Notes under the pieces: generated by a model
Seen by the model: only the letters and a program-made list of their open reading frames with translations
What the model was told of the DNA's origin: nothing
Databases searched by the model: none
Part shown: in pieces, positions 1-64,000 of the stretch
Layout of the letters: each line of letters opens with the position of its first letter
How positions within the stretch are numbered: the first letter of the stretch is position 1
Assembly: GCF_009676955.1 (NCBI RefSeq)
Contig: NZ_CP045696.1
Coordinates: 682,001-746,000 of the forward strand
Length of the DNA stretch: 64,000 nt
Reading direction: 5' to 3'
Source of the DNA: Sodaliphilus pleomorphus
GTDB taxonomy: Bacteria; Bacteroidota; Bacteroidia; Bacteroidales; Muribaculaceae
Translations under genes and position numbers: made by a program

Positions 1-91
1 CGTTGTACACTTTCTCGGTGCTGTAGTCGCCTCGCGAGAGGCGCACACACTTGCCGCCCATGATGTCGATGGCAGGAACAATGTCGATCAT
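1..91 (-). CDS. hisA: HisA, phosphoribosylformimino-AICAR isomerase (N-terminus only)
   Basis: Only the first 30 codons are in the window; the gene runs off the low-coordinate edge. The translation begins [20 protein letters not shown], which is the first beta strand and phosphate-binding start of the HisA (beta/alpha)8 barrel, with the family's early Asp in PAIDI. HisA isomerises ProFAR to PRFAR in histidine biosynthesis. Its ATG overlaps the TGA of hisH by four bases (88-91), the usual translationally coupled hisH-hisA order. The identification rests on a short but very characteristic N-terminus. Confidence 0.88.
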
Positions 92-684
92 AAGTCAATA
101 AATTTCTTGAGCACAAGCTCGCCCACGTCGCCACTCTTCTCGGGATGGAACTGCGTGGCATAGAAGTTGCCGCGATGCAGCGCCGCGCTGAAGGGCACGA
201 TGTAGCGCGTGGTGGCAATCGTGTCGCGGCCCACGGGGGCATAGTAGCTGTGCACATAGTACACATGGCGCCCCTCGAGCTCGGCGGGGATGAGCGCGCT
301 CGCCCCAGCCAGCTCGATAGTGTTCCACCCCATGTGGGGAATCTTCAACTCGGGGCAGGCGCTGTTGTCGAAGCGCTTCACGTCGAGGTCGAATATTCCC
401 AGCCCCTGCGTGTCGCCCTCCTGGCTCGAGCGGCACAGCAGCTGCAGGCCTATGCATATGCCCAGCACCGGCTGCGTGAGGCTCTTTATCACCGTGTCGA
501 GCCCCTTGGCGCGCAAGTAGTCCATGGCCGTGGCCGCCTGGCCCACACCGGGAAATATCACCCGCTCGGCGCGGCGTAGCACAGCGGCATCGTCGGTGAT
601 CACGGCCTCCACGCCTATGCGCTGCAACGCACATTTCACCGAGAACACGTTGCCAGCATTGTATTTGATGATTGCTACACTCAT
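88..684 (-). CDS. hisH: HisH, glutamine amidotransferase subunit of IGP synthase
   Basis: A class I glutamine amidotransferase of 198 residues that supplies ammonia to HisF in imidazole glycerol phosphate synthase. The nucleophile elbow [10 protein letters not shown] carries the catalytic Cys, and TQFHPEKSG near the C-terminus carries the His and Glu of the triad. I start it at 684 ([12 protein letters not shown]), which matches the family N-terminus; an open frame extends 21 codons further upstream but has no family character. It is followed with a four-base overlap by hisA. A -7-like box lies only about ten bases upstream of the ATG. Confidence 0.93.
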
Positions 685-693
685 TTCGTGTGG

Positions 694-701
694 CAAAGTT
701 A
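694..701 (-). promoter_or_regulatory. Candidate -7 box for hisH
   Basis: The plus strand reads CAAAGTTA, i.e. TAACTTTG on the minus strand, an exact match to the Bacteroidetes TAnnTTTG box. It lies 10 bases before the hisH ATG, which would leave almost no 5' leader. Matches to so short a motif can be accidental. Confidence 0.35.
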
Positions 702-856
702 CACGAAAAAGCCTCAAGCACAAAACAAAATCGACCAAACCGCCCATTTTTTTGGCATATCATCACATCCCCGCCCAAAAACGCCACCCCCTACAACCTG
801 CACGGCAAGGCACTGCATCAACTACACCCCAACACCATTCAAGTATATAGTCTATA

Positions 857-1875
857 CACTACACATAGTAGAAATCATAGACTTTAAGTGGCCACCCTCA
901 CGGGCTTGGCGCATAGAAATATCTACACATAGTAGAAATTATAGGCTTTAAGTAGCCGTATGCATCTTTATCGTTCAGCAGCCAATCTACAAATAGTAGA
1001 AATTATAGGCTTTAAGTAGCCCAAAAACTATGGCAGACCCTACCACTTCAATCTACACATAGTAGAAATTATAGGCTTTAAGTAGCCCGGCACAGGCTAA
1101 AGGCCTCTGCCGAAAAATCTACACATAGTAGAAATTACAGGCTTTATGTAGCCGCTTTGTCATAGTCATAGCTCAAGCCCTCATCTACACATAGTAGAAA
1201 TTACAGGCTTTATGTAGCCATAAAATTGTGCAAAAAAGAGGGACGCAGAATCTACACATAGTAGAAATTACAGGCTTTATGTAGCAGCTTATCTGCGACA
1301 GAAAGAAGTCGTTCTATCTACACATAGTAGAAATTACAGGCTTTATGTAGCCTCGCTGATTACTCCCTGTGGAAGTTCGCATCTACACATAGTAGAAATT
1401 ACAGGCTTTATGTAGCCCGAGTCCACAGGGCGTCGAATATTGCATATCTACACATAGTAGAAATTACAGGCTTTATGTAGCCTCATCAGAGAGACAGCCG
1501 CCGCGCTCTTTCATCTACACATAGTAGAAATTACAGGCTTTATGTAGCCCGACACGATACGCGGCTTGTACAAGTCGATCTACACATAGTAGAAATTACA
1601 GGCTTTATGTAGCCCAAGCGTTTACGCATTTACGCATACAAGTGATCTACACATAGTAGAAATTATAGGCTTTATGTAGCCTTGTTGCTGTGCACGGTGT
1701 CGCAGCGGATCTACACATAGTAGAAATTATAGGCTTTATGTAGCCCATGGTGGCGGAAAAACAGCGCGAGGAATAATCTACAAATAGTAGAAATTATAGG
1801 CTTTATGTAGCCCGGCTGGCACGTCGGTGAGTTGGTCAAATCTACAAATAGTAGAAATTATAGGCTTTATGTAGC
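857..1875 (-). CRISPR. Type V-A CRISPR array, 16 repeats and 15 spacers
   Basis: Sixteen 36-nt repeats start at 857, 921, 985, 1051, 1117, 1183, 1250, 1316, 1381, 1446, 1513, 1578, 1645, 1709, 1776 and 1840. Spacers are 28-31 nt. On the plus strand the repeats begin ATCTACACATAGTAGAAATT, so the crRNA is read from the minus strand and ends in the Cas12a handle (TTTCTACTATGTGTAGAT, a five-base-pair stem). The leader end is at 1875, next to cas2. The far repeat (857) is degenerate. Repeats at 921-1051 have TTTAAGTAGC, those at 1117-1578 have ATTACAGG and TTTATGTAGC, and those at 1645-1840 have ATTATAGG and TTTATGTAGC; 985, 1776 and 1840 have ACAAATAG in the loop. Confidence 0.98.
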
Positions 1876-2053
1876 CTCTTACAAGGGGCGAATTTAAACA
1901 AAATCACTGATATACACAATAGTAGAAAACCTTTCTTTTAAAGAATTTACCCCCACCCCGTAAACGCAAGTTGAACAGCCATATATTCATATAGTTGATT
2001 CACAATAAAATGAGGAGAAAAAAGTAAAACGCGACACACTTAGGTTTGTAAAC
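1876..2053 (-). promoter_or_regulatory. CRISPR leader with degenerate repeat
   Basis: AT-rich stretch between the cas2 stop and the first repeat, the expected position of the leader and array promoter. At 1910-1930 the plus strand reads ATATACACAATAGTAGAAAAC, a decayed copy of the handle half of the repeat; on the minus strand its stem keeps four of five pairs. It is 34 nt from the first true repeat, about one spacer length. Confidence 0.7.
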
Positions 2054-2323
2054 CTATAAAAAAACTACAGGTTTGTCGCGATGTATGGCATTGCCATATT
2101 TTATCATCTTGTTTTCATCTACATCAAAAATAATCACGCTATCATCGAGAGTGAAATGTTTGGCCCAGGCTTCAATTTTGGCTGTAAGATTATCCATCAC
2201 CCTTTTAGTGTTGGCAACTTCATATACCGAATATTGCAATCTAATGGCTCCGTGCTTTACAAGCATGCGTGTAAATCGAGCCCTCCAGCGATCATCACCG
2301 ATATCGTAACTAATAATTTTCAT
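2054..2323 (-). CDS. cas2: Cas2
   Basis: Small Cas2 protein of 89 residues that forms the central dimer of the Cas1-Cas2 spacer integrase. The N-terminal beta strand MKIISYDIGDDRWRARF carries the conserved Asp at position 7, followed by the ferredoxin-like helix; length and the terminal strand (DKPVVFL) fit the family. The ATG overlaps the cas1 TGA by four bases (2320-2323). It is the last cas gene before the leader and array, so the cas operon and the array read in the same direction. Confidence 0.95.
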   Translation of the reverse strand: MKIISYDIGDDRWRARFTRMLVKHGAIRLQYSVYEVANTKRVMDNLTAKIEAWAKHFTLDDSVIIFDVDENKMIKYGNAIHRDKPVVFL

Positions 2324-3249
2324 TTATATTGAAATATTGGATATTGACTTGCAGACTTCCTTCCCATAAAACAACGGTAATACTGCTGCACGTACTTAAA
2401 AATTTCCATCTTATAAGAAATCAAAGCATTAAAATACACCTTGTAGTAATCAGAACACTTTTCATATTTCAGATGAAATTCTTCTTTAACTTTCACAAAA
2501 TGTGTAGAAGAAAACTGCCCTCGATGAAAAGCGAGCAATGTTGCATGGTCGATAATGCATCTAAATGGCTCTACTATATCGCACACAAGTGACTTGCGTT
2601 GAAACCACAAGCGATGATAGACTCCTTTATATAGATCAAAGCCAAAAAGTCTCAAGTAAGACTCCACAAAGTTGAACAATATCGTATACCCTATGTCAAG
2701 AGTAACATTCAAGGCATCACACTTGGATCTCGGATGGCGTCCCTTCCAATCAAAATCTTGATAATAGGCAATGAAAAAAAATTTTGCCACCTGTCCCTCG
2801 AGTCCCATCAATTCATTGTAATCGATGGTATCCTTCAACTTGTTGACAGCCGATGCGCAGAATGAAATTGCTGCAATGGTGAGTTCATCTCGGCGACGTG
2901 TTTTCTCCAGCAGCGTTTTTTGATTATTAAATTTGCTTATCATGAGAGATCTGGCTACAGAAAGCTCAGAGTCGGTGTAGTCATATTGGCGTTTGCGAAG
3001 CAGATAGTTGGCTTCGGCCGAACATGCAAAGAAAAAGACAGGCCTTAAATTAGGTTTCATAACCACCACTGCCACCCCATGCTTGCGACACTTATCGATC
3101 AAAGGTGTCGTCACAGTGATGTGGCCAATTACAAATAGAGCCAGAATCTTTTGAAAAGGGAATTTGGTGAGTGTAGACTTCTTGTTACCATCAAATTCCT
3201 CGAGCATAAGTTCTCCATTCATCACCCGCAAGCTACGAGTGTGTTCCAT
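2320..3249 (-). CDS. cas1: Cas1 integrase
   Basis: Metal-dependent integrase subunit for spacer acquisition, 309 residues. The metal site is visible: E151 in GLEGQVAKFFF, H212 in KGVYHRL, and D224/E227 in CDIVEPFR. The N-terminal beta domain (about 1-80) precedes the helical catalytic domain. I use the ATG at 3249 (MEHTRSLRV); a GTG four codons upstream is also open. With this start it overlaps cas4 by 17 bases, and it overlaps cas2 by four, pointing to one coupled transcript. Confidence 0.95.
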   Translation of the reverse strand: MEHTRSLRVMNGELMLEEFDGNKKSTLTKFPFQKILALFVIGHITVTTPLIDKCRKHGVAVVVMKPNLRPVFFFACSAEANYLLRKRQYDYTDSELSVARSLMISKFNNQKTLLEKTRRRDELTIAAISFCASAVNKLKDTIDYNELMGLEGQVAKFFFIAYYQDFDWKGRHPRSKCDALNVTLDIGYTILFNFVESYLRLFGFDLYKGVYHRLWFQRKSLVCDIVEPFRCIIDHATLLAFHRGQFSSTHFVKVKEEFHLKYEKCSDYYKVYFNALISYKMEIFKYVQQYYRCFMGRKSASQYPIFQYK

Positions 3250-3856
3250 GCAATTGAGCACAAAAATGGTACGCGTCGCTATATCTTATTGAGTAAACAT
3301 TGTCGGAGTCGGTTTTATCGCACAAATTGCAGTATATGCAATGCGCACATTTGTTTGGATTCGTCATCTTGGTGTCGTTTAATGGACTGTAGTTACGAAA
3401 CAGGGTTAGGAATCGTTCCAGTTCAACCCGATCATTCTCGGTGGGGAGATTGACCGGGATCATCTTTTTTGCAGAAATCTCATAAAAGCACAATTCCTCC
3501 ACAGGAAAGCCCATCTCGGTCATGCAAAAGTACTGAGCCCATAGCTGATAGAGCTGACCACGGAAGATGGTCTTGAGACTGTATTTGCGCTCAATGAGTT
3601 GTTTCTTTTCAGCTCGGTACACATCAATTTTTCCATAGACATGAAGGCTCTCACTATAGACGGAAAGCGACATGATATCACCCCTGCGCGAGCTACCCTT
3701 CTTGGAGTCGACACCTGTGTGTGCTATCGTTCCGCGCACTTGAGGCGTAGCCTTATACAAGCCATCATCGGTATCGGCATACACACTGTGCAAATAAATC
3801 GAATACGGGCAGAAAATGAAATCATTGAGCGTGGCTATAGCAATAAAATCCTCCAT
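3233..3856 (-). CDS. cas4: Cas4 nuclease
   Basis: RecB-family exonuclease of 207 residues with an iron-sulfur cluster, known from other systems to trim prespacers and select for the PAM. C16 (FIFCPYS) and the C-terminal group C170, C173, C176 and C179 (KCAHCIYCNLC) supply the cluster ligands. The PD-(D/E)XK core shows H46, D78 (KIDVY) and E89/K91 (ERKYS). It lies between cas12a (5-base gap) and cas1 (overlap), the normal type V-A order. Confidence 0.94.
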   Translation of the reverse strand: MEDFIAIATLNDFIFCPYSIYLHSVYADTDDGLYKATPQVRGTIAHTGVDSKKGSSRRGDIMSLSVYSESLHVYGKIDVYRAEKKQLIERKYSLKTIFRGQLYQLWAQYFCMTEMGFPVEELCFYEISAKKMIPVNLPTENDRVELERFLTLFRNYSPLNDTKMTNPNKCAHCIYCNLCDKTDSDNVYSIRYSDAYHFCAQLHGTHS

Positions 3857-3861
3857 TATTC

Positions 3862-6800
3862 TTACAAGTATGGTTTCTCCTGAGCGAATTCAAGCCAATC
3901 TTCATTTTTAATGGGAGCGAGCTGGATCTTTTCTGCATCAATTGAGCTTTGTTGAATCTGACGTAACAACATCAATCCTTTTCGTGCTATATTGAAAGCT
4001 CCATTGGCGTCGGCATTGGCAGGTAAAAGGCTACCGCAAGTTCGGCTGTCGAAAAAAATACCATCTTTATCAGCCACAGGGGATACAAGATAATCAATGT
4101 CAGTACCAGTGACACTATTTCGCATCTGCAAAGTGAGTTTTAGTAACTTAAGCAACGACTCATAGAAGTCTTTGACTGCAGAGGTTTCTTTAGTGAGCTG
4201 CCCGTTAACTATACGGGCTTTAAGTCCCGAAGCGATATCGATGCCATATTTGTTAAAGAGGTCTTTAAATGCTTGTGTGAGATCGAATTCCTCATTGTCC
4301 CAATGATTGCTTTTCTCGGGATTGCGAAAAGTGCGTACACGTGTCCCTTGGGTGCATAGTGTCCATTGAGTACGAGTTCCAGTAGGCTTGTTGGTAAAAT
4401 GACGATAATCAAAAGAAAACTCAAACCAATCACGCTCGTCATTGTAGCTTATGTCGTCAAATTTTTCAAAGAACTCCTTAGCTTTGGCTTCATTGCAGTA
4501 ACGAGTGTCAAAAAGGTTGACAAATCCAGTCACAGGATCAATCTTTGAAGTATTCCATGCTGGAATATAGAAAAGGAAACCGCTTTGCTTGCCCAGCTTT
4601 TTAAAACTATCCATTCTGCTCGTGAGTTGCAATGCGTGCAACAAGCCTCCTGGCTCGGCAGCATCATATTGCTTGTTGACTAAGTAGTTAAGCTTGTTGA
4701 TGAGCATGTGCTCAAATTTCTGATATACCTGCTTTTCCACTTTTTGCCTGCTACGCATGAACGAACCGTTCAAATCTTCAAGTACAACAATGGCATGATA
4801 ACGCTGCATGAGCATAGAGATCTTGTGGATTACCTGCGACAGATAGCCCTCTTTGAGTTCTTTTATGCTTTCAATAGTTTGCCAGTCTTGCCGGGCTTTC
4901 TTGTTGCCAGCTTCCTTCTCCTCAAGTAAGGTATGATAATTGGTGCAATAGGTATTACCCTTGTACTCGTTGACAATCTCGTTAAGCGAAAATTGCTCCT
5001 TAATAGTACCATGCTGGTCGATTATCACCAAGTAGAGCAAATTGCGCTCTCCACGGTCGATGCCTATGATGTGAGTGTCATCGCCTGCCGAGCGCAAATA
5101 ATCACACACCTGCTGATTGATGTTGTCGCTGCCAGTACACTTATAATTTATTGTTATAGGAACATGAAACATGAATTTATCAACGGTGTATCGGCGATTT
5201 TTAATAATGTCGTAGTCGAACACACACACACGTTTGGAGTCATTTTCGTTTTTGCAAGTAATAGGCTGATGTGCGGGGTGAGTAGGTCGATCGCACCTTA
5301 GGCTTGCCTTGCGGTAAAACACTTCGGCTTCACCATTGAGCTTATAAATAACATTGTGCAAGTTGCGCTCATCAAAGAGCATGCGCCAGTATAGGGTGTG
5401 CATGTTGGGTGTACCCTTGCTTTGGGGTGAAAAGTCCTTATTGTAGATTTGGAAAAGATATAGCTTGCCTTCGTCCACCATCCTGTTGACATAGTCAACA
5501 CTCACTTTTGTGAAAGAAAGGGAGTAACCCTGCTGATTAACATCACGATAAAAATCACTAATATTTGTATATGACTGAGTATCAGAGAACTTGAAGTTAA
5601 ATTTATTCCAGTCGGGATGCTTTGCTATAGAATCTTTATAGAAATCTATGAGAGCATGACAATCGTCGAGATTGAAATTATCACCTTTCTTAAAAGACTT
5701 ACTCTCCCAAATTTCAAGAATTTTCTTGCTCGGAGAGAATTCCTGCACTCTTGATTTGGAGAAGAACACCTTAGGAAGCATCTTGTTGGGACCCGGCAAA
5801 AGTTTATAAATCATTTTTTCGTAACAGTCTCCTATGGTTTCAACATTGTTGGCATCAAATATTTTATTATAGTTTTTATTCATGATGCCTAAGTAGTACA
5901 ACCCTTCGCGGCGCAAAATCACGCTTGTGTTATCATGCTCTTTGTTCAAGTCCCAGCCATTCAACAGCGTACTATTCTCGAAATTAAGTTTGATTTTTTC
6001 TTGCGAATAGGGTTTACGAGTCATTCGGTTTCGAACCTTGTTGTACAGCGGAGTGAGCTGGTCGAGAACTTCCCATATCGGCATAAAATCGCCATAGAAG
6101 AAACTATCCTTATCGCCCTCATCGCCACGACCAAGCAATGGCTTGACAAATCGCTGCAAGCGCTTGAGCGCATCAAGCAAGGCTTTGATTGCTTTAACCT
6201 TCTCAATATCCTGAGCCAAATTATGACTGCTTGGCCGAGCATTTAATATTGGAGCGGCCCCATGGTAAGCCTCAGCAATTTGATCGAAAATGTCGGGAGT
6301 CGTCTCTGCTTCGTTTTCACCCTCTTTTGCACCAAGACAAGCAAAGTAATCTTGAATCTTACACCTTATTCCTGCCTGCCCAAGGCACTGGTTGATATAA
6401 GCAATTGAGAAACTGTTCTGGGCAGAGAAAAGTTTTGATACACGCTCTTCAAAATCGGCACCAGTTTCTTTTTTCTTCTTCTGTACACTACGTTTCAAGT
6501 CACTTATCATGGCATCCTTTATTATATTCCAGCCACCGCACAGGCGCTGAGAAACTTCGGAGAGCTGCAAATCGTTGCGCAGGAACACTCCATCCAAATT
6601 GTAGCCGTCCAGTCCCATGAGTATTTGCTTGAGCTTGCCTTCGCCCAGCACACCAGTTTCATTACTATCAAGCTTGTTATAGAAGGCTTCTATTGTATCA
6701 AGCATGTCCTGGTCATTATCAAATTCATCCTGTAACCATGAAATGGCAACGCGATCGCTCAAGATCTGCTTATACAGCAGTTTCAGCATTGGCAAGCGCG

Positions 6801-7635
6801 CCTTTTTATGCTGCTGGTTATAAAGGTTAACATACTCATTGATGCCTTGTATTTTCTTGTTTCCCTCGCTCTTGCCTCCTATAACGGCATTATATACAGC
6901 GAGTTGTGACTGAGTCAGCACTTTGTTGAAAAATTGCAGGTTAAACATCTTATCGATGTCATCTCCAACCTGTAAGTGGCTCCTAAGCTCATCGGCTATT
7001 GTCTTAAAATGCTCTTGCATTTCGGGCACCTTGGCAACAATGTGAAATGCGTTGATATTGTCGATGAATTTGGGCAAGTTTTCGTTGATGATGCGGTAGG
7101 CAATAGCAGTAGATTTCGCATCAGATGTATACATGTTTTTGCGATTCTTGTGGAATTCCTGAAAATAGGTGGTGAAATCAGAAAACTCCTTTATCAGTTC
7201 AGTCTTAACTGGGTCGTTTTTTACAAAACTGGGCAAGTCTTCTTTGATGAGTTCTTTCTTGAAAAGTCTTTTAAACGCAGTATCGCCAGTAAACCTTTTT
7301 GAAATTTGCTTACGCAAAGCGACTTGGATATCCTCAAAGATTTTTTTTGTCTTATCGTTTCTCTTTTGCTCGTAGTAGAAAAAATATTCCTCAAGAGAAT
7401 CGTGTTTTCCCGTATCGTCATACTTCAGGGAGAAATCAGACAAGCACCGCTCGATAAATACCTTGTGGTACTCATCAATCAATTTTTTCATTTCCTTGTA
7501 GCTATCGGCACGATGCATATCGTTGTTCAGAATGCCCTCGCGTTTCATGTTCTCCACAGTAGATCCTTGTGGAATGAGCTCAAATCTTAAAGTCTTAGAC
7601 ACAGGATAAATGCCTGTAAAATCGGTATACTTCAT
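3862..7635 (-). CDS. cas12a: Cas12a (Cpf1) effector nuclease
   Basis: RNA-guided DNA nuclease of 1257 residues that processes its own crRNA, within the 1200-1350 range of the family. The start MKYTDFTGIYPVSKTLRFEL is the classic Cas12a N-terminus. REC lobe about 20-520; WED/PAM-interacting region about 520-830 with GWDLNKE and GPNKMLPKVFFSKSR. The RuvC triad is intact: D860 (HIIGIDRGERNLLY), E953 (VVLEDLNGSF) and D1209 (NADANGAFNIA). The bridge helix follows RuvC-I, and the Nuc domain lies at about 1030-1190. First gene of the cas operon; no missing residues were seen. Base composition is clearly more AT-rich than the core genes. Confidence 0.98.
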   Translation of the reverse strand: MKYTDFTGIYPVSKTLRFELIPQGSTVENMKREGILNNDMHRADSYKEMKKLIDEYHKVFIERCLSDFSLKYDDTGKHDSLEEYFFYYEQKRNDKTKKIFEDIQVALRKQISKRFTGDTAFKRLFKKELIKEDLPSFVKNDPVKTELIKEFSDFTTYFQEFHKNRKNMYTSDAKSTAIAYRIINENLPKFIDNINAFHIVAKVPEMQEHFKTIADELRSHLQVGDDIDKMFNLQFFNKVLTQSQLAVYNAVIGGKSEGNKKIQGINEYVNLYNQQHKKARLPMLKLLYKQILSDRVAISWLQDEFDNDQDMLDTIEAFYNKLDSNETGVLGEGKLKQILMGLDGYNLDGVFLRNDLQLSEVSQRLCGGWNIIKDAMISDLKRSVQKKKKETGADFEERVSKLFSAQNSFSIAYINQCLGQAGIRCKIQDYFACLGAKEGENEAETTPDIFDQIAEAYHGAAPILNARPSSHNLAQDIEKVKAIKALLDALKRLQRFVKPLLGRGDEGDKDSFFYGDFMPIWEVLDQLTPLYNKVRNRMTRKPYSQEKIKLNFENSTLLNGWDLNKEHDNTSVILRREGLYYLGIMNKNYNKIFDANNVETIGDCYEKMIYKLLPGPNKMLPKVFFSKSRVQEFSPSKKILEIWESKSFKKGDNFNLDDCHALIDFYKDSIAKHPDWNKFNFKFSDTQSYTNISDFYRDVNQQGYSLSFTKVSVDYVNRMVDEGKLYLFQIYNKDFSPQSKGTPNMHTLYWRMLFDERNLHNVIYKLNGEAEVFYRKASLRCDRPTHPAHQPITCKNENDSKRVCVFDYDIIKNRRYTVDKFMFHVPITINYKCTGSDNINQQVCDYLRSAGDDTHIIGIDRGERNLLYLVIIDQHGTIKEQFSLNEIVNEYKGNTYCTNYHTLLEEKEAGNKKARQDWQTIESIKELKEGYLSQVIHKISMLMQRYHAIVVLEDLNGSFMRSRQKVEKQVYQKFEHMLINKLNYLVNKQYDAAEPGGLLHALQLTSRMDSFKKLGKQSGFLFYIPAWNTSKIDPVTGFVNLFDTRYCNEAKAKEFFEKFDDISYNDERDWFEFSFDYRHFTNKPTGTRTQWTLCTQGTRVRTFRNPEKSNHWDNEEFDLTQAFKDLFNKYGIDIASGLKARIVNGQLTKETSAVKDFYESLLKLLKLTLQMRNSVTGTDIDYLVSPVADKDGIFFDSRTCGSLLPANADANGAFNIARKGLMLLRQIQQSSIDAEKIQLAPIKNEDWLEFAQEKPYL

Positions 7636-7675
7636 TGTTATTAACAGTGTGTTATAGTAAGGTTATAGTTTTGTG

Positions 7676-7683
7676 TAAAGGTA
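7676..7683 (-). promoter_or_regulatory. Candidate -7 box for the cas operon
   Basis: The minus strand reads TACCTTTA, seven of eight bases of TAnnTTTG, 40 bases before the cas12a ATG. No convincing -33 element was identified, and the region is very AT-rich, so this is tentative. Confidence 0.3.
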
Positions 7684-7900
7684 AAAAAAATTGTAATAAT
7701 TAATACTATAATTACAGTAAATTATTTCCCTTTTAAAGCCATTTATTATTTTGGGGCGAAGTTGTATTTGTCCTTTCCTGTTTTAGGTTGACTCTGGTTG
7801 ATAAAATATTACTACTCCTATGTGCCAGAGCTTGAGGCTGTGAATTGCTTTCAAATTTGTATCTTTATATCGGGTGACACAACATTGCAAATATTTTTAA

Positions 7901-7908
7901 TATCTTTG
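7901..7908 (+). promoter_or_regulatory. Candidate -7 box for the gene at 7944
   Basis: TATCTTTG matches TAnnTTTG exactly, 35 bases before the ATG of the divergent small gene. The -33 element is not clear. Confidence 0.45.
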
Positions 7909-7943
7909 TATGCAATATTCTAACCACATGATAATGTTAGTTT

Positions 7944-8177
7944 ATGGATTATCGTTCGTTTATTAAGAAATTAGAAAATGACGGTATCGTTTATATCTAT
8001 GATGATTATGAGGACGCTATCGTTAAGTTTGTGTCTTCCAAAGTTGCAGGTAACACGCAGGCATGGATTAAGCGTAAAGGCAGGAAAGAAAGAGAGATTC
8101 CCCAGTCAGAGCCTATTGTGCTTGATATCATGATGGGTGGGGAGGAGGTTAACAAGAATTTTTATGATAACTATTGA
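7944..8177 (+). CDS. Small hypothetical protein paired with HD-domain gene
   Basis: A 77-residue protein I do not recognise. It has an acidic N-terminal part (YIYDDYEDAIVKF), a basic middle (WIKRKGRKERE) and a C-terminal segment SEPIVLDIMMGGEEVNKNFY. No signal peptide or membrane segment. It is divergent from cas12a and overlaps the next gene by 14 bases, so the two are probably translated together. The tight pairing suggests a two-gene module, but nothing in the sequence shows its function. Confidence 0.7.
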   Translation: MDYRSFIKKLENDGIVYIYDDYEDAIVKFVSSKVAGNTQAWIKRKGRKEREIPQSEPIVLDIMMGGEEVNKNFYDNY

Positions 8178-8487
8178 GCAGGCAATCGTTTTGGCAACGG
8201 CGGCAATGCAAGGATTGAAAGACCTTGAGGGAAATGCGGCAATCCTACATCCGTTGCGAGTGATGTTGTCGGGCAAAAGTGATGATGAGAAAATTGTAGG
8301 AGTGCTGCATGACGTGCCGGAGGATACAAATGTAGGATTTAGCCAGTTGAAAGAAGCTGGTTGCACCGACGCTCAAATTGAGGCCTTACATTTTCTTACT
8401 CACAGCAAAGATGTTCCGTATTCCGTTGTGAAAACATCAAGAGCGGGTTTTACTCGCTCTTTTTTTTTGCAATTAAGGCTTATATAA
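8164..8487 (+). pseudogene. Truncated RelA/SpoT-like HD-domain protein
   Basis: The first roughly 90 residues look like the N-terminus of a small HD phosphohydrolase: MITIEQAIVLATAAM, then HPLRVML, and VLHDVPEDTNVGF with the HD and ED metal-site residues. After VPYSVVKTS homology stops, and the reading frame runs into a terminator hairpin (8439-8468), ending at 8487 after 107 codons. Full-length relatives continue with more helices and a conserved Asp, which are missing. I start it at the ATG at 8164; a frame open from 8137 lacks family character. Either a recent 3' truncation or a non-functional remnant. Confidence 0.65.
8439..8468 (+). terminator. Rho-independent terminator inside the HD reading frame
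   Basis: AAGAGCG (8439-8445) pairs with CGCTCTT (8455-8461) and runs into a tract of T residues through 8468. It lies before the stop codon of the HD-domain frame. Confidence 0.8.
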
Positions 8488-8516
8488 AAGCCCCGGCGCT
8501 GGGGGGGCCGGGGCTG
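8487..8516 (-). terminator. Terminator of the FMN-binding gene
   Basis: AGCCCCGGC (8489-8497) pairs with GCCGGGGCT (8507-8515); on the minus strand the stem is followed by TTTATATAAG. It is 28 bases past the stop codon at 8544. Confidence 0.75.
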
Positions 8517-8543
8517 TGAGGTTGTACTGACGGCGCTGGGGGG

Positions 8544-8966
8544 CTAGCGGCGGCGCGAGGAGGAGCGCTTGCGCGACTTCTTGGCGGCTGTGCCCGTTTT
8601 TTTGCCGCTCTTGCGGGCCTGCTCCAGGCCGAGCTTGATGTTCTGCAGGAGAGCGTTGGAGGTATAGGTGGCGCCGGTCACGGCGTCGACCTTGAGCTTG
8701 AGGGCCTGGCTCACGGTCTTGCCTATGTAGTGCGGAAAGATGCCGCGCGCGGCCCGGCGCATGTATTTGGGCGACTCCTGGTTGGCCAGGGCCTCGATGC
8801 TCTCGATCTTGCCATTGCTTATGGTGATGTTCAATGGCGTTGGGCCCTGGTAGCCCATCACTTTCTTGGCGATGTCGCCGGTGTAGATGACTTTGCTTTG
8901 AGCCGTGGCTGGCATGGCTGCCCACAGGGCGGCGGCCACCAGGGCAACCGATAGAATGTTTTTCAT
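8544..8966 (-). CDS. Exported FMN-binding domain protein
   Basis: A 140-residue exported protein with one FMN_bind domain, the type found in RnfG/NqrC and extracellular flavin carriers. A signal peptide (MKNILSVALVAAALWAAMPATAQ) precedes the domain. VDAVTGATYTS carries the [S/T]GA[T]xT motif, whose Thr becomes covalently linked to FMN when the flavin transferase ApbE is present. The C-terminus is an odd tail rich in Lys, Arg and Ser (about 115-140). An upstream open extension to 9008 is rejected because the signal peptide begins at 8966. It stands alone, between two terminators and a divergent promoter. Confidence 0.85.
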   Translation of the reverse strand: MKNILSVALVAAALWAAMPATAQSKVIYTGDIAKKVMGYQGPTPLNITISNGKIESIEALANQESPKYMRRAARGIFPHYIGKTVSQALKLKVDAVTGATYTSNALLQNIKLGLEQARKSGKKTGTAAKKSRKRSSSRRR

Positions 8967-9079
8967 TTTTTTGACCTTTCTTTTCTTTAAAATATTACTA
9001 TCTGACATAAAAAATTAGATTTCACGCGCTCTTGCAGCCCGCATGCGGCGTGGCAGCCACCTGGAGCTGGCATGGAATG

Positions 9080-9087
9080 CAAAGATA
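9080..9087 (-). promoter_or_regulatory. Candidate -7 box for the FMN-binding gene
   Basis: The minus strand reads TATCTTTG, an exact TAnnTTTG match, about 114 bases before the ATG at 8966, giving a long leader. Confidence 0.45.
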
Positions 9088-9206
9088 ACACAATAATCCT
9101 TGCCAGTGGACATGGCAGGCGGCAGGAAATTAAGAAATTTAACATTTTTACTGTTAACAGGCCGTCAAAAACCAATTTTTGTTTTTTTTATGTCCGGTTT
9201 TTGAGT

Positions 9207-9214
9207 TACCTTTG
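9207..9214 (+). promoter_or_regulatory. Candidate -7 box for the tsaC-like gene
   Basis: TACCTTTG matches TAnnTTTG exactly, 53 bases before the ATG at 9268, with a T-rich stretch upstream where the -33 element belongs. The 8967-9267 interval holds this box and the divergent one at 9080 and no gene. Confidence 0.5.
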
Positions 9215-9267
9215 TTAATTGTATCGGGGCCAGGACAGGCCTCTCTCAAAGCTGACAAAGAAACTGA

Positions 9268-9828
9268 ATGGAAGAAGACATTACAACGTGTATCGAAGTG
9301 CTTGAGCGGGGCGGTCTCATCCTCTACCCCACCGACACGATATGGGGCATAGGGTGCGACGCCACCAATCCCGAGGCCGTGAAGAAAGTGTACCGCCTCA
9401 AGCACAGGGCCGACAACAAGGCGCTCATCGTGCTGCTCGACAGTGCCGAGCATCTCGACCACTATGTGGTCGACGTGCCCGAGATGGCCCGCGAGCTCAT
9501 CGATGTGGCCGTGAAGCCGCTCACCATCATCTATGACGGGGCCTACAACCTGGCACCCAACCTGCTGGGCGACAACGAGAGCGTGGGCATAAGGATATCG
9601 CACGAGAAGTTCTCGCAAGAGCTGTGCGCGCGCTTCGGCAAGCCTGTGGTATCGACCTCGGCCAACGTGAGCGGCGAGCCAGCGGCAGCGACATTTGCCC
9701 AAATCAACCCTGCCATTGTGCAGGGTGTGGACTATGTGGTGAAGTACCGGCAAGACGACACGGCGCCGCACTCGGCCTCCAACATTATCATGCTGAGCAG
9801 CGACGGCACATTCAAGATACTGCGATAG
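9268..9828 (+). CDS. L-threonylcarbamoyladenylate synthase (TsaC/YciO/Sua5 family)
   Basis: A 186-residue YrdC-fold protein. The family signature GGLILYPTDTIWGIGCDA is at residues 14-31, followed by YRLKHRADNKALIVL (the KxR...K motif that binds ATP and bicarbonate-derived intermediates) and VSTSANVSGEPA near the C-terminus. The family makes threonylcarbamoyl-AMP for the t6A modification of tRNA; a YciO-like paralogue without that role is possible. First gene of a plus-strand run ending in fmt; the next gene starts 59 bases on. Confidence 0.9.
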   Translation: MEEDITTCIEVLERGGLILYPTDTIWGIGCDATNPEAVKKVYRLKHRADNKALIVLLDSAEHLDHYVVDVPEMARELIDVAVKPLTIIYDGAYNLAPNLLGDNESVGIRISHEKFSQELCARFGKPVVSTSANVSGEPAAATFAQINPAIVQGVDYVVKYRQDDTAPHSASNIIMLSSDGTFKILR

Positions 9829-9887
9829 CTCCTTGCCGAGCAATCGATAGCGCTAACGCGCGCACACACACTACGACAATCACCCCG

Positions 9888-11306
9888 ATGATAAGCGAAC
9901 GAGCACAACGGCTGAAATATGTGGCAGGCGACTACATCACTGCCAATCTCGCATGGCTGGGCTACAACTGCGCCCGCTTTGCGATGGGGGGCGTGCGCGG
10001 CTACCAGTCGCTGCACACCTTCTTGACGAGCGATGTGGTGAAGCTCGAGCAAGTGGTGTTTCCGCTCATCATGATGGGGGTATACTACCTCTCGGGCTAC
10101 TACAACGAGGTGTTCAGGAAGTCGCGGCTCAGCGAGCTCATGACCACGCTGTCGTCGACCTGCGTGAACGCGCTCATCACCTTTTTCATAGCGCTCATGA
10201 ACGACATGACCGCCGACAACCGCGCCTTCAACAACGAGAGCGTGCTTGTGCTGCTGGGCATCATGTTTGCACTCACCTATGTGGTGCGGGCCGTGATCAC
10301 GGGCTACACCTCGCACAAGATAAAGAGCCGGCAGTGGAGTTTCAAGACCCTGATCATAGGCGACGGGGCTGCGGCCTATGCCTTTGTGGGCAAGCTCGAG
10401 CACATGCGTGCCTCGCTGGGCTACGACATTGTGGGCTATGTGCACATACCCGGCGAGAACGGGGTGAAAGACATCGAGAAGCCTCGCTACAGCCTCGACG
10501 AGGTGGCCGGGGTGTGCCAGCGCGAGGGCGTGAAAGAGCTCATTGTGGTGCCCACCAAGCAAGACTCGGCCCAGCTGCTGAGTGCCATCAACCGCCTGTT
10601 TTCGATCAACCTGCCCATCAAGATCACCCCCGACAAGTACAACATCCTGCTCTCGCGCGCACGCCTGAGCGACCTCTACGGCGACCCGCTCATCGACATC
10701 TCGAGCAGCAACATGAGCGCCGGGGGGCAGAACATGAAGCGATTTTGCGACGTGGTGATCTCGGCCGTGGCCATGGTAGTGCTCATCCCGGTCTACATTG
10801 CGGTAGGCCTGATCATCAAGTGCGACTCGCACGGGCCGGTACTCTACAAGCAAGAGCGCCTGGGGCGGCACAACAAGCCGTTCCACATCATCAAGTTCCG
10901 CACCATGGTGGAAAACGCCGAGCAGCAAGGCAAGCCGCAGCTCTCGAGCGATGCCGACCCTCGCATCACCCGGGTGGGCCACTACCTGCGCAAGTACCGC
11001 GTCGACGAGCTGCCGCAGTTTTTCAACGTGCTGCGCGGCGACATGTCGATAGTGGGCCCGCGCCCCGAGAGGCGATACTATGCACAACAGATACTCGAGC
11101 GCGAGCCAGCCTACTCGCTGGTGCACCAGATAAGGCCAGGCATCACCTCGATGGGCATGGTGAAATACGGCTATGCCCAAAATGTTGACGAGATGGTCGA
11201 GCGGCTGCGCTACGACCTGCTCTATCTCGAGAACATGTCGCTCATCAACGACTTGAAAATCATAGTCTACACCGTGAAGATTGTATTCACCGGCCGGGGT
11301 GTTTAA
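9888..11306 (+). CDS. Exopolysaccharide polyprenyl glycosylphosphotransferase (WcaJ/WbaP type)
   Basis: A 472-residue integral membrane enzyme that transfers a sugar phosphate to undecaprenyl phosphate, the first step of capsule or exopolysaccharide repeat assembly. Several N-terminal membrane segments (about 15-145) lead to a Rossmann-like CoA_binding_3 region (about 150-260). The catalytic bacterial sugar transferase domain starts near residue 283 (KRFCDVV) and contains a hydrophobic hairpin, FRTMVENAE, RKYRVDELPQFFNVLRGDMS and VGPRPERR. I start at the ATG at 9888; a longer open frame is not family-like. No other glycan genes are adjacent. Confidence 0.92.
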   Translation: MISERAQRLKYVAGDYITANLAWLGYNCARFAMGGVRGYQSLHTFLTSDVVKLEQVVFPLIMMGVYYLSGYYNEVFRKSRLSELMTTLSSTCVNALITFFIALMNDMTADNRAFNNESVLVLLGIMFALTYVVRAVITGYTSHKIKSRQWSFKTLIIGDGAAAYAFVGKLEHMRASLGYDIVGYVHIPGENGVKDIEKPRYSLDEVAGVCQREGVKELIVVPTKQDSAQLLSAINRLFSINLPIKITPDKYNILLSRARLSDLYGDPLIDISSSNMSAGGQNMKRFCDVVISAVAMVVLIPVYIAVGLIIKCDSHGPVLYKQERLGRHNKPFHIIKFRTMVENAEQQGKPQLSSDADPRITRVGHYLRKYRVDELPQFFNVLRGDMSIVGPRPERRYYAQQILEREPAYSLVHQIRPGITSMGMVKYGYAQNVDEMVERLRYDLLYLENMSLINDLKIIVYTVKIVFTGRGV

Positions 11307-11326
11307 CTCAATAAAATGAAAAAGCG

Positions 11327-13168
11327 ATGACAACAACGGCTGAACCAGAAATAACAACAGCAGCAGCGAGCAGCAACGAGAAAGAAAGCAAGGGGTGGTA
11401 CTTGCGCCTGATACTGTGGCGCGAGAAGCACATTCCCGAGAAAACCTTTGTGGTGATGCTGGCCATCGTCATCGGCATTGCCTCGGGTCTTGCCGCCGTG
11501 CTGCTCAAGTTCTTGATAAGCACCATCTCGACCGTGATCAACAGTGTGGGCGTGACCACCCAGGCCAACTACTACTATCTGCTGTTTCCCATCGTGGGCA
11601 TTCTGCTCTCGGGGCTCTATGTGCGTTATGTGGTGCGCGACAACATCTCGCACGGCGTGACGCGTGTGCTCTATGCCATTGCGCAGAAGAAGAGCCGGCT
11701 CAAGACCCACAACATGTATGCCTCGCTCGTAGCCTCGTCGATCACCATTGGGTGCGGCGGCTCGGTGGGAGCCGAGGGCCCCATCGTGTTTACCGGGGCA
11801 GCCATAGGCAGCAACCTGGGCCAGGCCTTCCGCCTGTCGCCCCACCTGCTCATGATGCTCGTGGGCTGCGGAGCTGCGGCAGGCATTGCAGGCATCTTCA
11901 AGGCGCCCATAGCCGGGGTGCTGTTCACCGTCGAGGTGCTCATGCTCGACCTCACGGCCGGCAGTGTGATGCCGCTCATCATGGCCTCGGTGGCAGGTGC
12001 CACGGTGAGCTATGTGTTCACGGGCTACAATGTGGAGTTTTTCTTCAGCCAGAGCGAGCCGTTCTACACCTCGCGCATCCCCTATGTGATCGTGCTTGGA
12101 GTGATGTGCGGCTTTGTGTCGCTCTACTTCAACAAGACCATAGGCCTGATGGAAGACGTGTTTGGGCGCATGCAGGGCCGGTGGCAGCGATTCATGCTGG
12201 GCAGCGTGGTGCTGAGTGTGCTCATCTTCCTGTTTCCGCCACTCTTCGGCGAGGGTTACGGGGCCATCAACAATCTGCTCAACGGCGATGTGGCCTCGAT
12301 ATTCGACAACAGCCTGTTTTATTCATTCCGCAACAACACGATGTCGACCATCCTCTTTGTGGGCGGGCTGTGCCTCTTCAAGTCGTTTGCCACCAGTGCC
12401 ACCAACGGCGGCGGCGGCGTGGGCGGCACCTTTGCCCCGTCGCTCTATGTGGGCTGCATGGCGGGCTTCTTCTTTGCCTACACGCTCAACGCCGTGGGCT
12501 TTGCCAGTCCCAGCGTGCCGCTTTCGATCAAGAACTTCGCCCTGCTGGGCATGGCTGGCGTGATGGCCGGCGTGATGCAGGCGCCGCTCATGGCCATCTT
12601 CCTCACGGCCGAGATGACGGGCGGCTACTCGCTGTTTCTGCCACTGCTCATCGTGGCAGCCATCTCCTACGGCACCTGCCGCGTGTTCACACCCTACAGC
12701 ATCTACACCAAGCGCCTGGCCAAGCGAGGCGAGCTGCTCACCCACCAGAAGGACCAGTCGGTGCTCACCCTGCTCAAGATGGACAGTGTGATCGAGACCG
12801 ACTTCATACCCGTGCACCCCGACATGTGCCTCAAGCAAATGGTAGACGTGATATCCAAGAGCAAGCGCAACCTGTTTCCGGTGACCGACAACGACAACAA
12901 CCTGCTGGGTGTGGTGCTGCTCGACGACATACGCAACATCATGTTCCGCCCCGACTTGTACCGTCGCATGAAGGTAGAGCGCTTCATGTCGATGCCGCCG
13001 GCCAAGGTGGAGCTGGGCACCCCCATGGAGAAAGTGATGAAAACCTTCGACGACACCAAGGCCTGGAACCTGCCTGTGGTCGACAAGGGCAAGTATGTGG
13101 GCTTTGTGTCAAAATCCAAGATATTCAACTCCTACAGGCAGGTGCTCAAGCACTACAGTTATGACTGA
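11327..13168 (+). CDS. ClC-family chloride channel/antiporter with CBS pair
   Basis: A 613-residue membrane protein with about ten transmembrane helices followed by two cytoplasmic CBS domains (about 480-610). The selectivity motifs are present: GCGGSVGAEGPIVF, whose Glu is the gating residue, and GGGGVGGTFAPSLYVG. CBS domains in this family bind adenine nucleotides and regulate transport. The gene begins 20 bases after the sugar transferase. ClC next to tsaC and fmt is an arrangement I associate with Bacteroidales; here it is interrupted by other genes. Confidence 0.93.
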   Translation: MTTTAEPEITTAAASSNEKESKGWYLRLILWREKHIPEKTFVVMLAIVIGIASGLAAVLLKFLISTISTVINSVGVTTQANYYYLLFPIVGILLSGLYVRYVVRDNISHGVTRVLYAIAQKKSRLKTHNMYASLVASSITIGCGGSVGAEGPIVFTGAAIGSNLGQAFRLSPHLLMMLVGCGAAAGIAGIFKAPIAGVLFTVEVLMLDLTAGSVMPLIMASVAGATVSYVFTGYNVEFFFSQSEPFYTSRIPYVIVLGVMCGFVSLYFNKTIGLMEDVFGRMQGRWQRFMLGSVVLSVLIFLFPPLFGEGYGAINNLLNGDVASIFDNSLFYSFRNNTMSTILFVGGLCLFKSFATSATNGGGGVGGTFAPSLYVGCMAGFFFAYTLNAVGFASPSVPLSIKNFALLGMAGVMAGVMQAPLMAIFLTAEMTGGYSLFLPLLIVAAISYGTCRVFTPYSIYTKRLAKRGELLTHQKDQSVLTLLKMDSVIETDFIPVHPDMCLKQMVDVISKSKRNLFPVTDNDNNLLGVVLLDDIRNIMFRPDLYRRMKVERFMSMPPAKVELGTPMEKVMKTFDDTKAWNLPVVDKGKYVGFVSKSKIFNSYRQVLKHYSYD

Positions 13169-13221
13169 CGGCATGGGAAACTGTAGAGAGCATTTACAGT
13201 GCAAGACAACGATGCAGCGAC

Positions 13222-14619
13222 GTGGCATTCAATACGCTTAAGTTCATATTGTTTTTTCCCTGTGTGTGTCTCGTGACATGGATATTGCCACGTCGGTGGC
13301 GCAATGCCTTCATGCTGGCAGTGAGCCTGGCCTTCTATGCCATGTGGCGCCCGCTGTGCAGTGTGTTTCTTCTGTGGATTGCGGGCGTGAGCTACGCTGG
13401 AGGCCTGCTGGCCACCAAGTGCGGCAAGAGGCGCCAGGCGGGCCTGGCAGCCTGCCTGGCACTGATGCTGTTGCCGCTTGCCTTCTACAAGTGTATCGCT
13501 CCTGCCGATGCCATTGTGCTGGCAGCGTTGCACGCCTGCGGGCTGGGGCTTGACTTCAACGGGCTGAACTGGATGATACCCGCAGGCCTGTCGATCTACA
13601 CGCTGCAGGCCGTGGGCTACGTGGCCGATGTGGCCCGGGGCAAGGTGCCGCGCGAGCAGTCGTTGCTCAACCATGCCCTCTATCTGAGCTTCTTCCCAAC
13701 GGTGCTTTCGGGTCCCATCAACCGCTCGTTCGACCTGATGCCGCAGTTCAGAGAGCACCGGCTGGGTTTCGACAAGACACTGGCTGGCAGCGGCGCCCGG
13801 CTGGTGGTGTGGGGCATGTTTCTGAAGGTGGCAGTTGCCGACCGCTTTGGCATCTACACCAGCGGCGTGTTTGGCCACGCCATGAGCCACAACGGTTTCT
13901 CGCTGCTCTTTGCCCAAGTGTGCTATCTTTTCCAGATGTATTGCGACTTTGCCGGTTACTCCTACATTGCCCAAGGATGCGGCCGCCTGCTGGGCATCGA
14001 CTTGAAGGCCAACTTCTCACAGCCGCTGTTTGCAATGGGTGCAGGCGAGTTTTGGCACCGGTGGCACATGGCCCTGTCGGGGTGGCTGCGCGACCATGTC
14101 TACATTCGGCTGGGCGGCAGCCGGTGTTCGAAATGGCGCACCTGTTTCAACATCATGGTCACCTTTGTGGCCAGCGGTTGCTGGCACGGCGGCACTGTGT
14201 GCTATGTGGCCTGGGGCTTGGTCAACGGCGTGCTGGTGACCCTGAGCCACGCGCTGCCGCTCAAGCAGTGGAGGCGTCACGTGCCGGCGCGCGTGGCCGT
14301 GACAGCAGTCACCCTGGTGCTCATGGCCATGAACTTGACATTTTTCCAGTCCAACTATATCCAGATATTCACCCAGCTGTTTACAGCGCCATTCAACGCA
14401 TTCCACATCATGCTGCCTGCCTACTCGGTACACGCCACAAGCGTGATGTGCTACATGGCCTTCACCTTTGTGGTGGTCATGCTGCGCGACGTGCAGGCCG
14501 AGTGGCAAGTGCTGAAGCTGCCGCGACCAGTCTCGCTGGCAGGCTACGGGATCGTTGTGATACTCATCTTGCTCATCGGCGTCATCGACAGTGGGCAATT
14601 TATATATGTAAAATTTTAG
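13222..14619 (+). CDS. MBOAT-family O-acyltransferase
   Basis: A membrane-bound O-acyltransferase of 465 residues, of the AlgI/DltB type, that moves an acyl group (usually acetyl) across the membrane onto a surface polymer. The signature FWHRWHMALSGWLRDHVYIRLGG begins at residue 277, and the putative catalytic His is H322 in SGCWHGG. Many transmembrane segments cover the rest. Translation probably starts at GTG 13222, because the upstream ATG at 13212 is out of frame and stops at once. It lies four bases before an SGNH-like partner gene, the usual two-gene module; the acceptor polymer cannot be read from the sequence. Confidence 0.9.
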   Translation: MAFNTLKFILFFPCVCLVTWILPRRWRNAFMLAVSLAFYAMWRPLCSVFLLWIAGVSYAGGLLATKCGKRRQAGLAACLALMLLPLAFYKCIAPADAIVLAALHACGLGLDFNGLNWMIPAGLSIYTLQAVGYVADVARGKVPREQSLLNHALYLSFFPTVLSGPINRSFDLMPQFREHRLGFDKTLAGSGARLVVWGMFLKVAVADRFGIYTSGVFGHAMSHNGFSLLFAQVCYLFQMYCDFAGYSYIAQGCGRLLGIDLKANFSQPLFAMGAGEFWHRWHMALSGWLRDHVYIRLGGSRCSKWRTCFNIMVTFVASGCWHGGTVCYVAWGLVNGVLVTLSHALPLKQWRRHVPARVAVTAVTLVLMAMNLTFFQSNYIQIFTQLFTAPFNAFHIMLPAYSVHATSVMCYMAFTFVVVMLRDVQAEWQVLKLPRPVSLAGYGIVVILILLIGVIDSGQFIYVKF

Positions 14620-14622
14620 CGC

Positions 14623-15609
14623 ATGCGACGGTTTATTGGCACATTTCTCATCATGCTGGCGGTGATTGCCGCCTGCGACCAGGCACTGGGGCCCGTGCTG
14701 GGCGATGCCTACAGCCGTGTGCACCGCGACGAGATAGGCAAGCTCAACTATATTGCCGACAGCGCCCGGGCCGATATCGTGATACTGGGCTCGTCGCGCG
14801 CGTTGCACCACTATGTGCCACGCATCATCACCGACTCTACTGGCATGAGCTGCTACAACTGCGGCATCGAGGGCAGCAACATCTTTCTCAACTACGCGCT
14901 GCTGCGTGCACTGCTGCAACGCTACAGGCCCAGGGTGGTCGTCTACGAGCTGCAGTACGGCTACGACGCCATGCGCCACAGCCAGGCCAACAATCCCGTC
15001 AACAAGATACGCCCCATGAGGCAGCTCAGGTGTCGCGACAGCATGCTGGCCGACATCGACCCCATGGAGCGCGTGCGCATGCTCTCGGGCATATACCCCT
15101 ACAACTCGCTCATTGCCGAGATATGGCTGGCCAGCCACCGGAGCGACAGCCCCTACAACAACAAGCTGGCCGACAACGGCTATGTGCCGCAATTCGGCGT
15201 CATCAAGCCCCAGCACGAGCCCTACCCCAAGTTCACCCGCGAGCTCGATGCCAAAAAAATGAGCTACCTCAAGAAACTTGTGGAACAATGCCAGTCGCGG
15301 CTCATCGTGGTCACATCGCCCTACTTCGACCCGCAACCCGACATGCTGAGCGTGCACAAGCCCGTAGTAGACTTGTGCAAGGCGCACCACGTGCCCTACA
15401 TCTATCTTGCCCAAGACCCTAACCTTGTGGGGAAAGCCCCTTGCTGGGACGATGCCGGCCACCTCAACGACCGCGGCGCGCGCATCTTCACCCGCGAGAT
15501 GATACACCGGGCCAAGAAAGCCCGGCCGCAACTGCTGGCTCCTGCTGGCAACAAACATTCGACTACAACAATATACAACAACACTACAACATGGAGAAAA
15601 AAGACTTAA
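14623..15609 (+). CDS. SGNH/DltD-like protein, partner of the MBOAT
   Basis: A 328-residue protein with an N-terminal hydrophobic anchor (about 5-25) and a periplasmic domain resembling SGNH hydrolases and DltD. ADIVILGSSRALHH (S57/S58) fits the nucleophile block, and WDDAGHLNDRGAR near residue 288 supplies the DxxH pair. Such proteins accept or deliver the acyl group carried by the MBOAT encoded just upstream. The 3' end overlaps fmt by 19 bases, and the last 30 residues are Thr/Asn-rich and look unstructured. Confidence 0.8.
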   Translation: MRRFIGTFLIMLAVIAACDQALGPVLGDAYSRVHRDEIGKLNYIADSARADIVILGSSRALHHYVPRIITDSTGMSCYNCGIEGSNIFLNYALLRALLQRYRPRVVVYELQYGYDAMRHSQANNPVNKIRPMRQLRCRDSMLADIDPMERVRMLSGIYPYNSLIAEIWLASHRSDSPYNNKLADNGYVPQFGVIKPQHEPYPKFTRELDAKKMSYLKKLVEQCQSRLIVVTSPYFDPQPDMLSVHKPVVDLCKAHHVPYIYLAQDPNLVGKAPCWDDAGHLNDRGARIFTREMIHRAKKARPQLLAPAGNKHSTTTIYNNTTTWRKKT

Positions 15610-16559
15610 GAATCGTATTCTTCGGCACGCCCGACTTTGCCGTCGAGAGCCTGCGGCGGCTTGTGGAAGGCGGCTACAATATCGTGGGCGTGGTCACCAT
15701 GCCCGACAAGCCGGCCGGCCGCGGCCACCACATGTACCAGAGCGACGTGAAACGCTATGCCCTCGCCCAGGGGCTGCCCCTGCTGCAACCCGTGAAGCTC
15801 AAAGACGAGGCCTTTGTCGAAGCCCTGCGCAGCCTGCAGGCCGACTTGCAAATCGTGATTGCTTTCCGCATGCTACCCGAGGTGGTGTGGGCCATGCCAC
15901 GGCTGGGCACCTTCAACCTGCACGCTTCGCTGCTGCCCAAGTACCGCGGCGCCGCTCCCATCAACTGGGCCGTGATGAATGGCGACACCGAGACCGGCGT
16001 CACCACCTTCTTTCTCAAGCACGAGATCGACACCGGCGACATCATCGAGCAACGCAAGATACCCATTGCCCGCACCGACAATGTGGAAATCGTGCACGAC
16101 AAGCTCATGCACCTGGGTGCCCAAATGGTCATCGACACCGTCGACTCAATTATCGACGGGACCGTCAAGACCACGCCCCAAGCCCAAATGCTCACCGCCG
16201 GCCAGCAACCCACACCTGCACCCAAGATATTCAAAGACACCTGCCGCATCGACTGGAACCGCACTGCCGAAGCCCTCTACAACCACGTGCGCGGCCTCTC
16301 GCCCTACCCTGCAGCTTGGACCGAGATTGTAGACGCCACAGGCAAGGCACACTCGACCAAGGTGTTTGCCACGGGCCAGCCTCAAGCCAAGCCCGAGGGT
16401 GAACTGCCTGGCACCGTCACAAGCGACGGCCGGCACCTGTGGGTGGCCTGCGCCGACGGACGCCTCGAAATCACACAGTTGCAAGTAGCTGGCAAGAAGC
16501 GAATGCCTGCCGATGCTTTCCTGCGCGGCTTCAAGATAGAAGACGCCCATTGCGACTAA
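15591..16559 (+). CDS. fmt: Methionyl-tRNA formyltransferase
   Basis: A 322-residue enzyme that formylates Met-tRNA(fMet) for translation initiation. DLRIVFFGTPDFAVESLRRL opens the N-terminal Rossmann formyltransferase domain; LHASLLPKYRGAAPINWAVMNGDTETGVT carries the catalytic Asn/His/Asp region with the SLLPKYRG loop; FFLKHEIDTGDII follows. The C-terminal OB-like domain begins near residue 215 (IDWNRTAEALYNHVRGLSPYP). I start at ATG 15591, inside the end of the preceding gene. Confidence 0.96.
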   Translation: MEKKDLRIVFFGTPDFAVESLRRLVEGGYNIVGVVTMPDKPAGRGHHMYQSDVKRYALAQGLPLLQPVKLKDEAFVEALRSLQADLQIVIAFRMLPEVVWAMPRLGTFNLHASLLPKYRGAAPINWAVMNGDTETGVTTFFLKHEIDTGDIIEQRKIPIARTDNVEIVHDKLMHLGAQMVIDTVDSIIDGTVKTTPQAQMLTAGQQPTPAPKIFKDTCRIDWNRTAEALYNHVRGLSPYPAAWTEIVDATGKAHSTKVFATGQPQAKPEGELPGTVTSDGRHLWVACADGRLEITQLQVAGKKRMPADAFLRGFKIEDAHCD

Positions 16560-16593
16560 TCAATCCCGACAATACAATCAACACTAAAAAACG

Positions 16594-18057
16594 ATGAAAT
16601 TAAAAACATTACTGCTTATCCTCATCGCCGCGACATGTGCAGCAACGATGCACACTGCGGCACAAAACCCGAAACGCGAGTTTCGTGGCGTGTGGCTGCC
16701 CACCGTGGGCGACCGCTACTACCAGAACCACACCACTGCCGAGAACAAGGCCTACCTGCTCAACATCCTCGACAGCGCCCAGCTCACACACTGCAATGCC
16801 ATCATCTTCCACTGCCGGCCACAGGCCGATGCCTTCTACCCCAGCAAGCTGGAACCCTGGAGTCTGTGGCTCAGCGGCAAGGCCGGACAAGCCCCCGACC
16901 CCTACTGGGACCCTATGGAGTTTATGGTGACCGAAGCTCACAAGCGCGGACTTGAGCTGCACGCGTGGATCAATCCCTACCGAGTGGGCTCGGAGTCGCA
17001 AATATGCGACAGTGCCCTCCTGCGCAAGCATCCCGAGTGGTTCTTGAAATACGGCAAGCAATACTACTTCGACCCAGCCTATCCCGAGTGCCGCGACTTC
17101 ATCAACCGCGTGGTGGCCGACATCGTGACCCGCTACGACATCGACGGCCTGCACATGGACGACTATTTTTATCCCTATCCCATCAAGGACACCGACTTCC
17201 CCGACACCACCAGCTACGCACGCTACGGCAACGGGCAGGACAAGGGCGACTGGCGCCGGGCCAATGTCGACTCGCTCATCGCCTCGATGCACCGCACCAT
17301 CGCCAGCATCAAGCCCTGGGTGCGCTTCGGAATAAGCCCCTTCGGAATATGGCGCAACAAGAAAACCGACCCCAAGGGCAGCGACACCAACGGCCTGCAA
17401 TGCTATGATGCCCTCTATGCCGACTGCCCCAAGTGGACCCGCATGGGGTGGGTCGACTACATGGTGCCGCAACTCTACTGGCAGATGGAGCACAAAGCCG
17501 CCAGCGACTCGGTGCTCATGGACTGGTGGAACGACAACGCCAACGGCCGCGACATGTACTATGGTCTGGCCATACGCAACACCATGAACTATGCCAATAC
17601 CCACGACAGCAACATTCCCACTCAGCTCGGCCAAAAACTGGACAAGATGCGCAGCCTCGCCCACGTGGGCGGCGTGGTGTGGTGGCCCTGCTATGACCTC
17701 ACAGGCAACTACAAGGGCGTGGCCGACTCGCTCATGGCCCGCCAGCAGTCGACGCTTGCCCTGCCGCCCATGTATCCCTGGCTCGACAACAAGGCTCCAG
17801 GCGATGTGGTGAAGCTCAAGAAAAAGCACAACACGCTCACCTGGCAAGCCCCGGCTGCCAGCGACGAGATGCAACGCGCAGTGAAATACGTGGTGTATCG
17901 CTTCAAGAAAGGCGAGAAAATCGATACCAGCCGCGCCGAGGCCATCGTGCAAATAAGCGATCAAGCCTCCTATGTAGAAACCGCCAAGGGCAAGTTCACC
18001 TATATTGTGACCGCCGTCGACCACTGCAACAACGAGTCACGCGGCGTGAAGAAATGA
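16594..18057 (+). CDS. GHL10-family (DUF187) secreted glycoside hydrolase-like protein
   Basis: A 487-residue exported protein. After a signal peptide (about 1-23) the catalytic (beta/alpha)8 barrel begins with KREFRGVWLPTVGD and continues with HCNAIIFHCRPQADAFYPSKLEPWS, GLELHAWINPYR, and DGLHMDDYFYPYP, which hold the conserved acidic residues of the GHL10 family. A fibronectin type III-like domain occupies about 395-485. Members act on peptidoglycan-like or other surface glycans, but the substrate here is unknown. It starts 34 bases after fmt and ends at a strong terminator. Confidence 0.88.
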   Translation: MKLKTLLLILIAATCAATMHTAAQNPKREFRGVWLPTVGDRYYQNHTTAENKAYLLNILDSAQLTHCNAIIFHCRPQADAFYPSKLEPWSLWLSGKAGQAPDPYWDPMEFMVTEAHKRGLELHAWINPYRVGSESQICDSALLRKHPEWFLKYGKQYYFDPAYPECRDFINRVVADIVTRYDIDGLHMDDYFYPYPIKDTDFPDTTSYARYGNGQDKGDWRRANVDSLIASMHRTIASIKPWVRFGISPFGIWRNKKTDPKGSDTNGLQCYDALYADCPKWTRMGWVDYMVPQLYWQMEHKAASDSVLMDWWNDNANGRDMYYGLAIRNTMNYANTHDSNIPTQLGQKLDKMRSLAHVGGVVWWPCYDLTGNYKGVADSLMARQQSTLALPPMYPWLDNKAPGDVVKLKKKHNTLTWQAPAASDEMQRAVKYVVYRFKKGEKIDTSRAEAIVQISDQASYVETAKGKFTYIVTAVDHCNNESRGVKK

Positions 18058-18096
18058 CATAGCCCCGCAACAAGCCTCCAGGCTTGACACCCACAC

Positions 18097-18142
18097 GAGG
18101 GAGCAAGACATTGAGCAAGTCTTGCTCCCTCATGTTTTTTTT
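18097..18142 (+). terminator. Strong terminator after the GHL10 gene
   Basis: GAGGGAGCAAGAC (18097-18109) pairs perfectly with GTCTTGCTCCCTC (18119-18131), followed by a run of eight T residues. Confidence 0.88.
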
Positions 18143-18246
18143 CCATGTTTTCGTTGCCTTGCTGCCCGCACCGCCCACACCCATCGTGGGGATAAAATCG
18201 CGAGAAATCACAACTTTGGGGGATTACATGAGAAAAAACCACGCTC

Positions 18247-18254
18247 TACTTTTG
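18247..18254 (+). promoter_or_regulatory. Candidate -7 box for the gene at 18336
   Basis: TACTTTTG matches TAnnTTTG, 81 bases before the ATG. TTTG at 18215-18218 is too far upstream to be a good -33 element. Confidence 0.35.
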
Positions 18255-18335
18255 CATGAAAGAATTAAAGAGATGTGCAAACTGCACACCATCACACTTG
18301 CACACAATAGTATCACATCATAAAATTCAATTGTA

Positions 18336-20081
18336 ATGAAACAATCCTACATCTTCTCGGCCCTGCTACTGGCCATGACCGTCATGCCAGCGTGGGCACA
18401 ATCCTCAGCCAGCCTGAGCAACGTTGACTCGCAGTGGGGCAAACTGCTGGTGAGCAGCGGTGTCAAAACCACCACCACAGGCGGACAGCTCGTGAAAGGC
18501 AATGACGGCAGCTTGTACATGCTCGCTGCTGCAGACACCAAGACCAGTGCCGACGTGGTGAGTATGGGCGACACCCCCATCGCCAACGGAACACAGAACT
18601 CCAGCACATCCTACAACCAGAATTTCGTATTGTCGAAGCTCAATGCCAGCGACGGCACCCCTGTGTGGACAGTGGCAAGTGTGACGGGTGAAGTAGCCAC
18701 CACCCAGCAATGGGCAGCCGCAACGAGCGACGGCGGTGTGATCGCAGCCTTCAGCATGCGCCACACCTACGGCAGGCTGACCGACAGCATTGCCCTGGTC
18801 GACGCCACAGGCGACACCACTACCGTTGACTGGGCGCTGGAGACCGGTGCAACCGAACGCTACTATCGCCTGGCTGTGATGAAAGTGACGGCCGACGGCG
18901 CTATCTCCTGGATAAGGCAGATTGCAGTCAACCACGACCCGCAGCCAGGCGCCACAAGCGACGCCTATAAGAAAATCACCCCCACAGGCGCCTATCTCTA
19001 CGGCATGACGGTCGACAGCAACGACAACATCTACTTGAGCGGCCGTGTGTGCACAGCCCTGACCCTAACCAAGGCCGACGGGTCGACCGTCGACATCACC
19101 GCCCACAACGTGGAAGGCTGGAGCGGCGACCCACAGAAAAGCGTGGGCAGCCTCTATATCGTGAAACTCGATGCCCAAGGCAACTACTTGAACAGCATCA
19201 CCAGCGGCGGCGCAGCCACTTGCGAGGCGATGCGCGGCATGAAGATCAAGAACAACACACTCTATGTGTATGGCGTGATCCAGGGACTCGCAGGCACCGA
19301 CATCACCCTCGGCGACAAGCGTGTGACCATGACCGGCGCCAACACCAGCTGGGCCACAGCAAACCTGAGCCTCGACCTGGATAAAGTGAACTTCTTCAAG
19401 GTATACGAGTCTACGCTCAGCGGCAGTGCCATCAACAACCCCAACATGATCGTCAACGACAACGATATCTATCTCATGGGCCAGTGCAAGAACGCAGTCG
19501 ATGTCGAGGGCACTACAGTCTCAACCCCCAGCACACGCAATGCCATGCTGCTCAAGGCCGATGCCGCTACCGGCACCCTCGAGGCAGCCATCACCGATGC
19601 CACAGCATTCTCGAGCTTCTTCGACGCCTTTGAAGACCAAAACCAAAACATCTACCTGGGTTACTACACCCTCAACGGCGCGCTCAAGCTTGTGAAATAT
19701 GACGAGGCTACACTCACCAAGCAAGACGAGGTGCAACTGTTTTCCAACTGTGCAACAGGACAAAGCCTTGTGGTTGACGGTCAAAACCTGTATGCAATGA
19801 CGCGTTGCAAAGGCAGCAACCTGACCTCGAAAGCACCTGCAGCAAGTGCCAAGGCCCCGTTTGTAGTCAATGCCACCGAGTATTCATGCTTGATTTCGGC
19901 CTACACGCTGCCCTTCACAGCTTCGACAGCCGTGAAAAACGTGAATGCCGAGACGACGGCAACCGAGGTGATCTACTACAACCTGCAAGGCATTGCAAGC
20001 AACGAGCCTCAACCCGGCATCAACATTAAGGTCACCACCTATAGCGACGGCAGCCGCGAGGCAGTGAAGATGATGAAGTGA
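18336..20081 (+). CDS. Secreted protein with C-terminal sorting-like domain
   Basis: A 581-residue protein of unknown function. It has a signal peptide (MKQSYIFSALLLAMTVMPAWAQ) and a long Thr/Asp/Gly-rich region with recurring strand-turn units such as DSNDNIYLSGRV and DDNDIYLMGQCKN-like segments, which suggest a beta-propeller or SBBP-type repeat fold. The last 40 residues (TEVIYYNLQG...PGINIKVTTYSDGS) match in pattern the tail of the protein at 46793-48532, and resemble C-terminal sorting domains of secreted Bacteroidetes proteins. No enzyme motif was recognised. Confidence 0.75.
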   Translation: MKQSYIFSALLLAMTVMPAWAQSSASLSNVDSQWGKLLVSSGVKTTTTGGQLVKGNDGSLYMLAAADTKTSADVVSMGDTPIANGTQNSSTSYNQNFVLSKLNASDGTPVWTVASVTGEVATTQQWAAATSDGGVIAAFSMRHTYGRLTDSIALVDATGDTTTVDWALETGATERYYRLAVMKVTADGAISWIRQIAVNHDPQPGATSDAYKKITPTGAYLYGMTVDSNDNIYLSGRVCTALTLTKADGSTVDITAHNVEGWSGDPQKSVGSLYIVKLDAQGNYLNSITSGGAATCEAMRGMKIKNNTLYVYGVIQGLAGTDITLGDKRVTMTGANTSWATANLSLDLDKVNFFKVYESTLSGSAINNPNMIVNDNDIYLMGQCKNAVDVEGTTVSTPSTRNAMLLKADAATGTLEAAITDATAFSSFFDAFEDQNQNIYLGYYTLNGALKLVKYDEATLTKQDEVQLFSNCATGQSLVVDGQNLYAMTRCKGSNLTSKAPAASAKAPFVVNATEYSCLISAYTLPFTASTAVKNVNAETTATEVIYYNLQGIASNEPQPGINIKVTTYSDGSREAVKMMK

Positions 20082-20305
20082 AGTAGCAACAACACACACA
20101 CTATTGCCATCGAGCACGTGCCTGCAAGTGGCACTGCGATGCACAATCGAGCAGGAGGCTGACACCTGATGCAGGAGTCGGCCTCCCGCTTCATTACTCC
20201 TCGCACCCCCCCAGGGCGCGAAGACCGGCTATCATCGCAACTGTTGGCGACTGTGCACCCGAAAAATACCGCAAAAAGGGGATTTCGGCAGCATGACGGC
20301 ACCAG

Positions 20306-20313
20306 TAATTTTG
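20306..20313 (+). promoter_or_regulatory. Candidate -7 box for the receptor operon
   Basis: TAATTTTG matches TAnnTTTG exactly. Transcription would start near 20320, almost on the proposed ATG at 20323, so an internal ATG at 20347 is an alternative start. Confidence 0.4.
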
Positions 20314-20322
20314 CACCAACTT

Positions 20323-23112
20323 ATGAGCATAACAATCAGAAATTACATGTTGCTTGTGCTGGCAGCCCTGAGCGCAAGCAATGCCCTGGGTGCATCGTTC
20401 ACCCTGCAAGGCACAGTGAGCGATGCCGGCACCAACGAGCGCATCGCCTATGCCACCGCAGCAGTGCGCCCAGGCGGGAAAGCACAGGCTACCGATGCCG
20501 GCGGCCACTTCTGCTTCAAGCTCGACCCAGGCACCTATGTGCTCACCGTGTCGATGGTGGGCTACACAACAAGCACGGCAACCGTGGTTGTTGCTGCCGA
20601 CCGAAACCTCGACATCAAGCTCAAGCCCAACTCCAAGGTGCTGCAAGAAGTCGTCGTCACCGCCAAGGAGCAAACCGGACTCACCAGCGCCTCGCGCATC
20701 GACCGCGATGCCATGGCACACTTGCAGCCCACCAGCTTCACCGACCTGCTCGAGCTCCTGCCAGGCAACATGAGCCACACCCCCGACATGGGCAACGTGA
20801 ACAGCATCCAGTTGCGCGAGACAGGACCCATGAGCGCAACAGGGGCAAAGATACACAACGAGGACTACGACATCAGCTCGCTGGGCACGCTCTTTGTCGT
20901 CGACGGGGCACCCCTCAATGAAGACGCCAACTTGCAGAATGTGCCCACGACCGACGTCAGCCAGCCCGAATACAAGCGCGATGCCACCAACCGCGGCGTT
21001 GACATGCGCACGATATCGACCGACAATATCGAGAGCGTGGAAATCGTGCGAGGTATACCGTCGGCCGAGTACGGCAACCTCACCAGTGGTCTGGTCAACA
21101 TCAAGCGCGTGCGCAAGGCCACGCCGTTCACCCTGCGCTTCAAGGCCGACGAGTACAGCAAGCTCGTGAGTGCCGGCAAGGGATTTTACCTGGGGCACAG
21201 CAATCATATCATGAACGTCGACGTCAGTTACCTCGATTCAAAAATCGACCCGCGCAACAACCTCGAAAACTACAAGCGTCTCAACTACTCGACCCGGTTC
21301 AACTTCCAGTGGGAGACGGCTGGAACCAAGACCCAGTGGACGATGGCTATTGACTACACGGGCTCGTTTGACAACGTGAAGACCGACCCCGACATCAGCA
21401 CGACCAAGGTAAACGAGTACAAGAGCGACTACAACCGCATGGCCTACACCAGCGATCTCAACATCAACCTCTTGAAGCAGTCGTGGCTCAACCGCATCAA
21501 CCTGAACACGAGTTTCAGCTATGAGGGCAACCGCCTCGAGCGCCGCAAGCAAGTGGCCCCGCAACGTGCCAGTGTGGCCCCCACGTCGATGCAAGAGGGC
21601 GTGCACGACGGCCAGTACCTGCTCAGTGAGTACATAGCCCGCTACGTGAGCGACGGCAAGCCCGTGAACGTGTTCTTGAAACTCAAGGGCGAAGGCGTGC
21701 TCACACTGGGTGGCCTGAAAAATGACTACAAGGTGGGCGGCGAGTGGAACTATGCCAAAAACTACGGCAAGGGGCAAATCTACGACCTCACACGGCCGCT
21801 ATCGGCCTCCTGGGTGACACGCCCGCGTGCCTACAAAGACATTCCCGCCCTGGCAACACTCTCGTGGTATGCCGAAGACAACATCACCGCCCATGCAGGC
21901 CGCCACAAGATAGAGTTGCAGCTGGGACTGCGCTCCATTCAGCTCACAGGCCTGAACAGCCGCTACTACCTGAGCGGTCGCATGTATCTCGATCCCCGCC
22001 TCAATGGCAAGTGGACACTCCCGCAGGCAACCGTGCTGGGCCACAAAGCCGAGATCTACCTGGCTGGCGGCTACGGCCTCACAACCAAGATGCCCACTAC
22101 CGACTATCTCTTTCCTCAAGTGCACTACAGCGACTTCATCCAGCTCAACTACTACGACATCTACAATCCGGCCGAGCACAGCCGCGTGAACCTGCGCACC
22201 TATATCAACGACCGCACCAACTACAAGCTGAAACCCGCCGTCAACCACAAGTGGGAAATTAGGTTGGGTGGCCAAATAGGGAAAAATCATTTCTCAATCG
22301 ACTATTTCAGCGAGAAAATGACGTCGGGGTTCAGATACTCATCGGTATACTCCCCCTACCAATACCGCACCTACGACGCCAGCGGCATCAACGCCCAAGC
22401 GCTCAGCGGTCCTCCCAGCCTCGAGAGCCTTCCCTACCAGGAAGTGACCGTGCTCGACGGCTACACACGCCCCGCCAACGGCAGCCGCATCGACAAGCAA
22501 GGCATCGAGTTTGTGATCAACACCGCCCGGTGGCAACCGCTTGCGACAGCACTCACCGTGACCGGTGCATGGTTTCGCAGCACCTACAGCAACTCTCAGC
22601 TGCTCTTCGACCCCGTGAGCATGGTGGTCGACGGCAAGGCCGTGAGCGACTACTATGTGGGATACTACAACTGCAACAACGGCCGCGTCAACGAACAATT
22701 CAACACCAATTTCATGTTCGACACCCAAATCACGCCATGGGGCTTGATATTCTCCACCTCGATACAGTGCATGTGGTACACCAGCTCGCGCAAGCTGTGG
22801 CAAAACGGCGTGCCCGACTACTACATGAGCGCAGCCGACGGGCAACTCCACCCCTACACCGAGCAGATGAAAACCGACCCTGTGCTGCAATACCTGGTCA
22901 AGAGCTACAACGATGTCGTCTACAAGAAGCAGACCACACCCATCGCCCTCTATGTCAACCTGAAGGCTACCAAGCGCATAGGCAAGCACCTGAAGATTGC
23001 CGTCTTTGCCAATCGCATGATCGACTACCTGCCTTCCTACAAGAGCAACGGGCTCACGGTGAGGCGCGCCAGCGACCCCTACTTCGGCATGGAGCTGAAC
23101 TTTGACTTGTGA
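20323..23112 (+). CDS. TonB-dependent outer membrane receptor
   Basis: A TonB-dependent transporter of 929 residues from the ATG at 20323 (MSITIRNYMLLVLAALSASN). The signal peptide is followed by a carboxypeptidase-regulatory-like domain (about 25-105; GTVSDAGTNERIAYATAAV), a TonB-box-like segment LQEVVVTAKEQ, the plug domain with SVEIVRGIPSAEYGNLTSGLVNI, and a 22-strand barrel ending in the aromatic FDL. It is more like siderophore/metal-type receptors than SusC. First gene of a four-gene operon with a DUF4876 lipoprotein, a barrel protein and an M16-like protein; the ligand is unknown. Confidence 0.9.
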   Translation: MSITIRNYMLLVLAALSASNALGASFTLQGTVSDAGTNERIAYATAAVRPGGKAQATDAGGHFCFKLDPGTYVLTVSMVGYTTSTATVVVAADRNLDIKLKPNSKVLQEVVVTAKEQTGLTSASRIDRDAMAHLQPTSFTDLLELLPGNMSHTPDMGNVNSIQLRETGPMSATGAKIHNEDYDISSLGTLFVVDGAPLNEDANLQNVPTTDVSQPEYKRDATNRGVDMRTISTDNIESVEIVRGIPSAEYGNLTSGLVNIKRVRKATPFTLRFKADEYSKLVSAGKGFYLGHSNHIMNVDVSYLDSKIDPRNNLENYKRLNYSTRFNFQWETAGTKTQWTMAIDYTGSFDNVKTDPDISTTKVNEYKSDYNRMAYTSDLNINLLKQSWLNRINLNTSFSYEGNRLERRKQVAPQRASVAPTSMQEGVHDGQYLLSEYIARYVSDGKPVNVFLKLKGEGVLTLGGLKNDYKVGGEWNYAKNYGKGQIYDLTRPLSASWVTRPRAYKDIPALATLSWYAEDNITAHAGRHKIELQLGLRSIQLTGLNSRYYLSGRMYLDPRLNGKWTLPQATVLGHKAEIYLAGGYGLTTKMPTTDYLFPQVHYSDFIQLNYYDIYNPAEHSRVNLRTYINDRTNYKLKPAVNHKWEIRLGGQIGKNHFSIDYFSEKMTSGFRYSSVYSPYQYRTYDASGINAQALSGPPSLESLPYQEVTVLDGYTRPANGSRIDKQGIEFVINTARWQPLATALTVTGAWFRSTYSNSQLLFDPVSMVVDGKAVSDYYVGYYNCNNGRVNEQFNTNFMFDTQITPWGLIFSTSIQCMWYTSSRKLWQNGVPDYYMSAADGQLHPYTEQMKTDPVLQYLVKSYNDVVYKKQTTPIALYVNLKATKRIGKHLKIAVFANRMIDYLPSYKSNGLTVRRASDPYFGMELNFDL

Positions 23113-23155
23113 ACCAAAGAACTACAATAAAACACAACAAAAATAAAACACAAAG

Positions 23156-24442
23156 ATGAAAAAAATGATCTACCTGCTGTCGATGTGCATGATGCTGGCA
23201 CTCACCGCCTGCAACGACGACGGCAACGAACCCGCGAGCAACAGCAACATCACTCCACAGTTTGAAATCACACTGCCCAGCAGTCTCGACAGCCTGGGCG
23301 GAAAAATCACCAATCCATCCATCGAGGTCAAAAACGTGTCGACCGGTCGCACTTCCACCTTCGGCAGCGAGAGCAGTGTGAGCCTGCCCACAGGACTCTA
23401 CGACATTACCTACAAGGCCGACGTGGCAGTGCCGGACGACACTGCCATGCGCCACATTGTGGCCTTCAAGCAGTCGGTCGAGCTCACGGCCAGCAACCGC
23501 ACAGTGAAACTCACAGCCTATGAGACCGTCGACAACAACGACTTCATCATCTCGGAGGTATTCTTCACAGGCACTCTACAGACCTCGGGCAACCAGTACT
23601 ACGGCGACGACTACATCAAGATTTACAACAATACCGACCACGTGCTCTATGCCGACGGCTTGACTCTGCTCGAGTCGGAGTTCACCACCACGATCAAGTA
23701 CAACTACACCCCCGATATCATGGACAGCGCCATGACCGTGCAGGCCATATACACAATACCCGGCAACGGTCACGACCACCCCGTGCAACCTGGAGGCGAG
23801 TTGCTCATCGTCGACACCGGCATCGACCACCGCGTGGTCAATCCCAACTCATTCGACCTGAGCAAGGCCGACTTTGAGTGGTACGACGAGTCGAGCTCGC
23901 CCTCACACCTCGACATCGACGGCCCCACCGTGCCCAACCTCGACAAGTGGTACTGCTACACCCGTTCGTTCTGGATGCTGCACAACCGGGGCTTCAAGGC
24001 CTGGGCCATTGCCCGCATTCCCGTCGACAAAGAGACCTACCTGAAAGACTACCGCTACACCTACAACTACGACATCGTGGTGGCAGCTGGCACCTTCCCC
24101 ATGTCGCAAACTCAGTACTACGTGCCCAACAGCTGGATTGTAGATGCAGTGAACTGCAGCGTGGCAAGCGACTACAAGTGGAACGTGACTGCTGCCAGCC
24201 TCGATCGCGGCTGGAGCTATTGCGGCACCATCGACCGCGACAAGACTCGCTATTTCCACAGCGTGCGACGCAAGATGCTCTACTTGAAAGACGGCCACCC
24301 CGTGCTCAAAGACACCAACAACTCGACCGAGGACTTCAACCCCTACTGCATAGCCAGCGAAATCGAGCGTCAGCACACGTCAATCGACATGAACGGGACC
24401 AAAAGCTCGACCGAAACCTGGGACGGCGTGACCGCAAAATAA
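23156..24442 (+). CDS. DUF4876-family lipoprotein
   Basis: A 428-residue lipoprotein; lipobox LALTAC gives a mature Cys at about residue 19. An N-terminal Ig-like region (about 35-125; VEVKNVSTGRTST-like pattern) is followed by a DUF4876-type domain with DFIISEVFFTGTL, GDDYIKIYNNTDHVLYADGL and VQPGGELLIVDTGIDH, a lamin-tail-like beta sandwich. It follows the receptor by 43 bases and overlaps the next ATG by one base. Probably the surface partner of the receptor; nothing shows what it binds. Confidence 0.8.
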   Translation: MKKMIYLLSMCMMLALTACNDDGNEPASNSNITPQFEITLPSSLDSLGGKITNPSIEVKNVSTGRTSTFGSESSVSLPTGLYDITYKADVAVPDDTAMRHIVAFKQSVELTASNRTVKLTAYETVDNNDFIISEVFFTGTLQTSGNQYYGDDYIKIYNNTDHVLYADGLTLLESEFTTTIKYNYTPDIMDSAMTVQAIYTIPGNGHDHPVQPGGELLIVDTGIDHRVVNPNSFDLSKADFEWYDESSSPSHLDIDGPTVPNLDKWYCYTRSFWMLHNRGFKAWAIARIPVDKETYLKDYRYTYNYDIVVAAGTFPMSQTQYYVPNSWIVDAVNCSVASDYKWNVTAASLDRGWSYCGTIDRDKTRYFHSVRRKMLYLKDGHPVLKDTNNSTEDFNPYCIASEIERQHTSIDMNGTKSSTETWDGVTAK

Positions 24443-25989
24443 TGCACATGGCGATGAGAGCGACAATCATGAGCACGATGCTTGCCCTTGCGGCATGGAG
24501 CCCGGTGGCTGCCGAGACTGCCGCCGCCCCCGACAGCGCAAGCACTGCCACCGTGATGCAGCGCATCGAGCTTGCCAGCCTTGAGCCAGCCCAAGGCCTG
24601 CTCACACTGGCGTGGCACAACCCAGCCATCAACCAGTATCGCCGCAGCTTCTCGATGAGCGAGGTGGGCCTGTCGTTCACATCGCGCCACGAGAGCACCG
24701 CGCTGCACCCCCAGCAGGGCGACGGCGAGCACATCGCGGCCTTTGATGCCACAACCTACATCAAGCACAAGAGCCAGACCCTGTGGGGCCGGGCCTACTA
24801 CAACAACGGTCGCATCGATGGCATCGAGTGGAACGAGACGAGCGACATCGACATCGTGTATCCCTACTTGCTGGCCGACAGCGCAGGGGGCAAGAAGATG
24901 AATGTGGATCGCTACAGCTTCGGGGGCGGATATGCCTCCCGCAAGGGCCGGCTATCGTGGGGTGCCTCGATAGGCTACACAGCTGGCCTGTACTATCGCA
25001 ACGTGGATCCCCGGCCACGCAACGTCACAGCACGCTTGAGCGCACTTGCCGGCCTGGGCTACCGCCTTGCAGGCGACTATGTGGGAGCCGTGAGCCTGGG
25101 CTACATGAAGTATAGACAATCCAACGACATCGCCTTCTACAGCGAGCTGGGCAATGAGAAGATATTTCATGTCACGGGCCTGGTCAACGACTACAACCGC
25201 TTTGCCGGCAGCGGCTACAGCACTTATTACAACGGTCGCCAGTGGAGCACCTCGCTCAGTCTCCACCCAGCAGGCAACCATGGGTTCTCGGCCACCGTGG
25301 CAGCTGCGCAACTTGGCATCGACAACGTGCTGGCCGACCTCAACAAGCTGCCCATGGCCCACACCGACCACAAGACTGTGGCGGCCGAGGCGGGTTGGCT
25401 GGCCGCTGGATGGGGGCTGAAAGCCCACGTGAGCGCCACACGCCGCAAGGGCACCGAGAATGTGTTTGGCGACCCTGCCGGATCGGTGTATCTCCAGATA
25501 GGCAGTCTCGACAGGTATCTCGACCAAACACTGGCGCTGGGCCTCGCGGGGCTTTGGGAAAAGCGTTGGGGCAACTACGCGCTCATGCTGCGCCCCAGTG
25601 TTGACTACAGTCATCGCCTCACACGCTACAACGACCCCGAAAGCCACACACGCTACAACGACCTTGCAGGCACATTGCGGCTCACAGGCGGTGCCACGAT
25701 AGGGGCCACCTTCAGCACGCTCACCCTGGGCACACGGCTCGTGTCGCCTGTCGAGAGCCAGCTGCACCTGGCCACAGCCACAAGCCAGCTGCAAGGCTTG
25801 CAACGCATGGTCGAGGCCGAGCACGCCTGGCTGAGCAAGACCCGGCGCCACCTCGAGATAGACTGGGCCACGAGCGTGAAGCTCTCGAGCCGCTATGCAC
25901 TGAGGGCCAGGCTGTGCTGGGAGCACGGCACCTATGCCGCAAGCATCACTTCCAATCAATTCTTCGCATCAACAACACTTATATTTTAA
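24442..25989 (+). CDS. DUF6850-like outer membrane beta-barrel protein
   Basis: A 515-residue exported protein with a signal peptide (about 1-28) and a barrel-like pattern of alternating aromatic/hydrophobic residues and Gly-rich turns throughout (for example VDRYSFGGGYASRKGRLSWGASIGYTAG split over several strands), ending in the terminal Phe of outer membrane proteins (TTLIF). Context and overall look match the DUF6850 family found beside DUF4876 genes; that family name is from memory. Start taken at the ATG at 24442 that overlaps the preceding TAA; 24448 is an alternative. Confidence 0.7.
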   Translation: MHMAMRATIMSTMLALAAWSPVAAETAAAPDSASTATVMQRIELASLEPAQGLLTLAWHNPAINQYRRSFSMSEVGLSFTSRHESTALHPQQGDGEHIAAFDATTYIKHKSQTLWGRAYYNNGRIDGIEWNETSDIDIVYPYLLADSAGGKKMNVDRYSFGGGYASRKGRLSWGASIGYTAGLYYRNVDPRPRNVTARLSALAGLGYRLAGDYVGAVSLGYMKYRQSNDIAFYSELGNEKIFHVTGLVNDYNRFAGSGYSTYYNGRQWSTSLSLHPAGNHGFSATVAAAQLGIDNVLADLNKLPMAHTDHKTVAAEAGWLAAGWGLKAHVSATRRKGTENVFGDPAGSVYLQIGSLDRYLDQTLALGLAGLWEKRWGNYALMLRPSVDYSHRLTRYNDPESHTRYNDLAGTLRLTGGATIGATFSTLTLGTRLVSPVESQLHLATATSQLQGLQRMVEAEHAWLSKTRRHLEIDWATSVKLSSRYALRARLCWEHGTYAASITSNQFFASTTLIF

Positions 25990-25995
25990 AGAAAA

Positions 25996-27342
25996 ATGAA
26001 AAAAGCACTTTTAGCAATACTTGTACTTGCATTGGGCAGTCTCGTGACGAGCGCTCAAAGCATCGTGAAAGAGTCACCTCTGGGCGCCTACGGGGCCATG
26101 CACTGGACGCTGAGCAACGGCATCAACGTCTATGTCAAAGCCTCCAAGCTGCAACCTGGCTGGCTCACCATAGCAGGCACGTCGCCTGGCGGATACTCGC
26201 ACAATTACACTCCCGCCCAAGCCTCGTCGCTCAAGCAACTCAACACAGTGATGGCCGTGTCGGGGGCCGGCGGCATGACAGCCGTCGAGCTGGGCAAGAT
26301 GCTCAGGGCCGACAGCGCACGCATGCGCACCTATGTGGAGCGCGACGAGGAGGGCTTCGCCGGCAGCTGCAAGCGCACGGGGCTGGAAATAGCTCTCAAG
26401 GTCTTGCAGCTCAAGGCACTCCACCCCCAAATCGACACTGCTGCCGTCAACAAGTATGTGGCCGTCAACAAGAAGGCCAATGCCAAACACGGCGACCCAA
26501 AGTTTGCCTTTGCCGATTCCATCTTTGCCAACGTCTTTGGCCACCACCCCGTGGGCTCTGAGAAAGTTTCCAACTATGATCTCGACCACATCGACCTCAA
26601 CTTCATCCTGCAAGTGTATCAAGACCGATTTGCCGACTTGAGCGACATGAGCGTCTTCGTCGTGGGCGATTTCGACCCCGATTCGCTCAAGACGCTTGTG
26701 GTAAAATACATCGCCACCTTGCCCGGCAAGGGCCGTGTCGAGAAGCCGGTCGACATAGGATACCGCCTGTTCGACAGCAGCAAGACCCTGCGTTTCACCG
26801 CCAAGATGGCCGAGCCGCAAGACAAGGTGTACTTCTTCTGGACCACCCAGGTAGATTACACGCTCAAGAACTACCTCACTGCCCAAGTTGCCGGCCGCAT
26901 CCTGAGCGACATGTGGCTCGACGACCTGCGCGGCAAGCACGGCTGGACCAAGCACATCGACTCGCACTGCAGCGTGGTCGACACCGACGGCGGCCCCGCC
27001 ATCTACTTCCCCTTCAATGCCACCGTCACCGCCGGCAAGGGAGAGGCAGCCCGCCAGCTTGTGCTCGACGACCTTGAGCGCGTGGCCCGAGGCAACGTCA
27101 CCGCAGCACAGCTCAAGGCCCAGCAGGACTACTACAGCCGCGTGCACAAGGAGAACATGGGTACCAACGGCTACTGGATGCAAATGCTGCAAAACTATGT
27201 GCTCAACGACGGTCTCGACTTCGACGGTCCCTATCAGAGCACCCTCGAGAGCATCACTCGTGCCGACGTCGCCGCTTTTGTGGCACGTCTGCTCAACAAG
27301 GGGCGCCAGCTCAACCTCATGATGACTCCCGCTCAAGACTGA
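25996..27342 (+). CDS. Stand-alone C-terminal half of a PqqL-type M16 peptidase
   Basis: A 448-residue exported protein with its own signal peptide (about 1-21). It aligns with the second, non-catalytic half of large M16 peptidases: WTLSNGINVYVKAS, TSPGGYSHN, GHHPVGSE followed by LDHIDLNFILQVYQDRFAD and VFVVGDFDPDSLKTLVVKYI. No HXXEH zinc motif is present anywhere, so it should not be a protease by itself. It starts six bases after the barrel gene. In other bacteria M16 proteins with TonB receptors process imported proteins; here it may bind or chaperone, or complement a catalytic half encoded elsewhere. Confidence 0.82.
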   Translation: MKKALLAILVLALGSLVTSAQSIVKESPLGAYGAMHWTLSNGINVYVKASKLQPGWLTIAGTSPGGYSHNYTPAQASSLKQLNTVMAVSGAGGMTAVELGKMLRADSARMRTYVERDEEGFAGSCKRTGLEIALKVLQLKALHPQIDTAAVNKYVAVNKKANAKHGDPKFAFADSIFANVFGHHPVGSEKVSNYDLDHIDLNFILQVYQDRFADLSDMSVFVVGDFDPDSLKTLVVKYIATLPGKGRVEKPVDIGYRLFDSSKTLRFTAKMAEPQDKVYFFWTTQVDYTLKNYLTAQVAGRILSDMWLDDLRGKHGWTKHIDSHCSVVDTDGGPAIYFPFNATVTAGKGEAARQLVLDDLERVARGNVTAAQLKAQQDYYSRVHKENMGTNGYWMQMLQNYVLNDGLDFDGPYQSTLESITRADVAAFVARLLNKGRQLNLMMTPAQD

Positions 27343-27381
27343 GAGCAGCAAGCCTCCACGCTCAAGCGGCAACAAGCCAAG

Positions 27382-27434
27382 GCTCCTGGCAAGTGTGACA
27401 CGGGCACAACCCCGCCACCTTGCCAGGAGCTTTT
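27382..27434 (+). terminator. Terminator of the receptor operon
   Basis: GCTCCTGGCAAG (27382-27393) pairs perfectly with CTTGCCAGGAGC (27419-27430), then TTTT. Confidence 0.75.
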
Positions 27435-27512
27435 CTGATTGAAGTGACCATAACAAGTATCAAAAAACCCCAACCCTCTCCAAAGGTTGAAACGTCGGCC
27501 CGTTGGCACAAT

Positions 27513-27656
27513 TTAGTAAAGGAGCGTCCAGGCTGAGTGCAATTGCTTGAGGTTGGCCACAATGAGACTCACAACAATAGTTGTAATTGCAATGATGGCA
27601 GCGTTCTTTACGGCATTAGTCCTGATTTTTGTCGTTTTGTTACTAAAGCTTTTCAT
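27513..27656 (-). CDS. Small hydrophobic ORF, copy 1
   Basis: A 47-codon reading frame starting MKSFSNKTTKIRTNAVKN and then one hydrophobic segment (AAIIAITTIVVSLIVANL), ending in LHSAWTLLY. I do not recognise it. The last 34 codons lie inside a 103-bp sequence repeated almost perfectly at 29495-29597. A Lys/Arg-rich start, single membrane span and short tail are the form of a small membrane protein or a type I toxin, but no antisense RNA or promoter was identified. It follows the two paralogous lipoproteins on the same strand. Confidence 0.45.
   Translation of the reverse strand: MKSFSNKTTKIRTNAVKNAAIIAITTIVVSLIVANLKQLHSAWTLLY
27514..27616 (-). repeat. 103-bp direct repeat, copy 1
   Basis: From TAGTAAAGGAGCGTCC to TTTACGGCAT; identical to 29495-29597 except for one base (A in ACAACAATAG here, G there). 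It codes for the C-terminal part of the small hydrophobic ORF. Confidence 0.95.
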
Positions 27657-27727
27657 TTTTTTACGTTGAACGAAGTATTTAGGACTTTAACCCATCACAT
27701 CATAAAGTGTATATGAATGATTAGCAC

Positions 27728-28384
27728 CTATTCAGGAGGAATATAACATGTGGCAGGAGCATTTATATATACCAACATATCTCTTTCTTTTATCCTCTGG
27801 CGAACTTTTTGATTGCCAAATGGATATATGTCGTCAAGCTGTTTGAAACAGTAAGGCCCTTTATATCGTAAAGTATCGGTATATTTTACTTTAATTTCAT
27901 TGTCGATTGTATTTACATTTGAACCAACACATATCCAAAGGTCTTGATAAGGAGCATTATCCACCACGAGGGTATCTCTGTGGAATGCCGTTATTTTGTT
28001 GTTTTCGCTTGTTTCTAAAACTTGCATTGAGTCGATATACCGCCATTTCCCAATATGAAAATTACGGTCAATGTCTCCCCCGAACTTTCGCCCGTGAGAA
28101 AAATACAAGTCAACAGCAAACGTCCCGTTAGAATAGAATCGGTATATGTTGTTTAATGGATGGTAAAGCAAGTACCCATGCTTAGGCTCGTCACACGCAA
28201 TGTAGACGACCCAATAACCAGTTTGACACAGCATCCTTTTAATACTGTTGGCCCTGGAAGCCTGTGCTCCAGAAATGCTTTTTGCCTCTTTGCTGGTTGA
28301 CATGTGCCAGCATGAGAAAAACGAGAAAATTGCCGTTACTGCCACAACCATTCTTATAATATGATCCTTTAGATTTGTCTGCAT
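27728..28384 (-). CDS. Hypothetical protein, paralogue of 28404-29090
   Basis: A 218-residue protein of unknown function. An N-terminal hydrophobic segment ending in FSFFSCWH (Cys about 25) may be a lipoprotein signal. The segment MLCQTGYWVVYIACDEP, YHPLNNIYRFYSNGTFAVDLY and KFGGD matches in order the corresponding segments of the next gene, so the two are tandem paralogues. It is markedly AT-rich compared with the flanking operons. The pair follows an RHS remnant on the same strand, so immunity proteins are one possibility; this is only context. Confidence 0.7.
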   Translation of the reverse strand: MQTNLKDHIIRMVVAVTAIFSFFSCWHMSTSKEAKSISGAQASRANSIKRMLCQTGYWVVYIACDEPKHGYLLYHPLNNIYRFYSNGTFAVDLYFSHGRKFGGDIDRNFHIGKWRYIDSMQVLETSENNKITAFHRDTLVVDNAPYQDLWICVGSNVNTIDNEIKVKYTDTLRYKGPYCFKQLDDIYPFGNQKVRQRIKERDMLVYINAPATCYIPPE

Positions 28385-28403
28385 AGCATTTTTCTTTTAT
28401 TCA

Positions 28404-29090
28404 TCATTGCACGATTTTATCTTCTTTTTCATAGTATGTCACAATGTGCACCTTGCCATTCGAATCACGCCTGTATTTAGTTTGAATCGCACTGTTCTGG
28501 CAGGAGCCATCATCGACAAAAAAGCTGTCGCCACCACTGTCGCTTTGCAAAAAAAGAATCTGGTCGTTATATTCAACATCAAGCTCATTTCTCACTTTAT
28601 TGAAATCAGTCCCTATATACACCCATATATCTCTGAACGGGCAAGCATCTACATACAAAGTGTCTTTTACCATCCCGACAAGCCTTGAAGGGCGCATGGC
28701 GCAAACAGTTTTTGTTGAGTCCTCATAGTGCCATTTCCATGAATAAAGCGCTGCTTTATCTTCTTTTACTCTCTTTACCTTGCCACCATAATTCTTTTTT
28801 GTGGAATCATACAAGTCACAACAAAGTTTCCCGTTTTTCATGAATCTCATAGCATTTGCTATTGGGTGATATACGATTTTTCCATTGCTGAGAAACCCAT
28901 CAGCCGTGTATATGATCCAGTATCCAGACCGGCACAACATGTTCACAATACTGTCACTGTCAGCATTTACAGTGCACATTTTGAATTGCACGTCAATATC
29001 GCCACTACTTGCTTTCCTCTTGTCTTGACAAGAGAATAATACAGTAAAAATTATGAGTGCAGAAAATAACAGATATATTGCTTTACTCAT
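28404..29090 (-). CDS. Hypothetical lipoprotein, paralogue of 27728-28384
   Basis: A 228-residue protein with a clear lipoprotein signal (IIFTVLFSC, Cys about 21). The body has MLCRSGYWIIYTADGF, YHPIANAMRFMKNGKLCCDLY and KKNYGGK, shared in order with its downstream paralogue 19 bases away, then a strand-rich C-terminal half (DTLYVDACPFRDIWVYIGTD versus DTLVVDNAPYQDLWICVGSN in the paralogue). Function unknown. Confidence 0.75.
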   Translation of the reverse strand: MSKAIYLLFSALIIFTVLFSCQDKRKASSGDIDVQFKMCTVNADSDSIVNMLCRSGYWIIYTADGFLSNGKIVYHPIANAMRFMKNGKLCCDLYDSTKKNYGGKVKRVKEDKAALYSWKWHYEDSTKTVCAMRPSRLVGMVKDTLYVDACPFRDIWVYIGTDFNKVRNELDVEYNDQILFLQSDSGGDSFFVDDGSCQNSAIQTKYRRDSNGKVHIVTYYEKEDKIVQ

Positions 29091-29117
29091 GACAATACAC
29101 TTCCTTTCCTTAATTTT

Positions 29118-29291
29118 TTAGTTGATGTTGTAAACACCTTCATTATCACAACCTTGGGGCTTCATCTCGGCCAGGGGGTCGATGGTGGTGAAGCGCATGA
29201 CCACGGGGGCGTAGAGCCGCGCCCTCGTGCGCGTCACCACCGTGTCGCGCCCCGTGCCCTTGTCGTGCGATGTGGTGGGTGAAACATTCAT
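29118..29291 (-). pseudogene. RHS core-domain remnant
   Basis: A 57-codon frame whose C-terminal part reads ARLYAPVVMRFTTIDPLAE, the hallmark of the RHS repeat-associated core (RxYDPxxxRFTxxDPLAE) in Bacteroidetes. In intact proteins this is followed by the YAYCxxNPVN block and a variable toxin tip; here only MKPQGCDNEGVYNIN and a stop follow, and nothing RHS-like precedes it. It is GC-rich like the core genome, while the sequence on both sides is AT-rich. Best read as a leftover of a larger RHS gene broken by rearrangement. Confidence 0.6.
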
Positions 29292-29493
29292 GCGGCATGA
29301 AAAGGTTTTGCTTGTTTCTGATTTTCAAACTATAAAGTTAATAAGAATTTTCAAAACATCCTTGCAAGTGGACTTTTTGACCACTATTCTGCACCTTTCA
29401 GAATAGCGGTGGCAGCTTATTGCTCCAATCATAATATTTATCAATAAAAATAACCGCTTTTTTTGGGGGGGAACAGCCCGAAAACAACATTCG

Positions 29494-29706
29494 CTAGTAA
29501 AGGAGCGTCCAGGCTGAGTGCAATTGCTTGAGGTTGGCCACAATGAGACTCACAACGATAGTTGTAATTGCAATGATGGCAGCGTTCTTTACGGCATCAC
29601 GTCTATGCACATGCTTCTTGTCCTGAGTTTTTATGACCTGACAGTTAAGAATGACATCGCTAATACGTTTGCCTCGTATAATAGGACAGTTGTATAAAAG
29701 GAGCAA
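29494..29706 (-). pseudogene. Small hydrophobic ORF, copy 2 (start uncertain)
   Basis: The frame shares its last 33 codons with the copy at 27513-27656 (AVKNAAIIAITTIVVSLIV and on) and ends in TAG rather than TAA. Upstream the two diverge, and no ATG lies in frame; possible starts are a GTG at 29610 (VHRRDAVKN) or a TTG at 29706. It may therefore be a broken copy. Confidence 0.35.
29495..29597 (-). repeat. 103-bp direct repeat, copy 2
   Basis: 102 of 103 bases identical to 27514-27616 in the same orientation; the two copies bracket the RHS remnant and the paralogous lipoprotein genes. Confidence 0.95.
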
Positions 29707-29810
29707 TACGCATGCAGGCGGCGGGCAAGATAGGGGGTGGCGGGCAGGACTGCTTTTTTATTCAAGTGCGATTATACTGAAAGGGGCATTTTTGCGTTAT
29801 ATATTTAATT

Positions 29811-32213
29811 ATGGTTAAAAATCACGTCAATTTCAAGATATTGCTACTTGCCGTGTGCCTGCTGGGTGCGTTGCAGGCGGCGGCACAGGTGAAGATAAGC
29901 GGCAAGGTGGTAGACGAGGACGGGAAGCCCGTGGAGTTTGCCCGCGTGAGCATCACGGGCACCGCGATAGGGACAACTACCGATCCCAAGGGCCTCTACG
30001 AGCTCTCGGCTCCCACGCGCGACTCGGTGATGGTGCAATTTGACTGTTTGGGCTACAGCACGGTCAAGCGCTTGCTCATAAAACCCACCGGCAGTGTCAC
30101 CATCAACCCCAAGCTCTACAAGAAAGCCATGGAGCTGGGCGAGGTGAAGGTGACCGAGTTCAAGAAGCAGACCAACACGATGAGCGATATCGACATCAAC
30201 AACCTCAAGCTCACGCCCGACATCAACGGCGGCAGCGTGGAGGGCGTGCTGGCCACGCAGGCCGGCGTGTCGCAGAAGAACGAGATGTCGTCGCAATACA
30301 TGGTGCGTGGCGGCGCCTACGACGAGAACAGCGTCTACATCAACGGCATCGAGGTCTATCGCCCGCAACTGGTGACCAACGGGCAGCAAGAGGGATTGAG
30401 CATCATCAACCCCGACATGGTGCGTGCCGTGCGCTTCTCGACTGGCGGCTACAATGCCGAGTATGCCGACAAGATGTCGTCGGTGCTCGACATCACCTAC
30501 AAGGAGCCCGAGGCCTTCGAGGGCAGCCTGCAAGGCAGCCTGCAAGGCGGAAGCCTGGCGCTGGGCACCCACACGGGCAAGTTCTCGATGCTGCACGGCG
30601 TGCGCTACAAGCGCAACTCGTCGATGCTGGGCTCGCTCGAGAGCAAGGGCGAGTATGACCCGCAGTACTTCGACTACCAGACACTCATAACCCTGTCGCC
30701 CAGCAGCAAGTTCAAGGTGCAGGTGCTGGGCAACATTGCGCTCAACAACTACCGCTTCACGCCCAAGGACCGCGAGACGAGCTTCGGCACGTCGACCAAC
30801 GTGAAGTCGTTCAAGGTATACTTCGACGGCCAGGAGAAGGACAAATTCCAGACCTACTTTGGCGCGCTCACAGCCACCTACAAGTTTGGCAAGAGTGCCG
30901 ACCTCACACTGCTGGCCTCGGGCTACCAGACCAACGAGCTTGTGGCCTATGACATACACGGCGAGTACTGGCTCAACGAGGCTGGCGACGGCAACACCGG
31001 CGGTGAGCTGGGCGTGGGCAAGTACCACGAGCATGCCCGCAACAGGCTCAAGATCAACGTCTACAACTTCGGCCTCAAGGGCAACCTGGGCCTTGGACAC
31101 AACAATTTCACCTACGGTTTCAACTATCGCAAAGACGACATCTACGACCGCTCGCGCGAGTGGCAGTGGCGCGACTCGGCCGGCTACTCGCTGCCGCACC
31201 TGCCCCACGAGGTGAACGTGATATACAGCCAGCGCAGCACCAACGACTTGAACACGTCGCGCTTCTCGGCCTTTGTACAAGACACGTGGAAGCTCTACAT
31301 GGGCGCCGGGGTGCTCTCGGTGAACGTGGGCGCCCGCCTCTCGCACTGGGACTTCAACAAGGAGACCCTCGTCTCGCCACGCATGAGCCTGGGCTATGTG
31401 CCCGCGGGCAACTCGCGCCTGTCGTTGCGGCTGGCCGGCGGCATCTACTACCAGCAACCCTTCTACAAGGAGTACCGCCAGCAGCAAGTCGACTCGCTGG
31501 GCAACTACTATGTCGCGCTCAACAACAAGATCAAGTCGCCACGCAGCGTGCACGTGATACTGGGCGGCGACTACACCTTCAGGGCCATGGACCGCCCCTT
31601 CAAGTTCACCACCGAACTCTACTACAAGCACTTGAGCCGCATCATCTCCTACGAGGTCGACAACTTGAAGCTCAACTACACGGGCTACAACGGCGGCAAC
31701 GGCTACATCGCCGGCATCGACATGAAACTCTTCGGCCAGTTTGTGGAAGGCACCGACTCGTGGATTAGCTTCTCGCTCATGAAGACGCAGGAAGACATCA
31801 ACGGCGTGAAGGTGCCCCTGCCCACCGACCAGCGCTACAGCGTAGCACTGTTTTTCACCGATTATTTTCCCAACCTGCCGCGGCTCAAGTTCAGCCTCAA
31901 GGGCGTGCTGAGCGACGGCCTACCCACCGTGGCGCCCAACAAGACGCGAGCCAACAGCTGGTTTCGTCAGCCAGCCTACAAGCGTGTCGATGCGGGCCTG
32001 AGCTTTGCCCTGGTCGACAAGGAGCACCGACCGGCCACCGGCCTGCTGAGCAACTTCAAGAGCGTGTGGATAGGACTCGACGTGTTCAACCTGCTCGACA
32101 TCTCCAACGTGAGCAGCTACTACTGGGTGACCGACGTCAACAACATCCAGTATGCCGTGCCCAATTACCTCACTCGCCGCCAGCTCAACGTGCGCCTCTC
32201 GATGACCTTCTGA
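29811..32213 (+). CDS. TonB-dependent receptor
   Basis: An 800-residue outer membrane receptor. Signal peptide about 1-25; carboxypeptidase-regulatory-like domain about 28-110 (ISGKVVDEDGKPVEFARVSI); plug about 125-235 with MVRGGAYDENSVYINGIEVYRP and VRFSTGGYNAEYADKMSSVLDITYK; then the barrel, ending in VRLSMTF. It is one of the smaller Bacteroidetes receptors with an integral regulatory domain and lacks a SusD partner. No adjacent gene reveals its ligand. Confidence 0.88.
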   Translation: MVKNHVNFKILLLAVCLLGALQAAAQVKISGKVVDEDGKPVEFARVSITGTAIGTTTDPKGLYELSAPTRDSVMVQFDCLGYSTVKRLLIKPTGSVTINPKLYKKAMELGEVKVTEFKKQTNTMSDIDINNLKLTPDINGGSVEGVLATQAGVSQKNEMSSQYMVRGGAYDENSVYINGIEVYRPQLVTNGQQEGLSIINPDMVRAVRFSTGGYNAEYADKMSSVLDITYKEPEAFEGSLQGSLQGGSLALGTHTGKFSMLHGVRYKRNSSMLGSLESKGEYDPQYFDYQTLITLSPSSKFKVQVLGNIALNNYRFTPKDRETSFGTSTNVKSFKVYFDGQEKDKFQTYFGALTATYKFGKSADLTLLASGYQTNELVAYDIHGEYWLNEAGDGNTGGELGVGKYHEHARNRLKINVYNFGLKGNLGLGHNNFTYGFNYRKDDIYDRSREWQWRDSAGYSLPHLPHEVNVIYSQRSTNDLNTSRFSAFVQDTWKLYMGAGVLSVNVGARLSHWDFNKETLVSPRMSLGYVPAGNSRLSLRLAGGIYYQQPFYKEYRQQQVDSLGNYYVALNNKIKSPRSVHVILGGDYTFRAMDRPFKFTTELYYKHLSRIISYEVDNLKLNYTGYNGGNGYIAGIDMKLFGQFVEGTDSWISFSLMKTQEDINGVKVPLPTDQRYSVALFFTDYFPNLPRLKFSLKGVLSDGLPTVAPNKTRANSWFRQPAYKRVDAGLSFALVDKEHRPATGLLSNFKSVWIGLDVFNLLDISNVSSYYWVTDVNNIQYAVPNYLTRRQLNVRLSMTF

Positions 32214-32313
32214 GACTGCTGCACCACAGCGGCCACGGGCATAGCCTATTGTGATGAGGGCGCAGCCCCAAAAATCACCACAAGAGGGGATGCCGGTTGA
32301 GAAAAAATCGCAC

Positions 32314-32321
32314 TATCTTTG
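32314..32321 (+). promoter_or_regulatory. Candidate -7 box for the hemerythrin operon
   Basis: TATCTTTG, an exact TAnnTTTG match, 32 bases before the ATG at 32353; TAGGAGG in between can serve as ribosome binding site. Confidence 0.5.
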
Positions 32322-32352
32322 TGCCAACAATAATATAGGAGGAATACAGAGA

Positions 32353-32550
32353 ATGACGATTGCCGACATTGTTATTATCGCCGTCATTGCAGTGGCCGTG
32401 ATTGTATCGGCACGACGATTTGTGAAACAGGGGCATGGCGATTGCGGCTGCGGCTGCGGCAGCCATTGCCAGAGCCGCAAGAACAGGGCCAAGCACGACA
32501 AGCCTTGCTGCACACCGCAGCAAGCCCACCAGGCCCCTGAGAGTAAATGA
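32353..32550 (+). CDS. FeoB-associated-type Cys-rich membrane protein
   Basis: A 65-residue protein with one membrane helix (MTIADIVIIAVIAVAVIVSA) followed by a Cys/Gly-rich segment DCGCGCGSHC and later PCCTP. This is the layout of the small FeoB-associated Cys-rich family. No feoA or feoB is in the window. Its TGA overlaps the ATG of the hemerythrin gene by four bases, so here it sits with an iron-binding protein rather than an iron transporter. Longer upstream frames lack family character. Confidence 0.75.
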   Translation: MTIADIVIIAVIAVAVIVSARRFVKQGHGDCGCGCGSHCQSRKNRAKHDKPCCTPQQAHQAPESK

Positions 32551-33257
32551 TTTTTTTTTTAGATATGGACAACCTACTCTTTGGCAAGCAACACCGCCTT
32601 GCCGACATGATCACAGCCTGCCCAGGGCTGCTGCTCACGTTTCAGCGCCTGAACATACCTCTGGGCTTCGGCGACAAAACGGTGGCCGAGGTGTGTGCCA
32701 AGCACGGCGTCGACCCCGACTTTTTCCTGCTAATATGTAATGTGCAGGCCCACGACGACTATGTGCCCGCACTCGAGACCGTGGCCGGCACCGACATGAG
32801 CGGCCTCGTGCCCTACCTCAAGGCCTGCCACCGCTACTACACGTGCAAGCGACTGCCCCACATTGCCAACCACATCGACCGCATTGCCCAGCAACTGCCC
32901 ACCACAAGGGTGCGCAAGGCCTTTGAAGCCTTCTTCAAGGCCTATCTCATCGAGATAGAACTGCACTTCACCGACGAGGAACAGAACGTGTATCCCTGCA
33001 TCCTGGCCTTGCAGCAAGGACAGCGCGGCAAGGGGCGCATCAACGACTTCATCGCGTTGCACGGCAACCTGCAGGACAAGCTCGACGACCTGACGCAGAT
33101 CATCTTCAAGTATCTGCCGGCAAGTGTCACCGGCGACGACCCTATCGATGCAGTGCTCGACATCCTCCAACTCTCGCAAGACTTGAAAAAGCACAACCTG
33201 ATAGAGGAGAAAATCATGATTCCCTATGTAAAATGGATTGAAAAGAAGGTGAAATGA
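32547..33257 (+). CDS. Hemerythrin-domain protein (RIC/ScdA-like)
   Basis: A 236-residue cytoplasmic protein. The N-terminal part (about 25-60; TVAEVCAKHGVDPDFFLLICN) resembles the ScdA_N/DUF542 region, and a HHE-type four-helix bundle follows with likely di-iron ligands in VQAHDDY, YYTCKRLPHIANHID, EIELHFTDEEQNVYP and KKHNLIEEKIMIPY. RIC-type proteins repair iron-sulfur clusters after nitric oxide or oxidative stress, which would fit a gut anaerobe; the role here is inferred. Coupled on both sides by four-base overlaps. Confidence 0.82.
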   Translation: MIFFLDMDNLLFGKQHRLADMITACPGLLLTFQRLNIPLGFGDKTVAEVCAKHGVDPDFFLLICNVQAHDDYVPALETVAGTDMSGLVPYLKACHRYYTCKRLPHIANHIDRIAQQLPTTRVRKAFEAFFKAYLIEIELHFTDEEQNVYPCILALQQGQRGKGRINDFIALHGNLQDKLDDLTQIIFKYLPASVTGDDPIDAVLDILQLSQDLKKHNLIEEKIMIPYVKWIEKKVK

Positions 33258-33823
33258 AAACCAGGATTCTCATAGCCGAGCCATCGCAGGTCATCGTCGA
33301 GGGCCTGAAGGCCATACTGGGGAAACCCACACGGTTCTCGCTGCTCTCGCCTGTGCCCAACCTCGACGACATCGAGAGCCACATCACCGCCCTCAAGCCC
33401 GACATCGTGATCGCCAACCCCACCCTGGCGCACGATGCAGGCGCAATGCTGCAATCGCAGGGCGTGAAAACGGCAGCCCTGCTCTACCAGTATGTAGAGC
33501 CCTGGCGACTCAACACCTTCGACCTGGTGCTCGACATACGCCAGAGTGCCGGCACCATCGTCGAGCACCTCGTGCAACTGGCCGAGCGCAACCTTGAGCA
33601 AGACGGGCCGCGCAAGATCACCAACTACGACCTCACCAAGCGCGAGACCGCTGTGCTTATCGAGGTGGCACGCGGGCTGACCAACAAGGAAATAGCCGAG
33701 AAGATGAACGTGTCGGTGCACACGGTGATTTCACACCGCAAAAACATCATGCACAAGACCGGCATCAAGTCGGTGGCCGGCCTCACCGTCTATGCCATGC
33801 TCAACAATCTCATCGAGGAGTGA
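33254..33823 (+). CDS. LuxR-type regulator with degenerate receiver domain
   Basis: A 189-residue DNA-binding regulator. The C-terminal LuxR/NarL helix-turn-helix is clear (about 125-185: LTKRETAVLIEVARGLTNKEIAEKMNVSVHTVISHR split over the DNA-binding helices). The N-terminal half looks like a response-regulator receiver (MKTRILIAEPSQVIVEGLKAIL), but the acidic pocket is altered: Glu-Pro replaces the usual Asp-Asp after strand 1, and the phospho-acceptor strand reads PDIVIANPTL with Asn where Asp is expected. It probably does not take a normal aspartyl phosphate. Coupled to the hemerythrin gene by overlap (33254-33257). Confidence 0.85.
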   Translation: MKTRILIAEPSQVIVEGLKAILGKPTRFSLLSPVPNLDDIESHITALKPDIVIANPTLAHDAGAMLQSQGVKTAALLYQYVEPWRLNTFDLVLDIRQSAGTIVEHLVQLAERNLEQDGPRKITNYDLTKRETAVLIEVARGLTNKEIAEKMNVSVHTVISHRKNIMHKTGIKSVAGLTVYAMLNNLIEE

Positions 33824-33904
33824 TCCCCTTCAAGCAACAATATTTTTAAGTCATTTTGTCTTTTTTTAGTTACAAGTCATGCACGAAATGACACCATAAG
33901 GTGT

Positions 33905-33912
33905 TATATTTG
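33905..33912 (+). promoter_or_regulatory. Candidate -7 box for the DUF4251 gene
   Basis: TATATTTG, an exact TAnnTTTG match, 25 bases before the ATG at 33937. A purine-rich AAAAAGGAGGAA lies directly before that ATG and decides the start. Confidence 0.5.
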
Positions 33913-33936
33913 TACACAACAACCAAAAAGGAGGAA

Positions 33937-34572
33937 ATGATGGTGAAAAAGATTGTTTTGGCATTCTCTCTCATGATGGCCGGAGCCACATGGTGCAGCG
34001 CCCAAACTGCAACCGCGCCCCACAGCACCAACCAGCAGCAGTCGGGCACAATCGAGAAGCGCGACACTGTGCAACTGGTGGCAGTCGACAAAATCAAAGA
34101 CAAGAACACGCGCAAGCAGGTGAAAGCCCAGCTGGGCACCATGCGCTTCCAGAAGGCAGCCCGCGCCATGCGCGAGGGCTACTTTGTGCTCATGGCCAGC
34201 AGCGTGCGGCACAGTCCCAGCGGCGCCATCGACGCCAGTGCCGACGAGCAGGCCAATTTTGTGCTCGTGCAAGGCCACTCAGGCGTGTTTCAAACTGCCG
34301 GTCGCGGCATCAACCCCGGGCTCAACAACATGGGCGGCTTCACCTTCAAGGGCCGTGTGGGCAAGCCCACGTTCAGCTCCAACAAGAAGGGCGACCTCTT
34401 CATGAACTTCACCCTGGTGGGCAGCGACGTGAACTGCGACGTGTATATCACACTCTTCCATGGCAGCGGCGATGCCGAAGCCACAGTCACCCCGGCCATG
34501 GGACGCGGCAGCTTCACACTGCGTGGCAAGCTGCTCCCCTACAAGCAGCCCAAGCCCACATCTCCCCGTTGA
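33937..34572 (+). CDS. DUF4251 exported protein
   Basis: A 211-residue exported protein of the Bacteroidetes DUF4251 type. Signal peptide about 1-24 (MMVKKIVLAFSLMMAGATWCSA); then a helical segment and a beta-rich domain with DASADEQANFVLVQGHSG, GGFTFKGRVGKPTFSSNKKG and CDVYITLFHGSGDAEATVTP. The family has no assigned function. Start chosen at 33937 because a strong GGAGG precedes it. It stands alone, followed by an AT-rich gap before the 34.7-42.3 kb island. Confidence 0.8.
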   Translation: MMVKKIVLAFSLMMAGATWCSAQTATAPHSTNQQQSGTIEKRDTVQLVAVDKIKDKNTRKQVKAQLGTMRFQKAARAMREGYFVLMASSVRHSPSGAIDASADEQANFVLVQGHSGVFQTAGRGINPGLNNMGGFTFKGRVGKPTFSSNKKGDLFMNFTLVGSDVNCDVYITLFHGSGDAEATVTPAMGRGSFTLRGKLLPYKQPKPTSPR

Positions 34573-34711
34573 CGCCACTCCAACTCGCCCGACTGCGTCA
34601 CCCAACAAAAGGAGAATTGACAACGGATAACTTAATTAATCAGTTAATTGACTAATCAAACACTCAATATTGTCCGTCAGAAGTTCCTCACCAGAGGGAA
34701 AGATGCTGCAC

Positions 34712-35530
34712 TTATTTCACGAAAAGGAGAACTGTTGTGATTACACTTATAACCAGCTGAGCTATCAGCAAGATTTGAAGCGTTCCTACTTTTTTAGCTA
34801 GTTTCTCATTCTTGTTGACTAAAGTATTCTCTAATGTTCCGATCTTATTCTCGAGGGAAGAGTGCACATTATTGATTCGCCGAACAATAGCACTCTTAAT
34901 GTCTTCCAAATCTGTTTTACATTGTGCAAGTTCACTTAAGGTCTTTTTTAGGCCTGAGTCCAGGTCCATAATTGTAACATTTGCTTTATCAAGCGACTGG
35001 CCAATTGCAGAGATTTGGTTACTATCTTCGGCCTGTTTTGTTTTAATATCACCAACAGCAACATCTTGAGCTTCTTGCGATGACCTTAAATAATCATGTA
35101 AACTCTTAATTGAAAAAGTCAGTTCTGATATTTCTCTACTTATAGTAGAAGTTTTTTTTATAGCTTCGTTCAAATGTTCCACCTGATTATTAATCTTACC
35201 CACGCTTTCATCGCTAGCGATCTTGAAATCATTAGTCGTAGCAGTGAGGCCTGCCTTAGTTTCAGAAACGATGTTAGCACAGGAAGCATTTAAGTCCTTG
35301 ACTGCTTGTGTAGCTTGCTGGTCAATAACGACCTTATTGGATTTCAATAGCACTATCAAACTATTGAGTGCAGCTTGCACACCATTTAGTTTGGATGCAT
35401 AATTGTCAATCTCCCTTTGCGTTCCAGCATAAGCATTTACAGTTTTATTGACCTGCTCGCGAGCCGAATCAATATCTTCAAGCGACGCTTTCAATCGCTC
35501 TATGGTTTTAAATAGTTCATTGCTTTCCAT
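34712..35530 (-). CDS. Coiled-coil protein with C-terminal membrane anchor
   Basis: A 272-residue protein I do not recognise. Residues about 1-245 form long heptad-like helices rich in Asp, Lys, Ser and Asn (for example TTNDFKIASDESVGKINNQV), similar in character to methyl-accepting or laminin-like coiled coils. A single hydrophobic helix, TLQILLIAQLVISVITTVLL, ends the protein. No signal peptide, so it is probably tail-anchored. It starts six bases after the stop of the helicase gene and is the last gene of the island operon. In a defence module such a protein could be a membrane effector, but that is speculation. Confidence 0.75.
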   Translation of the reverse strand: MESNELFKTIERLKASLEDIDSAREQVNKTVNAYAGTQREIDNYASKLNGVQAALNSLIVLLKSNKVVIDQQATQAVKDLNASCANIVSETKAGLTATTNDFKIASDESVGKINNQVEHLNEAIKKTSTISREISELTFSIKSLHDYLRSSQEAQDVAVGDIKTKQAEDSNQISAIGQSLDKANVTIMDLDSGLKKTLSELAQCKTDLEDIKSAIVRRINNVHSSLENKIGTLENTLVNKNEKLAKKVGTLQILLIAQLVISVITTVLLFVK

Positions 35531-35536
35531 ATTTCT

Positions 35537-38500
35537 TTATTTTTTTAGATATTTTGCCTTAAAATTATCCAGCCAAGTAAGTTGATACTCAACTTCACTG
35601 ATTTGTTGCCATTCTTCAAGTTGTTCAAGACATTCACCTGTGACAGCGTTTTTCTCTTTTAATTTATTAATAAAAAGATCCATTTTGCTATAGAACTCAT
35701 CTAAATCAGTTGAGCGTCGCCTAAATTCCTTATATCCCATGATGAAACTATCGCGCAGTTCTCTGCGCAAATTATCGCTATCTTGTACATTTAAATATAA
35801 TAGGCAATAAACATTAAGAAAATCTAAAGCTGGATTTGTATCAGTAAGAGATCTCCTAATAAGACGCACAGCTCCTAACAGATGATTGATATTGTCTTTG
35901 GGTGAACCCGATGTGCCCACCACATCATCATCTACAACGTTCATGTATTTGAAAAGAATGCCATAGGAAGATTTTTTCCCATACTCCGTGTCGGCGGTTA
36001 AACTATATGGCACGTTTTCTTCTGTGACATAATCTTCGCGAGCGAACTTAGAATTGAAATAGTAATAAATGAAGTCTTTCAGTTCTTCATTTGTTTCAAG
36101 CCAGTTGTCGGGTGAATTAACCGCTTGCTCGCAGAAAGTTTCCATATCACGAATTGCACGCTCGCGTTTAGTGGCAATCTTGCTATAAACAAATTCGGTT
36201 ATATAGCCCAGACATTTCTGCATGGCATTTTGACCTTTATAATTAAAGGCATTGCGCATTTCTAAATCAGCGCGTTCTTCGGTATAATACCGCATGAGGA
36301 ACGTCTTTAATTGATTGAAGTATTCCTCATCACTCCTTCGTTTAGTGACAATACGAAATTGTTGTGTTGTATAATCTCGCGTGTAATCATCAATAATACC
36401 AACACAACACATTCGATATATTGCCTTTTCGATAGTTGCCACAAATTCGACCTCTCCATCCTTAACGTCTCGCGAATCTTTGAACACGAGTATTGGGAAT
36501 CCGTTTCTTCTTAATTGCGCGTTAAGGCGTTCAACAGACTCAGCATTAATTTGTGGCGAATATGAGATATACGAGACAAGCGGATCACCCTCCTTTGTGG
36601 CGAGCAGTTCCTCCATAAATCCAGACACTTGCTTGTGTTGGATTTTTGGGGAATCAGATGCTTCCTCATCAGAAACATCTGTTACTGATTGTGTGAGCAA
36701 ATAGTACATAATTCTTTTCTCAAAATCTTCCCCAATGAAGTTGTTGTCGAAAAAGAATTTATGCACACCATAATCAACTGCAACATTTTCCATAAGTCGT
36801 GTGCGAGGGTTTTGCTCCAAACATTCTTTGGGGCAGTATAAGATAGTGGCAAGTGCCATTTTTCTATCACGACCTGCACGACCAGCCTCTTGCACGAAAG
36901 CTTCAAGCGACCCGGAGAAGTTGATGTTGTAGGTGAATCGCACATTCGGCTTGTCAATGCCCATACCGAATGCTTTGGTTGCAACCATAATTGATGATTC
37001 TCCCCTAATAAACCGCTCTTGTTCTGTCAACACATCACCGCCAACATATCTGCTGACTTCTGCATTTTCCAATTCATCGGAAATTGAGTCAGCAACACCT
37101 GTATTACTCGCTGTACTTTTGACACCTAGACTGCCCCTGCGATGTGGGCAGAACACAATAGCAGCAGCTTTATTAGGTTCTTCAGCATACCAATCAGGAG
37201 CAACATCAATCGCCAAATCAGCGTTTTCTATTTCCTGCTTTATACTTTCATCTGTGATTGATTCACGCTCGATGAAGCGACGTTTTATCAGAGCAATATT
37301 TTCAGGCGATTGAAGTTTGGCAAGTTCCAAATGGCTACGTCTTATAACAGTCGGTAAGTAGTCATTCTTTTTCCTATATACATCCCATTTCGTAGGGCAA
37401 TCATAGCCATCAACTTGCACAACGTGATATTGCAATTCCAAACGATTAGTATTTTCATAACGAACAATCGCGTCACTATCGATTGGAAATGCTCCATTGC
37501 CTGACAACTCGCGTTCAACGTCGGCGAGGACATCGAATGAGGCAGTTGCAGTAAGTCCGAACAAAGAAAGATGTCGTTTCTCACCCTCTTTCTGTTTGGG
37601 AAGGACATATTGGTATAAGTTTCTGCCCAAATGCAGGTATGTAAATCTAAAGTCGTGTCCCCATTCCGAAACACAATGCACCTCATCAATTACTCCATAA
37701 GCGAAATAAACGCGAAGACTTTCCATGTTTCTCAATCTTGTTCTGAAACCGCGAATGCAAAGTCTTTCGGGTGATAAGAAAACAAACAACATTTTGGATT
37801 GTTCCATTTGTTCTTCCCGTACAGCCTTGTCATCAACTGTAGAATTGATGTAGGTGCAGCAGTCTATGCCGGCGTTAATCAAGCCATCGAATTGATCTTT
37901 CATTAGGGATATGAGGGGGTCAATAACAATGGTGATACCTGGTTGGAGCAAGGCTGCCAGTTGGTAAGTTAATGACTTACCGCTACCAGTTGGGAGCAGA
38001 CCAATGACCGGCAAATTACTCAATGCTCGCGTGAGAATTGGCAATTGACCGTTTCGGAATTTTTCTTTTCGGAACAGCAAGTTAAGGAAATAAGTCAGAG
38101 TGCTGACTTGCTCATGTTGCTCAATGAATGTGCCCTGCTCATTCTTAAGCACGAATGGCTGATAGTCAATGCGGTCTGTTGTATAGAAATATCGTTCAGC
38201 CGTTAAGTTATCATCTTCGGCAGAGAAAATGGCGAAATAGCAATCATTCTTTGCCCTGAATGTGCTAAAGTCAAAATCATTAACCTTAACGGCGGTTGAA
38301 TTATGAATTACTAAATCATATTCGTGTTCACGCAGGTCGTCAGTTATTTTGTCAGTGCGATAGCAATTCAAGTGTAATTTTGAATCAATGTACTGTTTTG
38401 ACCCAATAACATATAAGTTAATTTCAGGCAGTTTTAGATTTGCATATTCAGTGCTTATGCTTGTGATTGCATTGAACATTTGTTTGAAATCTTCAAATGC

Positions 38501-39766
38501 CAAAGCAGCACAAGGCACATCCTTTTCTTCAACCAATATATCCCATTCAGGTGCCAGCAAATCGAGCTTGCCAGAAATAAGAACTTCTACAATAAGTTTT
38601 TGGATTCGGGCAATAGCCGTTGGCGAATATCCTATTTCATCAAGTAAGTCATTGCCACTGAATTGAAGCTCTTGTCGGTCAAATGGCTCAATGCCTTCTG
38701 CATTGTTTGGGGCAAAACTAATTACACCGTTAGAACTTGTTTCTGAAATAAGATTTGTACCGCAAAATTGACGTTCGACGAATGGTGATACTTTTGTGGG
38801 CAGACCTCGCGTAATTATATTGTTAAGAACAGCCAAGATAGGGTGCATATCATCGCTGATACTTGCGCCCAAATCAAATGGAGCATATACATCGAAATAT
38901 GTCAAACGGTTGCTGTTCTGAACGAAGTGTTCCGCAACTGATAAGTCGTATGACGCACGGAATTGAATAGCTGGATAGAAAGCATATTTGATGATTTGCT
39001 GTTCGGCGTTAGCCTGCAACTTCAACACATTGATGTTGTAGGTATAACCTAACGACGATTTATCCGAAAGGATTTCCGACTTCTCAAATGCAAGCGGTCT
39101 TCTAAAATATCGCAGGAATGATTGTATACGCAGGTTACCACTAAGATAATAAGGGCTGACGCATACAAGCATATTGCTACACCGGTTATTCGCATATATA
39201 ATTTGCGATAGGTGTTTGAGGTCTATTCCACCTATATCAAGAATGTTAGAGAACATTTGATATACTGGGATTTGTCGCTCAAAAATAAGGTCAGAAGAAG
39301 TCACCTCGTTCAGCTTTTTGTTATGGCTTTTAACCTTGATGTCTTTGTCAAACAAGCCGATTAAAAACTTCGCTCTTTCCAATGCGACAGTAGATGGTTC
39401 AATAAGGATTACTTCTTTAATCCTGCATTGCAAATGTTTCTCTTTGATATAGTCAATCAAATAGAGTGTTGCTAAGCCTTGTCCACATGCCCAATCAATA
39501 ATATTGATTTGCGGTGGAAGCTGTTCGTTTATCAACGAGAAAGCTCTGTCTAGCTTGCCCTTATGCCAATCGACATAAGATGCGAGGTATGCGTCAAGTT
39601 GTATTTCTTCTGTATATATCGTATTGTCAATATCAGAACCTCCTTGATTGGTCAAAACCCAAGGTGTACGGCGATATTGCACTGGCAAAGCTTGCCGCGC
39701 CGCATCTCTAATTACACTGAGATTAAGATTGTGACAACTGCTTATTGTTTCTCTAAAGTTTGGCAT
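35537..39766 (-). CDS. Methyltransferase-like/RecQ-type helicase fusion
   Basis: A 1409-residue multidomain protein. Residues about 60-210 look like a class I SAM-binding fold: INIIDWACGQGLATLYLIDY (motif I, 88-107) and EVILIEPS (motif II). About 380-550 is unrecognised. A RecQ-like SF2 helicase spans about 560-985: GLLPTGSGKS (589-598, Walker A), DEVH (694-697), LTATA (738-742), FGMGIDKPNV, and QEAGRAGRDR (959-968). About 985-1409 is an unrecognised, largely helical extension. Start at ATG 39766, overlapping the DUF1848 stop by one base; a frame open further upstream is antisense-like Arg/Gln-rich sequence. No clear methyltransferase NPPY motif, so catalysis by that domain is uncertain. Confidence 0.85.
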   Translation of the reverse strand: MPNFRETISSCHNLNLSVIRDAARQALPVQYRRTPWVLTNQGGSDIDNTIYTEEIQLDAYLASYVDWHKGKLDRAFSLINEQLPPQINIIDWACGQGLATLYLIDYIKEKHLQCRIKEVILIEPSTVALERAKFLIGLFDKDIKVKSHNKKLNEVTSSDLIFERQIPVYQMFSNILDIGGIDLKHLSQIIYANNRCSNMLVCVSPYYLSGNLRIQSFLRYFRRPLAFEKSEILSDKSSLGYTYNINVLKLQANAEQQIIKYAFYPAIQFRASYDLSVAEHFVQNSNRLTYFDVYAPFDLGASISDDMHPILAVLNNIITRGLPTKVSPFVERQFCGTNLISETSSNGVISFAPNNAEGIEPFDRQELQFSGNDLLDEIGYSPTAIARIQKLIVEVLISGKLDLLAPEWDILVEEKDVPCAALAFEDFKQMFNAITSISTEYANLKLPEINLYVIGSKQYIDSKLHLNCYRTDKITDDLREHEYDLVIHNSTAVKVNDFDFSTFRAKNDCYFAIFSAEDDNLTAERYFYTTDRIDYQPFVLKNEQGTFIEQHEQVSTLTYFLNLLFRKEKFRNGQLPILTRALSNLPVIGLLPTGSGKSLTYQLAALLQPGITIVIDPLISLMKDQFDGLINAGIDCCTYINSTVDDKAVREEQMEQSKMLFVFLSPERLCIRGFRTRLRNMESLRVYFAYGVIDEVHCVSEWGHDFRFTYLHLGRNLYQYVLPKQKEGEKRHLSLFGLTATASFDVLADVERELSGNGAFPIDSDAIVRYENTNRLELQYHVVQVDGYDCPTKWDVYRKKNDYLPTVIRRSHLELAKLQSPENIALIKRRFIERESITDESIKQEIENADLAIDVAPDWYAEEPNKAAAIVFCPHRRGSLGVKSTASNTGVADSISDELENAEVSRYVGGDVLTEQERFIRGESSIMVATKAFGMGIDKPNVRFTYNINFSGSLEAFVQEAGRAGRDRKMALATILYCPKECLEQNPRTRLMENVAVDYGVHKFFFDNNFIGEDFEKRIMYYLLTQSVTDVSDEEASDSPKIQHKQVSGFMEELLATKEGDPLVSYISYSPQINAESVERLNAQLRRNGFPILVFKDSRDVKDGEVEFVATIEKAIYRMCCVGIIDDYTRDYTTQQFRIVTKRRSDEEYFNQLKTFLMRYYTEERADLEMRNAFNYKGQNAMQKCLGYITEFVYSKIATKRERAIRDMETFCEQAVNSPDNWLETNEELKDFIYYYFNSKFAREDYVTEENVPYSLTADTEYGKKSSYGILFKYMNVVDDDVVGTSGSPKDNINHLLGAVRLIRRSLTDTNPALDFLNVYCLLYLNVQDSDNLRRELRDSFIMGYKEFRRRSTDLDEFYSKMDLFINKLKEKNAVTGECLEQLEEWQQISEVEYQLTWLDNFKAKYLKK

Positions 39767-40836
39767 TATCTCCCTGTTATTGTTTCGGCGAATGGGTTTT
39801 CTTTGTGCGAGCGCAGGTTGGCGACGGCAAGTTCTTTGCTGGCGTTTGCATAGCAGTACTCGCAACCGTGAACACAAGTGTTGTATTCTCCGATGTCTTT
39901 GCTCTTGACGCAACCGCAGAAAAGGCGTTGTCCTTTGTCGCGGTTGTCGCCATGTGTGGCATATCTGCCACCAGGCAGCATGATTGCGCCATCGGGCAGT
40001 GGGTCGGTTTCGCCGAACAATCCTGCTTGCGGCATGGGGTGTATCTTAACATTTAGGTAGTCCATTAGGACTTTATCTTGATGCGCGAGACGGATGATTA
40101 AGTCATCGTCGACGCAGTGGTTTTTCTGTACTCCGAACTCTGTGAGGTCAATCTTTTCGCCGCAGGTCGCTAATTCATAGCCCCATTTATCGTTGAGTTT
40201 AGCTAGTTTCCCAGCGAACTCTCGCATTTGCTCCTCACTCCAATCAATGTAATGGATGTTGGCTTTCGTGAGGTTGTACTGCACCTTGCGGTAACTCACA
40301 ATGTCGGCAAAGCTGAATACCAGTTTCTCGGTGTAGCCGAACAGTTGGTTACCGATATTTTCAATTTTGGCAAGTAAAGTGTCAATGCTGATTTGCTCGG
40401 TAAGAACCAATGGGTCAAACCGCCAAATAACATGACCTTTGCCAAGTCGCTCGACGAGTTGTTTGAATATATCGATGCGTTGTGCAATGGGCGGTACGCT
40501 TTTTTCCAAGCCTTCGGCTTCATAGTCGTTTAGTGAGTACTGGATATAGCAGCCAATCCCTCTGCGTTCAAGGATTGGCAGATATTCAAGCAGAGGTCTT
40601 GGATTCTTAGACCAGAACACAATAAAACGTGTGTTTTGGTACGAAACATAACTGCGAACTCCGTTAAACGGGTTCGTCCATGCCGAGTAACCAGCTTTAT
40701 CAAGCCGATGGAAAAACCAGTCGGCATAAAACGCAGGAATGTCGGTACTGCGACTTGCCGACACGAGAACGGGAACTTGCATATCTACAAGTTCACCATT
40801 CTCGCGCGGCAGTTTCTTCTTATCCCAAGTTGCCAT
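39766..40836 (-). CDS. DUF1848 protein with C-terminal CX3CX2C motif
   Basis: A 356-residue protein of the DUF1848 type. VLVSASRSTDIPAFYADWF near residue 25 and NTRFIVFWSKNPRPL are typical. The C-terminus carries C-x3-C-x2-C at C321, C325 and C328 (CVHGCEYCYA), the spacing of a radical-SAM cluster, plus CGC about 15 residues earlier. The biochemical role of the family is unknown to me. It lies between the coiled-coil gene (5-base gap) and the helicase gene (1-base overlap), so it is translationally coupled to the helicase. Confidence 0.85.
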   Translation of the reverse strand: MATWDKKKLPRENGELVDMQVPVLVSASRSTDIPAFYADWFFHRLDKAGYSAWTNPFNGVRSYVSYQNTRFIVFWSKNPRPLLEYLPILERRGIGCYIQYSLNDYEAEGLEKSVPPIAQRIDIFKQLVERLGKGHVIWRFDPLVLTEQISIDTLLAKIENIGNQLFGYTEKLVFSFADIVSYRKVQYNLTKANIHYIDWSEEQMREFAGKLAKLNDKWGYELATCGEKIDLTEFGVQKNHCVDDDLIIRLAHQDKVLMDYLNVKIHPMPQAGLFGETDPLPDGAIMLPGGRYATHGDNRDKGQRLFCGCVKSKDIGEYNTCVHGCEYCYANASKELAVANLRSHKENPFAETITGR

Positions 40837-40841
40837 AGGCG

Positions 40842-42092
40842 TTAAAAATCAATATTTCCGTCTTTTATAACCTTGTCCTCAAGATAAGCAAGAACCTTTG
40901 CATGAAGTGCCTTGCCTTCTGTGACGATTGATGGCTCGTTCTTGCCTTGCCCAAAGAAATTTGAAGCGATTTTCAATTTCAAGTCTCTATACTTGGAGGC
41001 AAACAAATCAATTAAAAGAAGGCGCGGACTTGCATTGAGGTCGGCAAACTCCATTTTATACATTGAGTCTCGACCCTCAAAATTCGAAAAGCCCATAAAG
41101 CCAAGTCCGTCTCCAGTATTAACTGCAGATGAAACTGTATATTGAAATGCTTCGTGGTTAGTAAGCATTAAAAGAATACGGTTCTTGTATAGGTTGCAGT
41201 CCGTGGGCTTTTTATTGATAGCTTTGCTTATGAACAAGTATGCAAGACTCGCCAATTGTTGTTGGTCGTCAATATCTGAAATAGTGCCGAATGAAAGGAA
41301 AATCATTAAGCCCATGCCGTACTCTCCGTAATTTTGAATTTCAGAAAGTTGGGCTGGATCATAACGATAAGATCTCCATGCCTGGTACAAGGGATGGTAA
41401 GTGGCATCACCATCATTACCCATTTGTAACTGAGCCAATGCTTCATTTACAAATTTCTCTGTTTCCGTTAGTTCTTTCTTTGCGCATGTCGATGTAGCTT
41501 CTTGTTGTGAACTTCGTATTCTGTACTCCAAATCCACATTACGGTCATACATATGGAGAATACATTTGTCCACCTTGCCCTTTTTCAGGATGATCGAGAA
41601 ACCATAGTCAGACAAATCAATATCTTGCCAGCCAAAGGGAGTTTGCGCCGAAACTATGTAACCTTTCAGCAGTATCTCATTGTCAGAAATCTTTGCAACA
41701 CGCATAGGTTTGGCAGCGAATTGAGGTTGCCCAGTATCACCATTTGTAGCAGTGAGTATGTAACCGTCCCCATTCTTTAGATGATAACCACGGCAACCAT
41801 TTGTGTTCTTTCTGATTCTGATGAAACGTGGACACACCTGCAAATCTTTGACTGGTGTTCCGCTCTCATAACGTTGATGGCAGTTTGAATCAAAATCAAA
41901 ATTTGAAAGGATCGCCTCTTGACGTTCTTGTTCCTGCCGGTTGCGTTGTTCTTCAGCGCGACGGCGTACTTCGGCTTGACGACGTTGTTCCTCGGCATGG
42001 AGTCTCATCTCGGCTTCTTGTTTTAAGCGAAACTCCTCTTGGCGTTCACGTTCTATCTTCTTGTTTCCAAATAAAAAATCAAATAGACCCAT
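40842..42092 (-). CDS. Coiled-coil N-terminal hypothetical protein of the island
   Basis: A 416-residue protein of unknown function. MGLFDFLFGNKK is followed by a highly charged helix (about 12-65, Glu/Arg/Gln-rich heptads), then a beta-rich part (about 75-190; CPRFIRIRKNTNGCRGYHLK, GDGYILTATNGDTG) and a helical C-terminal half (about 205-415). The MGLF[DN]FLFG-type start is seen in several Bacteroidetes proteins fused to varied domains. I use ATG 42092; the frame opens at a TTG further upstream, inside the preceding small ORF. Five bases separate it from the DUF1848 gene. Confidence 0.75.
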   Translation of the reverse strand: MGLFDFLFGNKKIERERQEEFRLKQEAEMRLHAEEQRRQAEVRRRAEEQRNRQEQERQEAILSNFDFDSNCHQRYESGTPVKDLQVCPRFIRIRKNTNGCRGYHLKNGDGYILTATNGDTGQPQFAAKPMRVAKISDNEILLKGYIVSAQTPFGWQDIDLSDYGFSIILKKGKVDKCILHMYDRNVDLEYRIRSSQQEATSTCAKKELTETEKFVNEALAQLQMGNDGDATYHPLYQAWRSYRYDPAQLSEIQNYGEYGMGLMIFLSFGTISDIDDQQQLASLAYLFISKAINKKPTDCNLYKNRILLMLTNHEAFQYTVSSAVNTGDGLGFMGFSNFEGRDSMYKMEFADLNASPRLLLIDLFASKYRDLKLKIASNFFGQGKNEPSIVTEGKALHAKVLAYLEDKVIKDGNIDF

Positions 42093-42121
42093 ATCGTTAA
42101 GATTAGAAGGTTTGTGAATTT

Positions 42122-42289
42122 TCAGTCGATGTTCCAATAGGCTTCAGGGTCACCGTCGAAAGCGTCATAAATAGCATCATCACTGTAGCCCTCTACGTCT
42201 TGTGCAAAAGTGCCAGAAAAATCACCATAGTGTGAGCCGTAGTCATCATAATCAATCTCATAGTCTTCGTAGTCTTCATCGTAGTTCAT
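42122..42289 (-). CDS. Very acidic 55-aa protein at head of island
   Basis: A 55-codon frame, MNYDEDYEDYEIDYDDYGSH then GDFSGTFAQDVEGYSDDAIY and a short tail ending in WNID. It has about twenty Asp/Glu, nine Tyr and no Lys or Arg. It ends 29 bases before the next ATG on the same strand. Composition recalls DNA-mimic or histone-like acidic peptides, but it could simply be a small regulatory or linker protein. It is supported by position, strand and a clean reading frame, not by homology. Confidence 0.5.
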   Translation of the reverse strand: MNYDEDYEDYEIDYDDYGSHYGDFSGTFAQDVEGYSDDAIYDAFDGDPEAYWNID

Positions 42290-42660
42290 ATTTAGCAATC
42301 TTTAAAAGGTAATAATTTCAATTGTCAATATTTAAATTGCAATTTCCGTGCCAGACCTTATTGATCATCTTCCCATTAGTAAAATGTGATAGTATTAAAA
42401 CGGAGGGAAAATAAACTCTAAAGCAAAACTCAAATGGTCTTTTTCTAGCTTACATCGTCGCTGTGCTCTAACACATTTATGAGCGTCCGCTTCCTTTATG
42501 TGGACAAGATAGCTTTTCCTCGCCAATGCCGCATGGTGATTTACACATGATGTGAGCATCGCCAGTTTACACGTGTAGAAGAGTTACTCAAGACAGTCTG
42601 CTATCTGCTATGATACGGCTACTCATGAATTTCGAGATTTTTTGTTAGGACGCTATGGGC
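42290..42660. other. Gene-free gap between island and ligA
   Basis: No convincing gene. The island operon must be transcribed from here, but I find no exact TAnnTTTG box on the minus strand; the first 130 bases are AT-rich. The rest has no repeat, hairpin or tRNA that I can see. Confidence 0.6.
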
Positions 42661-44685
42661 TCACTGTAGCATTTTCAGGAATTCGTCCTCGCTCACGATG
42701 GGGATGCCCAGCTTGCGGGCCTTCTCCAGCTTGGCCGGGCCCATGTTGTCGCCGGCAAAGACAAAGCTGGTGGCCTTGGAGATGCTGCTCACGTTTTTGC
42801 CGCCGTTCTGCTCGATCATGGCCTTGTACTCGTCGCGGGAATGATGGGCGAAGACACCGCTTATCACTATTTTTTTGCCCTCGAGCTTGGTGGTGTGGCC
42901 GGCCAGCTCCTCCTGGCTGAGCTCCATCTGCAAGCCGGCCTTGCGCAGGCGCTCCACAATGTCGCGGTTGGCAGGCACCGAGAAGTATTCTACAATCGAG
43001 GCAGCTATCTTGGGGCCTATCTCGGGTATGGCAGCCAGCTGCTCGGCCGGCATGGCCATGAGCCGATCGATGCTCTTCACGTTGCGGGTAAGCACCCGGG
43101 CAGTGGTCTCGCCCACATAGGAAATAGAGAGCGCAAAGATGACACGGGCAAAGGGCACCTGGCGCGAGGCCTCAAGGCCTCGCATGATGCGCGTGGCCGC
43201 CTTGTCCTGGAAGTGCTCAAGCTTCACGAGTTGGGGCTGTGTGAGGTCGTAGAGATCGGCAATGTTGTTGACCAGGCCGCTCTCGTGCAGCTGCACAGCC
43301 ACCTCCTCGCCTATGCCGTCGATATTCATCGCGTGGCGCCCCACAAAGTGCTCGATGCGGCCCGTGATTTGCGGCGGGCACTCATACTTGTTGGGGCACA
43401 CCCAGGCAGCCTCGCCCTCCACGCGCTTGAGCGGCGTGCCGCACACCGGGCAATGGGTCACAAACTTCACGGGCTGGCTGCCCGGTGCACGCCGCTTGAG
43501 GTCGACGCCCACTATCTTTGGAATGATTTCTCCGCCTTTTTCTACATAGAGGTAGTCGCCGTCGTGGATGTCGAGCTGGCGTATGATGTCCTCGTTGTGC
43601 AACGAGGCGCGTTTCACAACGGTGCCCGAGAGCTGCACCGGGTCGATGTTGGCCACAGGAGTAATGACGCCCGTACGCCCCACCTCGAACGAGATGTAAC
43701 GCAGACGCGAGCATTCACGCTCGGGAGCAAACTTGTAGGCAATTGCCCAGCGCGGAGCCTTGGCTGTGCTACCCAGGGTGGCCCACTGCTCGATCGAGTT
43801 GAGCTTAAACACCAAGCCGTCGGTGGCAATGGGCAGGTTTTTGCGCTCCTTGTCCCAGTAGTTGATAAAATCAACCACCGAGTCGATCGATGGCAAAATG
43901 GTGTGCCCGGCCACCTTGAAGCCCCAGCGTTGCAAGGCCTCCATGCGCTCAACATGGGTGGATATCGCAACTTGGTCGCCCAGCAGGAAGTAGAAGTAGG
44001 CATCAAGGCCGCGGCGGGCCACCTCGGCGCTGTTCTGCATCTTCAAGGTGCCGGCGGCGGCATTGCGCGGGTTGGCAAAGAGGGGTTCCTCGTTGTACTG
44101 GCGCTCCTTGTTGAGCCGCTCAAAGTTTTTCCAGGGCAGCAATATCTCGCCGCGCACCTCAAACTTTTCGGGCCAGTCGCCAGGCTGCAACTGCAAGGGC
44201 ACGCTCTTGATGGTGATCACGTTGGCCGTCACGTCGTCGCCGCGCACGCCGTCGCCGCGGGTCACGGCACGCACCAGCCGCCCGTGCTCGTAGGTGATCG
44301 AGATGCTCGTGCCGTCGTATTTCATTTCGCCCACAATCTGCACCGGCTCGCCTCCCAGGCCATCCTTGGCACGGCGCAGGAAATCCTGCACCTCCCCTAT
44401 CGAGTAGCTGTTGCCCAGGCTCTGCATGGGGCGCTCGTGCACCACCTGCTTGAAGCCCTGGCTCAAGTCGCTGCCCACGCGCTGAGTGGGCGACAGCGGG
44501 TCGAAGCACTCGGGGTGCGCCTTCTCCAAGTCCTGGAGCTGTCGCATCATGTGGTCATAGTCCTGGTCGCTTATCACAGGCTGGTTGAGCACATAGTAGT
44601 TGTAGTTGTGGCGATTGAGCTCGTCGCGCAGTTGCTTGATGCGCTTCACATCCTGCTCGTTCTGGTCGGCAAATAAATCATCCAT
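42661..44685 (-). CDS. ligA: NAD-dependent DNA ligase
   Basis: The replicative NAD-dependent ligase, 674 residues. It has the Ia domain that binds NMN (about 1-70), the adenylation domain with VGEMKYDGTSISITYEHG, where the Lys of KYDG is adenylated, then the OB fold, a zinc finger with CPVCGTPLK and CPNKYECPPQ, helix-hairpin-helix repeats and a C-terminal BRCT domain (VISGVFAHHSRDEYKAMIEQNGG). I start at ATG 44685 (MDDLFADQNEQD); a GTG three codons earlier is also open. Not coupled to any neighbour. Confidence 0.97.
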   Translation of the reverse strand: MDDLFADQNEQDVKRIKQLRDELNRHNYNYYVLNQPVISDQDYDHMMRQLQDLEKAHPECFDPLSPTQRVGSDLSQGFKQVVHERPMQSLGNSYSIGEVQDFLRRAKDGLGGEPVQIVGEMKYDGTSISITYEHGRLVRAVTRGDGVRGDDVTANVITIKSVPLQLQPGDWPEKFEVRGEILLPWKNFERLNKERQYNEEPLFANPRNAAAGTLKMQNSAEVARRGLDAYFYFLLGDQVAISTHVERMEALQRWGFKVAGHTILPSIDSVVDFINYWDKERKNLPIATDGLVFKLNSIEQWATLGSTAKAPRWAIAYKFAPERECSRLRYISFEVGRTGVITPVANIDPVQLSGTVVKRASLHNEDIIRQLDIHDGDYLYVEKGGEIIPKIVGVDLKRRAPGSQPVKFVTHCPVCGTPLKRVEGEAAWVCPNKYECPPQITGRIEHFVGRHAMNIDGIGEEVAVQLHESGLVNNIADLYDLTQPQLVKLEHFQDKAATRIMRGLEASRQVPFARVIFALSISYVGETTARVLTRNVKSIDRLMAMPAEQLAAIPEIGPKIAASIVEYFSVPANRDIVERLRKAGLQMELSQEELAGHTTKLEGKKIVISGVFAHHSRDEYKAMIEQNGGKNVSSISKATSFVFAGDNMGPAKLEKARKLGIPIVSEDEFLKMLQ

Positions 44686-44708
44686 TGGAAACACGTTGTT
44701 TTATTGAG

Positions 44709-44716
44709 CAAATTTA
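44709..44716 (-). promoter_or_regulatory. Candidate -7 box for ligA
   Basis: The minus strand reads TAAATTTG, an exact TAnnTTTG match, 24 bases before the ATG. Confidence 0.5.
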
Positions 44717-44957
44717 GTGAAAATTGTGCACAATTTTCAGCTCTTCTTGCTCCTGCGCCAATTTTTTTTGACTTACAGGCACAGTTGCATGATGGCCTAT
44801 TGCCATAGGCAAGCCATGACAATTAACAACATTTAACATACCTCGATGCAGCAAATCGGCCTCGATGCCGTTGTATAAACGTAGGCGAGATAAAATCCTG
44901 CCCCACTAAACCGCAATATAATTAAACAAACTAAAAACTAAAAACAAAATACACAGG

Positions 44958-45482
44958 ATGAAACAATTGCAACTGGCTGCAGCTCGGCACATCGCCACCG
45001 CGGCCCTCATGTGCCTCGTGATAACCAGCATGATGGTATCGTGCAGTAATGATGATGTTGTAGATGGAGACTGGGACCCGATGAAATGGGAAGTCCCGGC
45101 CAACGTGACCAAGGTGGGCGACAACTATCAGGTGGCAGCCGCCGGCGACTCGGTGGTCTTTGCTTGCACAAACTATGGCGGATTCTGGTTTAACCGTGCC
45201 GAGTACACACTGGGCGACAGCCTGCACACAGCCTACGGCTGGCAATATTCCAACGATGAGCACCACAAGTGGCTTGAGCTTGATGAAAAAAACCAAACTG
45301 CAACCCCGGTGAATGAGGACTCCATCTCGTGGAAGGCAAAAGACAAAGGCAACCTGCTCATTGCCGTGTTCAAGCCCAACGACACAGGCATGGAGAAAAC
45401 GCTCACGCTCTACATAGAGAGTGGCGACGCCTTCGGCCTCATCAGCTTCGTCCAACCCCCGCTGCAGGCTGCTGGCAAGTGA
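44958..45482 (+). CDS. Hypothetical lipoprotein
   Basis: A 174-residue protein with a lipoprotein signal (MMVSCSND, Cys about 29) and a beta-rich body: PMKWEVPANVTKVGDNYQVAAAGDSVVF, CTNYGGFWF and an ending LISFVQP typical of Ig-like/BACON-like domains. No specific function can be assigned. It converges on the ROK kinase gene, with an inverted repeat between them. Confidence 0.75.
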   Translation: MKQLQLAAARHIATAALMCLVITSMMVSCSNDDVVDGDWDPMKWEVPANVTKVGDNYQVAAAGDSVVFACTNYGGFWFNRAEYTLGDSLHTAYGWQYSNDEHHKWLELDEKNQTATPVNEDSISWKAKDKGNLLIAVFKPNDTGMEKTLTLYIESGDAFGLISFVQPPLQAAGK

Positions 45483-45506
45483 CACGTGGCAACAAGAGAA
45501 GAAGGA

Positions 45507-45557
45507 AGAGGGGGGACAATGGCTCGACACTGTGGTGTGAAACCATTGTCCCCCCTC
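45507..45557. terminator. Inverted repeat between convergent genes
   Basis: GGGGGGACAATGG (about 45510-45522) pairs with CCATTGTCCCCCC (about 45543-45555). It lies between the convergent stops at 45482 and 45592 and may terminate both ways; there is no T tract. Confidence 0.5.
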
Positions 45558-45591
45558 CCAGCTATGGTTGGCGCGCCGGTAGCGGTCAAGC

Positions 45592-46560
45592 TCAGTCGGT
45601 GTCTTTCACCTCCCAGCCCAGAGCCGAAGCACCCAGGATGGCAGCATCGCTCTCCTTCATCTCGCTGAGCATGATCTTGGTCTTGCCCTTGTAGATGCCG
45701 AGCACGTTTTTCTCATAGGCTTCCTTGATGGGGTTCATGATGAGGTCGCCGCTCTTGGTGAGGCCGCCGAAGAGCACAAAGGCCTCGGGGCTCGAGAAGG
45801 CGGTAAAGTCGGCAAGTGCCTCGCCCAGGATGGTGCCTGTGTAGTCGAAGATTTCCTTGGCCAGCTTGTCGCCTGCGATGGCGCAGTCGTACACATCTTT
45901 GGAAGTGATCGACTCGATGTCGTAGTTGCGCAACTTCGACTCGTCGTCGCGTATCTCGAGAAACTCGCGTGCCGTGCGGGCAACGCCAGTAGCCGAGCAG
46001 TAGGCCTCGAGGCAGCCCGTGCGGCCACAACCGCACACGCGCCCGTTGGTGCGTTTCACAATCACGTGGCCCAGCTCGCCGGCAAAGCCGTCGTGGCCAT
46101 ACACCATCTGGCCATTGATCACGATGCCGCTGCCCACACCGGTGCCCAGGGTGATCATGATGAAGTCTTTCATGCCTCGCGCGGCACCATAGGTCATCTC
46201 GCCTATTGCGGCAGCGTTGGCATCGTTGGTGATGATGCACGGGATGCCGAATTTCTCACTTATCATGTTGGCAAACGGGATGGGGCCCTTCCAGGGCAGG
46301 TTGGGAGCATCCTCGATGATGCCGGTGTAGTAGTTGGCATTGGGGGCGCCGATGCCTATGCCTTGTATTTTGCCTGCAGCGTCGTTGGCGGTGATCACGC
46401 GGGTGATTTCGGTGTGGAGTTCGTCGATATAGTCATTGATGTCGGCGTGCTTCACAGTCTTGATCGAGTCGCTCGCAATCACATTGCCGCGAGCGTCGAC
46501 GATACCGAAGGCGGTGTTGGTGCCGCCCATATCGATACCTATTACATAAGGTTTTGCCAT
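45592..46560 (-). CDS. ROK-family sugar kinase (glucokinase-like)
   Basis: A 322-residue cytoplasmic sugar kinase. IGIDMGGTNTAFGIVDARG is the phosphate-1 motif, NDANAAAIGEMTYGAARG supplies the substrate-binding Asn-Asp, LGTGVGSGIVINGQ follows, and the ROK zinc motif reads CGCGRTGCLEAYCSATG (Cys-x-Cys-x4-Cys). Glucose or N-acetylglucosamine is the likely substrate; the sequence alone does not decide. Single gene with its own promoter-like box. Confidence 0.93.
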   Translation of the reverse strand: MAKPYVIGIDMGGTNTAFGIVDARGNVIASDSIKTVKHADINDYIDELHTEITRVITANDAAGKIQGIGIGAPNANYYTGIIEDAPNLPWKGPIPFANMISEKFGIPCIITNDANAAAIGEMTYGAARGMKDFIMITLGTGVGSGIVINGQMVYGHDGFAGELGHVIVKRTNGRVCGCGRTGCLEAYCSATGVARTAREFLEIRDDESKLRNYDIESITSKDVYDCAIAGDKLAKEIFDYTGTILGEALADFTAFSSPEAFVLFGGLTKSGDLIMNPIKEAYEKNVLGIYKGKTKIMLSEMKESDAAILGASALGWEVKDTD

Positions 46561-46615
46561 GTTTGTTGAAAATTTAAATTTTAAGTTTATAGATGTGTCA
46601 ATTGTTTCTCTTCCA

Positions 46616-46623
46616 CAAAGATA
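46616..46623 (-). promoter_or_regulatory. Candidate -7 box for the ROK kinase
   Basis: The minus strand reads TATCTTTG, an exact TAnnTTTG match, 56 bases before the ATG at 46560. Confidence 0.5.
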
Positions 46624-46710
46624 GAATATTTTCTCGACTTTATCGCATTTTTTGCCAGCAATTTATATTTCGCTGGCAGCCAATTGTGAGCGTAATCTTT
46701 GCAACATCAA

Positions 46711-46744
46711 TGGCTGGGCTGCACGGAGATGTGCAACCCAGCCA
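46711..46744 (-). terminator. Hairpin after the gene at 46793
   Basis: TGGCTGGGCTGCAC (46711-46724) pairs with GTGCAACCCAGCCA (46731-46744) with one bulged base; a probable terminator, though without a T tract. Confidence 0.5.
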
Positions 46745-46792
46745 TGATTTCGGGGCCGCGCCCCAGGGTGCGGCACGGCCACGTGGCAATGG

Positions 46793-48532
46793 TTATTTCA
46801 CCACCTTGGTCACGCGCTTGGTGCCGTCGGTGTAGAGGGTGACCACCACATTCACGCCCTGGTGCGGCGTTGCCGAGCTGCGGCCGGCCAGGTCATAGTA
46901 GGTCACGCGCTTCACGCCCTTGGCCGTCACTGTCTCGTCTGTTCCAGTGTTCTCGTTCTCGACCTTGACAAGATTGGAGGCTGCGGAGTAGACATAGATG
47001 ATCTCGCCCTTGTAGTCGACCGAGCGGCAGGCCGACTGCACAGTATAGCTATAGCTCACCCCGTCGCCCATGGGATCGAGGCCGGTCACGTCGAGCGAGG
47101 TACCCTCGGTTTCGGTCGAGAGCATGGGAGCGATGATCTCGTAGCCTGCAGGCAGGACCTGTGCAAGGCTCATCTGGTCGATAAATACCTTGTTCTTGCC
47201 CGTGTAATACACGCGTACGGCAGCATTGGCAGCGCCCTTGGTGAAGTTGATCACATAGGGTTTGAACCCCCCTGCGAGTGGCTGGGTTACCGTTTCGAGC
47301 ACCTGGTCCTGGGCGCCGACGAGTTGCACCTGCACGGTGTCGGCAAGGCTCTCGCCAAAAAGCTGTGCGTCCATGTTGATGGTGGCCTGCACCTTGCCCT
47401 CGTCGTTGGACAGGTCAAGATAGGGTGTGGTGAGCGAGGCCGCGTCGCCATAGGGCGCAAGGCCGATAGTGCCGGCGGCAAACACGTGGTTCACGCCATA
47501 CCAGCCCGACTGATGCGTGTAGTCGTCGAGATACTCCTGCAGCTTGCCAAACTCGACGCTCGTGAACGTGCCCTGGGTCACCCCAGAGAAGTCCTCGTCG
47601 AGCAGCGTGGTCAAGCCAGTCTCCTTGATGCGGGTGTTCTTGTACACGTTCAGCTTGTAGAGCTCGGCCTCGGGCACACTCTTCCAGTTGGCCGTGAAGC
47701 CAGTCTCGGTCACGCCTGTGGCAGCAGTGGCCACAGGAGCCTCGATGCTCGACACCACCTTTATCACCTCGATTTCGTTGCTGTAGTCGCTCACGGCTGT
47801 GCCATTGGTGGCACGCACCACATAGTAGTACTTCTTGCTGGCATCGAGGTCAGTCACCTTGCGTGTGGTCGTGGTCACGGTGTCGTTTTGCAGCACATAG
47901 TCCCTGCCCGTGGCAGCCTTGGTGTAGACGTCGAGAATATAGGCCTTGGCGCCAGTCACTCGGGCCCAACGTGCAGTGAACGAGGTGCCGTCGGCCTTGG
48001 TGGGTTGCAGCGCTTCGGGCACGGGGAAGAAGTCGGGACTGGTCTCCACCTTGAGCTCGTCGACCATGATGCCATTGAAGGTGATGTAGGGCTCCACACG
48101 CACATAGGTCGACGAGGTGCCGCCTGTGGTGATAATCGACAATGTGTACCACTCGCTGTCGTAGACATAAATGTCCTTGGTCGTGGTATAGCCCAGCTTC
48201 ACGCGCACAACGCCGCCGGTCTCAGAGAGGGCCTTGACACGCAGCGTGATGCGCACGATGCCCGAGTTGGCCGACATGTCGTAGCGGCTCGACTGCAGGT
48301 AGCCGTAGTCGCCTATCAGCAGCTTGCCGCCGGCCTCATACACGTTCTTGCCGCTCCAGCCCTTGAGGGTCTGGCCCAGCTTGGAAGTGGAAATGTCGGT
48401 CGTGGATGGTTCTTGCTCGGTGCCCTCGGTAAAGGCGTTGAAGTCTTGGGTGAAGATGACCGTGGGCTCGCTGGCGCTCATGGTCAGGACTGCCGCAAGG
48501 GCAATCATCAGGGTGAGTAGAATTCTTTTCAT
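46793..48532 (-). CDS. Secreted fibronectin-type protein with sorting-like tail
   Basis: A 579-residue exported protein. Signal peptide about 1-20; a beta-sandwich region (about 25-165; FTQDFNAFTEGTE, a cleaved-adhesin/MAM-like start); two fibronectin III-like domains (about 170-260 and 265-300 onward) and a second sandwich copy (TLLDEDFSGVTQGTF, about 310-455). The tail KRVTYYDLAGRSSATPHQGV plus LYTDGTKRV is the same type as at the end of the 18336-20081 protein. Probably an extracellular or surface adhesin; no catalytic motif. Confidence 0.78.
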   Translation of the reverse strand: MKRILLTLMIALAAVLTMSASEPTVIFTQDFNAFTEGTEQEPSTTDISTSKLGQTLKGWSGKNVYEAGGKLLIGDYGYLQSSRYDMSANSGIVRITLRVKALSETGGVVRVKLGYTTTKDIYVYDSEWYTLSIITTGGTSSTYVRVEPYITFNGIMVDELKVETSPDFFPVPEALQPTKADGTSFTARWARVTGAKAYILDVYTKAATGRDYVLQNDTVTTTTRKVTDLDASKKYYYVVRATNGTAVSDYSNEIEVIKVVSSIEAPVATAATGVTETGFTANWKSVPEAELYKLNVYKNTRIKETGLTTLLDEDFSGVTQGTFTSVEFGKLQEYLDDYTHQSGWYGVNHVFAAGTIGLAPYGDAASLTTPYLDLSNDEGKVQATINMDAQLFGESLADTVQVQLVGAQDQVLETVTQPLAGGFKPYVINFTKGAANAAVRVYYTGKNKVFIDQMSLAQVLPAGYEIIAPMLSTETEGTSLDVTGLDPMGDGVSYSYTVQSACRSVDYKGEIIYVYSAASNLVKVENENTGTDETVTAKGVKRVTYYDLAGRSSATPHQGVNVVVTLYTDGTKRVTKVVK

Positions 48533-48850
48533 GATTTGGGTTTTGATTTTTTAGCCGCCGGTCCAGTCTATTTAGTGCGTGAACAGACCTTTCCTGTTGC
48601 GGGGATGGGGTTGATTAAAAATGAGGTGAATTAAATATTAAAACAACAACGGTGAGCGCACTATCATTGCTCGGGTTTAATGAAGCAAACAAACCATTGT
48701 AGCAGGAGTCACGATTTGTCAAGGTTCGGCAGCAGCCGGGTGTTGACTGCGCGCACGGGCATGGTCAAGCAATGGAGCATGCAAGGTGCACTCGCGTGTG
48801 CGCAGTTTCTCGCCCGAGAGACGGGACGGCGAAGGCAGCAACACGGTTGC
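48533..48850. other. Gene-free gap with long inverted repeat
   Basis: No convincing gene. CTGCGCGCACG (48747-48757) pairs with CGTGTGCGCAG (48795-48805), one G-T wobble, around a 37-base loop. It could end thiL transcription on the minus strand. The T/A-rich part near 48600-48650 shows no exact promoter box. Confidence 0.4.
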
Positions 48851-49900
48851 TCAACGCGCGGCGAAGGCATTCCAGCCCTGTGCCTTGATGGGAAGCTCGT
48901 CGTTGCCCTCGCGGTCGATCATGTAGGCGCCAAGCTCGGGCTTGGTGATGCGGCCTATGATTTTGGCGGTTTTCATCTGGGCAGCCTTCTCGTGCAGTGC
49001 CAGCGGCACGGTGAAGAGCAACTCGTAGTCCTCGCCGCCGTTCATGGCACAGGTCACGAGGTTCATGTTGAGCTCCTCGGCCATGATGGCCGTCTGGTAG
49101 TCGATGGGGATGCGCTCCTCATAGACGCGGCAGCCCACATTGCTGTCTTTGCATATGTGCAACAGCTCGCTCGAGAGCCCGTCGCTCACGTCCATCATGG
49201 CCGTGGGCTGGATGTCGAGCCGGTGCAGTTCCTCGATCACGTCGCGCCGTGCCTCGGGCTTGAGTTGACGCTCGAGGATGTACTCCTTGCCGGCAAAGTC
49301 GGGCTGGAAGTCACGCTGCCCTGCCCCGGCCTCACGCTCGCGCTCAAGCAGCTGCAAGCCCATGTAGGCCGCGCCCAGGTCGCCGCTCACGCATATCAAG
49401 TCGGTGTCGCGGGCCCCGTTGCGGTACACGATTTTGCCCTCTTCACCCTTGCCGATGCACGTGATAGAGATGATGAGGCCAGTGACCGATGCCGACGTGT
49501 CGCCGCCCACCAGGTCGACACCATACTCGTTGCAGGCCAACAGGATGCCGGCATAGAGCTCATTGATGTGCTCCACGGTGAAACGCTTGGAGATGCCCAG
49601 CGACACAGTGATTTGCTCGGGCTTGCCATTCATGGCATAGACGTCGCTGAAGTTGACGACGGCTGCCTTGTAACCCAGGTGCTTGAGCGGTGTGTAGGTG
49701 AGATCGAAGTGTATGCCCTCGAGCAACACATCGGTAGTAACCAGCGTGCGCAGCTTGGGGTCGTGGCTGTAGTCGAGCACGGCGCAGTCGTCGCCCACGC
49801 CATACTGTGTCGACTTGTTCTTGATTTTGAAATCCTTGGTAAGCTCGTCGATGAGCCCAAACTCGCCAAGGGTGCTTATTTCGGTTTCTGAATCTTGCAT
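48851..49900 (-). CDS. thiL: Thiamine-monophosphate kinase
   Basis: A 349-residue ATP-dependent kinase converting thiamine phosphate to thiamine diphosphate. The N-terminal EFGLIDELTKDF, GVGDDCAVLDY (metal-binding Asp pair), TTDVLLEGIHFD and LVGGDTSASVTGLIISIT are the family motifs, with MDVSDGLSSELLHICKDSNVG and NGGEDYELLFTV in the second half. Last of a minus-strand run sppA, lpxK, punA-like, thiL with short gaps. No THI-box-like element was seen upstream. Confidence 0.94.
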   Translation of the reverse strand: MQDSETEISTLGEFGLIDELTKDFKIKNKSTQYGVGDDCAVLDYSHDPKLRTLVTTDVLLEGIHFDLTYTPLKHLGYKAAVVNFSDVYAMNGKPEQITVSLGISKRFTVEHINELYAGILLACNEYGVDLVGGDTSASVTGLIISITCIGKGEEGKIVYRNGARDTDLICVSGDLGAAYMGLQLLEREREAGAGQRDFQPDFAGKEYILERQLKPEARRDVIEELHRLDIQPTAMMDVSDGLSSELLHICKDSNVGCRVYEERIPIDYQTAIMAEELNMNLVTCAMNGGEDYELLFTVPLALHEKAAQMKTAKIIGRITKPELGAYMIDREGNDELPIKAQGWNAFAAR

Positions 49901-49938
49901 GATGATATGTGATGAGTAGTTTTATTATCCATTCAGTC

Positions 49939-50772
49939 TCACAGCCGGGCTATGAGTTCCTTCATGATGAGTGTCATGTGGGGTTCGGCTGCCGCAGCGG
50001 CCTTCTGCACGTCCTCGTGAGAGGCCTCTACAATTTCGGCCCCGCCGCCCAGGTCGGTAATGACCGAGATGCCAAACACCTGCATGTCCATGTGGCGGGC
50101 CACAATCACCTCGGGCACAGTGCTCATGCCCACGGCGTCGCCGCCTATCACGTGGAAAAAGCGGTACTCGGCCGGAGTCTCGAAGGTGGGACCCTGCACG
50201 CCCACATACACGCCCTCGCGCAGTGTGATGCCGTGAGCCTGGGCGATTGCCCGGGCCTGGGCGATGAGGTGGCGACTGTAGGCCTCGCCCATGGCTGGAA
50301 AGCGTGGGCCCAACTCGCTGTAGTTGTGGCCGCGCAGCGGGTGCTCGGGAAACAGGTTGATGTGGTCGGTGATGACCATGAGGTCGCCTATCTTGAAGTC
50401 GGGGTTCATGCCCCCGGCCGCATTGGAAACCAAGAGGGTTTTCACGCCCAGGGCGTGCATCACACGCACGGGGAAGGTCACCTCCTTCATGCTATAGCCC
50501 TCATAGTAGTGGAAACGGCCCTGCATGGCCATGATATACTTGTCGCCCAGATAGCCGAAGATGAGACGGCCCTTGTGGCCCTCGACTGTTGATACCGGGA
50601 AATTGGGTATCTCCTGATAGCGTATGTCGCTTTCAATCTTGATGTGGTCGACGAGTTCGCCCAGTCCTGTACCCAGAATGATGGCTGTGTCGGGCAGCTT
50701 GGCCACACGGCGGCTTATGTAATTGGCAGTGTGAGTGATTTTTTCAAGCCAGTTGATATTTTCTTCTTGCAT
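49939..50772 (-). CDS. Purine nucleoside phosphorylase I
   Basis: A 277-residue trimeric-type purine nucleoside phosphorylase for salvage of inosine and guanosine. DTAIILGTGLGELVDHI (phosphate loop), GRFHYYEGYSMKEVTFPVRVM with the catalytic-region His, LLVSNAAGGMNPDFKIGDLM, GPTFETPAEYRF and DAVGMSTVPEVIVARHMDM mark the family. I start at ATG 50772 (MQEENINWLEKIT); a longer open frame upstream lacks family sequence. It lies 60 bases after lpxK. Confidence 0.94.
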   Translation of the reverse strand: MQEENINWLEKITHTANYISRRVAKLPDTAIILGTGLGELVDHIKIESDIRYQEIPNFPVSTVEGHKGRLIFGYLGDKYIMAMQGRFHYYEGYSMKEVTFPVRVMHALGVKTLLVSNAAGGMNPDFKIGDLMVITDHINLFPEHPLRGHNYSELGPRFPAMGEAYSRHLIAQARAIAQAHGITLREGVYVGVQGPTFETPAEYRFFHVIGGDAVGMSTVPEVIVARHMDMQVFGISVITDLGGGAEIVEASHEDVQKAAAAAEPHMTLIMKELIARL

Positions 50773-50832
50773 GATGATAAATGTGTTTGGTTTGGGTCGT
50801 GTCGTTAATTTTTTTATCGGGGGCAATAGTGT

Positions 50833-51951
50833 TCAGGCCTGAATGCGCCTCACCAGCTCGGGAATGAACTCCCGGTCCTCGTAGTTGAGGAAGCCCACGC
50901 GTATGGGAATGTAGTAGATGTAGTCGCGCATCTCGGGGGGAAAATAGGCATTGTTGAGAATGCGCACAGCATCTTTCTCGGTCGTGACTATAAACTTGCG
51001 CCGGCCCTTGTGCTGGCTGTAGACTCGGGTGATGTCTTTGAAGTCCTCGCGCGTGTAGTCGTGGTGGTCGTCGTAGTGCATGACCCTGACGCCCGCCTGG
51101 AACTGGCGCAGGTATTTCACAAAGGGGCGCTGGTTGGCGATGCCGGTAAGGCCCAGGATGAAGTCGTCGCTCGACATCCACGACAGGTTGTCGAGCTTCA
51201 CATTGGCCCTGGGAAACACAGGCACCGGGTTGCCGTAGTTCACATTGGAGAAAAAGAGCTCGGTCGACGGGAACAGTCCCAGTTTTTCCTTGATGAGCTT
51301 GATGTCGATAGGCTTAATGTCGTTGGGGCACTTGGTCACCACCACAAAGTCGGCCTGCTTCACCATGCGATACATGGGCTCGCGCAGGGTGCCCAAGGGC
51401 AGAAGCCTGTCGTTGTAGGGCATGCGGTTGTAGTCGCACAGCACAATGTTGACTTTGGGCTTCACATAGCGGTGCTGGAAAGCGTCGTCGAGCAGAAACA
51501 GGTTGATGGCAGGGTCGATCTTCAGCATTTCCTCGATGCCCTTGCGCCGGCTCTCGCACACGGCCAGCGCGATGTGGCCCAGAAACTTGTGGTATATCTG
51601 ATAAGGCTCGTCGCCTATGTCGCGAGGTGTGAGCGTGTCGCGAGCCATGACAAAGCCGTGGGTCAAGCGCTTGTAGCCGCGGCTGAGCACGCCTATGTGA
51701 TACTGCGGGTAGTTGGCCAGCAAGCCCTCGATGATGTATTCCACATGAGGCGTTTTGCCCGTACCGCCCACAGTGATGTTGCCCACCGACACGATGGGCA
51801 CGTCATAGCTCGTTTCCTTGAGGATGCCAGCGTTGAAGGCAGCATTGCGACACCACACGCCCGTGCCATAGAGCCACGAGAATGGGGTGAGAAAGGCGTT
51901 GGCGATGTTTTGTCGCTGTTGCTTGTTCAATATTTTGGAAAAATCTATCAC
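50833..51951 (-). CDS. lpxK: Tetraacyldisaccharide 4'-kinase
   Basis: A 372-residue inner membrane-associated kinase that phosphorylates the lipid A precursor. The modified P-loop VGNITVGGTGKTPHVEYI lies at about 50-67, with LSRGYKR, LLDDAFQHRYVKPKVNIVL containing the DDxxQHR catalytic motif, and RPF...DHHDYT near the C-terminus. An N-terminal membrane-associated segment FLTPFSWLYGTGVWCRN precedes it. Presence of lpxK fits a Gram-negative with lipid A. It follows sppA by 55 bases. Confidence 0.96.
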   Translation of the reverse strand: MIDFSKILNKQQRQNIANAFLTPFSWLYGTGVWCRNAAFNAGILKETSYDVPIVSVGNITVGGTGKTPHVEYIIEGLLANYPQYHIGVLSRGYKRLTHGFVMARDTLTPRDIGDEPYQIYHKFLGHIALAVCESRRKGIEEMLKIDPAINLFLLDDAFQHRYVKPKVNIVLCDYNRMPYNDRLLPLGTLREPMYRMVKQADFVVVTKCPNDIKPIDIKLIKEKLGLFPSTELFFSNVNYGNPVPVFPRANVKLDNLSWMSSDDFILGLTGIANQRPFVKYLRQFQAGVRVMHYDDHHDYTREDFKDITRVYSQHKGRRKFIVTTEKDAVRILNNAYFPPEMRDYIYYIPIRVGFLNYEDREFIPELVRRIQA

Positions 51952-52006
51952 TATCGGTGTCGGCGCAACTTAACGCAAAATCTATTTTTCTATGTGTGTA
52001 GTAAAA

Positions 52007-53815
52007 CTATTTCACTTCGATGGGCGGCATGAGGCACAGCACATGCCGGCGACCGGCCATGGCCTCGAGCTGGCGGTAGTAGGTGTAGAACACGCCCATC
52101 GACTGGGCCAGGCGCTCTTGCTGCTTCATGCCGTAGAGGCTTGAAAGCATGGCACGCAGGTCGACCTCGAGGTCGGGATATTCCTTCACCTCGTAGTAGC
52201 CGGTATTGAGACTGGCCTTCTTGGCCACCCAGTCGACAGCATCGGCCAGAGAGCCAAACTGGTCGACCAGGCCAATGCGCCGGGCGCTGATGCCGTCCCA
52301 CACGCGGCCTTGTGCAATCTTCTTGATCGAGTCCTGGCTCACGCCGCGTCCGCTGGCCACGCGTTGTGTGAAGAGGTCATAGCCGCGATTGATGTAGTTT
52401 TGCATGGCTGCCAGCTGCACGGGGGTCATGGCCTTCGACACGATGCCATAGTCGGTGGCCATGTCGGCATTGGCGTTGGTCTTCACCACGCCCATGTGCA
52501 CACCCAGCTTGTTCTCGATGAGCTCCTGGGCGCAGGGAATCATGCCAAAGATGCCAATGCTGCCCGTGATGGTGGTGCTGTCGGCAAAGATGCGCTGGGC
52601 GCCGCACGAGATGTAGTAGCCGCCCGATGCTGCATAGTCGCCCATCGACACGGCAAAGGTCTTGCCCGCCTGCTTAAACTGCTCGAGAGCACGCCATATC
52701 TGTTCTGACCCGAAGGCGCTGCCGCCGGGCGAGTTCACGCGCAGCACCAGGCCCTTCACGTCGTCGTCGTTGCGCAGCTCCTCGATGGTGGCAACCAGCT
52801 TCTCGCTGTCGATATTCTCACCGTCGGCCATAGGGCCGGCCGAGCCGTCGATCTCACCCACGGCATACACCACGGCCACAATGCCGTCTTTGTTGCTGCC
52901 GTTGTCGTAGTGCGAGGCCACAAGCTCGGGCGAGGCCAGGCGCAGGTCGTCGTCCTGCTCCAGCCCGGCGATGCGGCGTATCTTGTCTTCCATCTCAGGC
53001 TTGTAGCAGGTGCCGTCGATGAGTTTGCCGGCCTTGAGGGCAGGAGCCGTCATGGTGAGCATCAAGCTGTCGGCCATCGCATTGAACTGTGCCGGAGCTA
53101 TGTCGCGGCTGCGGGCCATCTCGCCAGCCATCACGCGCCACACGTTGCCCAGAAACAGCGACTGCTGCTCGCGGTTGGCCGGACTGATGCTGTCGAGCAT
53201 GAAGGGCTCTACGGCACTCTTGTAGGTGCCCACACGCAGTATCTGCATCTTCACACCCACCTTGTCGAGCAGCGTCTTGAAGTAGGGCGTCACCGCAGCC
53301 AAACCGTGCACGTCGACAGCCCCCACAGGGTTGAGCAGCACGCTGTCGGCAGCAGTGGCCACATAGTAGTCGCCTTGGCTGTAGCCCTGGTAGCCATAGG
53401 CTATCACAGGCTTGTGGCTGCTGGCCTTGAAGTCGAGCAAGGCATTGCGCAAGCTGCGCATCGTGGCTGCCGAGGCTTGCGCGCCCTGGCAGTCAAGATA
53501 GATGCCCTTTATTTTCTTTTCGGTCTTGGCAACTTCTATCGCCTTCACCATGTCGCTCAGGCTCGACGAACCTTCCTGACCCTGTACCATGGCCATCACG
53601 CTGGCGGCCCCCGAGACATCGGCACTGCGCTCGGCTATGGGACCCGAGAGCTTGATATAGAGCATCGAGTGGTCTTGTATCGACTGCACCTCGCTCTTGG
53701 CAAAAGCTGCCATGATCGAAAAGCTCACAGCCACTGCACACAGGCCAAACACCACGAGCGCCAAAAAGGCTCCCACCAGGGAACCGCACACGGTGAGTAT
53801 GAATTTCTTCATCAT
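52007..53815 (-). CDS. sppA: Signal peptide peptidase SppA (67K type)
   Basis: A 602-residue membrane-anchored serine peptidase that degrades released signal peptides. An N-terminal membrane helix (about 6-33) is followed by two homologous ClpP-like halves. The catalytic Ser lies in FAVSMGDYAASGGYYISCGA of the second half (S of ASGG), and the general-base Lys is in the first half (YGYQGYSQGDYYVATAADS region). LRVNSPGGSAFGSEQIWRAL is also typical. First gene of the sppA-lpxK-punA-thiL run. Confidence 0.94.
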   Translation of the reverse strand: MMKKFILTVCGSLVGAFLALVVFGLCAVAVSFSIMAAFAKSEVQSIQDHSMLYIKLSGPIAERSADVSGAASVMAMVQGQEGSSSLSDMVKAIEVAKTEKKIKGIYLDCQGAQASAATMRSLRNALLDFKASSHKPVIAYGYQGYSQGDYYVATAADSVLLNPVGAVDVHGLAAVTPYFKTLLDKVGVKMQILRVGTYKSAVEPFMLDSISPANREQQSLFLGNVWRVMAGEMARSRDIAPAQFNAMADSLMLTMTAPALKAGKLIDGTCYKPEMEDKIRRIAGLEQDDDLRLASPELVASHYDNGSNKDGIVAVVYAVGEIDGSAGPMADGENIDSEKLVATIEELRNDDDVKGLVLRVNSPGGSAFGSEQIWRALEQFKQAGKTFAVSMGDYAASGGYYISCGAQRIFADSTTITGSIGIFGMIPCAQELIENKLGVHMGVVKTNANADMATDYGIVSKAMTPVQLAAMQNYINRGYDLFTQRVASGRGVSQDSIKKIAQGRVWDGISARRIGLVDQFGSLADAVDWVAKKASLNTGYYEVKEYPDLEVDLRAMLSSLYGMKQQERLAQSMGVFYTYYRQLEAMAGRRHVLCLMPPIEVK

Positions 53816-53916
53816 AGTTTTGTCGTATAGTTATCTTCTTGTAAATTCCTTCTTATCAATCTGTCTTTAATATTGTGGGCACAGCCACGGCAAGAAGCCG
53901 TACCTATCAATTTTAC

Positions 53917-53924
53917 AAAGTTAA
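53917..53924 (-). promoter_or_regulatory. Candidate -7 box for sppA
   Basis: The minus strand reads TAACTTTG, an exact TAnnTTTG match, about 100 bases before the sppA ATG. Confidence 0.45.
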
Positions 53925-54039
53925 TCATTTATTTCACATTTTGCCATCAATTGCCTAAAAATTATGTTCCATCCCCTACAGCCAGGCCTGCCCCCCGCGG
54001 GCAACGGCATGCCGCCGCGTTTTTTTCAGGACGGCCGCT

Positions 54040-54071
54040 TTTGGAATATCGGGAAAAACGACTTAAATTTG
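54040..54071 (+). promoter_or_regulatory. Promoter for the lipoprotein at 54165
   Basis: TTTG (54040-54043), 20 bases, then TAAATTTG (54064-54071): both boxes at the right distance. The 53816-54164 gap otherwise holds the divergent sppA promoter. Confidence 0.6.
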
Positions 54072-54164
54072 CACGAGGCTTGTTGCCATGTGGGCAAAAA
54101 CACACGGCACACGGCCCGACAATGAATTTTATGATATAGAAACCTCCCAAAAAACTTCAAAACG

Positions 54165-54734
54165 ATGAACAAGAGCATCACAACCCTGCTACTGCTTGCA
54201 GCACTGCTGTGCCTGGCTGCATGTAGCAGCAAGACGATTGCAGCCCGCAAGCTGCAACACAGCGTCATTGCCTGGAATGCAGGCGACCAGCTGGCCGTGG
54301 CCAGGCTCGGCTACTTCCAAAGCGAGCAACAGCTCAAAGCCTCAAGGCACTATGCCCACTACACCGGCAAATACGGTCTCGCAGTCAGCACGCCCGTAGT
54401 CAAGACCGAGTGCGACGAGGCTTTCCTGGTGATCGTGCGCGACCCCAAGGCCAGGGTCACCGTGCACAAGCTCACTTTCGATATGGTTGCCGGCGGCGAG
54501 CCTCCTGCCACTGGCGAGGTGCTCTACCAGGGCGAGGGCAGCACGCCCTTCTTCCTGATGTGCAACATTTCGGACGTGTACCCCAACACCTGCTTGCGCG
54601 TGGTGAGCAGCACAGGCATTGTGACCGAATACTCGCCGCGCATAAGCCTACGCGATGGCGAGCTGCAATTGCCCGACAGCACTGCCGAGGGCCATGGCAG
54701 CGTGCTCGACATCACCGACTACTGGCTGAAATGA
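54165..54734 (+). CDS. Hypothetical lipoprotein
   Basis: A 189-residue lipoprotein; the lipobox LCLAAC places the mature Cys at residue 20. The body begins KTIAARKLQHSVIAWNAGDQ and is beta-rich later (YQGEGSTPFFLMCNISDVYP, LRVVSSTGIVTEYSPRIS). I do not recognise a family. It is followed by the alpha/beta hydrolase gene on the same strand after 94 bases. Confidence 0.75.
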   Translation: MNKSITTLLLLAALLCLAACSSKTIAARKLQHSVIAWNAGDQLAVARLGYFQSEQQLKASRHYAHYTGKYGLAVSTPVVKTECDEAFLVIVRDPKARVTVHKLTFDMVAGGEPPATGEVLYQGEGSTPFFLMCNISDVYPNTCLRVVSSTGIVTEYSPRISLRDGELQLPDSTAEGHGSVLDITDYWLK

Positions 54735-54828
54735 GCGTGCCCGAGGCACGAAAACAGCACCCAGCCGGGTTGCACATGCCGATTATTTTTCCGATATTTG
54801 TCCACATTGCAACCCAAAACCACATAAA

Positions 54829-56100
54829 ATGAAAAAAATAGCGACATTGCTCATCGCTGCGCTGTGGGGCATCGCGGCATGGGCGGCTGCCGACATGCTT
54901 GGCACCTGGACGGGCAGCCTCGACGCGGGCGTGGCCCGCATCCCTCTTGTGCTTCATCTTGACTCCACCGGCTGCAGCCTCGACAGCCCGGCTCAAGGAG
55001 CCAGCGGCATCCCGTGCACGAGCCAGGTCGACGGCAACAACATCGACATAGGCATTCCATCGATAGGTGCAAGCTATCGCGGCACCATCGCGGGCGACAG
55101 CCTCAAGGGCACATTCACCCAAGGCGGCCACTCGCTTGCCCTCACCCTCACCCGCAAGGCGGAAAAGAAAGACACAGGGCCGCACAACTACCGCGAGGAG
55201 CAAGTGACCTTCGGGCACGGCAACGTGACACTGGCCGGCACACTCACCCTGCCCAAGGGCGGCAGCTGCGTGCCGGCGGTGGTACTCGTCACAGGCAGTG
55301 GGCCGCAAGACCGCGACGAGACCATCATGGGCCACAAGCCATTCAAGGCCATTGCCGACAGCCTGGGCAACCACGGCATCGCCGTGCTGCGCTATGACGA
55401 CCGCGGCGTGGGTGGCTCGAGCATGGCCACAGGCTACGAGACCACGCGCGACTTTGCCCTCGACGCCACCGCAGCAGTGCGCTACCTGCTCAAGCGCCAG
55501 GAAATCGACCCCAAGCGCACGGGCTACATAGGGCACAGCGAGGGCGGCTCGATTGCCATACTCAACCACGCCGACGTGGCATTTGTCATCACCCTTGCCG
55601 CACCGGCTGTGAAAGGAAAAGACTTGATGATAAAGCAAAACGAAATGATAGCCAAAGCAACAGGCAACATGTGGAATGCCAGGCTGGCAGGTAGGGTCGA
55701 CAGCGTGTTTACCCTCATCGACACTTGCCGCGATCAAGCCCTGCTCAAGACCAAGCTCGGCCGCTTTCCCGAGTTGAAAACACAGGTGGGCGCACTCACC
55801 TCGCCCTGGTATCGCGCCTTCGTCCAGCTCGACCCCACCCCCAGCCTCAAGGCCATGGGCAAGAGCCGGCAGCCCATGATGGCCTGCAACGGCGAGTGGG
55901 ACGACCAAGTGAACTGCGACCAGAACCTCGGTGCCATAGCACGGTGGGTGCCCTGCGCGGCCATCAAGCGCTACCCGCAGCTCAACCACCTGTTTCAGCA
56001 TTGCGACAGTCGCGACCAGGCACTCGACTATGGCGGCAACAGCGAGGACTTCAACCCGCAGGTGATAGCCGACATCGTCGCCTTCATCAAGGGGCTGTAG
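54829..56100 (+). CDS. Exported alpha/beta hydrolase
   Basis: A 423-residue exported hydrolase. Signal peptide about 1-20; a lipocalin-like beta domain about 22-115 (LGTWTGSLDAGVARIPLVLHL); then an alpha/beta hydrolase fold with VLVTGSGPQDRDETIMGHKP (oxyanion region), VLRYDDRGVGGSS and the nucleophile elbow GYIGHSEGGSIA, the Ser being catalytic. The acid/His end is in NGEWDDQVNCDQN and YPQLNHLFQHC. Esterase or dienelactone hydrolase-like; substrate unknown. Converges on the ABC ATPase gene 24 bases away. Confidence 0.87.
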   Translation: MKKIATLLIAALWGIAAWAAADMLGTWTGSLDAGVARIPLVLHLDSTGCSLDSPAQGASGIPCTSQVDGNNIDIGIPSIGASYRGTIAGDSLKGTFTQGGHSLALTLTRKAEKKDTGPHNYREEQVTFGHGNVTLAGTLTLPKGGSCVPAVVLVTGSGPQDRDETIMGHKPFKAIADSLGNHGIAVLRYDDRGVGGSSMATGYETTRDFALDATAAVRYLLKRQEIDPKRTGYIGHSEGGSIAILNHADVAFVITLAAPAVKGKDLMIKQNEMIAKATGNMWNARLAGRVDSVFTLIDTCRDQALLKTKLGRFPELKTQVGALTSPWYRAFVQLDPTPSLKAMGKSRQPMMACNGEWDDQVNCDQNLGAIARWVPCAAIKRYPQLNHLFQHCDSRDQALDYGGNSEDFNPQVIADIVAFIKGL

Positions 56101-56124
56101 CGCCACAGCTGCTGGCACGCTGGC

Positions 56125-56919
56125 TCAATACTCCACCTTGGTCTTCACATAGCCGTGGGCGCGGCGATACTTGCGCACATCGCGGAAGAGGTCGGTGGCA
56201 AACACAAAGTTGTTGAGCTCGTCGTTGTCCTGGTCGTAGATTTGGTCCTTGTTGCCCACCCAGCCCACATGGCCGTGATTGATGAAGACGATGTTCTCGC
56301 CTATGCCCATCACCGAGTTCATGTCGTGGGTGTTGATGATCGTCGTGATGCCAAACTCGTGGGTAATGTCCCACAGCAGCTGGTCGATCACTATCGAGGT
56401 CTTGGGGTCGAGCCCCGAGTTGGGCTCGTCGCAGAACAGGTATTTTGGATTCAAGGCAATGGCACGGGCAATGGCAGCGCGCTTCTGCATGCCGCCGCTC
56501 AGCTCGGCAGGATACTTGTGCTCGCTGCCAGTGAGGTTCACCTTGTCGATACAAAACTGGGCACGCTCGAGCTGCTCCTTCTCGCTCATGCTGGAAAACA
56601 TCATGAGCGGGAACTTCACATTGTCGATCACCGTCTCGCTGTCAAACAGGGCTGCGCCCTGAAAGAGCATGCCTATCTCCTTGCGTGTCTCCTTGAGCTG
56701 CGCACGACTCATCTTGGTGATGTCGCGGCCGTCGTAGAGAATCTCGCCGTGCTCGGGCTTGAACAAGCCCACCAGGTTTTTTACCAGCACCGTCTTGCCC
56801 GAGCCCGACTGGCCTATTATCAAGTTCACCTTGCCGTCGTAGAAAGTGGCGTTGATGTCGTACAGCACCTGGCGAGTGCCGTTGTCAAAATATTTGTCAA
56901 GATGCTTTACTTCAATCAT
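56125..56919 (-). CDS. MlaF-type ABC transporter ATP-binding protein
   Basis: A 264-residue ATPase of the phospholipid/toluene-tolerance Mla type. Walker A GQSGSGKTV, Q-loop near MLFQGAALFDSETV, signature LSGGMQKRAAIARAI, and Walker B YLFCDEPNSGLDP are intact. With the adjacent permease it should form an inner membrane complex moving lipids between membranes. The substrate-binding MlaD (MCE) partner is not in the window. It is 37 bases after the permease gene, same strand. Confidence 0.92.
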   Translation of the reverse strand: MIEVKHLDKYFDNGTRQVLYDINATFYDGKVNLIIGQSGSGKTVLVKNLVGLFKPEHGEILYDGRDITKMSRAQLKETRKEIGMLFQGAALFDSETVIDNVKFPLMMFSSMSEKEQLERAQFCIDKVNLTGSEHKYPAELSGGMQKRAAIARAIALNPKYLFCDEPNSGLDPKTSIVIDQLLWDITHEFGITTIINTHDMNSVMGIGENIVFINHGHVGWVGNKDQIYDQDNDELNNFVFATDLFRDVRKYRRAHGYVKTKVEY

Positions 56920-56956
56920 AATATTGTTGTGTCCTCCTCTACCCTGCTTGTGTGAA

Positions 56957-57703
56957 CTACATTAAGAAAATATCGGTCATGATCACGTCGAAGACGAGAA
57001 TGAGCACATTGGTGGTCACCACGGCATCGGTACTGGCCTTGCCCACCTCGACCGAACCGCCATTGACCGTGTAGCCGTAGTAGGCCGCGATCGACGAAAT
57101 CAAGAAGCCGTATACAACCGACTTGATGAGTGCAAACCACACATCAAACTGATGGAAATCGGTCTGAATGCCATAGATATAGGTATCTGGGTCAACAAGT
57201 CCCGTGAAGCATATCGCATAGCCGCCAAAGAGGCTGGTAAACATGGCAATAATCACCAGTATGGGCATGATCGTGACCAGTGCCATCACCTTGGGCATGA
57301 CCAAGTAGTTGGCCGAGTTCACTCCCATGATATCGAGAGCGTCGATTTGCTCGGTCACGCGCATGGTGCCTATCTCGCTGGCAATATTTGACCCTATCTT
57401 GCCCGAGAGTATCAAGCACAATATGGTGGAGGCAAACTCCAGAACAATAATTTGGCGCGTGGTGAAGCCCACCGCATAGCGCGGCAGCAACGGGTTGCTC
57501 ACGTTGAGCTTGATGAGCAGCGTGCACAAGCAGCCTATGAAAAGCGACACCAGCAAGATGAGCGGTATCGAGTCGATACCCAGCTTGTTGATCTCGTTGA
57601 AATAGCGGCGAAAGAACTCCTTCCATCGCTCAGGTATGGCCATGCTGCGCCACATGAGCATGCAGTAGTCGCCAAACTTATCGAGCATTTTCAGTAAACC
57701 CAT
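56957..57703 (-). CDS. MlaE-type ABC transporter permease
   Basis: A 248-residue permease with about five membrane helices. The MlaE signature region EIGTMRVTEQIDALDIMGVN and NYLVMPKVMALVTIMPILV is present. I start at ATG 57703 (MGLLKMLDKFGDYCML); a frame open to 57751 would overlap the promoter-like box at 57749-57756, which supports the shorter form. Upstream of the ATPase gene in one operon. Confidence 0.92.
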   Translation of the reverse strand: MGLLKMLDKFGDYCMLMWRSMAIPERWKEFFRRYFNEINKLGIDSIPLILLVSLFIGCLCTLLIKLNVSNPLLPRYAVGFTTRQIIVLEFASTILCLILSGKIGSNIASEIGTMRVTEQIDALDIMGVNSANYLVMPKVMALVTIMPILVIIAMFTSLFGGYAICFTGLVDPDTYIYGIQTDFHQFDVWFALIKSVVYGFLISSIAAYYGYTVNGGSVEVGKASTDAVVTTNVLILVFDVIMTDIFLM

Positions 57704-57748
57704 ATCTACAATAGTCAAATTCTTGCTAAGTCGATTGAAAAGAATATG

Positions 57749-57756
57749 CAAAGATA
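57749..57756 (-). promoter_or_regulatory. Candidate -7 box for the Mla-type operon
   Basis: The minus strand reads TATCTTTG, an exact TAnnTTTG match, 46 bases before the ATG at 57703. Confidence 0.55.
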
Positions 57757-57857
57757 AGCAAAAGATGGATAACTGGGCCGTTTTGAAAAATAAATAGCAA
57801 TATTACGGCACTATGGAACACTTTTTGTTCCGCAGCCTGCACGGCCAGATCAATAAA

Positions 57858-57890
57858 GAGCCGCTCCCCGATTCACATCGAGAGCGGCTC
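57858..57890 (-). terminator. Terminator after SusD
   Basis: GAGCCGCTC (57858-57866) pairs perfectly with GAGCGGCTC (57882-57890); on the minus strand TTTATT follows. It lies 66 bases past the susD-like stop. Confidence 0.65.
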
Positions 57891-57956
57891 AATATTTACT
57901 AACTTAAAACTTAAGTAAAAAAGACGTGTGTGTCAGTCTTTTCCCCTTTGTCGCGC

Positions 57957-59789
57957 TTACCAGCCCACCGTCTGGGTGAGGGTGTGACCACGCTGCTTGT
58001 AGGCATTGATTTGCTGGTAGCCCACAGGCGACATGTACACACGGTCGAGGAAGGGATTGCGTTTGGCTACCGACAGGGGCACAAAGAAGCCCACCATGTC
58101 GGCCGCATTGGTGCCGTCGTAGGTCACCACAGTGCCATCGGCTTTCTTCACCTTGGTAGAGCCCTTCTTGAGATAGGTGGTATACTCGTTGTTGAAGTCG
58201 ACCCAGCAACCCAGCATAGTGTCGGGATACTTGTCGTTGTCCATGTACTCGAGTTTCTTCCAGCGCTTGAGGTCGAGCAATCGGCTGTGCTCAAACACCA
58301 TCTCCAGGCGGCGCTCACGGCGTATCTCCCAGATGAGCGGGTCGACAGTGGGGTCGCGGTCGGGGTCGAAGCCGGCATTGATGTCGCTCAGTTGCATGTG
58401 AGCAGTCTTGCTCAGGTGTTTGGCCTGGGCAGTAGCATCGAGCGGGCGGTCGCGCAGCACGTTGATAGACGCGTCGATGTCGGCCTGGGTCACTGCTTCT
58501 TCGCCCATACGGGCCAGCTCGGCCTTGGCCTCAATCCAGTTGAGCAGCACCTCGGCATAGCGTATCACAGGAGCATCGTTGGTATTGGTCGACGAGTTGT
58601 ACTCAGGGTGAGTGGCACGCTCGGCCGACGTCATGGCAATTGCTGCACGGTCGATAAACTTGTCTTGATAGACCATGGTCGACGAGCTGGGGTTGACCGT
58701 GTCGATAAACGAAGCCTCAAAGCGGGGATCGCGGGTGAGGGTCATGTTCTTGATGCCAAAGTTGCCGGCACCGGCTACCTTAGAAGTCTTGTAGGGACGG
58801 CCGTCGGTGCATATCACCGACTTGAGGAAGGCCAGATTCACACCCGTCTGCGACTCGCCCGAGTTGCTGTAGGAAGCCACACAGTGGCGCACGCCCAGGG
58901 CATCGTCGAAGTGCTGATACATCAGGCACTCCTTGTTGCCGGCCAGGTTTTGAGAGCCAAAGAGGTCGCGCAACGGGGTATCGATGGCATAATTGCCGCT
59001 CTTCATCACAATGGCCGCAGCATCGCGGGCCAGCTCAAGGTACTTCTTGGCATGAGCCGGGTCGCCATTGTGGTAGACCTGCCACGTGCCCTCAAAGAGG
59101 AACCAGCGCGAGATGAAGCCAGCGGCCACATAGCGGTTGAGCAGGTCGACACCGTCGTTTACACGTATGTTCTCGAGAGCATACTTGCTCATCGTGTAGA
59201 GGCTGTCCATCACCAGCAGGCGCGGGTCACGGTCTTTGTAGAGCTGTGCCGTGTCGGTGCTCGACACATCGGTGGGGAAATAAGGCACGTCGCCAAACAC
59301 CTCAACCAGGCGGGCATAGGCAAAGCACTTGTAAAACTTGGCCACACCCATCCAGTGGTTGAAAGCCTCGCTCGACAGCAGCCCGTTGGCATTCATCTTG
59401 TTGAGGCGGTTGATAAAGATGTTGGCCTTGTGCACCCATGCAAAGTTCCACGACGGGCCGCAGTATTGCGTCATCCACGAGATGGACTCACTCTTGGAGC
59501 CACGGCTCGAAGGTACCTGGTCCTCAAACGAGGCCTGTGTGCCCTGACTGCACACGTCGTCGCTGAACACATAGCCGCGGTAGTCGGAATAGGCTTCCGA
59601 CCAGCCCACGCCATAGCCTATGTAGTAGTTGCTGTAAAAACCGTTGCCAAACAGGCGCACATCGTTCTCGTTGCGCCAGTAGTTGGGATCGGTGGGATTC
59701 TCGCGAGGCTCACGGTTGATGACCTGCTCGCACGACGACAAGCCCAGGCTGAGCAACCCCGCAAATATGATCAATAATTTCTTTTTCAT
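57957..59789 (-). CDS. SusD/RagB-family nutrient-binding lipoprotein
   Basis: A 610-residue surface lipoprotein; lipobox LGLSSC, Cys at about residue 20. The SusD fold is seen in the N-terminal REPRENPTDPNYWRNENDVR, TPR-like helices with FYKCFAYARLVEVFGDVPYF, and the C-terminal RYAEVLLNWIEAKAELARMGE and IRRERRLEMVFEHSRLLDLKRW. It caps the SusC barrel encoded 16 bases upstream and binds a glycan or other nutrient. No glycoside hydrolase, sigma/anti-sigma or hybrid two-component gene lies beside the pair, so the substrate cannot be guessed. Confidence 0.95.
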   Translation of the reverse strand: MKKKLLIIFAGLLSLGLSSCEQVINREPRENPTDPNYWRNENDVRLFGNGFYSNYYIGYGVGWSEAYSDYRGYVFSDDVCSQGTQASFEDQVPSSRGSKSESISWMTQYCGPSWNFAWVHKANIFINRLNKMNANGLLSSEAFNHWMGVAKFYKCFAYARLVEVFGDVPYFPTDVSSTDTAQLYKDRDPRLLVMDSLYTMSKYALENIRVNDGVDLLNRYVAAGFISRWFLFEGTWQVYHNGDPAHAKKYLELARDAAAIVMKSGNYAIDTPLRDLFGSQNLAGNKECLMYQHFDDALGVRHCVASYSNSGESQTGVNLAFLKSVICTDGRPYKTSKVAGAGNFGIKNMTLTRDPRFEASFIDTVNPSSSTMVYQDKFIDRAAIAMTSAERATHPEYNSSTNTNDAPVIRYAEVLLNWIEAKAELARMGEEAVTQADIDASINVLRDRPLDATAQAKHLSKTAHMQLSDINAGFDPDRDPTVDPLIWEIRRERRLEMVFEHSRLLDLKRWKKLEYMDNDKYPDTMLGCWVDFNNEYTTYLKKGSTKVKKADGTVVTYDGTNAADMVGFFVPLSVAKRNPFLDRVYMSPVGYQQINAYKQRGHTLTQTVGW

Positions 59790-59805
59790 TGTTTAGAAAG
59801 TTTAA

Positions 59806-62800
59806 TTAGAAGTTAAGTTGAATACCTACTGAGATGTTCTTCATTGCAGGAGTGCCCACACCGGTGCGGCCACTGTTGTAGTTGCCGCTGTTGAACATCG
59901 ACACGCCGCTCACCACCTCGGGATCGATAGGAAGCCCGCGCAGGTTGTCGTGGGTGAAGAGGTTCTCGGCTGCCACATAGAAGCGGGCCTTGCTGATGTA
60001 GGCCTTCTTGGTGATGCTTGCAGGCAGCGTGTAGCCCAGAGTGATGTTCTTGCAACGCAAGTAGGCCATGTTGAGCAGGTAACGGCTCTGCTTCTGCAAG
60101 TTGAAGCCTGTGTCGCTGCCGCCCATGTTCCAAGCTGCCGGATAGAAGGCGCCAGTGTTGTTCTCGGTCCAGTAGTCGCCGGCAATAGCCTGAGGCATTG
60201 CGCCGTCGCCGCAATTGTAGCCAGGAATGGCCAGGAAGCCCGAGCCCCAAATCTTGCGGCTGCCCACGCCCTGGAAGAAAATGGAGAAGTCTACACCATA
60301 CCAGTCGGCACCCAGCCTGAAGCCATACTCATAGCGAGGTGTGGAGTTGCCTATCACCTTCTTGTCGCCGTGCTTCTCGACAGTGTTGTCGCCGTACCAG
60401 ATGTCGCCGTTGCCGTCGAGATCCTTATATTTCACATCGCCGGGGCCAAAGTGGAACTTGCCCGACTCAAAGCGGTCCTGATACACGCCGTTGGGGTCGC
60501 TCAGCTTGTTGACCAGGCGTGCATCGGGGTGCTCGGCCAGTGTGGTCTCCTTGCCATGATAGGCATAGGTGGTCACGATTTTGCCGTTCTCGTCATACAC
60601 GAAGTCGCTCTTCTGATAGAGGCGGTCGGTCTCATAGCCCCATATCTCGCCATAGGTCTTGCCATTGTACCAGCCATCGATATCACGGCCCGAGCCGTAC
60701 TTGGTGATCGTAGACTTGGCGTCGCTCACCGTCACCATGGCGTTCAGGCCAAGGCCGTTGGCAAAGCGGTGGTTGAAGTCGACCTCAATCTCCCAGCCGC
60801 GGGTGCGGATGTTGCCAAAGTTGCCCATGGGCGCAGCAGCGCCGAAGGTATCGGGAATGCCCTCTTGAGGCACAAGCATGTTTTTGGTGTCGCGCTGGTA
60901 CCAGTCGAAGATCACACCTATGCGGCCGTCCCACAGCGAGATGTCGGTACCCAGGTCGAGGGTTTCAATGTCTTGCCAAGTGATGTCGCCGTAAACCGAC
61001 GAGGGTGTGCCCACATAGGTGAGTTTGGAACCGTTCTGGATCCAGCTGAGCTGGCCCTGGGCCATTGTGGAAATGTAGAGCGAGTTGCTCACCGACTGGT
61101 CGCCAATCTTGCCATAGCTGCCTCGCAGTTTCCACGAGGTGAGCACGGGCTTGGCCCAGCGCATAAAGGCCTCGTCGCCAACGCGCCAGCCCATAGAGAA
61201 CGACGGGAACCAGCGCCAGCGCAAGTCTTTGGGGAACTTGGAAGTGGCATCATGACGCAGGTTGAACTCGAGCAGGTAGCGCTGCATCAAGGCATAGTTC
61301 ACGCGGCCAAACCATCCCAGCTGGCCGTCCCAGTCCTTGGAGCCGCCGGCAGTCTGCGTGCCGCAGGTCTTGGAGAACGATGGGTGAAAGATGTCGGTCA
61401 AGTTGGTCACTTGCGACCAGTTGCTCTCGCTCTCCCAGTCTACACAGTTCATACCGAGCATGAGCTTCACGTTGTTGATGTCGTTGATGTCCCAGTTGTA
61501 GTCGGTGGTGATATTCCAGGTGTGTCGCTTGGCATTGATGGTGCTGCGATAGATGTGGTCGGGGTTGGCACCATTGCCGGTATATTGCATGTAGGGCATG
61601 TCCCAGGCAGCATAGGCGCCAGGAGTGCCGGCAGGCACAACCTCGCCGGCATCGTTCACATAGATCTGGTTGCCATCGGCGTCGAGGCGGGCCACATAGG
61701 CGCTGCCGCCTGCCCACGAGTTGTCCATGGTGAACTTGGTGCCCACCTTGTTCCACACTTCATCTTCGGCAGCATAGGTGTAGTCCACGTTCACGTGCCA
61801 ATCTTTGGTGATGTTGAGGGTAGTACCCAGGCTCACGCTCAAGTAGGTGTCCTGCTTGTTGGCCGTGTTGGCATTCTTCATCTCGTTGTAAGGGCTGCGT
61901 ATGTCGCGCCCCCACTCATCCTGGCCCATGGGATAGGTGGTGTCCCAACGGTAGAGGTAGAGCCACGGGTCGGCCGTGGTGCTGCTTGTGGCATAGGCAT
62001 AGCGCTTGTTGCGCATGCTGTAGTTGAAGCCCGTGCGCACGGTCCAGTACTTGTTGATGTCGGTGCTGATGCGGGCCGATGCATTGTAGCGGCGGAAGTC
62101 GTCGTGCTTGGCCGGGCGAATCAGGCCGTTCTGGTCGAGATAGCCCAGGCCTATGCTGTAGCTCGTGCGGCCCGAGCGGCCGTTGACCGAGACGTTGTGG
62201 CTCATCGACGGTGTCCACTCGCGTATCATGTAATCGTAGGGATCAAAGATGCGCTTGGAGAAACGGTACTTGTTGTTGTCGAGATACCAATCGCGACCGT
62301 ACACAAACGGGTCGTTCTTGCCAATCTTGCCGCCATAGGTGGCCTGCCACTCACGTGCCTTCTCGAGGCTCTCCTCGTTGACAAACCAGAAGGCGCCATA
62401 CACCGTGCCACCGGCACGCTTCAAGGCATCGACACGATAGGCAATACCGTCGACACCGGCCATGTCCATCTTCTTGGAGATATTCTCCCAGGCAAAGTTG
62501 CCCGAGTAGCTCACGTCGACGTTGTCGGTCTTGGAGCCCTTTTTGGTTGTGATCAGGATCACGCCAAAGGCGGCCTTGGAACCGTAGATCGAGGAGGCAG
62601 CTGCGTCCTTGAGCACCGAGATGTTAGCAATGTCCTCGGGGTTTACGATCTGAATAGATGGAATCTCGACGTTGTCGAGCAAGATGAGCGGCTTGGAGCT
62701 GCCTGTGTAGGAGGCAACCTGGCCACGTATCTTGATTGTGGGGTCGGAGCCCACCTCGCCATTGGGGATGGTCACGCTCAGGCCTGGGGTGGTACCCTGC

Positions 62801-63258
62801 AAGCCGCGGCCCACATCGGGGATTTGACGGCCCACCAATGTCTTGTCGACGTCGACCGACGACACAGCGCCCGTCAAGTTGGCCTTCTTCTGCTGGCCGT
62901 AGCCCACCACGACCACATCGCCCAGCAGCTGGTTGTCGGGCACAAGTTTCACATTGGTGTCGTCGCCAGGATTCAGAATCAACGGCTTGTAGCCGATGTA
63001 GGAGATCTTGAGCTTACCCTTGCCGGTGGTTCTGAGTGAGAACCGGCCGTTGACATCGGTCATGGTGCCTCGCGTGGTCCCCACTTCGGAGACGCTGGCG
63101 CCAATCACAGGCTCGCCCTTGTCGTCGGTCACAGTACCTGTAACGATACCGGCCGAAGCATGGGACCCTTGTGGCTCGGGAGCAGCAGCATAGGCATAGC
63201 TTCCCATAGCACCACAAGCCAGAAATAGTGCTCCTATAAGAGCAAGTTTTCTTTTCAT
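59806..63258 (-). CDS. SusC/RagA-family TonB-linked outer membrane protein
   Basis: A 1150-residue TonB-dependent importer. Signal peptide about 1-25; carboxypeptidase-regulatory-like domain about 38-115 (GTVTDDKGEPVIGASVSEVG); TonB box-like VVVVGYGQQKK; plug about 120-245 with the SusC hallmark ISVLKDAAASSIYGSKAAFG then VILITTKKG; and the large barrel ending GIQLNF. No N-terminal anti-sigma-interacting extension is present, so it is probably not regulated by an ECF pair. Forms one transcript with the SusD gene. Confidence 0.96.
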   Translation of the reverse strand: MKRKLALIGALFLACGAMGSYAYAAAPEPQGSHASAGIVTGTVTDDKGEPVIGASVSEVGTTRGTMTDVNGRFSLRTTGKGKLKISYIGYKPLILNPGDDTNVKLVPDNQLLGDVVVVGYGQQKKANLTGAVSSVDVDKTLVGRQIPDVGRGLQGTTPGLSVTIPNGEVGSDPTIKIRGQVASYTGSSKPLILLDNVEIPSIQIVNPEDIANISVLKDAAASSIYGSKAAFGVILITTKKGSKTDNVDVSYSGNFAWENISKKMDMAGVDGIAYRVDALKRAGGTVYGAFWFVNEESLEKAREWQATYGGKIGKNDPFVYGRDWYLDNNKYRFSKRIFDPYDYMIREWTPSMSHNVSVNGRSGRTSYSIGLGYLDQNGLIRPAKHDDFRRYNASARISTDINKYWTVRTGFNYSMRNKRYAYATSSTTADPWLYLYRWDTTYPMGQDEWGRDIRSPYNEMKNANTANKQDTYLSVSLGTTLNITKDWHVNVDYTYAAEDEVWNKVGTKFTMDNSWAGGSAYVARLDADGNQIYVNDAGEVVPAGTPGAYAAWDMPYMQYTGNGANPDHIYRSTINAKRHTWNITTDYNWDINDINNVKLMLGMNCVDWESESNWSQVTNLTDIFHPSFSKTCGTQTAGGSKDWDGQLGWFGRVNYALMQRYLLEFNLRHDATSKFPKDLRWRWFPSFSMGWRVGDEAFMRWAKPVLTSWKLRGSYGKIGDQSVSNSLYISTMAQGQLSWIQNGSKLTYVGTPSSVYGDITWQDIETLDLGTDISLWDGRIGVIFDWYQRDTKNMLVPQEGIPDTFGAAAPMGNFGNIRTRGWEIEVDFNHRFANGLGLNAMVTVSDAKSTITKYGSGRDIDGWYNGKTYGEIWGYETDRLYQKSDFVYDENGKIVTTYAYHGKETTLAEHPDARLVNKLSDPNGVYQDRFESGKFHFGPGDVKYKDLDGNGDIWYGDNTVEKHGDKKVIGNSTPRYEYGFRLGADWYGVDFSIFFQGVGSRKIWGSGFLAIPGYNCGDGAMPQAIAGDYWTENNTGAFYPAAWNMGGSDTGFNLQKQSRYLLNMAYLRCKNITLGYTLPASITKKAYISKARFYVAAENLFTHDNLRGLPIDPEVVSGVSMFNSGNYNSGRTGVGTPAMKNISVGIQLNF

Positions 63259-63463
63259 AGAGTACTTGGTTTTTGTTTGTTATACATTAAATTATTAATT
63301 AGTGAAAGCTGAAGTTTCATCCTGTGATGTAGTTCAACATCACAGTTTATCCAGAAAACGAAAACCCTAACGTTGCGAGTTGAGACACATGAGAAAGTGT
63401 GCGTGCGTGCTCGGCTCAAGCCTTAAAACATAGTTTTTGCGATCTCTGAAATCAATTCAACTC

Positions 63464-63471
63464 CAAAGTTA
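63464..63471 (-). promoter_or_regulatory. Candidate -7 box for the SusC operon
   Basis: The minus strand reads TAACTTTG, an exact TAnnTTTG match; transcription from here would give a leader of about 200 bases. The 63259-63732 gap holds this box, the malate dehydrogenase promoter and no gene. Confidence 0.4.
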
Positions 63472-63633
63472 ATGATTTTTTCTAAAATAGGTTCATCAAA
63501 CTCAAAAAAATTTAAAAATTCCCTATTTTGCGTATCGCAAGGGGCACATGGGCACACTTGCACATGGCGGGGAGCAACGGGGTGCGTTTTTTACATTGTG
63601 TCACATTATTTAATCAACTTATATCTTCCTGGA

Positions 63634-63665
63634 TTTTGCATTGTGAAGTTAAAATGTTAATTTTG
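63634..63665 (+). promoter_or_regulatory. Promoter of the malate dehydrogenase gene
   Basis: TTTTG (63634-63638), 19 bases, then TAATTTTG (63658-63665): a textbook Bacteroidetes promoter 68 bases before the ATG. Confidence 0.7.
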
Positions 63666-63732
63666 CAATCGTAAAAAAACAGAAGTTGAAGCAACTATTT
63701 TATTATAAAATAAATTTATAAAATTTCTAATC

Positions 63733-64000
63733 ATGGGATATTTAACAAATGACAAGCTTCTTATCGTCGGTGCTGGCGGTATGATTGGTTCCAACATGGT
63801 GCAGAGCGTTTTGATGCTCGGTCTCACTCCTAACGTATGCCTGTACGACATCTATGAGCCCGGTGTTCATGGTGTGTATGACGAGATACAACAATGCGCA
63901 TTCCCCGGCGCCAACGTTACCTACTACGCTCCCGCAGTAGAAGACATGAACAATCCCGAGAAAGTTGCCGAGGCAGCCAAGAAGGCATTTACGGGTGCCA
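63733..64000 (+). CDS. mdh: Malate dehydrogenase (N-terminus only)
   Basis: The first 89 codons of an NAD-dependent lactate/malate dehydrogenase; the gene runs off the high-coordinate edge. MGYLTNDKLLIVGAGGMIGS contains the GxGxxG dinucleotide-binding loop, and VCLYDIYEPGVHGVYDEIQQ the acidic end of the second strand that selects NAD. The pattern matches the Bacteroidales malate dehydrogenase, which interconverts malate and oxaloacetate in the reductive branch to succinate. Substrate residues lie outside the window. Confidence 0.85.
   Translation, partial: MGYLTNDKLLIVGAGGMIGSNMVQSVLMLGLTPNVCLYDIYEPGVHGVYDEIQQCAFPGANVTYYAPAVEDMNNPEKVAEAAKKAFTGA

Follow-up and report, generated by a model that had tools for sequence, protein, structure and literature searches.

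The described systems that come nearest to the locus presented here are type I BREX, Dpd, type I and single-chain restriction-modification (R-M), the DRT system that PADLOC carries as RTasDUF1848, and the TerY-P triad systems. DNA-processing systems associated with the TerY-P triad are said to have been described by Anantharaman and colleagues in 2012, and kinase, PP2C and vWA-type genes (vWA labelled by eye) adjoin related modules in two of our loci (L099, L108), but such genes were not seen at the locus itself, a five-gene island in 64,000 nucleotides of Sodaliphilus pleomorphus (contig NZ_CP045696.1, positions 682,001 to 746,000; the whole stretch is called the window below). Anantharaman et al. 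(2012) is cited in the CoCoNuTs paper (PMC11090510). With type I BREX the likeness is one of position, in that related modules lie inside six BREX operons, between pglX and pglZ (L187, L193, L199, L203, L215 and L244; the BREX genes were confirmed by PADLOC in L203 and recognized in the other five loci via sequence clusters shared with L203). The five proteins of the window differ in having no PglX, PglZ, BrxC or BrxL match (PADLOC, E up to 0.1), and a weak match to the BrxHI helicase (0.0012) is their sole BREX match. The main text of a 2026 BREX survey (PMC12839542) contains no AlkB, 2OGFeDO, radical SAM, RecQ, photolyase or dioxygenase, and a term search of PMC12458937 found none.

The likeness to Dpd comes through the RecQ core of the helicase protein B, whose best PADLOC match is DpdF (4e-71), but B reaches only 104.1 bits against the NCBIfam DpdF equivalog with its cut-off of 550, and no other Dpd protein is matched among the five except for a weak DpdJ helicase match (0.011). 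Like type I and single-chain R-M enzymes, the long relatives of B join methyltransferase-like, PD-(D/E)XK-like nuclease and helicase parts; however, the methyltransferase and helicase belong to other families, a DUF1848 or AlkB partner is usual in the module, the window's version has no nuclease domain, and the island shows no specificity subunit. Protein C matches the DUF1848 model of RTasDUF1848 (2.5e-40), but no reverse transcriptase is found among the five island proteins with Pfam or PADLOC. PADLOC has no model for the gene set; what it matches are generic models for RecQ (DpdF and others) and models for DUF1848. We found no description of the module in the searchable literature, which misses most subscription papers.

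The island spans positions 34,712-42,289 and, in the ORF listing of the window, consists of five genes, all on the minus strand (Table 1), with gaps between ATG-started genes of 29 bases (E-D), 5 bases (D-C), −1 base (C-B) and 6 bases (B-A). An earlier note on this DNA had described tightly packed minus-strand genes with base and codon use unlike that of the flanks, and both observations hold, as all five ORFs are present at these spacings, the GC fraction is 0.412 against 0.577 in the left and 0.571 in the right flank, and GC3 is 0.34-0.53 in the island genes against 0.76-0.88 in the five flanking genes checked. We regard the five ORFs as real genes because all five proteins have relatives elsewhere, and the gene set looks like a foreign, horizontally acquired island.

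Table 1. Genes and sequence features of the island (positions are those of the window).
Feature	Position	Strand	Description
E	42122..42289	-	55-aa acidic protein from ATG; mechanical ORF 58 aa from TTG
D	40842..42092	-	416 aa from MGLFDFLFG start; 431 aa from upstream TTG; charged coiled-coil-like N-terminus
C	39766..40836	-	DUF1848 protein, 356 aa
C, CX3CX2C motif	39853..39876	-	residues 321-328
B	35537..39766	-	methyltransferase-like + MID + RecQ-like helicase; 1,409 aa from ATG, mechanical ORF 1,458 aa
B, methyltransferase-like N-terminal part	38687..39766	-	residues 1-360, boundary approximate
B, MID region	38102..38686	-	residues 361-555
B, RecQ-like SF2 helicase core	36767..38101	-	residues 556-1000, boundary approximate
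A	34712..35530	-	272-aa coiled-coil protein
A, C-terminal hydrophobic (membrane) segment	34718..34780	-	from sequence
Junction DUF4251 gene / ligA holding the island	34573..42660	.	comparison with G673 (L247) and G703 (L258)

The same note had proposed a comparison of this junction in close relatives, and in the nearest one sampled, G673 (L247), the island is indeed absent from the syntenic junction: the flanking genes and their order are the same on either side, with 2.2 kb of other content at the island's place. The empty-site comparison is drawn mainly from G673, with 13 other relatives fetched. One of these, G703 (L258), has a 31%-identical DUF4251 gene ~35 bases from ligA; in L248 and L250, DUF4251 and TonB genes lie close by, arranged differently; and in the ten others no neighbor besides ligA was matched, except for one short fragment. 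None of the five nearest rows in the tree belongs to Muribaculaceae, and an ordinary chromosomal operon is disfavored by GC, by the tree and by the island-free junction. A repeat search of 34,400-42,800 found no direct-repeat pair at the two island edges, so excision by flanking repeats was rejected. No integrase was seen in the ORF list of the window (the family libraries were run on the island proteins), and a promoter scan returned sites no more frequently than in shuffles.

The largest protein, B, matches DEAD (7e-15) and Helicase_C (4e-9) in Pfam and carries GSGKS at 594, DEVH at 694 and QEAGRAGR at 959, which we take to be Walker A, DExH and motif VI, in addition to DWACGQG and LIEPS. 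Judged from its scores, the helicase is RecQ-like and not RecQ proper, since the NCBIfam cut-offs are missed (recQ, 8.7e-66, under cut-off; TIGR01389, 222.6 bits with a cut-off of 640.2; TIGR00614, 204.6 with a cut-off of 219.8). The methyltransferase-like assignment comes from Methyltransf_31, matched by 22 of 35 B homologues at E up to 0.1 and weak in any single sequence, and in the alignment of these 35 D91, W92, C94, G95 and Q96 are invariant and LIEPS is largely conserved. The MID region also occurs in helicases lacking the methyltransferase part, and some relatives of B carry a DUF559/MTES_1575-like nuclease immediately before it; such a PD-(D/E)XK-like domain is present in 19 of 64 methyltransferase-type helicases and 11 of 26 others, and is absent from the window's B.

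Protein C is a clear member of Pfam DUF1848 (PF08902; 8.6e-89, 298.3 bits against a gathering score of 30.5), a family in which seven cysteines are invariant across an alignment of 27 and a CX3CX2C motif at the C-terminal end resembles that of SPL/PA0069-like radical SAM enzymes. At E up to 1, NCBIfam PA0069 is matched by 23 and PF04055 by 15 of the 27 sequences, weakly in each single case (best 3.9e-4 and 0.0041, respectively), and the motif segment matches the PA0069 family profile over 26 columns with an E of 3.9e-11 and a score of 56.3, whereas 40 column shuffles did not exceed 17.1. For DUF1848 as a circularly permuted radical SAM enzyme, the motif is strongly supported but the barrel is not, as profile comparison did not recover it (barrel-only score 19.1; 60 shuffles, best 24.6, mean 16.3), and in global mode the order permuted at residue 300 scores 4.1 against 49.1 for the unpermuted one. 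A permutation series gives no support since its near-identical scores came from the motif alone. Matches of DUF1848 to PDB sequences are at chance level only, and we found no paper on the family in the searchable literature, which misses most subscription papers.

Matches of A to Pfam, NCBIfam and PADLOC are of coiled-coil type only, and its sequence cluster directly follows the helicase in 73 of the 90 deduplicated helicases examined. A hydrophobic stretch (mean hydropathy over 1.6) lies in the last 45 residues of 72 of these 73 cluster members, and A may equally be an effector, an anchor or a sensor. Compared with Mediterranea L169, A (36% identical) and D (30%) are fast-changing; B and C are 70% and 80% identical.

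We used 142 loci, nine duplicates with verified identical helicase stretches having been dropped from 151. One collection step took the best 80 of 165 loci, and further regions were fetched from an initial match set (32) and from matches to the related methyltransferase region (38). Genes were called by a script that greedily takes the longest ORF and not by a gene finder, and partner names come from one Pfam run per cluster. Across these loci the constant core pairs a RecQ-like helicase gene with a downstream gene for a coiled-coil protein whose C-terminus carries a membrane segment, and DUF1848 or AlkB is the usual partner of the methyltransferase-type helicases. One or the other lies nearby, meaning up to four genes upstream or up to three genes downstream of the helicase, at 55/64 methyltransferase-type helicases and 0/26 others (Fisher 2.4e-15, with kinship ignored), and near 45/51 methyltransferase proteins that have no helicase part, fragments included. 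Both are missing at nine of the 64, eight of which are three Tannerella loci and five loci of one Muribaculaceae genus; neighbors are largely shared within these groups, which look like cases of a settled chromosomal role. DUF1848 and the methyltransferase occupy one open frame in L210 and L067. A four-gene version (D family, DUF1848, methyltransferase-helicase, coiled-coil protein) was also found in Mediterranea sp. An20, in a Tannerellaceae MAG and in one more Muribaculaceae genome; a Prevotella MAG has it with two additional ORFs. That the genes might occur independently of each other elsewhere, the counter-case named in the earlier note, is true in part, as DUF1848 stands without the methyltransferase in 30/30 loci of one sample, 29 of them in one family.

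The same note's guess at a defence role has contextual support in some relatives, though PADLOC offers no model. Beyond the six BREX operons, genes for type I R-M subunits lie next to the module or up to two genes away in L037, L206, L208, L218 and L227, so that BREX or R-M context accounts for 11/142 loci, a minority. DUF1848 with the methyltransferase also turns up on two viral contigs and in one phage record that is unverified, and a Moraxella plasmid carries methyltransferase and AlkB downstream of viperin. Placement of the full-length type on a plasmid or phage was rejected, as no such record covers 80% of the N-terminal query; there was no E. coli match.

On balance we favor a reading of the island as a mobile, defence-associated module for nucleic-acid processing. 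Gene order, domain content, co-occurrence, the BREX and R-M settings of some relatives, the foreign composition and the island-free junction are observed, and the protein contacts, the DNA substrate, the direction of chemistry and phage restriction are inferred. In this scheme B would be a motor with a methyltransferase-like domain that unwinds or tracks along invader DNA, and A would bind B and tether it to the membrane. C and the methyltransferase domain would act on bases of that nucleic acid, with AlkB replacing or joining C in relatives, and would either remove a modification that is protective or abnormal or introduce a lesion. Since the nuclease domain is missing from the window's B, damage would be done by the chemistry pair or by a co-resident restriction system. 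A more specific version, which we put forward as speculation and think unlikely, is that base chemistry has taken over the effector slot that a PD-(D/E)XK nuclease holds in some sister helicases, with a methyltransferase plus a circularly permuted SPL-type radical SAM DUF1848 or AlkB, carried on a membrane-tethered RecQ-like motor, rewriting or stripping invader bases without cutting.

AlkB and SPL-like enzymes are best known for DNA or RNA repair, not attack, and the module could instead be a mobile cassette for repair or tolerance of DNA damage, in which AlkB and DUF1848 reverse lesions, the helicase and an exonuclease III-type protein (L099/L100) process the sites, and the benefit comes under genotoxic stress and not phage attack. 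This has several points in its favor: the one member of the AlkB-like cluster run against Pfam matches 2OG-FeII_Oxy_2 (2.7e-34), the HxD...H...R pattern is kept in 26/26 members (duplicates included), the DUF1848 motif is most like PA0069/SPL-type proteins, an Exo_endo_phos gene adjoins DUF1848 in L099/L100, and the motor is of RecQ type. Against these stand the placement of some relatives inside BREX operons and near type I R-M genes, the nuclease-like domain that some sister helicases carry, and a patchy distribution, the related methyltransferase region being found in 35/297 family genomes (E up to 1e-15), and we hold the cassette to be a somewhat unlikely explanation.

AlkB enzymes can also act on RNA, and the target of the methyltransferase and AlkB/DUF1848 may be tRNA or another RNA that they edit or repair, such as RNA harmed in the course of infection. 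This would agree with the viperin gene in one context and with the only matches of the methyltransferase profile to PDB sequences, which are weak throughout (E 0.026-0.69) and point to YecO and tRNA (cmo5U34)-methyltransferase. An RNA-directed system seems improbable, however, as RecQ-like motors are a DNA helicase family, the inserted domain matches the nuclease-type families DUF559/MTES_1575, and the neighbors in some relatives are DNA restriction systems. The coiled-coil partner is kept by 23/26 helicases without the methyltransferase domain, where DUF1848 and AlkB are not found, and this, together with the shared neighbors in Tannerella and one Muribaculaceae genus, would suit an ordinary Bacteroidota genome-maintenance pair of helicase and coiled-coil protein on which DUF1848, AlkB, D and E hitch-hike. 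Hitch-hiking does not predict the contrast in partners between the two helicase types, nor is it easily squared with the fused DUF1848-methyltransferase frames or with methyltransferases that keep DUF1848/AlkB without a helicase part, which leaves this account very improbable.

DUF1848 has no assigned function in Pfam and becomes a testable candidate for a base-acting enzyme in a defence setting because of its tie to the methyltransferase, its interchange with AlkB and the BREX placement of some relatives. If the favored module does strip or alter the bases of invaders, it would act against phages that protect themselves by modifying their DNA; no base-altering effector of this kind was found described in the searchable literature.

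D and E are optional accessories. An obligate five-gene system was rejected, so that of the system first proposed for this island the recurring four-gene version stands and the five-gene requirement does not. The D family is near 5/64 methyltransferase-helicases, the window included, and adjoins DUF1848 and a methyltransferase in L118. Neither D (431-aa ORF) nor E (58-aa ORF) has a Pfam, NCBIfam or PADLOC match at E up to 0.1. D has 450 homologues and occurs in 9/297 family and 4/386 order genomes, several of these matches being partial, and for E a protein database search gave 18 small homologues with 55-98% identity. No free-standing 55-aa E gene was found in the 141 other loci, where two longer ORFs next to related modules have an E-like acidic segment at their C-terminal end: a 173-aa ORF on the opposite strand adjoining the methyltransferase gene in L129, and a 505-aa ORF just upstream of AlkB in L235.

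All five minus-strand open reading frames that the earlier note had called in the island, in the order E, D, C, B, A, are present where it placed them, with gaps of 29, 5, −1 and 6 bases between neighbouring genes when each is taken from its ATG. Protein C is a DUF1848 protein (8.6e-89), and the 1,409-aa protein B joins a RecQ-like core to a methyltransferase-like N-terminus, the latter backed by 22 of 35 homologues. The 272-aa protein A is a coiled coil with a hydrophobic segment at its end. Protein D (416 aa, or 431 aa from an upstream TTG) begins with a charged, coiled-coil-like stretch, has 450 homologues and is rare (9/297 family genomes and 4/386 order genomes, several matches spanning just part of it). 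The acidic 55-aa protein E has 18 small homologues and may be a free-standing tail domain, because two larger ORFs adjoining related modules (173 aa in L129 and 505 aa in L235) end in the same acidic tail; the search of 141 other loci gave no further E-like segment.

Relatives were gathered with the helicase or its N-terminus as query, never with DUF1848, from 393 order genomes, 297 family genomes and the best 80 of 165 loci from genomes of named species, and the neighbourhoods of the fetched loci yielded 90 deduplicated long helicases, the window's included. DUF1848 lies near 44 of the 64 methyltransferase-type helicases, AlkB near 16 and either near 55, whereas neither lies near any of the 26 helicases without a methyltransferase (55/64 vs. 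0/26, Fisher 2.4e-15, a value inflated by related sequences). The coiled-coil cluster directly follows the helicase both with the methyltransferase (50/64) and without it (23/26). That leaves 14 of the 64. Seven of these are located at the end of a contig; in five the next gene, though not a cluster member, likewise has a hydrophobic segment at its end; and two (L102 and L205) show neither feature. Methyltransferase proteins without the helicase part are near DUF1848 or AlkB in 45 of 51 cases, fragments included, and in two loci (L210 and L067) a single open frame encodes DUF1848 and methyltransferase together. Nine of the 64 have neither DUF1848 nor AlkB nearby; two lineages, each with mostly the same neighbours, account for eight of these. 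Three Tannerella loci (L044, L223 and L226) pair a methyltransferase-nuclease-helicase with a coiled-coil partner, lack DUF1848 and AlkB, and each adjoin a 1,073-aa gene; in L125 and L128 an intact DUF1848 gene lies near a methyltransferase gene in separate pieces. A phylum-wide DUF1848 search (35/198 genomes, locus flanks of 1.5 kb) found DUF1848 without the methyltransferase in all 30 loci, 29 of them in one family.

The helicase partner itself varies. In the window type the methyltransferase is fused to a RecQ-like helicase; an 886-aa protein (L111) fuses it to a UvrD-type helicase, and eight proteins of 864–901 aa group with this fusion by sequence cluster, the domain run having been made on L111. 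In a third arrangement the methyltransferase has two separate neighbours, one UvrD-like and the other combining an ADP-ribosyltransferase with an ADP-ribose glycohydrolase domain (domains assigned by Pfam in one locus, L240; the clusters concerned are present in 13 to 15 loci). A PD-(D/E)XK-like domain (DUF559/MTES_1575) separates the methyltransferase from MID, the region preceding the helicase core, in 19 of the 64 methyltransferase-type helicases and lies near the N-terminus in 11 of the 26 others; it is absent from the window's B.

Seven cysteines are invariant across 27 aligned DUF1848 homologues, the last three forming a CX3CX2C motif at the C-terminal end. In 23 of the 27, and in a profile comparison (E 3.9e-11), the segment is matched by PA0069, an SPL-like radical SAM family whose own copy sits near the N-terminus, a difference in position that a circular permutation of DUF1848 would explain. 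Profile comparison gave no significant match to the rest of the radical SAM barrel, and in a global-mode control the permuted order fared no better than the unpermuted one.

The best supported reading, which we propose, is that a membrane-tethered RecQ-like motor would carry the methyltransferase domain, along with an iron enzyme that acts on bases, to the DNA of an invader, where these enzymes would either strip a modification or make a lesion; the main rivals are repair of self DNA and action on RNA. The module lies between pglX and pglZ in six loci, some of which have a few further genes in the same interval; BrxB, BrxC, PglX, PglZ and BrxL were confirmed in L203, and the module inserted in L244 is of the UvrD/ADP-ribosylation type. 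Type I R-M subunits are adjacent or at most two genes away in L037, L206, L208, L218 and L227, and BREX or R-M context applies to a minority of loci. This minority share, the rarity of D, the DUF1848 loci without a methyltransferase and the nine methyltransferase-type helicases with neither partner weigh against the reading. DUF1848 with methyltransferase occurs on two viral contigs (the same match) and in one unverified phage record, methyltransferase with AlkB lies downstream of viperin on a Moraxella plasmid, and the window holds a type V-A CRISPR locus 27 kb from the island. Each domain of the module is already known, and the module is rated as akin to helicase-based defence modules. No account of the way the domains are combined, of the exchange between DUF1848 and AlkB or of the insertion into BREX operons was found in the literature searched or in the parts covered of the BREX survey PMC12839542.

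Features of the window and of related loci (L-numbers)
Feature	Position	Content
BREX-inserted loci		L187 Robertkochia; L193 Saccharicrinis; L199 Lewinella; L203 Flavobacterium; L215 Gillisia; L244 Algibacter
Moraxella plasmid locus	L336:1619-7338	viperin, then further genes, then methyltransferase + AlkB
Second module type (ADP-ribosylation)	L240:6375-9154; also L229, L231, L233, L242, L244	AlkB, DUF1848 (some), UvrD-like protein, 2CompART + 2CompARG ADP-ribosylation protein, 490-aa methyltransferase
E-like tail ORFs	L129:8689-9210; L235:3985-5502	common acidic ending ...FDGDPxxYWNID
SoFic-type Fic protein	L227:69-1217	3.4e-118; directly upstream of HsdR gene near module
Type V-A CRISPR locus	window 916-7635	AT-rich; repeat array (about 916-1876), Cas1, Cas4, 1,257-aa Cas12a
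Adjacent protein pair	window 27728-29090	AT-rich; 218 + 228 aa, seemingly related by eye
Junction ORFs of nearest relative	L247:11453-13671	164-aa + 360-aa ORFs

In a midpoint-rooted tree of 35 N-termini the window falls in a six-row group (100/100) with Bacteroidaceae, Prevotellaceae and unclassified Bacteroidales MAG rows; the Muribaculaceae-type rows L201 and L202 join this group via a branch of length 2.0, and L186, also Muribaculaceae, lies elsewhere. In the Mediterranea locus L169, B shares 70% and C 80% identity with the window's proteins, against only 36% for A and 30% for D, uneven rates that would fit A and D as the components facing a partner that changes.

The island has a GC content of 0.412 against 0.577 and 0.571 on either side, and its genes a GC3 of 0.34–0.53 against 0.76–0.88 in five flanking genes; the source genome is a single contig of 3.34 Mb. 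Among the sampled genomes of the genus the closest is G673, which keeps four genes on the left (TonB-receptor-like, hemerythrin-like, LuxR-like and DUF4251-like, names given by eye or taken from the earlier note) and ligA plus seven more ORFs on the opposite flank, at 69–96% identity to the window's neighbours. The island position is filled there by 2.2 kb of other content. On the basis of essentially this one relative, the DUF4251-ligA junction looks like a site whose occupant, here the island, can be replaced. Of the two ORFs in that 2.2 kb, the 360-aa one looks like an Rpn/PD-(D/E)XK transposase-like protein and had no match in PADLOC.
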